This document shows, piece after piece, positions 1 to 40,688 of a DNA stretch of 40,688 nt. The notes under the pieces are model-generated. The model saw only the letters and a list, made by a program, of their open reading frames with translations, searched no databases and had not been told where the DNA came from. The DNA comes from a bacterium (GTDB taxonomy: Bacteria; Armatimonadota; UBA5829), in NCBI GenBank assembly GCA_021373255.1, contig JAJFTD010000126.1, forward strand, positions 1 through 40,688, written 5' to 3'. The translations under genes were made by a program, and so were the position numbers. Each line of letters starts with the position of its first letter. The stretch's first letter is position 1.

Positions 1-16
1 AAATTGAATAAGATTT

Positions 17-131
17 CCTGGTGACCATACCGGTGGGGGTCCACCCGTTCCCATTCCGAACACGGCAGTTAAGCCCACCAGGGCCGAAGATACTTGGGCG
101 TTAGGCCCCGGGAAAATAGGTCGTCGCCAGG
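17..131 (+). rRNA. rrf: 5S ribosomal RNA
   Basis: The 115-base segment has the hallmark 5S layout. Its ends pair (CCTGGTGAC at 17-25 with GTCGCCAGG at 123-131, one G-U pair), and the conserved internal block CCCATTCCGAACACGG is present, followed by the GGGCCGAAGATACTTGGG region. It is the structural RNA of the large ribosomal subunit. No 23S or 16S sequence is seen in the 16 bases before it, so the rest of the rRNA operon, if linked, lies to the left of the window. A strong terminator follows directly. Confidence 0.96.
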
Positions 132-142
132 TTTATATTTAC

Positions 143-177
143 AAAAGGCCTCTCCTACATTAGGAGAGGCCTTTTTT
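143..177 (+). terminator. Rho-independent terminator after 5S rRNA
   Basis: A perfect 11-bp stem (GGCCTCTCCTA at 147-157, TAGGAGAGGCC at 161-171) has a 3-base loop, is preceded by AAAA and ends in TTTTTT. It lies 12 bases after the 5S gene and would end the rRNA transcript. The A/T symmetry lets it also work on the other strand. Confidence 0.93.
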
Positions 178-211
178 GCATTGATACTACATGAAATATT
201 GAGCATTACAC

Positions 212-240
212 TTACTACTGCTGAGGAAATAGGTTATAAT
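212..240 (+). promoter_or_regulatory. Candidate promoter of the AbrB/VapC pair
   Basis: A perfect -10 hexamer TATAAT sits at 235-240. A weak -35 (TTACTA, 212-217) lies 17 bases upstream. The distance to the antitoxin start at 288 is about 47 bases. The -10 is convincing and the -35 is poor, as is common for toxin-antitoxin promoters that are controlled by the antitoxin binding near them. Confidence 0.5.
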
Positions 241-287
241 AATAGTACAAATAAGAAACAGAATGGTCGGCTGGTAGGAGTAGGAAG

Positions 288-524
288 ATGTCAATAGTTC
301 ACCTTTCTTCAGAATTCCAGGTAGCAATACCTGAAGTACTGCTGGCCAAGCTTGGAACCAAGCCTGGCCATGCGATGATGGTGGTTGAAAGGGATGGTGG
401 GATTGTATTAACCCCGCTACCCTCTGACCCGGTTGAGTTTCTCTGCGGTGTGCTCTCTGGGGAGCCGTCGCTGACGAAAGAATTAGTCACGGAAAGGGCA
501 CAGGAAGTTGAGTCCGAAGAATAA
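288..524 (+). CDS. AbrB-family (SpoVT/MazE-like) antitoxin
   Basis: This 78-residue protein begins with the swapped-hairpin AbrB DNA-binding pattern: a short strand, then VAIPEVLLAKLGTKPGH, then a second strand rich in Val/Met ending in IVLTPLP. This is the usual N-terminal domain of VapB/MazE-type antitoxins. The acidic C-terminal tail (about residues 48-78) is where such antitoxins wrap their toxin. The ATG has an AGGAG site seven bases upstream (276-280). It overlaps the next gene by 17 bases, the standard antitoxin-toxin arrangement. Its expected roles are to neutralise the partner PIN protein and to repress its own promoter; these are inferred from the family. Confidence 0.85.
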   Translation: MSIVHLSSEFQVAIPEVLLAKLGTKPGHAMMVVERDGGIVLTPLPSDPVEFLCGVLSGEPSLTKELVTERAQEVESEE

Positions 525-912
525 CGAGTTTGTATTGGATTCCTACGCGATCCTGGCTTTCCTGCAGAAGGAGCCGGGTTACGGCCGCGTAGAGGCTTTG
601 CTGAAGGGTGCGATGACGGGCGATGTAAGGGTGCACATATCAGCAATAAATCTCGCAGAGGTTCATTACCACGTTCTGCGGAGGGGCAGGGATGCATCAA
701 GGATCCTTGCAGCCCTGGAGGCGCTGCCTCTCAAAGTTGCATCGGCAGATAGTTACATGCAACAGGCGGTGGAGTTGAGAGTGAAGTTCGGAGTACCGCT
801 GGGCACGTGCTTTGCCGCCGCACTGTCACAGGATCTCAGAAAGCCATTAATCACCGGTCACCGAGAGTTCCGCAAGCTCGGTCAAACGGTTAACATAGAG
901 TGGCTAGGGTAG
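508..912 (+). CDS. VapC-like PIN-domain protein with two catalytic acids replaced
   Basis: This 134-residue protein has a full-length PIN fold: VLDSYAILAFL (D11), NLAEVHYHVL (E51), then the C-terminal block LGTCFAAAL ... LITGHREFRKL. VapC toxins are Mg-dependent ribonucleases that normally use four acids. Here the first two are present, but the third (usual LADAF pattern) is T100 and the fourth (usual TGD) is H118. I checked both codons (ACG and CAC), so this is not a reading error within this sequence. The start is a TTG at 508, inside the antitoxin gene, with a GGAAAGGG stretch upstream. It could be an inactivated toxin, or one with altered metal coordination. The fold assignment is firm; activity is doubtful. 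Confidence 0.85.
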   Translation: MSPKNNEFVLDSYAILAFLQKEPGYGRVEALLKGAMTGDVRVHISAINLAEVHYHVLRRGRDASRILAALEALPLKVASADSYMQQAVELRVKFGVPLGTCFAAALSQDLRKPLITGHREFRKLGQTVNIEWLG

Positions 913-930
913 CTTAACCCGTATAGGCTT

Positions 931-969
931 ATAGGCTGCAGTGAGAGGTATATCTTTCCTGCAGCCTAT
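931..969. terminator. Hairpin between convergent genes
   Basis: An 11-bp perfect inverted repeat (ATAGGCTGCAG at 931-941, CTGCAGCCTAT at 959-969) with a 17-base loop sits between the end of the PIN gene and the end of the minus-strand permease gene. It is followed on the plus strand by a short T-rich stretch. It probably terminates transcripts from both sides. Confidence 0.65.
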
Positions 970-971
970 TT

Positions 972-2849
972 CTATTTGTAGCTAGGTATGATAATTCCAC
1001 GCATGATCACATTCTGCGCAAACGCGAAGACTAACAGGGTGGGCAGCGCTGCGAGTGTGAGTGCGGCCATTGTGACGTATTGCGGCGCGGTGGACTGCAA
1101 TTGATATAACCACACCATCATCGTCCACATCTTGGAGTCCTGACACACCAGCATCGCATACATAAACGCCCCGTATGCCCCCGTGAACGACTGCAGCGCG
1201 ATCACCGCGAAGATGGGCTTACTCATCGGAATGGTGATGCGCCTGAACATTGTACTCTCGCTAGCACCGTCAATAATCCCCGCTTCATACAGCTCCTTTG
1301 GAAGACTGTCGAAGAACCCCTTAAGCAAAAATATCGCGTAGCCGTTCGCCATCCCTGGCAGGATCAGTGCCCAATACGTGTTGAGCAGGTGGAACTGTTT
1401 CAGTAGCAGGAAGCTCGGGATCATCGCCACTTCCGCAGGGAACGCCATAGTCGCAAGCAGGAACAGCAGCACCTTATATGCATAGGGCAGGCTGTAACGT
1501 GAAAGGGCATAGGCGCACATCGGATTCACTATGAGGTGGATGCAGATGACCGCGAGCACGAATATGAGCGTGTTCATTACAGCACGCCCGTGCAGGAACA
1601 TATAGTCGATCACCACCGCATAGTTGCGTGTGGAAAAATCGGTGCGGAGCGCGCCTACGTGAGCCGAGACATACGCCCAGTCGGACGCATATACTGGCGG
1701 AGTGATGTCGTCAAACGATTTATATCCCGTCCCAAGCGCCGCGTTCGCCTTGCCTACGCTCCCGAACTCCTGCCGCAGATGCTCTCTATAGAGGTTCTCG
1801 GTGTTCACGGGATGCACCATCGAGAGTGGCACAGCCTTACCTATAAAGTCCATCCAATCGACGAGCCGGCTTCCACCTGACGCGTGCTTTACAGGAAGCG
1901 CTATCTGATCGAAAGAGCCGTATGTGGTGCCGTAGCGCTCGTTGAGGGCGGCGATATTGCTTTTATAGCGATTTATCAGAAACGTCCTGTAACTTGTCAC
2001 AGCAGCGGGATCGATACGCATGTATCGAAACGGGAGCTGAGTGCGCACAAACGAGCTCCAGTCGGCCGCCATTGCCTTGTTCGAGGGTGGGGTGGCGCTG
2101 AGGCGAATCTGGGCGAAATCCTTGAAGTAAGTGCCCCAACTCGCATTCAATTTGTCTAGGGAGCCCTCATAAACCGCATTCTTGAGATATGCCTGAAACG
2201 CGGGGTCCACCATTATCGGGCGCAGGAAATATGTAGGCAGCTTTTGCTTGAATTCCAGCCATTCCTGCATCTTGAGTGAGTTGTCCGGTTCCCACTCGCG
2301 CATTTTAAAACGTTCAAACGGCGGCGAAACGGTTCTAAACGAGTCGTTTTCCTCAATATACGCGCGATTGAGTTTGCCGATGCTTCCCCCAAAGCGCCGC
2401 CTGCAAAAGTCCTGATAACGCTGCCTGAGCTGGCTGGGCGAGTTCATATACCCCTCAAACCCGGCCTGCTTGTAACTGATCGGCAGCGATTCAACGAACC
2501 GCGTCCAATCCTTTACCAGTGCCTGCGTTTTCAGTGAGGTGGGGTCATGGCTCGGCGGCTGAACATCATCAATCTTCGCGAAATCAGTGCCGTAGTATTG
2601 GTTGATAAGCTCGATATCACCCGCATAACGATCTTCGGCATACTTGGGGAACAGCGCATCGGTGCGATACAGATAATGGGGGATTATGCTGTAGTTATTC
2701 ACGTCAGCGCCACTGGTCACGGACGACCCGAGCATCAGCACGAACGGATACACCATTGTGACTGCTCCGACAGTGAGCGCGATATACAGAGCCGCTATGG
2801 TAAGGCGCATCTTCCACGTGCGCCGCCCGACCTTGGGGATAATCGCCAT
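972..2849 (-). CDS. Sugar ABC transporter permease (MalG type) with large five-repeat insertion
   Basis: This 625-residue protein is more than twice the usual length of a MalG-type permease (about 280). Residues 13-42 form the first membrane helix. Residues 420-625 carry the remaining helices and the cytoplasmic EAA loop (LYEAGIIDGAS, about 520-545, with EAG in place of EAA), which docks to the ATPase. Between them, residues ~70-395 hold five tandem units of 60-70 residues. Each has a pattern like LNxxYGTxYxSFDxIxxP followed by DWxxF and a proline. By topology this block lies outside the membrane. The ATG has a GGAG site seven bases upstream, and the gene starts three bases after the preceding permease fusion, so the two are co-translated. 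Its role is half of the membrane channel for an oligosaccharide importer; the repeats' role is unknown. Confidence 0.88.
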   Translation of the reverse strand: MAIIPKVGRRTWKMRLTIAALYIALTVGAVTMVYPFVLMLGSSVTSGADVNNYSIIPHYLYRTDALFPKYAEDRYAGDIELINQYYGTDFAKIDDVQPPSHDPTSLKTQALVKDWTRFVESLPISYKQAGFEGYMNSPSQLRQRYQDFCRRRFGGSIGKLNRAYIEENDSFRTVSPPFERFKMREWEPDNSLKMQEWLEFKQKLPTYFLRPIMVDPAFQAYLKNAVYEGSLDKLNASWGTYFKDFAQIRLSATPPSNKAMAADWSSFVRTQLPFRYMRIDPAAVTSYRTFLINRYKSNIAALNERYGTTYGSFDQIALPVKHASGGSRLVDWMDFIGKAVPLSMVHPVNTENLYREHLRQEFGSVGKANAALGTGYKSFDDITPPVYASDWAYVSAHVGALRTDFSTRNYAVVIDYMFLHGRAVMNTLIFVLAVICIHLIVNPMCAYALSRYSLPYAYKVLLFLLATMAFPAEVAMIPSFLLLKQFHLLNTYWALILPGMANGYAIFLLKGFFDSLPKELYEAGIIDGASESTMFRRITIPMSKPIFAVIALQSFTGAYGAFMYAMLVCQDSKMWTMMVWLYQLQSTAPQYVTMAALTLAALPTLLVFAFAQNVIMRGIIIPSYK

Positions 2850-2852
2850 ATA

Positions 2853-5273
2853 CTACTCCTTCGCCCCCGCCGAGAACTTCAAATCTTTGAGGATTCTGAG
2901 CTGATACATCGTGAACCCGATCAGCATACTTCCCATAATCCACGCTTCAGCAGTGGCAAAGCCGAACTTCAAGAACATAAAGGCATTGTACCAGATGTCG
3001 AGTCCGATGACGTGAGTGGCATAGTTGGGCCCACCTCCGGTCATCACAAAGACGTTCTCCATCGCCTTGAATGCCCCGATGAACGCCCCCACGAAGTTGA
3101 TAATGATAAGCGGTTTGAGCATCGGCAGGACGATGTGCCAGACTTTGGTCCATATCCCAGCGCCGTCCACATCAGCCGCTTCGTACATCTCGTCGGGAAT
3201 GCTCTTCAACGCCGCCAGGTAGATAATGCTCCCCGGCCCCGCGCTCGCCCATATTACGGGGATAATGATGCAGAACATCGCCATGTGAGAATCGTTGAGC
3301 CAGGTTTGCGTGGGGATGTGCAGCCACGCAATAAGCGAATTGAATAGCCCCTGTGGGGTGGGGTCGTAGAACCATTTCCACAGGAACATAATCACAAGCC
3401 CGCTGGTGACTGCTGGCAGGTAATACAATGTCCTGTAGAGCATCTTGCCGCGCGGGACCTCTGAGAGCATCAGGGCGAGGAATATGGGCACAAAGAACCC
3501 AATCCCCAGCGACAACGCCACATACTTGAAGCTGTTGATCAGTGCCCACCAGAACGTGTCCTGCCCAACCACCGCGATAAAGTTATCCAATCCGACAAAA
3601 CTGCTGCCACCGAGTATCCTGAAGTCCTGAAACGCCATCACAAGTCCGCGCATCAGTGGATAATACATCCACATCAGCACGGAGAGCACCGCCGGAAGCA
3701 TGAATAGCCAAGGTACAATATGCCCTTTAAGTCCACTGCCACCCACGGGGCGGGAGTCCGGCGCGTCTGCCGCATGAGCGCGGGATAAAACCTTCACTTG
3801 GCGTGTGACAAACATCGCAATAATCGCTAATACTGCGAGCACAATCACCCACGCCGTCATGCGTTTCCTGTGCATCTCCGCTGGTGGCACATAGCCGATC
3901 ATCTTTCGGTTGATGCGATCCACGCACGCATCCAGCAGTTTCTTTGTGTTGGCACTGGGGTTTTGGTAGATGGCCTGCATGGGCGCGTCCATCTCGTTGT
4001 AGATCATCTCGCAGTTGGGACCGTTGGGCTCGGGTTTGCCATGTATAAATGCGCTCTCACTCGCCGCCACCCACGCCTTGGGAATCTCCGGCACATATTC
4101 AGAGTAACCATACTTCACGAGTTTGGACGGGTTTACATACTTCCACAGGCCGTTTTCGACGTAACTTCTGGTGCAAATCTCGTCTGCATGGGCGCCCGCC
4201 ATAAACTTGATATACTCCCAAGCCGCGCGCTTTACCCGAGGGTCCTTGATTTGGGTGCTCATACCCCACATCCCCGCATTGATCTCATTGGCATGAATCC
4301 CTGTGGGGCCAGCCGGAAGTGGCGCTATGCCCAATATGCTGGGGTTGAGGTCCGAGCGGGTTATGACCTGGTCCTGCGCGCAGGACATCCACATCGCGAG
4401 TTTATTGCGCTTGATATCATCCTGGAAATTGTTAGTGACATTTGCCACGCCACGGTAGGTCTTGCCATTACGAGTCCACTCGCCGCGAGTGAGCTTTGCA
4501 TAAAACTCCAGTGCCTTTACACCCGCAGGAGAGTTGAAAACAGCGCGAAATTGCCCGCTCTTGTCCTGCTCGAGTACATCACCCCCGGCCTGCCAAATAA
4601 AGTCGGTGAGGTAATACCCGCCCTGCGTTTGTGGGAAAAAGAACCCCCACTGGCCTTTTTCGGGCACAGTGAGCTTCTCTGCATACGTGTAGAACTCGTC
4701 CCAGGTCCTCGGTGGGCGATCCGGGTTTAGTCCCGCGGCTCTGAACAGGTCCTTGCGATAATACAGCGCCATAGCAGCCTGGAACCACGGCACGCAGTAG
4801 ATATGCCCATCCACCGTTATCGCCTTACGAATCGCGGGATGGACATTTGCAAGCACTTTCGGGTCGTTCTTCACGTATTCGTCCAACGGCTGCAAGAAGC
4901 TCTGCCCTATGTATGTGCGCAGCTTCCTGAAGTTGACATAGAACACATCCGGCGCAGCGCCCCCTGCCATAGAGAGCAGGAAGTTGGATTCCGAAGCGGG
5001 TCCTTGTATGTTCAGCCCCTCGGCGCTTACGATCTGGATATCGGGATGCTCGCGTTTGAATGCCTCGAACACGGCCCGATTAGCGCGAGCCCAGGGGTTG
5101 TTGTCGTTCTTCTGAGGTATGCCCCATATTCCTCCAGCCAAGTGAAGAATCACTTTCTCGTGATGGGTAGTATCGGCTGAGGTAGATTTCGGCGCGCTCA
5201 AGCACACGGCGGCAATGACTGCGCCTATCAAGATGAGATAAAGATGAGATATGGGGAGATATTTTCGGTACAA
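2853..5273 (-). CDS. Sugar-binding protein fused to ABC permease (MalE-MalF type fusion)
   Basis: This 806-residue protein has two parts. Residues 10-28 form a signal or anchor helix, and residues ~40-460 are a family-1 extracellular solute-binding protein (AAPDVFYVNF, WFQAAMALYYRKDLF and PRTWDEFYTYAEKL blocks are typical). A helix at ~474-490 and a charged linker lead to a MalF-type permease (~517-800) with the EAA loop YEAADVDGAGIWTKVWHIVLP. The binding protein is therefore tethered to its channel rather than free or lipid-anchored. The only start before the conserved part is TTG at 5271-5273 (a second TTG is at codon 15), without a clear ribosome site. No ATPase gene is nearby, so a shared MsmK/UgpC-type ATPase encoded elsewhere is expected. 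It heads the two-gene operon. Confidence 0.88.
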   Translation of the reverse strand: MYRKYLPISHLYLILIGAVIAAVCLSAPKSTSADTTHHEKVILHLAGGIWGIPQKNDNNPWARANRAVFEAFKREHPDIQIVSAEGLNIQGPASESNFLLSMAGGAAPDVFYVNFRKLRTYIGQSFLQPLDEYVKNDPKVLANVHPAIRKAITVDGHIYCVPWFQAAMALYYRKDLFRAAGLNPDRPPRTWDEFYTYAEKLTVPEKGQWGFFFPQTQGGYYLTDFIWQAGGDVLEQDKSGQFRAVFNSPAGVKALEFYAKLTRGEWTRNGKTYRGVANVTNNFQDDIKRNKLAMWMSCAQDQVITRSDLNPSILGIAPLPAGPTGIHANEINAGMWGMSTQIKDPRVKRAAWEYIKFMAGAHADEICTRSYVENGLWKYVNPSKLVKYGYSEYVPEIPKAWVAASESAFIHGKPEPNGPNCEMIYNEMDAPMQAIYQNPSANTKKLLDACVDRINRKMIGYVPPAEMHRKRMTAWVIVLAVLAIIAMFVTRQVKVLSRAHAADAPDSRPVGGSGLKGHIVPWLFMLPAVLSVLMWMYYPLMRGLVMAFQDFRILGGSSFVGLDNFIAVVGQDTFWWALINSFKYVALSLGIGFFVPIFLALMLSEVPRGKMLYRTLYYLPAVTSGLVIMFLWKWFYDPTPQGLFNSLIAWLHIPTQTWLNDSHMAMFCIIIPVIWASAGPGSIIYLAALKSIPDEMYEAADVDGAGIWTKVWHIVLPMLKPLIIINFVGAFIGAFKAMENVFVMTGGGPNYATHVIGLDIWYNAFMFLKFGFATAEAWIMGSMLIGFTMYQLRILKDLKFSAGAKE

Positions 5274-5311
5274 TGTTTTGTTCTGCTGATACCTGACGTA
5301 ACTTACTTCTT

Positions 5312-5341
5312 AGTATAAGGTAAGGCAGAACTTGGTGTCAA
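5312..5341 (-). promoter_or_regulatory. Promoter of the sugar importer operon
   Basis: On the minus strand there is a perfect TTGACA -35 (complement of 5336-5341) and a TATACT -10 (complement of 5312-5317), 18 bases apart. It lies about 40 bases upstream of the TTG start of the binding protein-permease fusion. This supports that start region and suggests vegetative sigma-factor control. Confidence 0.72.
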
Positions 5342-5375
5342 TGGTGGGGCGAAATGTTGTAATCTGCGTTAACCT

Positions 5376-5441
5376 GCATTATTCCCAGCAAGTGAATACC
5401 GCAAGCAACGGTGCGGTATTCTATTTACTCACGAATAATGC
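5376..5441. repeat. Nested inverted repeat upstream of importer operon
   Basis: Two concentric perfect inverted repeats are visible. The inner arms are GAATACCGCA (5394-5403) and TGCGGTATTC (5412-5421) around an 8-base centre. The outer arms are GCATTATTC (5376-5384) and GAATAATGC (5433-5441). The spacers between inner and outer arms differ by two bases (9 and 11). It lies about 35 bases upstream of the importer's -35 box and could be a regulator site, a terminator of an unseen transcript, or a small palindromic element. I cannot decide between these. Confidence 0.6.
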
Positions 5442-5517
5442 GGGGCAATCCAGCGCAGACCGCTATATTCCGCCCCTCCGCCATACGGAATCTTATATCG
5501 TTTCCCATAAAAGAAAG

Positions 5518-5736
5518 CTAATGCTTAATAAGCTGCGACTGCACTCTGGCGATGATCTCTCTGACGCTCCAATACCTTCTCTCAGGCAGGCTTTCTATGG
5601 CATCAAGGATCAAATCTGGTGCTTCGTTATCTTCAGCGCAGCGAAGCAGTTCGATGCGGGAGCAGGGGAAGATGATGTCATCCAGATAGGCTCCCAGTCT
5701 CGTAGGTGTTCTAAAACTAGCGGTTGTTACTGCCAT
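5518..5736 (-). CDS. DUF2795-family small protein
   Basis: This 72-residue protein reads as the family pattern: an aromatic/Leu start (LGAYLDD), FPCSRIELLRCAEDNEAP, then LDAIESLPERRYWSVREII. DUF2795 proteins are small helical proteins of unknown function, widespread in soil bacteria. I chose the ATG at 5734-5736 because an almost perfect ribosome site (AAGGAGGTG) lies six bases upstream. The open frame extends further upstream but without such a site. It is monocistronic, convergent with nothing, and sits between the importer operon and the giant repeat protein. No function can be assigned. Confidence 0.75.
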   Translation of the reverse strand: MAVTTASFRTPTRLGAYLDDIIFPCSRIELLRCAEDNEAPDLILDAIESLPERRYWSVREIIARVQSQLIKH

Positions 5737-5972
5737 GGGGCACCTCCTTATTGTATGTGGTTCGGGAAACGAAGCTAATATAACCCAGTAATACCCAGCA
5801 CTTCGCTCTGCATTAACCTCTCTCACCACGATTGATGATGATGCGAGGTAATGGAACACAAATAATTGAGGTATAGGAGGCCACACCTCTGTCCTGGTAT
5901 TTCTAACAGGATGTTGCCGATATCACAAGTATGCCTCAGTTTCTGCAGATGTCAATATCGCAAAATGTGACA

Positions 5973-8900
5973 TTAATATGATGGTGGAGGTGGGAGAGAT
6001 ATGGTTGCTTTGAAATCCTGATTCGGCTGATCGGATGTTACGCTCGTATACTCGTGGCACTCAGGGCTGAAGGTATAGAGGCTATGCAACCATATGTGCA
6101 CCTTACCGCTCCAGCCAGCCGGCACTGCCATACTATAATATCCATTGTTATCGGTTTGGGTGGACTGATCCAAGTTGTCGATATACAGCATAACTTCCCC
6201 GATTGGTGTTCCATCTGCAGTCTTAACGTATCCTGAAATAGTCGGTTTTAGTTTTGCTTGGAAGTTCTGATTTGGCAGATCTGTGGTCACATTAGCGTAT
6301 GTGTAACTCTTAGGGTTGAACTCATACAAGGCATGTGAAACAGTTACTGTGCCGCTCCAACCTTTTGGCACGATGATAGAATAATAGCCACTATAATCTA
6401 TATTCCACTCGCCTATGCCGCTAACGTTAATATGTGCATCGCTCACCGGGCTGCCGTCCATTGTGCGAAGATAGCCTGAAATGATAGGCTTCGGTATCGC
6501 TTCAAAATCTTGATTCTGTTTGTTTGCGGTCACGTTTACATAATCATGAGACTCCGGGTTGAACGTGTATAGATAGTTTGATACAGTTACTGTACCACTC
6601 CAACCTGTAGGTACCAGAATGCTGTAGTACCCGCTTGAATTAGTGTCTGCCCACTGGATTCCATCACTTGTATTTATCTGGGCACATTCTACCGGAGTCC
6701 CGCTGGGAGTCCGGATGTATCCTGAAATTGCTAGTCTGGCTATCGCTTCATAATCCTGATCTGTTATATCAGCTATTACATTGGTGTAATCCCGGTTTTC
6801 CGGGCTGAATGTGTAGAGATATGCCGGTTCTACTATTACTGTGCCGCTCCAGCCAGATAATACTGGAATGGAATAATAGCCCTCAGAATCCGTGTAGTAA
6901 TTTTCCCAACCATCATTGGTATGGATGCATACATATTCGACAGCCGTTCCGTTTGCCGCACGAATATGGCCTGAGATAGTCGGCTTCGCCGTTGCGTTAT
7001 AATCCTGATCCGGTTGATCAGTAGTCACGTTGGCATAGTTATAACTCTCAGGCGTGAACACATAGAGGGGGTGTGATTGCACTGTCACGGCACCACTCCA
7101 ACCGGGTTGTACTGGAATGGAGTAATAACCGTCTGAATCTGTCTCGTAGGAGTTGATACCATTACTGAGATATGCACACACAGCGGCTCCATCTGCTGTG
7201 CGAATGTGACCTGAGATCACAGGTTTGACTATAGCTTCGAAGTTTGAATTTGGTTGATCTGAAGTTATGTTTCTAAAATCCCGGCTCTGCGGGCTAAATA
7301 CATAGAGATCTTGTGATTCTATATCTATTGTGCCGTTCCAGTCATTAGGCACGGCAAAGCTGTAATAACCATTGGAGTCAGTGCGTTCGTAGTAATAGTA
7401 GTAGTCGTTTTCCGAATGTAAATATAATTCAACATTCTCAACCGGTGTTCCGTTGGACGTCTTCACATATCCAGAGATAATAGGCTTGTTTACTGCCTGG
7501 AAATTTTGATTAGACAAATTGGTGGTTACGTTGATGTAATTGCGTGTTTGTGGGATGCAGTAATACTCCGAATTTTCCCACACGTTTACTGTGCCATCCC
7601 AGCCGGCAGGCACGTGGATAATGTAATAACCTCTTGAGTCTGTTCGGCAATAGGTGTTATAACCGTTTACATTCGAGTCGTAGGCATCAATGCTGAGATC
7701 GTCTATTGGAATTCCATTTGCTGTACGAACATATCCTGAGATAATCAGTTCGGATATAGCCAATATGTCTTGATCAGGAATATCATCTGTTACATTAGTG
7801 TATTCACGGCTTACTGGATTGAATGCGTAGAGTTCCTGTGACCCTACGTTCATCTGACCGCTCCATCCTGTTGGCACGTGGAGGGAGTAATAGCCGTCAG
7901 AATCTGTGTAGTAGCTATCGCTATCCGTGTAAATATTTACGTAGCTTACCGGCATACCATCTGCCGTGCGAACATGACCTGAGATGATCGGTTTAGTTAT
8001 CGCTTCAAAGTCCTGATCAGATTGATCGCTTATTACGTCGGTAAAATACCTGCTTTCGGGAGTGAAAGTATAAATACGAGAATAAAATTGTAGAGTGCCG
8101 CTCCATCCTTTTCTTACATGGAGGGCGTAGTAGCCATCAGAGTCTGTATACACACAGCCGTCATACCACCATATTTCTAAGCCGCTTACTGGTGTACCAT
8201 CAGATGTGCGTATGTGGCCGGATATTACGGGAGCGGTCTTCGCTTCGAAGTCTTGATTGGGTATGTCTGTCGTCACATTTGTGTAATTCCGACTCTCAGG
8301 AGTGAAAGAATAGAAGTTGTTCGACAAAGCGTATAACGAGCCACTCCAGCCTGGAGACATGTGTAGCGCGTAATAGCCCTCGGAGTCTGTATAATAACTA
8401 ACCCCGTCTGCCCATAATTGGGCGTCTTTTAAAGGCGTGCCATCCGCTGTCCGAATATGACCGGATATAATTGGCTTGGCTTTCGCAATGAAGTCCTGAT
8501 TTGGTATATCGGTAATTACGGATGTGTAATCCCGGCTTTGGGGTGTTAAAGTGCAGGAAGCCGAAGATGCACCTAGAGCGCCGCTCCAGCCAGACCATAC
8601 GTGCAGCGCATAATACCCGTTAGAGTCTGTGTTATAGCTACGGTCGCCTAGCCATATTTGAGCATCATTTACAGGATTACCATCTGCCGTGATGACATGA
8701 CCTGAGATGGTCGGTCTTACTGCCGCTACGAAATCTTGATTAGGTAGATCGGTGGTTACATCTGGGCAATAAAGATACATTGGAGTAAGATCATATAGGT
8801 CCGACGAAGGAAATAGATATGCACAATAATGAGCTGGTACGCGTAAGGAATAATAGCCTTCAGAGTTCGTGTGGCAATCATCCCATTCAGAACCCATTAT

Positions 8901-10094
8901 ATGCACATCTATACATACATTACTCGCAGGAATGCCATCAGCCGTCCTTACGTGCCCCGAGATTGTATACATGCGTGTTGCTTCAAAGTTTTGGTTTGTC
9001 AGATCGGCTGTCACATTTCCAAGCTGTAAAGTAGTTGGCCAGAATATATAAAGATCATGCTGCGCTGTAAGATTTCCACTCCAACCTTTCAGCACACGAA
9101 CGGAGTAATGGCCACTGGAGTCGGTATAGCTGCCGTTTCCTCCGTCAGGGCACACATACACGCCGCTTACACCAACGCCTTCAGGCGTGCGAACAAATCC
9201 TGAAATCAGTCTGTGTGCAACGGGGTAGTTATGCTCCCGCAGGTCATCGGCACGGAGAACAGGGGTATCGTCCTCGAAATCGACCATACCGGTTGCCCTT
9301 ACGAAGTCTCCGGTCATGAGGTCTGAATACCCCGGTGCAATTACTTTGATAGGCTGCTTGGAGCCGTCGTTGATCCAGAGGTTATTCGAGTCGATTTCGG
9401 TAAGCCTGCCGACAAGGGTAAACCGGAAGTTCTCACTCGCTGTCCCCATTATAGGGTCCCATGCGGACTCGATCTTTGTTGCGACGCTGGGGCTTACTTC
9501 CACACCTGTCGTAACATTGAGATTATCAAAGGTCTGATTTGAACAATCATACAGCCCGACATTCCCGCTAGTAAATTCATCAGTATTGAGGGTTGTGCAT
9601 GGGGTGAGCGAACCGTTGAGATAACATGAATAAGTATTACCGGTAACTACAATGCGGACGTGAACATTGTCTCCTTGATTAAAGAGCGGAGAACTGGGGT
9701 TCAAGATTTGAGATCGCCGGTCACTATGAACAATGTGCCAATAGAGCCCATCTCCAAACCGACCTACACCGCCAGTGACGAGAAGAACTCCGCTCACGCT
9801 TCCATTCGCGCAATTTGAACGAAGCCATATACCTCCGTCAGAGATATTATTCACATCGACGTCGACTGCAAAGTCGGTCAGATTCATAGACAAAAGGGAA
9901 ACTGCTGATGGGGAGATGCTTGGATAACGTGCATCGTAGTTCCCGTCGTGGCTATACCAACCCCCCCGCTCGTTACCCCACATTGGCGATTGCCCGCTGT
10001 CAAATGTGTCAAAGAACACACTCGCTCCTAGCACAGGTGTAGCAAACAGAAACACGATTGCCGCCAAGACAGGTGTGAAATTATTGAATTTCAT
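5973..10094 (-). CDS. Secreted 13-repeat protein with lectin-like, OB-like and carboxypeptidase-regulatory-like domains
   Basis: This 1373-residue protein starts at the ATG at 10092-10094, with GGGGGAG seven bases upstream; an in-frame TTG two codons earlier lies too close to that site. Residues 1-24 are a signal peptide ending in VLGA. Residues ~25-195 form a beta-sandwich resembling LamG/DUF1080 sugar-binding domains (FFDTFDSG, IWLRSN, GLYDCSNQTFDNL). Residues ~206-290 form an OB-like module (FTLVGRLTEID ... LWINDG ... MTGDFVRATG). From ~295 to ~1363 there are 13 units of about 82 residues, each running ISGHIRTADGTPV, YYTDSDGYYSLHVP, GWSGTV and TPESRDYTNVTTDQPNQDF, typical of CarboxypepD_reg beta-sandwich domains. 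The protein ends in LPPPPSY with no anchor or sorting signal. It is probably a long stalk or adhesive fibre that displays the N-terminal sugar-binding head. No catalytic domain is seen. Confidence 0.88.
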   Translation of the reverse strand: MKFNNFTPVLAAIVFLFATPVLGASVFFDTFDSGQSPMWGNERGGWYSHDGNYDARYPSISPSAVSLLSMNLTDFAVDVDVNNISDGGIWLRSNCANGSVSGVLLVTGGVGRFGDGLYWHIVHSDRRSQILNPSSPLFNQGDNVHVRIVVTGNTYSCYLNGSLTPCTTLNTDEFTSGNVGLYDCSNQTFDNLNVTTGVEVSPSVATKIESAWDPIMGTASENFRFTLVGRLTEIDSNNLWINDGSKQPIKVIAPGYSDLMTGDFVRATGMVDFEDDTPVLRADDLREHNYPVAHRLISGFVRTPEGVGVSGVYVCPDGGNGSYTDSSGHYSVRVLKGWSGNLTAQHDLYIFWPTTLQLGNVTADLTNQNFEATRMYTISGHVRTADGIPASNVCIDVHIMGSEWDDCHTNSEGYYSLRVPAHYCAYLFPSSDLYDLTPMYLYCPDVTTDLPNQDFVAAVRPTISGHVITADGNPVNDAQIWLGDRSYNTDSNGYYALHVWSGWSGALGASSASCTLTPQSRDYTSVITDIPNQDFIAKAKPIISGHIRTADGTPLKDAQLWADGVSYYTDSEGYYALHMSPGWSGSLYALSNNFYSFTPESRNYTNVTTDIPNQDFEAKTAPVISGHIRTSDGTPVSGLEIWWYDGCVYTDSDGYYALHVRKGWSGTLQFYSRIYTFTPESRYFTDVISDQSDQDFEAITKPIISGHVRTADGMPVSYVNIYTDSDSYYTDSDGYYSLHVPTGWSGQMNVGSQELYAFNPVSREYTNVTDDIPDQDILAISELIISGYVRTANGIPIDDLSIDAYDSNVNGYNTYCRTDSRGYYIIHVPAGWDGTVNVWENSEYYCIPQTRNYINVTTNLSNQNFQAVNKPIISGYVKTSNGTPVENVELYLHSENDYYYYYERTDSNGYYSFAVPNDWNGTIDIESQDLYVFSPQSRDFRNITSDQPNSNFEAIVKPVISGHIRTADGAAVCAYLSNGINSYETDSDGYYSIPVQPGWSGAVTVQSHPLYVFTPESYNYANVTTDQPDQDYNATAKPTISGHIRAANGTAVEYVCIHTNDGWENYYTDSEGYYSIPVLSGWSGTVIVEPAYLYTFSPENRDYTNVIADITDQDYEAIARLAISGYIRTPSGTPVECAQINTSDGIQWADTNSSGYYSILVPTGWSGTVTVSNYLYTFNPESHDYVNVTANKQNQDFEAIPKPIISGYLRTMDGSPVSDAHINVSGIGEWNIDYSGYYSIIVPKGWSGTVTVSHALYEFNPKSYTYANVTTDLPNQNFQAKLKPTISGYVKTADGTPIGEVMLYIDNLDQSTQTDNNGYYSMAVPAGWSGKVHIWLHSLYTFSPECHEYTSVTSDQPNQDFKATISLPPPPSY
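6006..9212 (-). repeat. Thirteen tandem ~247-bp coding repeats
   Basis: The 13 domain repeats are also visible as DNA periodicity. Near-identical runs such as TCTGAGTCTGTG-like (YYTDSDGYY) and CCGCTCCAGCC-like (GWSG) segments recur about every 245-250 bases. Units differ at the surface-loop positions but keep the core. Such an array can gain or lose units by slippage or recombination, so copy number may vary among strains, and assemblies may collapse it. Confidence 0.85.
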
Positions 10095-10213
10095 TGCCAA
10101 TCTCCCCCATTACATTATGTATGTATTATAACATAATGATTGATAGGTTGGGTGTGATTGGATGACGATTGGTAAAAATAGGAGGGTCTGATTCGTGAGG
10201 TTATGCTATTCTG

Positions 10214-10238
10214 ATTTGTTGAGTGCCACTCAACAAAT
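10214..10238 (-). terminator. Hairpin after the P-type ATPase gene
   Basis: An 11-bp perfect stem (ATTTGTTGAGT at 10214-10224, ACTCAACAAAT at 10228-10238) with a 3-base loop lies 20 bases beyond the ATPase stop codon. No strong U tract follows on the minus strand, so it is a probable rather than certain terminator. Confidence 0.55.
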
Positions 10239-10257
10239 ATCTATCAAGCAGTATTGC

Positions 10258-12591
10258 CTACCCCCGCCGCTTAAGCAATCTCATACTATTAGCAATCACA
10301 AGAAGCGCGCTGCCTTCGTGGCCGATTACGCCGGTGGAGAGGGATACCCATTTGAAGAGTGCGCCGCTGACGAGGATGGCTATAACCAGCAGCGCCAGCG
10401 CCACATTTTGGCGGATTATTCGTTTAGCACGGCGGCTGAGGGTTACGGCGTAGGGCAGCATTACTATGTCATCGGCCATTAGGGCGACGTCGGCGGCTTC
10501 TATGGCGGCATGAGTTCCGGCTGCGCCCATTGCTATTCCTACATCAGCGGCGGCTAGTGCGGGGGCGTCGTTGATGCCGTCGCCGACCATTGCAACGCGT
10601 GCGCCGCGTCCATCGGCTAGCCCACGTATTTTCGACAGCTTGTCCTCGGGGAGAAGCTCGGAGTGGTGCTCGTCTATGCCAAGCAGAGTGGCTATAGCCT
10701 GGCCGGTCTGGGCTGTGTCACCGGTGAGCATAACCGTGCGATCTATCCCGGCGCTTCTGAGCTTTGCGATTGCTGGGGCGCTGGACTCCCTCACGGTGTC
10801 CGATGCTCCTATTGCGCCCCACAGCTTCTCTTCGTCCATCACATATACTACTGTGACGCCCTTCGCCAGTAGTTCATCTAGCTCATCGGAGTTTGGCATC
10901 GGGATGGAGTGCTCCTCCAACATTCTCCTGCTGCCGATGTAGATGACCTCACCGTTCACCACTGCTCGCGCGCCTTTCCCAGGCAGAGCCTCGAAGAATG
11001 ACACTACGCGTTCCGGCAGGCCCATCTCACGTGACTTGTCGATGATTGCATCTGCTAATGGATGCTCGGACCTACTCTCGGCTGCTGCGGCGTAAGATAA
11101 CACATCTTCTTTCGTACGCCCATTCAGCGCCACCACGTCCGTCACAGCGGGTTTGCCAACGGTTAGCGTGCCGGTCTTGTCAAACGCGACAACTGATACA
11201 TCTCCCAGCATTTCCAGATGAGCCCCGCCCTTGATCAACACGCCCGACTTTGCCGCGTTTCCTATTGCAGCCACAATCGCGACTGGTGTGGAGATCACCA
11301 GTGCGCATGGGCACGAGACCACCAGCAGTGTGAGCGCCCGTGCGACCCAGTCTCGCGGGTCACCACCGAGTAAAAATGGTCCTCCTGCCGCCACCAATAC
11401 TGCCAACCCTATGACAACAGGCGTATACACCCGTCCAAATGTTTCGCTGAACCGCTGCGAGGGCGCCTTTTGGGCTTGCGCTTCCTCGACAAGGTGGACT
11501 ATGCGTGCGAGGGTGTTGTCATCACTGGTGGTGGTTGTTCGCACCTCAATGGACCCGCGCCCATTGATCGAACCTGCATAGATCGTATCCCCGCGCTGCT
11601 TGTCCTTTAGAATGGATTCGCCAGTGATTGGGGATTCATCTACGGACGTTTCACCCGACACCACCGTGCCATCGACCGGCATCTTCTCGCCAGGTTTGAT
11701 AAGCACAATATCGCCGATCTCTATATCGTGAAGATGCAACTGTTCAATGCGGCCGTTTCGCTTGACGGAGGCATGGGTGGGGAATGCTTCGATCAGCGAC
11801 TTGATAGATCGTCGCGTGCGGTCTACGGTATAGGCTTCCAGCGTGGAGCCGAGGGAAAACAAAAACATAACAGCCGCCGCTTCGGAGAAGTCGCCAAGCG
11901 CGATAGCTCCGACTGCTGCCGCTGTCACAAGGAAATTGGTGTCGAGTGTCAGGCTCCTGATACTGAGGACGCCCGAGCGGGCTGTGTAAATGCCTCCGGT
12001 AATCGCCGACAGGAGCAGGAGGATTACTGAAATGGTGTGGTTGATGCCCATTGCACCAACTGCAAGCCCTGCGCCCAAGAGAACACCTGAAATGGCGGTG
12101 AGAGTAAGGCGGGTGCTTCGTCCGGCCCGTTGTGACGGCGGCACTCCCGGCACTTCTTCCTCTATCCCGTAACCGAACCCCATCACCCTCTTCTGTATCG
12201 CTGCAAGGCCGATGGTCTGCGACTCATATTCGACTATCAACACCGAGGTTGCATAGTTCAAAGATGCCCACACAACCCCGCGCATTTTTCTGATTGCAGT
12301 CTCGACTTTCATCGCGCAGTCCGGACAGTCAAGCCCAACCAAATGCACCACATCGTGCCTATAGCGTTCGGCAATCGTAACGCCCAGGGCAAGCGCATTT
12401 TCCCGTATCTCTTCGAACGTGACCAGGTCTTTGTCGTAGGTCAGGGTGACGGTGCGCCGGTCGGTGTCGATCCGAACGCTGTATACGCCGTCCATTCCCT
12501 CCAGCATCTCCTGCAGGCGCTGCACGCACTGTTCGCAGTCCTCGAAGTAGTTCGGCCAGAGTACGGGTATGTCGAGTGTTTGTGTTTCCAA
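10258..12591 (-). CDS. Heavy-metal-exporting P1B-type ATPase (Cd/Zn/Pb type)
   Basis: This 777-residue protein has two N-terminal metal-binding-like domains: the first has C19-E-Q-C22, the second the classic GLDCPDC (C89, C92). Next come the actuator loop with TGES (~323-326), the membrane CPC motif in VVSCPCALVIS (C427, C429), the phosphorylation site DKTGTLT (D471), SEHPLA, and the hinge GDGINDAPALAAADVG. CPC with these features fits the ZntA/CadA group, which pumps Zn, Cd or Pb out of the cytoplasm. The only start that keeps the first domain is a TTG at 12589-12591, three bases after the stop of the HicB-like gene, which suggests translational coupling. A copper specificity is less likely, because the final helices lack the usual Cu-ATPase residues as far as I can judge. 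Confidence 0.93.
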   Translation of the reverse strand: METQTLDIPVLWPNYFEDCEQCVQRLQEMLEGMDGVYSVRIDTDRRTVTLTYDKDLVTFEEIRENALALGVTIAERYRHDVVHLVGLDCPDCAMKVETAIRKMRGVVWASLNYATSVLIVEYESQTIGLAAIQKRVMGFGYGIEEEVPGVPPSQRAGRSTRLTLTAISGVLLGAGLAVGAMGINHTISVILLLLSAITGGIYTARSGVLSIRSLTLDTNFLVTAAAVGAIALGDFSEAAAVMFLFSLGSTLEAYTVDRTRRSIKSLIEAFPTHASVKRNGRIEQLHLHDIEIGDIVLIKPGEKMPVDGTVVSGETSVDESPITGESILKDKQRGDTIYAGSINGRGSIEVRTTTTSDDNTLARIVHLVEEAQAQKAPSQRFSETFGRVYTPVVIGLAVLVAAGGPFLLGGDPRDWVARALTLLVVSCPCALVISTPVAIVAAIGNAAKSGVLIKGGAHLEMLGDVSVVAFDKTGTLTVGKPAVTDVVALNGRTKEDVLSYAAAAESRSEHPLADAIIDKSREMGLPERVVSFFEALPGKGARAVVNGEVIYIGSRRMLEEHSIPMPNSDELDELLAKGVTVVYVMDEEKLWGAIGASDTVRESSAPAIAKLRSAGIDRTVMLTGDTAQTGQAIATLLGIDEHHSELLPEDKLSKIRGLADGRGARVAMVGDGINDAPALAAADVGIAMGAAGTHAAIEAADVALMADDIVMLPYAVTLSRRAKRIIRQNVALALLVIAILVSGALFKWVSLSTGVIGHEGSALLVIANSMRLLKRRG

Positions 12592-12594
12592 GTG

Positions 12595-12810
12595 CTAAAT
12601 ATCCACCACTATTGCGTCTATGTCCGATTCGGGTATCTCAACCCCGGCTTCGGACAGTGATTTGAGATGAGATGTCACGGAGTTTGCTGCGAACTGAAGT
12701 GCCTGCTCGCGTGTATGCGCTTCCGCGTGAATGTCGGGAATAGACGGTATCTTTACCGATACCCACCCGCTCTGATCCGTGCTGACCTCAACTCTGTAAC
12801 GTCTTATCAT
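12595..12810 (-). CDS. Orphan HicB-like antitoxin-fold protein
   Basis: This 71-residue protein fits the partial RNase-H-like fold of HicB: YRVEVSTDQSGWVSVKIPSIPDIHAEAHTREQ is split as strand-strand-helix, followed by ALQFAANSVTSHLKSLSEAGVEIPES. The ATG at 12808-12810 has AGGAG six bases upstream; a longer frame exists but lacks a site. HicB normally neutralises the HicA mRNA toxin, but no HicA-like gene lies on either side. It sits between a glycoside hydrolase gene (48-base gap) and the metal ATPase gene (3-base gap). It may be a solitary regulator or a leftover from a toxin-antitoxin locus. It has no added DNA-binding domain after the fold. Confidence 0.72.
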   Translation of the reverse strand: MIRRYRVEVSTDQSGWVSVKIPSIPDIHAEAHTREQALQFAANSVTSHLKSLSEAGVEIPESDIDAIVVDI

Positions 12811-12858
12811 CTCTACTCCTTTATTATTACCGTGACCATCCAACGTATTGGTTCCCGG

Positions 12859-15762
12859 TCACCTCTCCATATATATTCTTACCGGCCCCATAAGCCCGGA
12901 TGCGCGTTGCGTTCTTTCCAGTAGATTTGCCATCGAATTCATCACCTTGATGGAGAGCATATTGCGCCCGCCGATGAGCAGATCTGTGATATCTACTTCC
13001 CAAGGTTCCCACAGCCGCACACCGGCGCTCTTACCATTCACAATCACCTCGGCAGTATCTCTAACCGCGTCAATGGACACAATCACCCTCCCACTGCGCG
13101 TTCGCCAGGGCAGCTTGAAGCTGTGCGTGTAGGTGGCTGTTCCCGAATAGAATGGGTGCCCGAACTCCGTCCACGATCCGCTCTGCGCCGCTTCGACCGG
13201 AGGCATGAGCGTCTTCGTCCGCGCGTCACATGAGAACATGCCCAGCAGCACCGGCGGCGAAACCAGCATTGTTCGTTGTTCGGACTCAGACGGATGATGC
13301 ATCACAATCCTGATCTTGTTCTCACCCTTGACCACAGCGCTGGTGATGTCCACAGTTCTAATGGCCTTATCAAGGTACCAGCCACATTCCGGCTGTTCAA
13401 GTTCCTGGTCATTTACTGTTACAACTATATGCATCCTACCCATGCTGTGCCCAGGGTATTCAACGTCATCAAGCATGAGTAAGAGTTTATCAGGCACGAA
13501 CTCGCAGCCAAACTCGGCTGAGTAATGATATGTGTGCCTGGAGTTCTCGGTAGACATCCGCAGCCGCATGCTGTCCAGGATTAGCACGTTATCTTGGTCA
13601 GCCTTGAACATCCACTGATCCGGCATTACCAACATCTCCACGCGTGAGGTCTTCGCAACGGGCTTGAACGGCGGTTCCTCACTGGTGTCTATTACAAATA
13701 CCGTAGATCCATGCGGCGGCAGTTCACGTTCGGTGCTCAACCGCCCGTCGCGTCGTTCCACATTTGCAGGGGGGGTGGCTGTGCCAGTTTCGGGATCCCA
13801 CTCCTCCAACGCGCCCATTGCCTGGAAACTGACGATGCATTTGCACGGCTGATCAGACGTATTTGTAAGTAGATAAACGTGCTTCCCATCTGCCTCTTGA
13901 TGTATATATCTCACATCCGTAAGCAGCTTTCCACTGGGTGATGCAATTTTTACATCCGGCTTCATGGCCTCTCGCAAAGCTTTATCCAATGCACGAGCAA
14001 GTGCGTCACGGTCTGATGTGCCGGTCTCAATTGCGACCACTTTCCCTTCTGCGCCGAGTTTGACTGCCATCTGCTCTATTCCTTCCCACGATAGCTGCCC
14101 GGCCAACAGCGGCGGAATAATCCAAGTGCCGTCCTGTTCTACAAACTCGCACAATGTTCCAGCCGCGAGGCCATTGAGCACAGAGGGTGGGGCGATCAAA
14201 ACTTCATAAGCATGGCCTTTCAAATCTATCTTGCCGTTGATGATACTGGCGCTAGAAAGGTCACGCTCGCTGATTATGTCAAAGTCGAAATGCAGGCGCG
14301 GTAGTATCTCCGTGCACAATTCAAACGACTTGCTCAACAGGTCTGTCTCTTCGTTTCTTGTCCCGGCCGCGTAAATGCCATGAAAATCTTCAATAGGGTA
14401 TAGCAGTGCAACTTTAGCCACATGCCTGCCCAATTGCATCATGTATGATAGCCTGCCCTGGTAATCGGCTAACTGCTTGAAGCTCGTCCAATCCGGAGTG
14501 TGGATGATTGATGGCGCTGTGTCAGTTCTGCGAAAGCCGGAGATGCTGTAGCTCATCATGCAGGGGGAGATTCTGTTGATCCCGAGGCCAAGCAGCTTGT
14601 CCGATGCCATCTTTATTTGTTCTATGGTTGCGCCCCAGCCGGTGTCGGTGCAAATAACGCCCAACGCAGCCTCGGTATCGTTCACTGAAGCGACTGATCC
14701 CACCAGTTTCGCTTCCAACGCGCCATTGGTGCCGTATCCGATACCGGGTATGTTGAATAGTGATAATGCCCCTGCCGGGTTCGATTGCAGCGCGGTATTT
14801 CTCTCTAGCCTTTGACCTTGTGCCAGATAGCCCATCAGCTTCAGCCCATGATCCTCGCACCACTGCCTGTAGGGTTGGAAAAATGCTTTAACGTAAAGCT
14901 CCTCAACTGTTGACCAAAACTCCCTGCGTATGCGCGGGGTAGTTTCGTCCATATCGAAGAACAAATGCTGCAGGATTTCCAATGGAGTCAGTTGAACTCG
15001 TGACTTCACCAAGTTCGCAATTCGATCACTCCACACTACCAGCCGCCCAGTGTGTCCCTTCTCGCTATACACAGGCAGCAGCGCATGCCCATGCGTAAAG
15101 AAACCTTTAATTGCCTTGCCGAAGTGCTCCCATACCATCATCGCATAGGGTTCGAGAGCGCAGTCAAAGAAATAGCGCATCGCTTCGGGATTCAGATAAT
15201 CGACGCTGCGAGTCTCGTAGCTCTCATCATCAACTCCGCACTGAACAAAGACCGCCACATCCCACAGCCCTCTTTGAGGCCACCAGGAGAGCCGTTGATT
15301 AGATATGAAGCCGCTCACATCGACCTTGGGAGAGTTAGGATCGCCGCTGTGGTAGGCGTAGGCTATGACGATGTTCCCTGCGGGAATGTTGAGTTCGATG
15401 GCCTGCTCGGAGTTCGTGTGGCCCTCGATGAGTTCGATATATGATGGCAGGTATTCTTTTACGCGGCTGACCTGCATATTGCCGGTGCCGCTGGGTAGGC
15501 CCATATCATCACTGATCCAGACCTCCATCCCAAGCTCGTCCGCAACTACGGCCGCGCGCTTCACACACTCCATCCACTCGCGCGACAAATACTCAGTCTC
15601 CAGGCCGCTGCCGGCCTGAATTATGAATCCACCCAGCCCTTTTTTGTGAAAATCTTTAATCCGGCTCTCGATCTCATCTTCGCATAAAGCGGAGTTCCAG
15701 AGCCAGATCGGTATGGGCCTGCAGTGGCATGGCGGGTTCTTAAACAGGTCCTTGCTTAGCAT
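12859..15762 (-). CDS. GH106-like glycoside hydrolase (possible alpha-L-rhamnosidase)
   Basis: This 967-residue protein begins FKNPPCHCRPIPIWLWNSAL, followed by GLGGFIIQAGSGLETEYLS and LGMEVWISDDMGLPSG. This start is shared by GH106 and related large retaining/inverting barrels that remove rhamnose or similar sugars. Residues ~1-420 would be the (beta/alpha)8 barrel and ~500-650 a linking region. The last ~260 residues form two beta-sandwiches, the final one like the sugar-binding domain of GH2/GH106 (TATYTHSFKLP ... AEVIVNGKSAGVRLWEPWEVDITDLL). There is no signal peptide, so it probably works in the cytoplasm on imported oligosaccharides. Start: ATG at 15760-15762, with only a distant GGAG. 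The exact substrate cannot be read from sequence. Confidence 0.7.
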   Translation of the reverse strand: MLSKDLFKNPPCHCRPIPIWLWNSALCEDEIESRIKDFHKKGLGGFIIQAGSGLETEYLSREWMECVKRAAVVADELGMEVWISDDMGLPSGTGNMQVSRVKEYLPSYIELIEGHTNSEQAIELNIPAGNIVIAYAYHSGDPNSPKVDVSGFISNQRLSWWPQRGLWDVAVFVQCGVDDESYETRSVDYLNPEAMRYFFDCALEPYAMMVWEHFGKAIKGFFTHGHALLPVYSEKGHTGRLVVWSDRIANLVKSRVQLTPLEILQHLFFDMDETTPRIRREFWSTVEELYVKAFFQPYRQWCEDHGLKLMGYLAQGQRLERNTALQSNPAGALSLFNIPGIGYGTNGALEAKLVGSVASVNDTEAALGVICTDTGWGATIEQIKMASDKLLGLGINRISPCMMSYSISGFRRTDTAPSIIHTPDWTSFKQLADYQGRLSYMMQLGRHVAKVALLYPIEDFHGIYAAGTRNEETDLLSKSFELCTEILPRLHFDFDIISERDLSSASIINGKIDLKGHAYEVLIAPPSVLNGLAAGTLCEFVEQDGTWIIPPLLAGQLSWEGIEQMAVKLGAEGKVVAIETGTSDRDALARALDKALREAMKPDVKIASPSGKLLTDVRYIHQEADGKHVYLLTNTSDQPCKCIVSFQAMGALEEWDPETGTATPPANVERRDGRLSTERELPPHGSTVFVIDTSEEPPFKPVAKTSRVEMLVMPDQWMFKADQDNVLILDSMRLRMSTENSRHTYHYSAEFGCEFVPDKLLLMLDDVEYPGHSMGRMHIVVTVNDQELEQPECGWYLDKAIRTVDITSAVVKGENKIRIVMHHPSESEQRTMLVSPPVLLGMFSCDARTKTLMPPVEAAQSGSWTEFGHPFYSGTATYTHSFKLPWRTRSGRVIVSIDAVRDTAEVIVNGKSAGVRLWEPWEVDITDLLIGGRNMLSIKVMNSMANLLERTQRASGLMGPVRIYMER

Positions 15763-15827
15763 ACGGCCATTTTACTCCAGCATTGCCCGTTCCGCAAGAT
15801 GGCTAAAACTGTTAGAATATTAGTGAT

Positions 15828-16523
15828 ATGATGAGCAAGTTCAAACTCCCTAGACTCTCGCGCAAGATGATCGAGGAAAATACTGTTGATTACTACCGCA
15901 CTGCCGGAGGGACAAGGCCTGACCTGCGCGTGGTGGAACTCGATGGGCGAAAGATTGTAGTCAAGGATTTCAAACGTAGCGACTTTCTGTTTCGCGTGAT
16001 CGTTGGCCCCATTCTGATCCGCCGTGAGTTCGGCGCTCTTCGAGACCTGATGGGTGTGGAGGGCATCCCCCAACTTGTAGGAAAGATGGACCGCTACGCC
16101 GTCGCCATCGAGCACATCCCCGGCACCAGCTTGGAACATATAGAACAAGGCACTCTTTCCAATGATTTCCATACGCAACTTCGCCGCGTGCTCGATGATA
16201 TGCACGCACGAGGAGTAGCCCATTGCGACCTCCGCAGCAGAGGAAATGTGATGCTTGGCGACGACGGCCGCCCTTATGTAGTGGACTTTGCGGCGTGTGT
16301 ATATCGGGGCAGGGGGATCAACCCATTCTTCAAGTGGCTCTTTGGCCAGTTCGTACTAGCCGACAACAACGCCATCCTGCGCATAAAAAAACGCCTCTCA
16401 CCCGACCTCCTAACCCCCGAGGAGACAACCGAACTAGCCAAGCCGCTTCCGTTCGAGATACCAGCAAGGGTAATCGGAGAAAACGTCCGCAAGATTACGC
16501 GGAAGTTGCTTACGAAGTATTAG
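15828..16523 (+). CDS. Small RIO/lipopolysaccharide-kinase-like protein
   Basis: This 231-residue protein keeps the minimal protein-kinase core: a lysine in IVVKDF (K46), a helix glutamate (E67 in RREFGAL), a hinge (AIEHIPGTSLE), the catalytic loop AHCDLRSRGN (D134, N140) and a DFA motif (D153) replacing DFG. The missing activation segment and short C lobe fit RIO-like kinases or Kdo/heptose (WaaP-type) kinases, which phosphorylate lipopolysaccharide core sugars. It lies alone, divergent from the glycoside hydrolase gene. Two consecutive ATG codons are possible starts (15828 or 15831). Active-site residues are intact, so it is probably an active kinase; the substrate is not known. Confidence 0.75.
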   Translation: MMSKFKLPRLSRKMIEENTVDYYRTAGGTRPDLRVVELDGRKIVVKDFKRSDFLFRVIVGPILIRREFGALRDLMGVEGIPQLVGKMDRYAVAIEHIPGTSLEHIEQGTLSNDFHTQLRRVLDDMHARGVAHCDLRSRGNVMLGDDGRPYVVDFAACVYRGRGINPFFKWLFGQFVLADNNAILRIKKRLSPDLLTPEETTELAKPLPFEIPARVIGENVRKITRKLLTKY

Positions 16524-16570
16524 TGGGTTTGGGTTAAGGCAGATTCTCGATCAATACTGTCGTTTTTCTT

Positions 16571-16709
16571 AGTCCCCGCAGGGGGACTTTGTGCTGTTGT
16601 TGCCGTGACTTTAGTCGCCTGGCGAATGAATTCGCAGCAACAAAGGCACGAAGTCGACTCGCAGCGACAGCAGACTCGCAGAGACTGCGATAGCCTTCGT
16701 CGACTGGGA
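16571..16709. repeat. Cluster of palindromes, probable dispersed repeat element
   Basis: The gene-free stretch contains several close inverted repeats: AGTCCCC/GGGGACT (16571-16577 with 16582-16588), GCGAAT/ATTCGC (16622-16635), and TCGCAG/CTGCGA within a segment bracketed by two GTCGAC-containing blocks (around 16652 and 16700). This regular stacking of short hairpins, unlike neighbouring intergenic DNA, resembles REP-like dispersed elements. It lies between the convergent kinase and zinc-permease genes, where such elements often settle. No other copy is in the window. Confidence 0.5.
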
Positions 16710-16749
16710 AAACACGTTTGTCGCTATATCAGCTAGCCTGACATGGAGA

Positions 16750-17571
16750 TTACAACACCGCTTCCTTCCCCCGCCTTCGCCTGGGGGAGAACAGCGCGCA
16801 CAGGCCAAATATCACCGTGGCGAGAAGCACTATAGTAGCTCCAGAGGATATTCGAAGGACGGCTGAGAGCAGCAGCCCGGCGATAGTCGATCCTGCACCA
16901 AAAACTATAGACAGCGCCATCATCTTGCGGAAGCTCTCTGTGAGTTGGTAGGCTGCGGCTGCGGGGATTACTATCAGCGCGGATACAAGCACGATTCCTA
17001 CTACCTTTATTGAAATCACTACGGTGAGGGCTATCATAGTGATCAACAGGTAATAGAGCTTGTCTGCGGGCACGCCAGTTACTTGTGCCATCTCGGGGTC
17101 GAATATCGAGAACATAAGGTCTTTGAACAGCACAATTACAGCCCCCAGCACCAAAATCGTTATCACGACAGTCGTCCACACATCCTGGATTGTGACTGCT
17201 GTAATGCTGCCGAAGAGGTAACTGAGGAGGTCCACCTGGTAGCCCTGCCGAAGACCGATCAGCATGACACCTAATGCCATTCCAGAGGCGAAGAAGATGC
17301 CGATTGCGGTGTCTTCACGAACCTGTCCCCTGCGAGACGCGAACCCAATCGCCCAGCCCGTGAGAACGCCGAACACCACCGCCGACCATATAGGGTTCAC
17401 ACCCAACAGCACACCTATCGCAACTCCGCCCAGGGATGTGTGCGAGATTCCAGCGCCCATAAATGCCAATCCGCGCAGCACCACATAAACTCCCACCACC
17501 GCGCAAAGTGTCCCAATCAACGCTCCGGCAATCAACGCTCGCTGCATAAATCCAAATCCAAGAATCTCCAC
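16750..17571 (-). CDS. Zinc/manganese ABC transporter permease (ABC-3 family)
   Basis: This 273-residue protein has eight or nine hydrophobic helices. Family signatures are visible: YVVLRGLAFMGAGISHTSLGGVAIG near the N terminus, REDTAIGIFFASGMALG in the middle, and VGIVLVSALIVIPAAAAYQLT near the C terminus, as in ZnuB/TroC/MntB permeases. It forms the channel for divalent metal import. The GTG start shares one base with the TAG stop of the ATPase gene, so translation is coupled. The C terminus is short and arginine/lysine rich. The metal cannot be decided from the permease alone, but a zinc role fits the histidine loop of the binding protein. Confidence 0.92.
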   Translation of the reverse strand: MEILGFGFMQRALIAGALIGTLCAVVGVYVVLRGLAFMGAGISHTSLGGVAIGVLLGVNPIWSAVVFGVLTGWAIGFASRRGQVREDTAIGIFFASGMALGVMLIGLRQGYQVDLLSYLFGSITAVTIQDVWTTVVITILVLGAVIVLFKDLMFSIFDPEMAQVTGVPADKLYYLLITMIALTVVISIKVVGIVLVSALIVIPAAAAYQLTESFRKMMALSIVFGAGSTIAGLLLSAVLRISSGATIVLLATVIFGLCALFSPRRRRGKEAVL

Positions 17572-18353
17572 TACTCGTGTTCCTCCACGACTATATGCGG
17601 CGCGTCACCGTGGTGCAGGAACGCGACATCACAACCATACATAGCCTGCAGCGCGTTGTTGCATTCAGTCTCGCCGGGCCTGCAGTGCGCAACCAGAGAC
17701 TTGTTCAGGCACGCCAGGGTATCAATATACGCCGCTACCACGCCCACATCGTGCGAAACCATTATCACCGTTACCCCTTCACTCTTCAGTCCCCTGAGGA
17801 GTGTATACACATTGCCAGTGGTTGCCACGTCTACTCCAGTTGTTGGTTCATCCAACAGGAGCAGGTCCGGGTTATTTGCGAGTGCTCTCGCGATGAATGC
17901 GCGCTGCCTTTGCCCTCCAGATAACCTGCCTATGGGGCGGTCCTTGAGGTCGACAATGCCCACCTTTTCCAACGCAGCCATTGCTGCATCTTTCTCCGCA
18001 CGCCCCGGCCGCCGCGCAATTCCCAGCCGCCCGTATGTCCCCATAAGCACCATCTCGCATACGGTAACAGGGAAATTGAGGTCAATGGTGAATATCTGGG
18101 GCACATATCCAATCTTGGACCGTAAATGCCCAAGTTCACTAATAGGCCTATCAAACACCTTTATCTCACCGGAATCCGGCTGAATCAGGCCGAGAATCGC
18201 CTTTACCAGTGTTGTCTTGCCCGCACCGTTGGGGCCGATTATTCCCGCAAACTCGCCCCTTTTTATAGTTAGCGAGATGCGGTCGAGCGTCACCATCCCA
18301 TTACGTGAGACCGTTACATCGGTAAGCTCCACCGCATGCTCGAAATCGCTCAT
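17571..18353 (-). CDS. Zinc/manganese ABC transporter ATPase
   Basis: This 260-residue ATPase has Walker A GPNGAGKTT, Q-loop YVPQ, signature LSGGQRQRAF, Walker B LLLLDEP and switch histidine VSHD, all intact. It powers the adjacent permease. The last ~45 residues carry an unusual density of Cys and His (HCRP, TECNN, YGCDV, HHGDAPH), which may bind metal and sense its level; similar tails occur in some ZnuC/MntB-type ATPases. The ATG is at 18351-18353. The gene lies 29 bases after the binding-lipoprotein gene and overlaps the permease gene. Confidence 0.93.
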   Translation of the reverse strand: MSDFEHAVELTDVTVSRNGMVTLDRISLTIKRGEFAGIIGPNGAGKTTLVKAILGLIQPDSGEIKVFDRPISELGHLRSKIGYVPQIFTIDLNFPVTVCEMVLMGTYGRLGIARRPGRAEKDAAMAALEKVGIVDLKDRPIGRLSGGQRQRAFIARALANNPDLLLLDEPTTGVDVATTGNVYTLLRGLKSEGVTVIMVSHDVGVVAAYIDTLACLNKSLVAHCRPGETECNNALQAMYGCDVAFLHHGDAPHIVVEEHE

Positions 18354-18382
18354 AATCCTACTTTTGCTCCTGACCGGATGTA

Positions 18383-19279
18383 TTATTTAAGGGCCTTCGC
18401 CATCTCGTTGACGTTATCCCGCATCATCTTTATATAATCGAAATCAGGCGGCTGACCGATGGTATTCAACATCAGCACCCGTGCGCCGCATTCGTCTGCG
18501 ACTACTTCAGCCGCCTTGGGGGAGAATTGAGGCTCCGCGAATATTGCCCTTATATGTTCGCGTTTGCAGAGATCGACAATATCCCCTATCTCCGACGGTG
18601 AGGGCTCCCTTCCGGGGCTCTTCTCAATAGCCGCTGCTTCTACAAGCCCATACTCACGAGCGAAGTATACCCAGGTGGGGTGGAATGTGATGAAATCCCT
18701 GGACTTGAACGTAGCCACCTCGGCTCTGATGTCTTTATCCAACTTGCGCAGCTTCGCTACGTAATCCGCCGCATTCTTTGTATATTGACTCTTGTGAGAG
18801 GGATCTGCCTTGATGAATGCGTCCCGAATTGTCTCCACTTGGTGAATTGCATACATCGGGTTCAACCATACATGTGGATTACCACCAGGATGGACATCAC
18901 CATGCTCTTCATCCTTGCCTTCGATTACGGGCAGCCCATCAGCGGTGTGCACCACGATCAGCTTCGGGTTATCTGCCGCGTTAATAGCCTTATCCGCCCA
19001 AAACTCGAGATGCAAGCCATTGAGGACAAGCACCGATGCCTGGCTGAGCATCTCCATCTGATCCGCGCTGAGCTGGTATGTGTGTGGGCTTGCGCCGGGT
19101 TGAACCAGCACCTGTACGTCCACCAGATTCCCACCGACTTCATTCGCAAAATTGCCGAGTGGACCAATACTGGCGGCTACGAGCATTTTACCGCTTGATT
19201 TCTGGGGTTTACTCGTGCATCCACCCAACAGAGACATTGCTGCGAATATCGCAACCAACGCTAAACCGAGCTTCCTCAC
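18383..19279 (-). CDS. Metal-binding lipoprotein of the zinc/manganese importer (ZnuA/TroA type)
   Basis: This 298-residue cluster-A-I binding protein has a lipobox LLGGC with the lipidated cysteine at position 21. Metal-ligand positions of the family are visible: H66 in GASPHTYQ, H136 in GNPHVWLNP and H200 in FHPTWVYFA, with an acidic residue expected near the C terminus (AIFAEPQFS region). Between the first two lies a His/Asp/Glu-rich stretch (EGKDEEHGDVHPGG, ~120-133), which favours zinc over manganese. It starts with GTG, with AGGAGG upstream. It is first in a three-gene importer operon. No Zur gene is present in the window. Confidence 0.9.
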   Translation of the reverse strand: MRKLGLALVAIFAAMSLLGGCTSKPQKSSGKMLVAASIGPLGNFANEVGGNLVDVQVLVQPGASPHTYQLSADQMEMLSQASVLVLNGLHLEFWADKAINAADNPKLIVVHTADGLPVIEGKDEEHGDVHPGGNPHVWLNPMYAIHQVETIRDAFIKADPSHKSQYTKNAADYVAKLRKLDKDIRAEVATFKSRDFITFHPTWVYFAREYGLVEAAAIEKSPGREPSPSEIGDIVDLCKREHIRAIFAEPQFSPKAAEVVADECGARVLMLNTIGQPPDFDYIKMMRDNVNEMAKALK

Positions 19280-19358
19280 TCCACCAGCCTCCTGCCCTCA
19301 AAATATATCATGAATATTATAGCAGACGTGGCAAGCAGGAGGAGCGTTTTGCATGTGC

Positions 19359-20837
19359 TCACGGCGAAAGTGCTACAGCCTGGACGCGTGTTCCATTCGC
19401 TAACGGTCCATCTGAATAGACGATTACTACATCACCACTCGTAAGTCCGCTTGTGATGATAGAGTTATTTCCTGCGGCGCCGGCAACCGTTACCGGTCTG
19501 CGTAAAGTCTTGCCATTCTCCACAGTCCAGACCACCGGCCCATCTGTGGATGAGCGAATGGCTGCCGTGGGCACTGACAATCCCTTAACTCTACCGAGAG
19601 GCACCTGTGCTTTCACAGCCACCCCCGGCTTGAGTGTCGATTGTGGATCGCGCACAGTCAGCAGGACCCTGTTACGCCGTGTTCCACCATCTGTCGTCGG
19701 CGGAATCTCTGTGATCAGTCCTTTATACTCCACGCGTTTTTGAGGCATTGTAACAGTTGCCGGCATCCCAACTTTGAGCTTGTCAGCGCCATCGTCCGAC
19801 ACATCGAACTGCACCATAGATGCGCCCACTGGGCTGATGCGCACGATTTCAGTTGTCGGTGTGGTGAATGCGCCTCGTTTTACATCTACAGAGGTGATTG
19901 TGCCATTAACTGGGCTTGTGACATTAACGGACTTGTATCCCTGCCTTGCGATACGAAGTTGGTTTTGAGCTGAAGCAAATGCCGCTTGCTGCCGGGCCAC
20001 ATTCGCACGTGCCGCGTTAGCTGCTGTCGTGGCTGCTGACAATTGCACGCGTTCATTATTCAGCGCCTGGGTTTCCGTTTTGACGCGTGTGCTGGCACTT
20101 TGTGTTTGTGCCTGGGCAGTGCTCAGGGATGCTTTTGATTGATCCAGCAAGGCTGTCGCTTCATCTTGAGCAAGCTGTGCCTGCTGAACCTCCTGCATCG
20201 ACACCGCACCCTGTCTATATAGAGATTCATTTCGCTGGACTATAGCCCTCTGGCTTTGCAGAGCCTGGGCAGCATCACTTACATCTATCTGTGCACGTTT
20301 CAGGGCGTCTCGTGAGTTAAACAGATCCGTTCGCGCCTGAGCCAATCTTGTTTGTGCAGTTTTCAGTGCTGCTTGGCGTCCGGCTGTGGTTCCCTGCACA
20401 CCGCGCAAGTCGGCTCTGGCGGTTGCCAATGCTTGCCTGGATGATTCATAGCGTGCTTCAGCTTCTTCTATAGATCCGTCCGCTACTCTGACAACGGCCA
20501 GGGTCTGGCCTTCGCTGACCCGCTGACCTTTTCGTGCCAATACTTGCTGCACCCATCCCGTCTGCCTGGATACCGTAAGTACTTCCGGGTTTGCTATGAC
20601 AGTCGCGTTCTCTGTGAGGGCAATTACTGCGGTTCGGCTGGTCACACGTGCAGTCTCGACATTCACAATACCCGGCCCCGCTGCAGTTCCTGCGGGCTGT
20701 GGCAGAGGAGGTTTGAGCAGTGCGAACGTAATCAGTCCTGTGACTAGTAATGCAATTACAAAGACCGCTGCTGCCACGCGGTTCCTTCGCAGCCAGTTCT
20801 CCGTAGGCTCTTCTGAATTGGAGCGTGTATTTTCCAT
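19359..20837 (-). CDS. HlyD/RND-type periplasmic membrane fusion protein
   Basis: This protein has about 492 residues when started at the ATG at 20835-20837, which has GAGG six bases upstream; another ATG nine codons earlier (20864) has AAGGG close by. Residues ~20-41 form one membrane helix. Next come a lipoyl half (TGWVQQVLARKGQRVSEGQTLAVV), a very long Ala/Gln-rich alpha-helical hairpin (~115-305), the second lipoyl half (VTSPVNGTITSVDVKRGAF) and beta-barrel plus membrane-proximal domains (ASMVQFDVSDDGADKLKVG ... LKPGVAVKAQVPLG). Such adaptors bridge inner-membrane pumps to outer-membrane channels, implying a double membrane. No pump or TolC gene is adjacent. It stands between the zinc operon and a terminator. 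Confidence 0.88.
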   Translation of the reverse strand: MENTRSNSEEPTENWLRRNRVAAAVFVIALLVTGLITFALLKPPLPQPAGTAAGPGIVNVETARVTSRTAVIALTENATVIANPEVLTVSRQTGWVQQVLARKGQRVSEGQTLAVVRVADGSIEEAEARYESSRQALATARADLRGVQGTTAGRQAALKTAQTRLAQARTDLFNSRDALKRAQIDVSDAAQALQSQRAIVQRNESLYRQGAVSMQEVQQAQLAQDEATALLDQSKASLSTAQAQTQSASTRVKTETQALNNERVQLSAATTAANAARANVARQQAAFASAQNQLRIARQGYKSVNVTSPVNGTITSVDVKRGAFTTPTTEIVRISPVGASMVQFDVSDDGADKLKVGMPATVTMPQKRVEYKGLITEIPPTTDGGTRRNRVLLTVRDPQSTLKPGVAVKAQVPLGRVKGLSVPTAAIRSSTDGPVVWTVENGKTLRRPVTVAGAAGNNSIITSGLTSGDVVIVYSDGPLANGTRVQAVALSP

Positions 20838-20902
20838 ATCAAACCTCTCCAGGTAATTATTCATATACCCTTCGAGTAATGGCAGCTACACGAGATAACT
20901 CA

Positions 20903-20941
20903 AAGTGCTGAGCGTAAGCAAACTACATACGCTCAGCACTT
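20903..20941 (-). terminator. Terminator after first pectate-lyase-like gene
   Basis: A perfect 14-bp stem (AAGTGCTGAGCGTA at 20903-20916, TACGCTCAGCACTT at 20928-20941) has an 11-base loop and is A/T-rich on both flanks. It lies 25 bases beyond the stop codon of the minus-strand beta-helix gene and separates it from the membrane fusion protein gene. Confidence 0.8.
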
Positions 20942-20966
20942 ATTTTTGTGATGAATGATTAATTGC

Positions 20967-22229
20967 CTATTCTTCCGAGTTAGGCCCAATCTGCGCTTTG
21001 CACGTGCACTTGTTTTCTATATTTACTCCACCACGCATTCGGTTAGCCATAATCACAGCCGACTTCAGTTTCTCACCAAGCAAGACTTGCTTCTTGCCAC
21101 TTTCCATGAAATCGCATGCGTTGATTATTAAACCGCCATTGTTGGCAATTATGGCAGGTGTGCCTGCATTATTCTGGTCCCAGCTTGTGAAGTGGCAACT
21201 GTTGAAAATCATCTGGCCTGAACCCTCGTTTTTTGCATGGAATTCAGTCTTGCCATAGCCCCAGAATCCACAATTATCAAACTTTACAGGTCCCTCATTA
21301 GTTGCTTTGATATCGATACCGGCCATGAACTGGCAGTTGGTAAACACAATACCTGCGTGCCCCTGGCTGCTTTCCACTGACACAGCACACGGACCGATAT
21401 CTGAACCGGAGTTGTTGAGAATTACATTACCTGGCCCAGCTTTGAATGATGCAAACTGGAATCCAGTCTTGTATGAAATACAGAAACACCCACTTACAAA
21501 TTCCCAATCTGTTCGACCGAATATGAACGCGGTGCCATTCTCTCTTGTGAAGTTCATTGGCCCATCCGGCGTTTCGTCCCAGAACGGCCAGAGATGCACA
21601 TCCTCAATTCGCCCCACATCATAACACTGATCAACGAATATCCCCTTTAGGAGTGGTTGGCTGTATAACCCTTTGATGTAGTGCCTACCGCATTCTAGCG
21701 TGCCAAAGTCCACAGCTTGCCACGGGTTAGTGAGTACTGTGTCAATAATGCTACAGTTTGCACCATGACCACGGACGCACCATGGATATGGCTTGAGATC
21801 ACCCTTTGTTTGCTCTGGATAAAAGACGTTAATGCCTTTCAAAGTCGAGTTTGTATTGAGCATGATAAATGGGGTGCCGTCAGCGTTACCCTTGCCCTCG
21901 ACTGCGAGTAGTGTGCTGCCTTTATACTGCTTGCCTTGGTTTGGAGCACTAAACACACCTTCTAAAGTGACATTTTCCGGAATGTTCAAATGGGTCTTTA
22001 TCAGATAGTTACCTGTAGGCACAAATACTATTCCACCGCCACTCTCACCGGCAGTATCTAGTGCCTTCTGAAAAGCTTTCGTGTCGTCTGTGACACGATC
22101 ACCCTTCGCGCCGAATGACGCCACACTATAAACTCCATTTTGACCGACCAACGCTGCTGTGTTACTAGCCTGTGTTGGTGCTCCCGCTGCAAGAACCATC
22201 ATTGTGAGCATGGCTGGCAAAGAAACCAT
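20967..22229 (-). CDS. Secreted pectate-lyase-3-type beta-helix protein (copy 1)
   Basis: This 420-residue protein has a short signal peptide ending near TQAS. It then shows the Pectate_lyase_3 start (YSVASFGAKGDRVTDDTKAF, GGGIVFVPTGNYLI), followed by a right-handed beta-helix rich in NCQF, NNSGSD and CGFWGYG ladders. About ten cysteines are conserved with the second copy. The start block is shared by polygalacturonase-like and phage-tailspike-like enzymes. No catalytic triad can be named with certainty, so it may cleave uronic polysaccharide or only bind it. The ATG has GGGAGG seven bases upstream. Its close paralogue lies 1.6 kb further on, in the same orientation. Confidence 0.82.
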   Translation of the reverse strand: MVSLPAMLTMMVLAAGAPTQASNTAALVGQNGVYSVASFGAKGDRVTDDTKAFQKALDTAGESGGGIVFVPTGNYLIKTHLNIPENVTLEGVFSAPNQGKQYKGSTLLAVEGKGNADGTPFIMLNTNSTLKGINVFYPEQTKGDLKPYPWCVRGHGANCSIIDTVLTNPWQAVDFGTLECGRHYIKGLYSQPLLKGIFVDQCYDVGRIEDVHLWPFWDETPDGPMNFTRENGTAFIFGRTDWEFVSGCFCISYKTGFQFASFKAGPGNVILNNSGSDIGPCAVSVESSQGHAGIVFTNCQFMAGIDIKATNEGPVKFDNCGFWGYGKTEFHAKNEGSGQMIFNSCHFTSWDQNNAGTPAIIANNGGLIINACDFMESGKKQVLLGEKLKSAVIMANRMRGGVNIENKCTCKAQIGPNSEE

Positions 22230-22384
22230 GTAATGCCTCCCAAATAGTCTGGATTGATGACAAAAGGGTATCAGCCGTGCTTTTTAATGTCAATAGAACG
22301 ATGATGTCGTTTTAGCTCGCCATTGACTCATTCTCCCTGTTCGCGAGATAATATGAGAAATTGGCCACACTTGAGGTTCAAGTA

Positions 22385-22693
22385 ATGTTAGCAAGTTTTT
22401 CGGTTATCCCCATCGGTGCCGGTGAAGAGTTGAAAGAACTTGTCGCCGATATCTTGTCCATAGTGGACAAATCCGGGCTGTCCTATAAGCTCGGCGCAAT
22501 GCAGACTACTCTCGAGGGCGAACCCGAGCGGGTGATGAGCGTTGTTATGGAATGCCATCGCAGAATGCTCGAACTCGCGCCCAGGGTTCTCACCAACATA
22601 ACAATTGACGATCGCAAAGACGCTCAAGGCCGCCTTGAGGGCAAGGTTAAGGACGTCGAAGATATATTGGGAAGGGAGCTTTCACATGAGTAA
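22385..22693 (+). CDS. MTH1187/DUF77-family thiamine-binding protein
   Basis: This protein has 102 residues if started at the ATG at 22385 (start of MLASFSVIPIGAG), with GAGG eight bases upstream; a TTG eight codons earlier has no ribosome site. The family pattern is clear: SVIPIGAGEELKELVADIL, SGLSYKLGAMQTTLEGE, then NITIDDRKD and a lysine-rich end. Members are small ferredoxin-like tetramers that bind thiamine. It overlaps the next gene by eight bases, so the two are coupled. Confidence 0.85.
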   Translation: MLASFSVIPIGAGEELKELVADILSIVDKSGLSYKLGAMQTTLEGEPERVMSVVMECHRRMLELAPRVLTNITIDDRKDAQGRLEGKVKDVEDILGRELSHE

Positions 22694-23720
22694 TGCGCGT
22701 GTTGGCAAGCTCTCACCAAGCAAGACTAAGCTCCTCCTCGCAGACGCATTCGGTAAAGAATGTAAAGAGCTCATAGTCGGTCCCGGCCCCGGCCTGGACG
22801 CCGCTGTTCTCGATCTTGGTGACGGGCGCGTGATGGCCATTGCGGAAGACCCCATATTCCCCGCGCCAGGCCTTCCTTTGGAGATGTTCGGCCAGTTCAC
22901 GGTCCATATAGGAGCCAGTGACGTTGCCGTTACAGGTATAAAGCCTCAATTCATCACATATTCTCTTCTTCTTCCGCCCGGCTTCTCGGAGGAGGACACG
23001 CGCACTATTGTCCAGTCCATATCCGACACAGCACGGAGCCTGGATCTCTCGATTATCGGTGGCCACACGGGCTGGTACGGCGGCATCAGCATGCCTATCG
23101 TGGGTGGTGTAACAGTCTGGGGCTTCGCTGAAAAGGACAAATGGATATCCCCTGGTGGCGCACGCGAGGGTGACATTATCCTGATGACCAAAGGCCCCGC
23201 TATCGAGGCCACAGCCCTGCTCGCCGTGCTCTACCGTGAGCGCCTGAGCGACCGCCTGCCGGTTGCTACTCTGGATAAACTTTGCTCCCGCACGGAAGAG
23301 ATCACCGTTGTGGATGATGCTCTTACGGCATTCGCTGCCGGAGGTGTTCACGCAATGCACGATGCCACCGAGGGTGGGGTGCTTGGCGGGTTATGGGAGA
23401 TGGCCGAAGCGTGTGGGCTCAGCGTAGAAGTTGACCTGGACAGCGTCGCTGTACCATCAGACATATCAGATTTTGCCGATGCCCTGAAGTTCGACCCCTG
23501 GGCCGCGATCAGCGAGGGAACCCTGATGGCTGCAGTGAGCCCGGATTCAGTAGATCGTGTGTCTGCCGCGTTATCTGACAAGGGTATAGAAACATTCGCT
23601 CTGGGCCAATTCGTGTCGCGCGACACAGGCAGCACGATCCATCGCAACGACAACGTAGGCTCACTAGACGAACCCGGTACCGACCCGTTCTGGGAATTAT
23701 TCTTTGCAGGGTTGGAGTAG
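22686..23720 (+). CDS. AIR synthase/HypE/ThiL-superfamily protein
   Basis: This 344-residue protein has the two-domain fold of the PurM superfamily. An N-terminal ATP-binding domain shows VGPGPGLDAAVLDLGDG, AIAEDPIF, GQFTVHIGASDVAVTG and a glycine loop IIGGHTGWYG. A C-terminal domain shows the MHDATEGGVLGGLWEMAEACG motif typical of HypE-like members. Superfamily enzymes activate small substrates through ATP-dependent phosphoryl intermediates (PurM, HypE, SelD, ThiL). The overlap with the thiamine-binding gene hints at a thiamine-related reaction, but the sequence matches the HypE-like branch better than ThiL. The ATG is at 22686, with GGGAGC eight bases upstream. A shared terminator follows. 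Confidence 0.8.
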   Translation: MSNARVGKLSPSKTKLLLADAFGKECKELIVGPGPGLDAAVLDLGDGRVMAIAEDPIFPAPGLPLEMFGQFTVHIGASDVAVTGIKPQFITYSLLLPPGFSEEDTRTIVQSISDTARSLDLSIIGGHTGWYGGISMPIVGGVTVWGFAEKDKWISPGGAREGDIILMTKGPAIEATALLAVLYRERLSDRLPVATLDKLCSRTEEITVVDDALTAFAAGGVHAMHDATEGGVLGGLWEMAEACGLSVEVDLDSVAVPSDISDFADALKFDPWAAISEGTLMAAVSPDSVDRVSAALSDKGIETFALGQFVSRDTGSTIHRNDNVGSLDEPGTDPFWELFFAGLE

Positions 23721-23756
23721 GGGTGCGCGTCGCGCGTCCTTAGGGTGTGGAGGGTG

Positions 23757-23830
23757 TTTCGGGATTTCCGCGGCGAAGAGTGTAATGGCGACAGAACCGC
23801 GTTACAATCCGCTCCGGAAATCCCGAAAAA
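23757..23830. terminator. Bidirectional terminator between convergent genes
   Basis: The arms TTTCGGGATTTCCG (23757-23770) and CGGAAATCCCGAAA (23814-23827) pair perfectly. The interior holds a second short stem (TGTAA/TTACA). The right arm ends in A residues, and the left arm begins in T on the plus strand, so a U tract would be read on the minus strand. It separates the AIR-synthase-like gene from the converging second beta-helix gene. Confidence 0.75.
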
Positions 23831-23847
23831 ACAATCAGTAGATATAC

Positions 23848-25113
23848 TTATTCTTCCGAATTGAGCCCGATCTGTGCCTTGCACGTGCTCTTGTTTTCTA
23901 TACTCATCCCGCCGCGAAGTCTATTAGACGTAATCACAGCCGATTTCAATTTCTCGCCAAGTAAAATCTGCTTCTCACCGACAGCCATGAAATCACACCC
24001 GGTAACCATTAAGCCGCCACCGTTGGCAATTATGGCAGGTGTGCCTTCATTATTCTGGTCCCAACCTGTGAAGTGGCAACTGTTGAATATCGTTTGGCCT
24101 GAGCCCTCAATGTTCGCATGGTATCCGGTCTTACCATAACCCCAGAACCCACAGTTATCGAACTTGACCGGTCCATTGTTTGTTTCCTTGATATCGATAC
24201 CGGCCATAAACTGGCAGTTAGTAAACGCAACTCCTGCGTGCCCCTGGGTGCTTTCCACTAATACAGCACATGGGCCTATGTCTGAACCGGAGTTATTAAC
24301 AAGCACATTGCCCGGCCCATCTTTGATTGATGTAAACTGGAACCCAGTTTTGTATTCAATACAAAAACATCCGCTCACAAATTCCCAGTCCGTACGACCG
24401 AATATGAACGCGGTTCCGTGTTCTCTGGTAAACTTCATCAGCCCGTTTTTTCTTTCATCCCAGAACGGCCAAAAGTGCACATCTTCGATTCGCCCTACAT
24501 CATAACACTTATCAACAAGGATTCCCTTAAAGATCGGTTGGGCATACAACCTTTTGATAAAGTGTTTTCCGCTGTTATTTGTACCAAGATCAATGGCCTG
24601 CCATGGGTTAAGGATTATTGTATCGAGAATAGTAATAGAACCAAAACCGCGAACGCACCAGGGGTATGGCTTTGGGGCGTCTTTCTCTTGTTCGGGATAA
24701 AAGATGCTGATGCCTTTTAAGGTCGCGTTTTGGTTGAGTGTAATAAACGGCTCACCATCAGCGTTGCCTTTACCCTCAACAGCAAGCAAAGCGCTACCAG
24801 CATATTCATAACCAGCGCCGCGGGTAGGGGCACGGAACACACCTTCCAAAGTGACACTTTTCGGCACGTTCAAATGAGTCTTTATCAGGTAGCTTCCTGT
24901 GGGCACAAATACTATTCCGCCGCCATCATTACCGGCTGCATCCAAAGCATCTTGAAAAGCCTTAGTGTCATCTGTGACACGGTCACCTTTAGCGCCGAAC
25001 GACGCTACGCTGTAGACTCCTTTTTGGCCAACCAACGCCGCTGTGTCAACAGCCTGCGTTGGTGTGCTTGCGGTAAGGGCCATCATAGCAAGCACGGTTG
25101 GCAGTGAAAACAT
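23848..25113 (-). CDS. Secreted pectate-lyase-3-type beta-helix protein (copy 2)
   Basis: This 421-residue close paralogue of the protein at 20967-22229 is about four fifths identical in the stretches I compared by eye. It shares the N-terminal YSVASFGAKGDRVTDDTKAF block, the cysteine pattern (FVSGCFCIEYKTGFQF) and the C-terminal CKAQIGLNSEE end. Differences cluster in loops, for example NQGKQYKGS versus TRGAGYEYAGS around residue 95 and the segment before WQAIDLG. It has a signal peptide, and the ATG has GGAGG seven bases upstream. Keeping both copies suggests related but not identical substrates, or dosage. Confidence 0.82.
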   Translation of the reverse strand: MFSLPTVLAMMALTASTPTQAVDTAALVGQKGVYSVASFGAKGDRVTDDTKAFQDALDAAGNDGGGIVFVPTGSYLIKTHLNVPKSVTLEGVFRAPTRGAGYEYAGSALLAVEGKGNADGEPFITLNQNATLKGISIFYPEQEKDAPKPYPWCVRGFGSITILDTIILNPWQAIDLGTNNSGKHFIKRLYAQPIFKGILVDKCYDVGRIEDVHFWPFWDERKNGLMKFTREHGTAFIFGRTDWEFVSGCFCIEYKTGFQFTSIKDGPGNVLVNNSGSDIGPCAVLVESTQGHAGVAFTNCQFMAGIDIKETNNGPVKFDNCGFWGYGKTGYHANIEGSGQTIFNSCHFTGWDQNNEGTPAIIANGGGLMVTGCDFMAVGEKQILLGEKLKSAVITSNRLRGGMSIENKSTCKAQIGLNSEE

Positions 25114-25301
25114 GAGATACCTCCAGTATCATACGACTTGATATCAAAGAGTATCAGACAAACATTTTGATGTCAATGGCTGATACCGTCAAGCAAATGT
25201 ATTGATAACAATAAGTGGATGTTGGACAATCTCTGCTCGCTGTCCGGTTTGGGGGTGCGGAGTTGGTTATGTGTTAATGCGTTACGTGTTGGGTGTTTTG
25301 C

Positions 25302-25330
25302 GAGTGCGGGGAACCAAGCTCCCCGCACTC
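25302..25330 (-). terminator. Hairpin after the cysteine-rich protein gene
   Basis: A perfect 10-bp GC-rich stem (GAGTGCGGGG at 25302-25311, CCCCGCACTC at 25321-25330) with a 9-base loop lies 18 bases beyond the stop codon. There is no U tract, so termination is plausible rather than proven. The 25114-25301 stretch between this and the beta-helix start holds no gene. Confidence 0.55.
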
Positions 25331-25347
25331 ATACCATTATGCCATAT

Positions 25348-25773
25348 TTACTTTTTCGGGCAGGCCGGGCATGCTCCGTTCTGCTGCATAGGGCAGGTAG
25401 ATTTCCCAGTCTTATCAGTGCAGCAAGCTCCGCACTTCGCAGCAGACATCATACAGATAGAATCACCTACCTTGATATCACCCAACTTGTTGGCTGCTTC
25501 GGGGGCGAGTTTGATAGTGACCGTGCCCGCAGCCTTGTCGATTCCTGTGATCTTGCCCATAGTGCATGCATTGCAGCGAGGGCATCCATTAGCAGGGGCT
25601 TTTCCATTAACCATAGGGCATCCGGCGGGAGGCGTTACCTGCGCGCAGCAACCTCCTTTAGTTACAGGACAGCCGTTGCCGCCTGCAAGCAGAGACGAAC
25701 CAGCCATCGCCGCTATGATCAACAGCGCGACTGCCATCGTAATCCACAACTGTTTTCTGGTGATGTTTCGCAT
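25348..25773 (-). CDS. Secreted or membrane-anchored cysteine-rich protein
   Basis: This 141-residue protein has an N-terminal membrane or signal segment (~9-30). The remainder carries 14 cysteines in about 108 residues, grouped as GCPVTKGGCC, GCPRCNAC, KCGACC and ACPACP clusters on both sides of a central cysteine-free strand region (MGKITGIDKAAGTVTIKL ... DIKVGDSI) that looks like a small beta-barrel. CxxC, CC and CPxC pairs suggest metal binding or disulfide-rich stability outside the cytoplasm. The ATG has GGAGAG eight bases upstream, and a hairpin follows. No family is recognised. Other metal genes are in the window but not adjacent. Confidence 0.75.
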   Translation of the reverse strand: MRNITRKQLWITMAVALLIIAAMAGSSLLAGGNGCPVTKGGCCAQVTPPAGCPMVNGKAPANGCPRCNACTMGKITGIDKAAGTVTIKLAPEAANKLGDIKVGDSICMMSAAKCGACCTDKTGKSTCPMQQNGACPACPKK

Positions 25774-25850
25774 AGAAATCTCTCCATTTATTGAGCGTTA
25801 TACTACTAAGACGCGGTAGTATTGGAACAGGTTGCATAATATCTCAGCAC

Positions 25851-27875
25851 TTATTTCCAGGGTGGTTTTTCTTCAATGACAGCATCAATCCGGCTGCGTA
25901 GATCTAGGGTCATTCTCACTGCCGCCTTTATTCGATCAGAGTCGCCTGCTGCAGGTATCGAGTAACCGCCTATTGATGTCATTGCATCTTTCCCCCGATC
26001 ACAATCTACCCTGCCTCGCATAAGGTGAATGTCGATCAACTGCTGCCCGAGCCCGGCAAGTGCCTCTATTAAATTGCGATTGTCGGGAATCGGAACGCGG
26101 GGGTAATCCACACCCAGAAAGTCAGCATAACGCTGACGGTATACCGAACTGTGAAGTAGAGCATATATATAGGTAAAGAGCTGGCCATCACACGGCGTGA
26201 AATTGTAAGCGCGCTCTGCGCCATTATATACATACTTGGGCAGCAGCATAGCTCCGCCTCTGCGGAACAGGTTCAGATCAGTGGGGCAATCGGTGCAGAA
26301 CACCACATCCCACTCACTCGACCCCGTCACCTGGCCCGCGCGCCCAAGGGCAATCGCCACATTATCTTTTTGTAGATGCTCCATAAAAGGCAGCCTGGGC
26401 CGCTCCATTACCGCTCGTGATAAGTAGGCCCACCTCCGGTCAAATGGCCTGTAGAGCACCTCTACTGCCCTGTCTTCCCATTCGCAATCATCCAGCAATA
26501 TGCGTCTGGCTAGCTCAATGTCCAAGTCTCCGACAGGATAACGCTCGCGCACTTCTTCCGGCGACACGCGCTCATCTCTCAGCACTCCTATGCGTTTGAG
26601 CAAGGCATTGCGATCATTATCAATAGCAAATGCGTCTCGTGATGTCACAAACCCTACGCTACTCTTCCGAAACATATCGATCACAGATTCAAAGCTATAG
26701 TATTCTCCCGCAAGGTCCCGGTTGATGGGCCTGAATGTGTGAAACGGCTTCTCTGCGCGCACCTCGCTCCAGTCCATGTCGGCCAATTCGGCAGACGCAA
26801 GCAATTTGAGCTTGGATGCCCTGCTGCCTTTGATTTCGCAGTGGCGCACTCTGCATCCATCGCCGGAGCCACTCCTTACCATAAATGAGATAGCCACTCC
26901 CATCTGTATGGGGAACACATTCTCATCAACGCTGCCATCTGAATCACGGTGCCCATGTGCGGCGGTCTTTGCATTGCCTGCAAGATCGAGCACAAGGATT
27001 TCATCAAAGGTCTTCATCAGACTGGTGCGCATTACCCGGAAAGTGGGGTTGAATATAAAGCTGTGGTTGGTGATGAATGCCACGACTCCGCGTCCTGCTT
27101 TTTCCACACGCTCCTGCGCGACTCGAATGAACTTCACATAGTCGTCCTGCAGCCACTTCGGGTTGCGCTCCGTGAGCCCGGCCTTGTAATCCATCATCAG
27201 GTCGGCGGCTTTGCCCGCGTTGGATGAATGGCCGGAGTAGGGTGGGTTACCGACGATCACCAGCGGGGCTCCACCAGTGTGAATGTCGATTGCCTCCAAC
27301 CCGTCCGCTCGGATGATTTCAGACTTGTTCAACAGTGCAGACGCTAGCGCACACGGTACGGGCATCAGTTCCAAACCCAACAACCGTCCGACGGGCAAAT
27401 TACTCTTCTCAATATACCGTAAAAACGTACCAGCTCCACAGCAGGGGTCGACAACCACCGCTCCATCTAGCCCAATGCCGAAATGCTCTCTCAGCAGCGA
27501 CTCTACACCCTTTACAATAAACGATACAACACCCGGCGGGCTGTAGTGTACCCCGCGTCCGCGAGCACTCGTGGAGTCGTAGTGCCTCAGAAACTCTTCA
27601 TAAAAGTAAACCGCGGGATCTTTACCGTCGTCGAAGTAGTCAGCAAAAATCGTTTCAAGGTCGAATCCATCGAGCAGCGTTTCGACTTTCTCGACTAAGC
27701 CGTCATTCCTAACCTCACATTGCAGCGTTCCAATACTCGCGTCAGCCTCCCAACGTCTCACGAACAGCCCATACACCACGCTCTGAGCTGCCAAATCCCC
27801 ATGCGTTTTTCTTGTCTCCGCAGCTACCCCAGCCATTGCCGCCGCCAACTGCCGCCGTTCCCGTGTGTTTGCCAT
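25851..27875 (-). CDS. Solitary N6-adenine DNA methyltransferase, type ISP-like
   Basis: This 674-residue protein has an N-terminal helical region (~1-100), then the lead-in GVHYSPPGVVSFIVKGVESLL seen in type ISP and type IIG enzymes. The SAM-binding motif I follows as VVDPCCGAGTFL (~141-152, with Cys where Ala is usual), then catalytic motif IV NPPY (210-213). The C-terminal ~300 residues resemble the target-recognition region (VLYRPFDRRWAYL, PKYVYNG). It would methylate adenine in a specific DNA site. There is no nuclease or helicase domain and no restriction gene beside it, unlike full type ISP proteins (about 1500 residues). The ATG is at 27873-27875. It may be an orphan regulator of DNA state or a remnant of a split system. 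Confidence 0.85.
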   Translation of the reverse strand: MANTRERRQLAAAMAGVAAETRKTHGDLAAQSVVYGLFVRRWEADASIGTLQCEVRNDGLVEKVETLLDGFDLETIFADYFDDGKDPAVYFYEEFLRHYDSTSARGRGVHYSPPGVVSFIVKGVESLLREHFGIGLDGAVVVDPCCGAGTFLRYIEKSNLPVGRLLGLELMPVPCALASALLNKSEIIRADGLEAIDIHTGGAPLVIVGNPPYSGHSSNAGKAADLMMDYKAGLTERNPKWLQDDYVKFIRVAQERVEKAGRGVVAFITNHSFIFNPTFRVMRTSLMKTFDEILVLDLAGNAKTAAHGHRDSDGSVDENVFPIQMGVAISFMVRSGSGDGCRVRHCEIKGSRASKLKLLASAELADMDWSEVRAEKPFHTFRPINRDLAGEYYSFESVIDMFRKSSVGFVTSRDAFAIDNDRNALLKRIGVLRDERVSPEEVRERYPVGDLDIELARRILLDDCEWEDRAVEVLYRPFDRRWAYLSRAVMERPRLPFMEHLQKDNVAIALGRAGQVTGSSEWDVVFCTDCPTDLNLFRRGGAMLLPKYVYNGAERAYNFTPCDGQLFTYIYALLHSSVYRQRYADFLGVDYPRVPIPDNRNLIEALAGLGQQLIDIHLMRGRVDCDRGKDAMTSIGGYSIPAAGDSDRIKAAVRMTLDLRSRIDAVIEEKPPWK

Positions 27876-27939
27876 GCTGATAGGGTATCATCCTACAGCA
27901 CGCTAGTCAACCAATACATAAATATAAAGTAAGCATTAA

Positions 27940-27968
27940 TTGCTGTAGAATACACGAGTTGTTATAAT
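27940..27968 (+). promoter_or_regulatory. Strong promoter of the 28.0-kb secreted protein gene
   Basis: TTGCTG (27940-27945) and a perfect TATAAT (27963-27968) are separated by 17 bases. They lie about 48 bases before the TTG start at 28016, which has AGGAGG nine bases upstream. The spacing and -10 match a vegetative sigma factor very well. Confidence 0.75.
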
Positions 27969-28015
27969 TAAAATAGCGTTCCACGTGGCAAAACAGTAAC
28001 AGGAGGGCTGTAGAC

Positions 28016-29017
28016 TTGAGAAAGATATTTTATACTGCTCCCATCTTGCTGCTGGCTGCTATCTTGTGCGGATCCGCGCAGGCAAGCACAGTAACATTCG
28101 ATGTCGTCGGTAAAACATTAAACAGTGACACAACCACCATTGTAGCTAATAAGCCGCAGGTGGAAGGTGATCAGGCTGGCTGCTGGGTTAGCAGCACCTT
28201 GCTGGACCCGCAGAAGTTCACATTGAGATATGCTGGTCTCAAGCCTGATGACTATGACATATACGTCAATGGCGATTTTATCGGCAAAAAATCAGCCCGT
28301 GCGATGGCTGATGGCATTGAGCTCACGATACCTGGAACAATAGTCCATCCTGATATTATGCGATGTATCAAGGCTTTGAAAGATAAAACCAAGGCCGAGT
28401 ACAAACGGATTGAGAAAAATAGTGAGGCTGAGCACAAAAGAGCCGGATGGACGCTCAGCCAGGCAAGCGACTGGGTGCGGGCTGGTATCCAACGCGAAGA
28501 GGCTTACCGCTCGGCTGTAGTGCTGATTGCTCCGGCTGGGATGATCCTTTCGCGGATGACATGGCCCACACGCACCGACGCCGAAGAAACCGTTAAGGGG
28601 TGCACTAATACCTGCTGGCTGCTCCAGCAGGCGAGGGCGCGGATGTATAGCGTCATAAAAGACCCGACCTTGCGCAACGATGTGGTAACCGCCCTGACCC
28701 CGGTAGACCTGGCAGTCACATATCGCACTGATGGCGGCAAGCCCAGAGCGTTCGTTCAGGTTATAAATAATTGCAACTTCCCGATTAGCGGTGAGGTTAA
28801 GTATTCATTGCCAAAGGGATGGAAAACAAATGCTAAAGCACTGAAGTTTAACGCAGTGCCATCTGGTAAAACATTCAAAGTGCTGCTGAACCTGGTCGGG
28901 CCCTCAAAGGCAGCCGTTCCACCCCTGAGCATTCCTGTTTCGGCAAATGTGAAACTCGTTCAGCAAAACTTCACTGCCGCAGTGGATCTTAAAACTGAAA
29001 CTATCGCTTATCCTTAG
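28016..29017 (+). CDS. Secreted protein of unknown function
   Basis: This 333-residue protein has a clear signal peptide (residues 1-23, ending SAQAS). The N-terminal third looks beta-rich (KFTLRYAGLKPDDYDIYVNGDFIG), the kind of short strand pattern found in PEGA-like or carbohydrate-binding folds. A charged helix follows (~118-145, KALKDKTKAEYKRIEKNSEA), and the end is another beta-sandwich (RAFVQVINNCNFPISGEVKYSLPKGW ... FKVLLNLVG), resembling NEW3/alpha-galactosidase-associated or immunoglobulin-like domains. The start is a TTG with a strong AGGAGG site and promoter upstream. I do not recognise the whole protein, and no enzyme motif is seen. Confidence 0.75.
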   Translation: MRKIFYTAPILLLAAILCGSAQASTVTFDVVGKTLNSDTTTIVANKPQVEGDQAGCWVSSTLLDPQKFTLRYAGLKPDDYDIYVNGDFIGKKSARAMADGIELTIPGTIVHPDIMRCIKALKDKTKAEYKRIEKNSEAEHKRAGWTLSQASDWVRAGIQREEAYRSAVVLIAPAGMILSRMTWPTRTDAEETVKGCTNTCWLLQQARARMYSVIKDPTLRNDVVTALTPVDLAVTYRTDGGKPRAFVQVINNCNFPISGEVKYSLPKGWKTNAKALKFNAVPSGKTFKVLLNLVGPSKAAVPPLSIPVSANVKLVQQNFTAAVDLKTETIAYP

Positions 29018-29125
29018 CTAACGAGATAATTGAACAGAAATCTCCCGTGAGTCATACCTATTGCCGGTGGGTAAAACTCGTAGTAGGACGTACAAAGCAT
29101 GGGCAGACGCGCGGGAGGCCGCCAA

Positions 29126-29416
29126 ATGGAGGAACTCGATGTCGAGGCGCGCGAATTCCTGCAAGAGTTCCAGGGGCAGCCGGAAGATGTCCGCAGGGTA
29201 GTCATTTATGTGATCTGCCAAACGATGGTTCAGACTGGTACTCTCCAGTTTATGGGCGCTTTTAAGGACATTGGCCTGGGGACTACGCTCATTTATAAGA
29301 ACTCGGAGACGGATGATGTATTTGAGATACTCAAGCCCGATGTGAGCGAAGAAGAAGAACAGGCTATAAAAGCGCATATCCGGGAGTTGCTTCAGGAAAA
29401 CGCGCAAGCCGCTTAA
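29126..29416 (+). CDS. Small acidic protein of unknown function
   Basis: This 96-residue protein is predicted to be soluble and mostly helical. It has the sequence blocks MEELDVEAREFLQEFQG, VRRVVIYVICQTMVQTGTL and a C-terminal acidic helix (DVSEEEEQAIKAHIRELL). The ATG at 29126 has GGGAGG eight bases upstream, which I prefer over an ATG nine codons earlier. It lies 108 bases after the secreted protein gene and ends at a strong hairpin. No family recognised and no function inferred. Confidence 0.65.
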   Translation: MEELDVEAREFLQEFQGQPEDVRRVVIYVICQTMVQTGTLQFMGAFKDIGLGTTLIYKNSETDDVFEILKPDVSEEEEQAIKAHIRELLQENAQAA

Positions 29417-29420
29417 ACGA

Positions 29421-29454
29421 AGGGCCCGGAAACCGTTATTGGTTTCCGGGCCCT
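29421..29454. terminator. Bidirectional hairpin terminator
   Basis: A perfect 14-bp stem (AGGGCCCGGAAACC at 29421-29434, GGTTTCCGGGCCCT at 29441-29454) with a 6-base loop lies five bases after the small acidic protein gene and 62 bases before the end of the minus-strand glycanase gene. U tracts are weak on both sides, but position and stem strength support termination of both. Confidence 0.75.
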
Positions 29455-29516
29455 TACTGCGTACCGCCCCCTCCGAGGTGGACTACGGAGAGGACGGTAA
29501 TGGTGAATAACGCAGT

Positions 29517-32500
29517 CTATGGACTAACTCTTGTTAGCGATGTGGCTGACACTACAGCCGGGTTAGTCGCGTTGTTGAGTCTTCCACGCACTGTTACGTA
29601 GTTTCCATTAGAAAGCCCGTGGCCGGAGTAGATTACTCTAACCGGCATCCCTGAGCCGTCATCTATGGTGAACTCGTTGGTGTTTATTACCGTCACTTTT
29701 CCCCAAAGAGTCCAATCATACTTATCAACCGAGCTTTTTGTTATAGCATCATAAGCTGCACGATTAGTGATCGCAAATGTAGGCTGAGCATACTTATCAT
29801 TAAAGTTCTGCACCCACTGCATAATATTGGGATACAGGCTTCCGGTATAGTAGCACTGTGGGAAGTGCGATGTGAAATACCAGGTCCAGATGGCGATCAG
29901 GTCTACTCCGTCCTGCTCGAACGAGTTCAGCAGAGGCAGCAGGTATGTCGCGGACGGGTCCTGGTCTATGCTTGGCTCGGATTGCCCGGTTTCGCCCACG
30001 AAGCACGGCTTACCCTGGCTTTGCGCGAACAGGTTCTCCTGGCGATAGAAGTCGAAGTATGTCAATCGCCCAGGTGCATTTGCGGTATTGTCGCTGCCGA
30101 CATATTCGTGCATGCAATACATATCCAGCATTTCCTGCGATATCCGCAAGTTGGTCAGGTTCTGCGAGAGCGTATCGGTTCTCCACACAGTGTTGGGGAA
30201 GTTGGTCCGCAAGCTCTCGCTGCAGTCTCGTCTCATAGAGTCGCCGCTTTCGAGAAGATGGTTCGGGTCCAGTGACTTGACCATATTGTTGATGTCGTTA
30301 TAGAACTGCAGTAACACATTGGTCGTCGTACTGTCTTCGAGAACCAGTGTGGATCTATAGTTTGCGTAGCCGGGTGATCCAGGCAGCATCACGCCTAAGC
30401 CGGGAGTGCTATTACCGGTCTGGTTCAAATCCGCACCCAGATACATCTCGTTGGATATCTCCCACATCAATACCGTGGGGTCATCCCGGTAGCGCAAGAT
30501 TACTTCTCGCCCATAATCATGCATTGCCTTATAGGACTGCGATGCAGGGTTGATCATGCTCTGATAGGTTTCCCCAAAGATCATCGGCCACATCGTGCTG
30601 TTAAAGTACAGAGATGGCACCAGGCGGATGCCGTTTTGCTTGGCAAGCGCGAAGACCTCATCCATGCGGGTCCAGTATTCTTCAGGGTCATTGAAGTAAA
30701 GGGCCATATCCACAGGCCAGAAGCCGGTGCACCAGAACCGCAGCAGCGGAACTCTGTGTTGTCCTGCATCTGCCAGAGCACCGGCAATGAAGCTACGCTG
30801 ATCTTCTACTGAAGAGTAGTTTGCGCTGTCAAAGCCCAGTGGTGCATACTTAGTGAAAAGGTCAGGCAGGTTGAACCCAAACGCGCGATATGGGAAGCCG
30901 TTCAGCGACAGCGACGAACCGTTGCGACTGAGGAACTCGGATGGCTGCCTGGCCGCCAGCTTATCTATCTCAGCCTGTGTTAGCGCCTTATCGTAGATAC
31001 GGGCTTCTTCTAGATTCACTACAAGGTTGCTGCTGGTAACATTAGCCACAGCGGGAGCCATTAATACAGAGTCGTCATTACTATCGCCGAAGCTTGCAAG
31101 ATACGCATCATTGAAAGATAATGGGGACCCATAAGGCTGAAGTCCGCTGCCATCGAGCTTATCCAGGTAGAATGTAACGGTGAACTGGCTTCCCGGTAAG
31201 TCGTTCCATACAGCTACCAGCTTCACTAGCTTACCCACCGGAATGGCAGGAGGATTGGATACGTAAGGATAACCTACCGCCTCAATGCTCCACGTGTTGC
31301 GGGCGATCACACAGAACTGCCCGTTGGACCAGCAGATGCGGTCTCCGGGCTGGTTGGAGGTCTGTGACTTGAACAGCTTCAGCAGATCGATAGAATCATC
31401 TGCGTCGGCCCCACTGATTGAGAGCCACATTGTATAGGTCTTCTCTCGATACGCAGGCATATCGGATGCAAGAGTAGCCGAAGCATTACCGATCAACCAC
31501 TTTGACCCGCTCTGGTAGGCCGAGAAACGCAACTGACCGTCTATAAAGGCTGCCCCAGCCGTGCTGAGTCCCAGTGAAGACCAACTCGTGTCGGGAGCTT
31601 TGCTGTAGCGCGCGTCATCGCCGCCGCGTGAGTCGAATGTCCATTCACCAATGAGATGAGCAGCCACCGGAACCGGCCTTTGCGAGGGTAAAAGTCCGCC
31701 TATCTCATCTTGAGTGAGGGCTACCTCATAGACCCTGGCTTCATCGATGCTCACCGCGAACGTCTTGCCGGTCAGATTCTGCATAATAGGAGCAAATTGC
31801 ACAGTATCATCATTCGCTGTGCCGAATGCAGTCAGATAGCTGTCATTAAAGCGCATCGGGCTGCCGTAGACCTGCGGACCCGTGCCATCCATTTTGTCTA
31901 CATAATATGTGACAGTGAACAGCGCATCGACGTCGTTTTTGACTACGACCGCAAGTTTTACTTCTTTTCCCCGAGGAATAGACATCGGGTTGGATGCGTA
32001 AGGATAGGCTGAGGTAATACCGCCCGCTGAGCTCTTAACCTCCGGGTAGAACTGGCTGCTCCAGTCGATACCTTCATATGGCTGATTGGTCGTGGCGTTC
32101 TTGCGGAGTCTGAATATACCGGCGACATCGTCGCTGTCTCCAGATTTATCAAGCGTGAGCCACATAACAAAGCTCTTGTCAGAGTAGGGGGTCCGGCTGC
32201 TTCTCAAAGTGGCCGAAGCCTGCCCCAAAGTCCATGTTCCCTGGGACTGATAAGCTGATAAATGCAACTTTCCATCCCTAACCTCTGCTCCAGATGAACT
32301 GAGGCTGAGTGTATCCCAATTGATCCAGGATACCTTATTATATAGTGGTCCATTATTCCCAGAATAGTCGAAAGTCCAGCATCCCGCCAGCCTGTCTGTA
32401 TCCGGCCTGGGCGTTAGGGTAATGGCGTCTATTTCTCCGGGCTCAAGAGCCCCAGAGTAGAGTCTGGCTTCGTCATAATAGATGTCACCAGCCACGCTCG

Positions 32501-34061
32501 GCACAGCCCAGGAATAGCCCATCAGATTGAATGAATCGTAGCGTTTACCTCCCATTGGACTGACCAGGCAATTTGAGCCGGATTGACCATAAGCACTCAC
32601 ATGGTTTGCTGGGATTACACATGTATTACCGACTCGTGTCAGGCCACTGCCGGTATCCCAATACATCGCCTGTTCATAGTTGCCGTCTGTACGCTGCTTG
32701 AGCGTGAACGCAACCTTGAACAGTCTGTCTGTGGGCGGAGTTGCTTCAGATCCGAGGAATGTAAAGCTGCCGCTGATTGTGCTGAGTTGTCCTGAACTTG
32801 TCGACTCGTAGCTGTAGCGCGAGCCCCATCCTTCAGCCGAACCGGTGCCGTCAGGCGCCTGCCACAGCCAGCTCAAATCTGCCGCGCCGCTGCCTCGTTT
32901 CGATATAGACATGATCTGTGACCATAGATCAGGCGTAAATCCAGGCCAGTATATCCATGCAACCTGGGTCTGTTCTTTGAAATAACCGGATGGGCCGAAG
33001 TCTGTAAGCAAACTGGCTGTTGCGGAGTTTTGATTCCACGAATCACCGGATTGATAGCGTGTAAGCCTGAGCTTGCCGTCTTCCACACCTCCGCTGCCGA
33101 CGTTACCAACCGACATTGTGCTCCACGATGTTCCAGCGGCTTTGTTCTGCAGGGCATCAGTGCCCCCAAGGTTATCAAAGGTCCATTGTCCAACTAGATT
33201 GGGTTGATTGTTATATGAAAGTGCTGTTATATCAGAGGTAGTCAGCGCACCGGAGTAGAGCCTTACTTCCTCAAATGAAATATTGCCCGTTTTAGTTGAG
33301 CTGCCGCTTAGTGAGTCCATAAGTGCAAAGGCATCATAACGCTTGTTGCCAGTGGGTGCGCCTGGAACCAGACACTCGCTTCCACACTGGCCATAAGAAT
33401 TAATATTTGCGGCTGGTATTGTGATTGCATCACCGAGTTGAACAAGACCATCACCTGTATCCCAGTAGATAACATCCTGATAATTGTTCTCGTCCACCTG
33501 GCGGAGCACCATAGCCATTTTGATCAGCCGTGTTGTTGAAGGTGTAGCACCCTCAATCGAGTCATACAATGGAGAACTGCTTGTAAGAGTGGTGCCATTC
33601 ATATACTCGTATTTACGGCTGCCACGCCACGTGTCACTGTTCCAACTGCCATACATTATGCCCTGGCACGCCTTAAAACTGGACATATAAGTGTTGCTGG
33701 ATAATTTCGATAGATTTACGATTCGGCCAAGGTGAGCAGTCTCAAAACCGGGCCAATAGAACCATGCTACGATAGTCATCTCTTTGAAGTAGCCGGATGT
33801 GCCGAGGTCGGTCTTCAGCATAGTCGTGGCGTAAGCCTGGGTGTATATCCCATTTGAGTAATTTTTGGGGAGAACCAGCTTTCCCTCAGAAACGGCAGCG
33901 CTGTTGTATAGGGTTAAGGGATCCCATGTAACTCCAGTGGCCTTGTTTGCGAGAGGAGTTGTCCCCTCGAAGTCCCACTGTCCCACCAATGTCGTCGCTC
34001 CTATTGGCGCAACAATGGTGAACAGCGTTAGGGCACATAATGCCAGGACAATGCTTCTCAT
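29517..34061 (-). CDS. Secreted multidomain glycanase: four LamG-like modules, GH5-like catalytic domain, OB-like module
   Basis: This 1514-residue protein has a signal peptide (~1-22). Four LamG/concanavalin-like modules of ~250 residues follow, each starting L(V/I)GQWTFD and ending with EARLYSGALT or EARIYDKALT (about residues 25, 287, 557 and 800 onward). Next comes a (beta/alpha)8 hydrolase, ~1040-1425, with MWEISNEMY (acid/base E1205) and FVGETGQS (nucleophile E1357), as in GH5-type mannanases and cellulases. A C-terminal OB-like module closes it (~1450-1514, WGKVTVINTNEFTIDDGSG). It is expected to bind and cleave an insoluble beta-glycan outside the cell. The ATG has GGGAGG upstream. 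It is downstream of the LamG-only protein, separated by a terminator, so it probably has its own promoter. Confidence 0.85.
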   Translation of the reverse strand: MRSIVLALCALTLFTIVAPIGATTLVGQWDFEGTTPLANKATGVTWDPLTLYNSAAVSEGKLVLPKNYSNGIYTQAYATTMLKTDLGTSGYFKEMTIVAWFYWPGFETAHLGRIVNLSKLSSNTYMSSFKACQGIMYGSWNSDTWRGSRKYEYMNGTTLTSSSPLYDSIEGATPSTTRLIKMAMVLRQVDENNYQDVIYWDTGDGLVQLGDAITIPAANINSYGQCGSECLVPGAPTGNKRYDAFALMDSLSGSSTKTGNISFEEVRLYSGALTTSDITALSYNNQPNLVGQWTFDNLGGTDALQNKAAGTSWSTMSVGNVGSGGVEDGKLRLTRYQSGDSWNQNSATASLLTDFGPSGYFKEQTQVAWIYWPGFTPDLWSQIMSISKRGSGAADLSWLWQAPDGTGSAEGWGSRYSYESTSSGQLSTISGSFTFLGSEATPPTDRLFKVAFTLKQRTDGNYEQAMYWDTGSGLTRVGNTCVIPANHVSAYGQSGSNCLVSPMGGKRYDSFNLMGYSWAVPSVAGDIYYDEARLYSGALEPGEIDAITLTPRPDTDRLAGCWTFDYSGNNGPLYNKVSWINWDTLSLSSSGAEVRDGKLHLSAYQSQGTWTLGQASATLRSSRTPYSDKSFVMWLTLDKSGDSDDVAGIFRLRKNATTNQPYEGIDWSSQFYPEVKSSAGGITSAYPYASNPMSIPRGKEVKLAVVVKNDVDALFTVTYYVDKMDGTGPQVYGSPMRFNDSYLTAFGTANDDTVQFAPIMQNLTGKTFAVSIDEARVYEVALTQDEIGGLLPSQRPVPVAAHLIGEWTFDSRGGDDARYSKAPDTSWSSLGLSTAGAAFIDGQLRFSAYQSGSKWLIGNASATLASDMPAYREKTYTMWLSISGADADDSIDLLKLFKSQTSNQPGDRICWSNGQFCVIARNTWSIEAVGYPYVSNPPAIPVGKLVKLVAVWNDLPGSQFTVTFYLDKLDGSGLQPYGSPLSFNDAYLASFGDSNDDSVLMAPAVANVTSSNLVVNLEEARIYDKALTQAEIDKLAARQPSEFLSRNGSSLSLNGFPYRAFGFNLPDLFTKYAPLGFDSANYSSVEDQRSFIAGALADAGQHRVPLLRFWCTGFWPVDMALYFNDPEEYWTRMDEVFALAKQNGIRLVPSLYFNSTMWPMIFGETYQSMINPASQSYKAMHDYGREVILRYRDDPTVLMWEISNEMYLGADLNQTGNSTPGLGVMLPGSPGYANYRSTLVLEDSTTTNVLLQFYNDINNMVKSLDPNHLLESGDSMRRDCSESLRTNFPNTVWRTDTLSQNLTNLRISQEMLDMYCMHEYVGSDNTANAPGRLTYFDFYRQENLFAQSQGKPCFVGETGQSEPSIDQDPSATYLLPLLNSFEQDGVDLIAIWTWYFTSHFPQCYYTGSLYPNIMQWVQNFNDKYAQPTFAITNRAAYDAITKSSVDKYDWTLWGKVTVINTNEFTIDDGSGMPVRVIYSGHGLSNGNYVTVRGRLNNATNPAVVSATSLTRVSP

Positions 34062-34149
34062 TCACTACCTCCCGATGGCTTTTGGTAGCCATTTAATGGT
34101 CTGGTTTTAGATATTCTGTTTAATATGGAACCGATTGTAATAACTAGAA

Positions 34150-34174
34150 GGGGGCCGGCATATTGCCGGCCCCC
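34150..34174 (-). terminator. Terminator after the LamG-only protein gene
   Basis: A perfect 11-bp stem (GGGGGCCGGCA at 34150-34160, TGCCGGCCCCC at 34164-34174) has a 3-base loop, followed on the minus strand by TTCTAGTTATT. It separates the two LamG protein genes. Confidence 0.8.
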
Positions 34175-34230
34175 GTGGTGGTATGAACTCCGGCCACTAC
34201 GAGTAACCACCACATGTTAAGTCATACCGC

Positions 34231-37200
34231 TTAGCGCGGTGTTATGGTCTTTGCATTGAGCACTGGTGTGCTGCCGCTGAGATTCAAGGTGCCCTTTACT
34301 GATACGTAAGGAGTACCTTCCAGGCCGTGACCAGTGGCATTGACTGTGATGAACACGCCGGAACCATCATCGATGGTGAACGTGTTTTCATCAACTACGT
34401 GAACTCTGCCCCACAGCACCCAGTCATACTTAGGTGCAGCGGTGGTCATGATCGAGTCAAGGACTGCTTTGTTGGATGCGCCAACAACCTGATTAACAAC
34501 AGGAGGTACCTGGCCATCATACTTCAATCCGGCGAGGTCACTCTGAGTCAGTGTATCAGAGTAAAGTCTGGCTTCTTCTATCTCAACATATCCTGCCTTA
34601 GCTGGAACACCTGGGCAGAAGTAGAAGATGTCGAAAGTATCACTCAGCATACCAGTATCCTGAGTAGGATCAACTGTGTTGGGTGCCATATACTGACCAA
34701 ACCAACTGATGTTGCTTCCCCACATGCGGTCGGTTGTGCCGATGAGTTTCAGCCCCTGACCATCAAGCAGGTCGATATAGATATCGCCGCGGTGTCGGCC
34801 TTCCCAAGGATCTGCCCATGAAGGATGGAACACATAGGCTAGCTTGAAGAGCTGGTTAGCCGGCATCTGGAACTTAAGGCTGGGAGTATAACCGGCTGGT
34901 TGATTAGTATACAGGTCAGCATCAGTAACAAGAGCAGAGTCACAGTCTGACCACGATAGTATTCCAGAACCGTTGAGGTAATGTCCACCGCCTCTGGCTT
35001 CCCAGAATGTGGAATCGGTTCTAGTGTTGTTGAACCAGATCGTCTGGTAGGGGTTTCCTATCTGTGAACCTGTCTTCCAAGGACCAGCTATCCACTGAGA
35101 AGTACCAGGGTCTACGTCAGAATACTTCATCCAGAGAACCATACTGAAGTTCTGGAAGTAAGAACCTCTGGTAGCCATGAGATCGGTATGCAACGGCCAA
35201 CTTACGCCGTTCTGCTGCCAGGTGCTGCCATCCTGATAACGCTCAAGAGTCAGCTTGCCATTCGCCACTGTATAGCTATTATCTCCATTGTGGAAAATGG
35301 GTTTGGCCCAAGTAACATCGGGAACCTTGTTGGAGAGCATTTCGGTTGTGTCAGCGCCATCAAAGTTCCACTTACCGATCATTGTGCCGGTAACATCAGT
35401 CGGACCGTTTGTAGCTGCTAGAGCATTGATCTGGTCGGTAGTCATAGCTCCACTGTAGAGCTGGACTTCGTCATAAATCATGTTGCCGGCGCCTGTGCCA
35501 GAGTTCCAGGGGAAGCCTGGGAAGTCGAGCTCGTCAAAGCGAGTTCCTGTGCAACTGCTGCTGATGTTCGCGCTGCCGGACTGGCCATAGAAGTACATCT
35601 TGTTAGCAGCTATGATAGCACTGCCGTTACTAGCGGGCACCAAGCCTGCGCCCTTGTCCCAATAAGGCTTGATCTCGAAGTTGGCATCATCGATCTGGCG
35701 GCACACCCAAGCCATCTTGATGAACTTGTCAGTCGCCGGATACGGATCTGTGTCAAGTTTGGCAAACCCATAATGGTCGTTGCCGTTGACAGTACAGTCA
35801 GGATTCTCCCACACAGGGCGGACAGCCCAAGTGTCGTTTACCCAGCAGTTCTGGGAGCCAGCTCTTGTGGCGCCGGTGGAGTCCATTTTCATCAGTGAAA
35901 CAGTAGAAATAAACTCAGGGCTGGTGAAGTTTTCCCACTTCAGCCAGGATACTACAGTCCATTCCTTAAAGTAACCACTCGCACCAAGATCGGTCTTGAG
36001 CTTTGCTCTAGCACCTACCTGGCCATTAGCGCCCTTCGGCAGTATCAGTTTGCCGTCAGCAATGGTCGAACCACTGTCTGTGGTAACGATTGGATCCCAA
36101 AGCACACCTGCAGCTTTGCTTGCAGATGGGCTTGTCTGGTTGGAATAATCGAATGTCCACTTGCCGATCAGTTTCGGGGCACCGGAATGCGAATAATCGA
36201 GTTTGCCGATCGTTACTGGGTCCATTGCACCAGCATACAACTGGGCTTCTTCAATGGAGATGCTGCCGGCTCCGTTAGGAACTGCAGGGCAGTAAGGCAG
36301 AATCGTGAACGAATCGGTGTGGAGCGAAGTGTCCTGATTAGCATCGATCGTGCACGGGGCAGATGCCTGTCCGAAATCGTTAAGTTGGCTTCCCCACACT
36401 CTGCTGGGTGTGCCGATGGTTCTTACACCAAGGCCATCATTGAAGTCAGCATAGATGTATGCAAAATAGTTACCTGGTGAATCCGGATCGGCTTTGATCA
36501 CATAGGCGACCTTTGTAATGGTATTCGCTAATGGTTTGGTTGTCGATCCGAGAGTGGTAGTGTTGCCGGAGATAGTGAGTACATTATTTGTATCGAGGGT
36601 TTCGCCCTGATGTCTGTCAGTCCAATTTGCATTGGATGCATCGGTGTTGAACCAGAGTGTGCACTCGGGTCTCTCGTTAGTTGTTGCGCCGAAAGGCGGG
36701 TTGCAGGCTTTTCTGAGGGATGTCAGCCATTCAGAATGATTAGCATCCAAATCAGACCATTTTACCCAGACAACCTGAGTCTGCTCTTTGAAATAATTAG
36801 CGAGGCCAAGATCAGTAGCAAGCGTGGCGGATGCGCCGGGCTGCCTGTAGGCGCCACCTTCCGGCCAGCGGATGAGTTTGAGCTGCCCGTTCTCTAGAGA
36901 TACAGTGTTAGCAGTCTGGCCAGTTGCGACCATTGGATTCCAGTTGTAACCCGGAGCTTTGTTAGCCATAGGGCCACTCGCATTGCTCCAGTCAAATGTC
37001 CACTTGCCGACAAGTTTAGGCTGACCATCATAAGTGACGGCATCAGCTTCGGCCTGAGTCATTGCGCCTGTATAGACACGAGCTTCTTCGAATGTGAAGT
37101 CGATGGTATCTGCGGTAAGGCTGTTAGCTCCAGGGAAGAACCATACTTCGTCGCCGGCATTACCAAGCATGGGAGCGCCAGCTTCGCTGAGTTCTATGCG

Positions 37201-37872
37201 GGAGCCGTAAGGTCTGAGCCCCTGGCCATCATAGTTGTCCCAGTAGAAATAGACCTTTGAATAAGTATCTTGCAGATCTGAGTCGTCAAGTATTGCAACC
37301 TGCACCAGCTTGATCATCTTGCCGGCTTGGATCTCAGGACCCTGTTGCTCAACATAATTCCTCGGAATAGTATTTGTCCAGGAATAGGGCCTGAGCCATT
37401 CCTGACCAGCTCTGAGGTCGAACTGCCGCTGGCCTGTTGCTGCGGGACCCTGACACCAATCAATGAGTGGTCCATAAGTCGGGTTTCCACATCTGAACAT
37501 AAACGAGTAATCGTCATCGTCGCCCAACTTGTCAATGGATACCCACAAGATTGTTGTGTGACTCGTGGATGGTACGCTGCCGGTAGCAGGAGTTACCAGT
37601 GTTGAATTCAACGCCTGGGTAGTCCATGTGCCATCGGTTGCTTGGCAGGCATTACAGGTCATCTTGCCATTTGCAAATGTAGGCGTTCGATCTCCAGTGT
37701 CTGGAACGGAGCTCTCCCAGGTGTATCCGGGAGCAGAGTTAGCCATCTGAGCGGCAGTGTCAGAACCTTCGAAGTTCCACTTGCCGATCAGCGTGGCCGC
37801 TCCCGCCTGCATCGCTAAAAGCGCGAGCAAGACCAGGACAATAGCCACTGTCTTCAGTGATCTTTCTTTCAT
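34231..37872 (-). CDS. Secreted protein with four LamG-like modules and C-terminal OB-like module, no catalytic domain
   Basis: This 1213-residue protein starts at the ATG at 37870-37872, with AGGAGAGG seven bases upstream (a longer frame to 37908 lacks a site). A signal peptide ends near AGAA (~25). Four modules begin TLIGKWNFEG, KLVGKWTFDW, KLIGKWTFDY and TMIGKWNFDG. Each has the internal YFKE(Q/W)T block and ends EEARLYSDTLT-like. The last ~70 residues (WGRVHVVDENTFTIDDGSG ... YVSVKGTLN) are the same OB-like module as in the neighbouring glycanase. There is no hydrolase motif, so it probably binds or presents polysaccharide at the cell surface, perhaps for the glycanase. It follows the pseudopilin gene by 66 bases and is likely co-transcribed with it. 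Confidence 0.85.
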   Translation of the reverse strand: MKERSLKTVAIVLVLLALLAMQAGAATLIGKWNFEGSDTAAQMANSAPGYTWESSVPDTGDRTPTFANGKMTCNACQATDGTWTTQALNSTLVTPATGSVPSTSHTTILWVSIDKLGDDDDYSFMFRCGNPTYGPLIDWCQGPAATGQRQFDLRAGQEWLRPYSWTNTIPRNYVEQQGPEIQAGKMIKLVQVAILDDSDLQDTYSKVYFYWDNYDGQGLRPYGSRIELSEAGAPMLGNAGDEVWFFPGANSLTADTIDFTFEEARVYTGAMTQAEADAVTYDGQPKLVGKWTFDWSNASGPMANKAPGYNWNPMVATGQTANTVSLENGQLKLIRWPEGGAYRQPGASATLATDLGLANYFKEQTQVVWVKWSDLDANHSEWLTSLRKACNPPFGATTNERPECTLWFNTDASNANWTDRHQGETLDTNNVLTISGNTTTLGSTTKPLANTITKVAYVIKADPDSPGNYFAYIYADFNDGLGVRTIGTPSRVWGSQLNDFGQASAPCTIDANQDTSLHTDSFTILPYCPAVPNGAGSISIEEAQLYAGAMDPVTIGKLDYSHSGAPKLIGKWTFDYSNQTSPSASKAAGVLWDPIVTTDSGSTIADGKLILPKGANGQVGARAKLKTDLGASGYFKEWTVVSWLKWENFTSPEFISTVSLMKMDSTGATRAGSQNCWVNDTWAVRPVWENPDCTVNGNDHYGFAKLDTDPYPATDKFIKMAWVCRQIDDANFEIKPYWDKGAGLVPASNGSAIIAANKMYFYGQSGSANISSSCTGTRFDELDFPGFPWNSGTGAGNMIYDEVQLYSGAMTTDQINALAATNGPTDVTGTMIGKWNFDGADTTEMLSNKVPDVTWAKPIFHNGDNSYTVANGKLTLERYQDGSTWQQNGVSWPLHTDLMATRGSYFQNFSMVLWMKYSDVDPGTSQWIAGPWKTGSQIGNPYQTIWFNNTRTDSTFWEARGGGHYLNGSGILSWSDCDSALVTDADLYTNQPAGYTPSLKFQMPANQLFKLAYVFHPSWADPWEGRHRGDIYIDLLDGQGLKLIGTTDRMWGSNISWFGQYMAPNTVDPTQDTGMLSDTFDIFYFCPGVPAKAGYVEIEEARLYSDTLTQSDLAGLKYDGQVPPVVNQVVGASNKAVLDSIMTTAAPKYDWVLWGRVHVVDENTFTIDDGSGVFITVNATGHGLEGTPYVSVKGTLNLSGSTPVLNAKTITPR

Positions 37873-37938
37873 TCTGTTCCTCTCCTTTTCTAGTGTGCTC
37901 CGCCGCATAAACTGCGGTCGGGCGAATTGTATGGTGTA

Positions 37939-38727
37939 TTATGGTGTACCGGTATACCACCACAGGCTGGGCTTGACCTGGCCAATCGAAATCCAGCTTG
38001 CGTGACCATCAACCCAGAATATGTTTGCTCCCTTGTTGTGAATAGGGGTGAATTTGTTTTCTAAGTAGGTCTGAGTCGTCTTGTCTCCGGCGTCTTTTCC
38101 TTGCGCGCCTGTGGGTAGGTAGTATCCGGTATCACCGGGCCCCCAAGTGCGTCCCCAGTCCCAGTTGCTGCCGTCGTTTAGCATAACTGTGTGACTCGAA
38201 TTACGAACCGCTGAAGTTTTCAGGCCAGCGTTGGGATAGGTGGCACGGCCATACTGGTCACGCGAGGTATAACCCAAGGCGCCATTCATTGTGTAGTTGG
38301 TGACAATGCCAGTGGTTACGCCACTGGCGGCGGTGGAACTTGGGCAGAAGTATACTGTCGAGATGTTCTGCTTGCTGTTGTTGGTTGTTCCAGATGCTCG
38401 GTTCTTGATATATGGATCGACCATGGAAACCCATCCATCTTTCCACAGTTTGTTGTTTGGATTCACTTGGGTCGGATACCAAATCGCACCGAGCCTGGGA
38501 TGTTGAGTCGTCCAAAAGATTGTTGGAAATCTATCGTCGTTGGACTGCGCATAAAGGGCAAAGCCGTTGCCTATCTGCTTGAGGTTAGACAAGCACTTTG
38601 TCTGCTGTGCCTTCGCCTTGGCAGTGATAAAGATAGGGAATAGGATAGCCGCTAGTATCGCTATGATTGCGATTACAACCAGCAGCTCAATCAATGTGAA
38701 ACCTCTTCTGCACTCTCTATTATTCAT
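37939..38727 (-). CDS. Type II secretion/type IV pilin-like pseudopilin with H-X9-DG motif (DUF1559)
   Basis: This 262-residue protein has a prepilin leader ([19 protein letters not shown], cleavage after Gly, then Phe and the Glu at +5). The hallmark [24 protein letters not shown] follows, and near the C terminus [17 protein letters not shown], the H-X9-DG signature. This family is strongly expanded in Planctomycetes, Lentisphaerae and Armatimonadota. It is processed by a prepilin peptidase and builds short periplasmic or surface fibres, perhaps for secretion of the adjacent large LamG proteins. The SD AGGAGGAGGA is excellent. It lies 60 bases after the regulator gene. Confidence 0.93.
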
Positions 38728-38787
38728 TTGTCCTCCTCCTCATGGGATCAGCAATTCAGGTAGTGGCATTAACGTGACCCCGATTAG

Positions 38788-39960
38788 CTAATAAACCGTT
38801 GGTGCGGCATCTGCTTCGCAGACCGCACTCAGGGCTTCACCAAGTGCCGGTGTGTCTCGTTCGAGGATCGGCACAGGAAGCACATATCTGACAGGATGCT
38901 TCAGATCTCCATTGATCATTTTTAGCAGTACTTCAGCAGCAATTTCGCCTGCTCTAGTAAAGTCGGGCTTGCTTGTTGTAAATCGTGGCCGGATCATCCG
39001 TCCGGCCGGCACATCGTCAAAACCAACTACTTCCAGTTCGTCGGGCACGGAGATATCGAGTTCCCGTGCGACACCTATAATCATTGCGGCCATAGAATCT
39101 TCGGTGGCTATCAGAGCGGTGGGGCGGTTCGAGGTATCACGCCACTTCCGCAGGCGATCTGCAATCACCTGTGCGCTCTCGGGCTCGTAACCCATGACCA
39201 CACTCCAGACATCCGATTCCACCACAGGTCTCCCGGCATCTGCCATTGCGTGCCGGTAACCTTTGTAGCGGTTCATGACAGATTGGCTTGGAACGTAATC
39301 TATGGCTTCGCGCTGCAGCATGAACGCGATTTGCCTGTGTCCTTTGTATATGAGATGGCGGGTCATATCCCTGCCGAGATTATAGTTATCGAAGAGCACC
39401 TGGGAACGGATTTGTGAAGGAAGTCCCAGGTCCACTAATACTATGGGGAAATCGAGATGTTCATGATTGATATAATCGTTCGCTGCTTGTTCAGGAGTGC
39501 GACTGCCGGGCATGATCACGAGGCCGTCGCAGCCTGCGGAGATCATTCGCTCTACTTCTCGCTGCTCGCCGAGGTAGCCACCGGCGTCCATTGCAACTGT
39601 GAGATGATAGTTATAGCGGCGAATATATGAATCAATACCTCGCTGGGTGTATGTATGCAGCCACGCTTCGTTGTGGCCTCTAAGAAATCCGATCCAGCGG
39701 GAGGAAGTGTTGCTGTGTTCATCATTCTCTGTGCTTTGGCTGATGCCGTTGATGTAGCAGCCGCTGCCATGTTTCGATGTCACCACTCCTTGGGCTTCCA
39801 AAATGGCAATCGCACTCAGAATGGTGCCGGAGCAGACGCTGTATTTCTTTTGCAGTTCGCGGACTGTGGGCAGTGCATGTCCGGGCATTAAGATGCCACT
39901 CGCGATATAGTCTGCAAGTATTGCATCAGCTACCCTATGCCGGAGCATTTTACGCAACAC
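38788..39960 (-). CDS. GntR/LacI hybrid transcriptional regulator (AraR type)
   Basis: This protein has about 390 residues; the start is uncertain among GTG 39966, GTG 39960 (best placed for the GGGGG site) and ATG 39948. N-terminal winged helix of the GntR family, ~1-75 (VADAILADYIASGILMPGHALPTVRELQ, then VVTSKHGSGCYI). Residues ~90-390 are a LacI/periplasmic-binding-type effector domain (IGFLRGHNEAWL, GLVIMPGS, VGFDDVPAGRM, TTSKPDF). Such AraR-like proteins repress sugar-use genes until a sugar binds. All genes downstream on the same strand (pseudopilin, LamG protein, glycanase) are candidate targets. It probably also regulates itself. Confidence 0.9.
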   Translation of the reverse strand: MLRKMLRHRVADAILADYIASGILMPGHALPTVRELQKKYSVCSGTILSAIAILEAQGVVTSKHGSGCYINGISQSTENDEHSNTSSRWIGFLRGHNEAWLHTYTQRGIDSYIRRYNYHLTVAMDAGGYLGEQREVERMISAGCDGLVIMPGSRTPEQAANDYINHEHLDFPIVLVDLGLPSQIRSQVLFDNYNLGRDMTRHLIYKGHRQIAFMLQREAIDYVPSQSVMNRYKGYRHAMADAGRPVVESDVWSVVMGYEPESAQVIADRLRKWRDTSNRPTALIATEDSMAAMIIGVARELDISVPDELEVVGFDDVPAGRMIRPRFTTSKPDFTRAGEIAAEVLLKMINGDLKHPVRYVLPVPILERDTPALGEALSAVCEADAAPTVY

Positions 39961-39966
39961 CAACAC

Positions 39967-40688
39967 CCCCTTTACTGCGACAATTGTTGCAAAGACTATG
40001 CTAGCAACGAGACACTTGTGTTATATCCCATTATCGGACGCCTGTCAAGGGCTCTATAGATTTTATTGTAATCAACATTATGCAGCTCATAAAGATAGGT
40101 TCACTGAGAGAGTTGTGATCAATATGCTTGCTTTCTTACTTGAATTGCTTGTAGTTAAATTGTTTCGATTTTATGCTAGTGACGCAGGAGAAGCCTCTTT
40201 GTACAGTTCCAGTTATCAATGATTTTAGCGCCTGATTGGCCATCATATGTAATATTATGATGTTAAATCTTGTGTATTGATAACAACAATAGTGATTGGT
40301 GGACACGCAAGATGCAGTGTTGTACGTAAGCTATGCATTATAGTGCAATAGCAATGCTGCTAGAGGCAATTTAAGACGTGAGAATAGGTAGATGTGTTGT
40401 TATGACGTGTAGGTCAATGTGGGCAAGCAAAGCAGATTGTTTTGAAGTGTTGCATTTTATTCAGAGGATAATGCTAGTGGAGATAGTTGTAGTTGGTCGG
40501 ACAAGAGCTAAAAGAATGAACCGCTCTATTAACATAATATGTCATGTGATCGATCGAGAAGTGACATTGGCTGGGGATTCCCTATCATAGCTGTCGAAAG
40601 TTAGCGAGCAAACTGAGGTTGCTTCGGACTGCGGAGCGTTGCGGAGCTGCCGAAGCCGCCGCCGAAGGCGGCGAAACAACGCATCAGT
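39967..40688. other. Gene-free AT-rich region upstream of the regulator
   Basis: About 700 bases hold no open frame with a credible start site or family pattern. The first part carries the regulator's promoter and an imperfect inverted repeat, TTGTTGC (39984-39990) and GCAACGA (40004-40010), as a possible operator. From about 40610 the composition becomes GC-rich and there is a 6-bp stem (GCCGCC at 40655-40660, GGCGGC at 40667-40672) with a six-base loop. Nothing further can be read; it may be the border of another locus beyond the window. Confidence 0.55.

Follow-up and report, generated by a model that had tools for sequence, protein, structure and literature searches.

Why does a MalG-type permease of a type I sugar importer carry a large extra domain between its first two transmembrane (TM) helices? 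The question is raised by one gene in a stretch of 40,688 nucleotides of contig JAJFTD010000126.1 from a bacterium of the Armatimonadota, which is referred to here as the window. The gene and the landmarks of its membrane part are as follows.

972 to 2849, minus strand: MalG-type ABC permease gene with a five-unit insert, 625 aa
2727 to 2783, minus strand: TM helix 1, residues 23 to 41, from hydropathy and charge bias
1527 to 1583, minus strand: TM helix 2, residues 423 to 441, from hydropathy
993 to 1469, minus strand: BPD_transp_1 permease core, residues 461 to 619 (Pfam PF00528)

PF00528 matches residues 461 to 619 with 54.2 bits against a Pfam cut-off of 26.4, and the closest solved relative of the core is Escherichia coli MalG (2r6g_G; E value of 2.7e-15, residues 436 to 620). 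An EAA-type loop (EAxxxDG...IxxP) is present at residues 522 to 541 (EAGIIDGASESTMFRRITIP), in which E522, D527, and G528 are invariant among 20 homologues. Hydropathy reveals five TM windows, the last two of which overlap, and the TM part of the AlphaFold2 model has low pLDDT values. Four lysine or arginine residues precede TM helix 1 and none follow it, which indicates that the stretch between TM helices 1 and 2 lies outside. An earlier reading made from the letters of the DNA (the sequence-only reading) had placed the repeat block outside the membrane, in agreement with the hydropathy and charge bias. When the protein is aligned to unexpanded MalG paralogues encoded in the same genome, the extra sequence opens in the TM1-TM2 loop, which corresponds to MalG-P1. 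Like the MalF-P2-like docking domain, the insert is large, extracytoplasmic, and flanked by two helices of a type I importer. A local assembly artefact or frameshift was rejected as its source since full-length homologues with the same array are present in many genomes.

Five further MalG paralogues of this genome (L009, 3053 to 4369, minus strand; L010, 2871 to 4187, minus strand; L011, 3424 to 4359, plus strand; L001 and L002 [C33 and C26]) have a different TM1-TM2 insert of about 60 to 80 residues that appears beta-like by eye. Their partners are MalF proteins fused to a binding protein in three cases and seemingly unfused ones in two. P1 is a loop that has been elaborated by the lineages here.

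In the 625-residue permease, the first periplasmic loop is occupied by five tandem units spanning residues 65 to 408, about 345 residues (1626 to 2657 of the window).

2451 to 2657, minus strand: repeat unit 1, residues 65 to 133, 69 residues, with K69 and E72 invariant
2211 to 2450, minus strand: repeat unit 2, residues 134 to 213, 80 residues, aligned to GH42 4uni/4uoq and GH14 1ven
2013 to 2210, minus strand: repeat unit 3, residues 214 to 279, 66 residues
1809 to 2012, minus strand: repeat unit 4, residues 280 to 347, 68 residues, nearest to the solved GH42 structure 6ptm
1626 to 1808, minus strand: repeat unit 5, residues 348 to 408, 61 residues, shortened and leading into TM helix 2, with R402, F405, and R408 conserved

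All 10 pairwise alignments between units scored above every one of 500 shuffles (Z, 5.6 to 11.9), and a hidden Markov model built from the five units and iterated over homologues, with the consensus LFRKYLEKKYGGDIEALNKAYGTEYASFEEVTLPQELPDNGAKVADWEEFVRTLPLRY, detects units in distant permeases. Within unit 3, Y227, N235, T240, D263, and W264 are invariant among the 20 homologues. In the AlphaFold2 model of the full protein (20 homologues), the insert has pLDDT values of mostly 81 to 94, falling to about 70 at the border of units 1 and 2 and within unit 2. Modeled alone, the insert has a mean pLDDT of 92.1 and a pTM of 0.88. The predicted secondary structure runs through helix, helix, short turn, helix, and strand five times over. 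The shuffle test and this predicted pattern uphold the tandem five-fold repeat claimed in the sequence-only reading, in which units of 60 to 70 residues were expected; this length holds for units 1, 3, 4, and 5 but not for unit 2. A disordered insert was rejected on the AlphaFold2 confidence of both the full protein and the insert alone.

The units resemble a part of known glycosidases. Pfam GH42 (PF02449) matches the insert with 64.3 bits against a cut-off of 21, covering only profile positions of about 144 to 216 of 376, and also matches 19 of the 20 homologues; GH14 is a weaker second Pfam match. Structure comparison aligned the units right after the acid/base Glu of glycosidases, including GH42 (4uoq, residues 165 to 246; Z of 8.0 over 71 residues), GH14 beta-amylase (1ven; Z of 8.0), and a GH35-type glucosaminidase (5gsm; Z of 7.3), although structural Z values of about 7 to 8 may occur by chance. 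The GH50 and GH167 structures gave weaker alignments, and the tightest match was that of 6ptm to unit 4 (1.6 Å over 61 residues, 30% identity). Because the sequence profile agrees, the same site is hit in several families, and all of the matches listed for the insert are carbohydrate-active enzymes, sequence, profile, and predicted structure together indicate that the five units are homologous to the helical segment after the acid/base Glu of GH42/GH14/GH35-type glycosidases. The GH42-like pattern seen earlier by eye has thus become homology to one defined segment. Foldseek, proposed in the sequence-only reading for the isolated insertion, gave no match below an E value of 0.001 in the PDB or BFVD, and the VIA matches listed are essentially confined to single units. 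The array in its entirety was matched by no solved structure, which does not prove a new fold.

The genome also encodes a GH42 enzyme of its own (locus L027), which has a trimerisation domain and in which the shared segment is preceded, at a distance of about 24 residues, by the acid/base motif WNE. In comparison with this enzyme, the acid/base Glu (NE motif) is absent from the five permease units, and the partial profile match shows that the insert does not contain a complete GH42 catalytic barrel. Since both the barrel and the catalytic Glu are missing, the array, judged by its sequence, cannot act as a glycosidase by the GH42/GH14 mechanism. The GH42 (4uoq, 4uni, and 6ptm), GH14 (1ven), and GH35-type (5gsm) enzymes share this segment with the permease but have one copy each, whereas the permease has five in tandem without the TIM barrel or catalytic Glu. 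As judged from sequence, the units are a noncatalytic glycosidase piece in five copies. The GH42 score above the Pfam cut-off could be taken to mean that the units keep or have regained enzymatic activity, but the restricted profile match and the lack of the WNE motif make this highly improbable.

The gene immediately preceding the permease gene encodes its probable partner.

2853 to 5273, minus strand: partner gene (806 aa), in which a binding protein is joined to a MalF-type permease; it lies 3 bases upstream of the MalG gene
4191 to 5075, minus strand: SBP_bac_1 domain of the partner, residues 67 to 361 (PF01547, 134.6 bits)
3804 to 3860, minus strand: additional TM helix of the partner by which the binding protein is tethered, residues 472 to 490, from hydropathy
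3063 to 3497, minus strand: BPD_transp_1 core of the partner, residues 593 to 737 (PF00528, 49.7 bits)

The fusion of binding protein and partner permease described in the sequence-only reading is confirmed by PF01547 and a MalF-type PF00528 in this one gene. As read from the sequence, the first two core helices of the partner are only about 40 residues apart, and the partner therefore has no P2-like loop. The MalF-type partner and binding protein paired with the insert-bearing MalG are as expected of a CUT1/MalG-type ABC permease. The insert-bearing MalG gene comes right after the fusion gene at many loci, and in other families it stands alone. Nineteen of 20 genomes tested, many with unlinked genes, encode a single unambiguous orthologue of the partner fusion with 46 to 58% identity, far above the next paralogue. 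Among 291 genomes, 124 have both the insert and the fused partner, 13 have only the insert (several of these genomes are incomplete), 7 have only the partner, and 147 have neither (Fisher P of 4e-57, inflated by common ancestry). On the question of whether the insertion is always accompanied by a fused binding protein, the two occur in the same genome in 124 of 137 cases, though frequently at separate loci. The co-occurrence makes it the simplest reading that the insert-bearing MalG and the fused partner are the two halves of one transporter.

Matches to the insert were found in 170 of 291 Armatimonadota genomes at E values of ≤1e-3, some of the weakest of which may be glycosidases rather than permeases, and in 137 at about 1e-10. 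The phylum to which Oligosphaera ethanolica belongs was sampled with 289 genomes, of which 69 match at E values of ≤1e-15, mostly with one match per genome. Full-length named homologues include Lentisphaerae, Kiritimatiellota, one Phycisphaeraceae metagenome-assembled genome, and the isolate Oligosphaera ethanolica DSM 24202, and the array has been kept in at least two deep bacterial groups. Five units are recognized in most homologues, with a range of about 1 or 2 to 6; one large family has fewer recognized units and ORFs of 500 to 550 aa. Homologue length is fairly constant in distant groups, at about 620 to 660 aa. Unit-by-position comparison between phyla is only partly clear because units 3 and 4 cross-match. 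Lentisphaerae-type partners (L077, 5187 to 7973, plus strand; similar in L066 to L079) have an extra hydrophobic insert between the MalF core helices, and in L076 and L078 an extra hydrophobic insert is also present in MalG.

The transporter is usually single copy and often located away from other sugar genes, and no neighbor gene other than the partner recurs. In six loci of one family (L147, L148, L149, L152, L154, and L155), the fused partner lies no more than a few kilobases from recA, and a priA-like gene is found near it in five loci; this arrangement is conserved but shows no evident connection with sugar use. Gene neighbors gave no indication of function, and proximity to recA is uninformative about the substrate. 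Elsewhere in the window are a secreted-looking protein of 1,375 aa that contains numerous tandem repeats, each about 75 residues long, of the ISGHVRTADGTPV... type (5973 to 10100, minus strand) and two closely paralogous right-handed beta-helix (pectate-lyase-like) proteins (20967 to 22229 and 23848 to 25113, both minus strand), which flank an AIR-synthase-like gene (22605 to 23720, plus strand). The window also contains an adenine-specific DNA methyltransferase-like protein, which has an NPPYSG motif and may be a restriction-modification enzyme of type IIG (25851 to 27875, minus strand), and a pair of very large secreted proteins in which LamG-like domains are repeated and the C-terminal segments are similar (29517 to 34061 and 34231 to 37908, both minus strand).

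What the array does outside the membrane may be approached through its position. MalF-P2 and MalG-P1 occupy pseudo-symmetric positions in the importer. We tentatively propose, by analogy with the maltose system, that the array may well dock or orient the binding protein that is anchored on the partner subunit MalF. A catalytically dead, rigid array on MalG-P1 would stand over the translocation path and serve as a docking or orienting scaffold for a binding protein covalently tied to MalF. The binding protein would be held in register, so that opening of its cleft would coincide with opening of the pore, in the way that MalF-P2 and MalG-P1 hold MalE in E. coli. E. coli MalE interacts with P2 of MalF and P1 of MalG, according to the title of Daus 2007 as cited in PMC3150292. 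Docking is favored because the insert sits in MalG-P1 while the partner MalF lacks a P2-like loop, because the insert and the fused partner co-occur, and because the array is predicted to be rigid and well packed. Conservation points in a similar direction. The best-conserved residues of the insert are repeated structural positions and the membrane-proximal ends (K69, E72, R402, F405, and R408), with no single obvious ligand pocket among the conserved insert positions, a pattern that favors a scaffold over a conserved ligand pocket but with which glycan binding would still be compatible. Mirror-tree analysis gave weak partial correlations of insert distances, with TM cores controlled, of 0.36 with the binding protein and 0.52 with the partner MalF, compared with 0.14 against its own TM core; it does not discriminate for docking, since the control of MalG core against binding protein (0.32) is similar. 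Several observations also speak against docking: a binding protein that is already held covalently may not require a further docking domain, unit number differs between homologues, and some fused systems of the same genome have only the small, different P1 insert. A P1 insert is also present in two MalGs whose neighboring MalFs appear to be unfused, which indicates that such inserts are not confined to fused systems.

The main rival to docking is glycan binding, in which the array would be a putative platform whose five units grip an oligo- or polysaccharide chain and pass it on to the binding protein and the pore. Every unit is homologous to a part of a carbohydrate-active fold beside the active site, conserved aromatics are abundant in each unit, and glycosidases with a single such segment are encoded in the same genome. 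However, the conserved aromatics occupy repeated fold-defining positions and may be core residues, the insert is far less conserved than the TM core (mean of 0.44 to 0.52 versus 0.80), and the neighbors of the transporter are not consistently sugar degrading, which leaves such a platform rather doubtful. An unspecific periplasmic gate, spacer, or wall anchor, covering the mouth of the pore, extending to the cell wall, or fixing how far away the tethered binding protein is held, is also unlikely. The variable number of recognized units, as expected of a spacer, and the low conservation outside fold positions speak for it, and the near-constant homologue length across distant groups and the good conservation of same-position units 3 and 4 between phyla speak against it.

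The docking scaffold proposed here has known counterparts in its parts. E. coli MalFGK2 MalG (2r6g chain G) has a homologous permease core and the same TM1-TM2 site, but its P1 is a short loop, in contrast to the five units and the partner-fused binding protein found here. MalF-P2 also lies, as a large extracytoplasmic domain, between two permease helices of a sugar importer of type I, and an analogous docking role is proposed; however, it is a single domain on the other subunit, and the likeness drawn here is one of position. No MalF chain is among the Foldseek/VIA matches listed for the insert, which does not count against a shared fold. OpuA and GlnPQ are ABC importers in which the binding protein is covalently tied to the transmembrane subunit, as here, and they transport osmolytes or amino acids; we know of no repeat domain on their partner subunit. 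Neither a description of a tandem glycosidase-segment array on an importer nor an annotated permease subfamily, which the sequence-only reading had allowed for, was found in NCBIfam and in a partial survey of the open-access literature, to which most subscription papers do not belong. Pfam matches both domains, so the combination is already visible in databases without explanation. Within the literature searched, what is new is the tandem array of glycosidase segments on the outer face of an importer.

Taken together, it seems reasonably likely that a noncatalytic piece was cut out of a glycosidase barrel, amplified about five-fold, and placed into MalG-P1 as a new docking or substrate-handling domain, which with the MalF-tethered binding protein forms an ancient, usually single-copy sugar-type importer of Armatimonadota, Lentisphaerae/Kiritimatiellota-type bacteria, and some Planctomycetes. 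The homology of the units explains the GH42 scores of such permeases in automatic annotation, and a cultured carrier, Oligosphaera ethanolica, together with a soluble, confidently folded domain makes the question of function testable. Type I importers are textbook machines in which the register between a tethered binding protein and the pore has been little studied for sugars, and in the present case repeated glycosidase fragments have furnished a widespread lineage with a new permease domain on the outer face.
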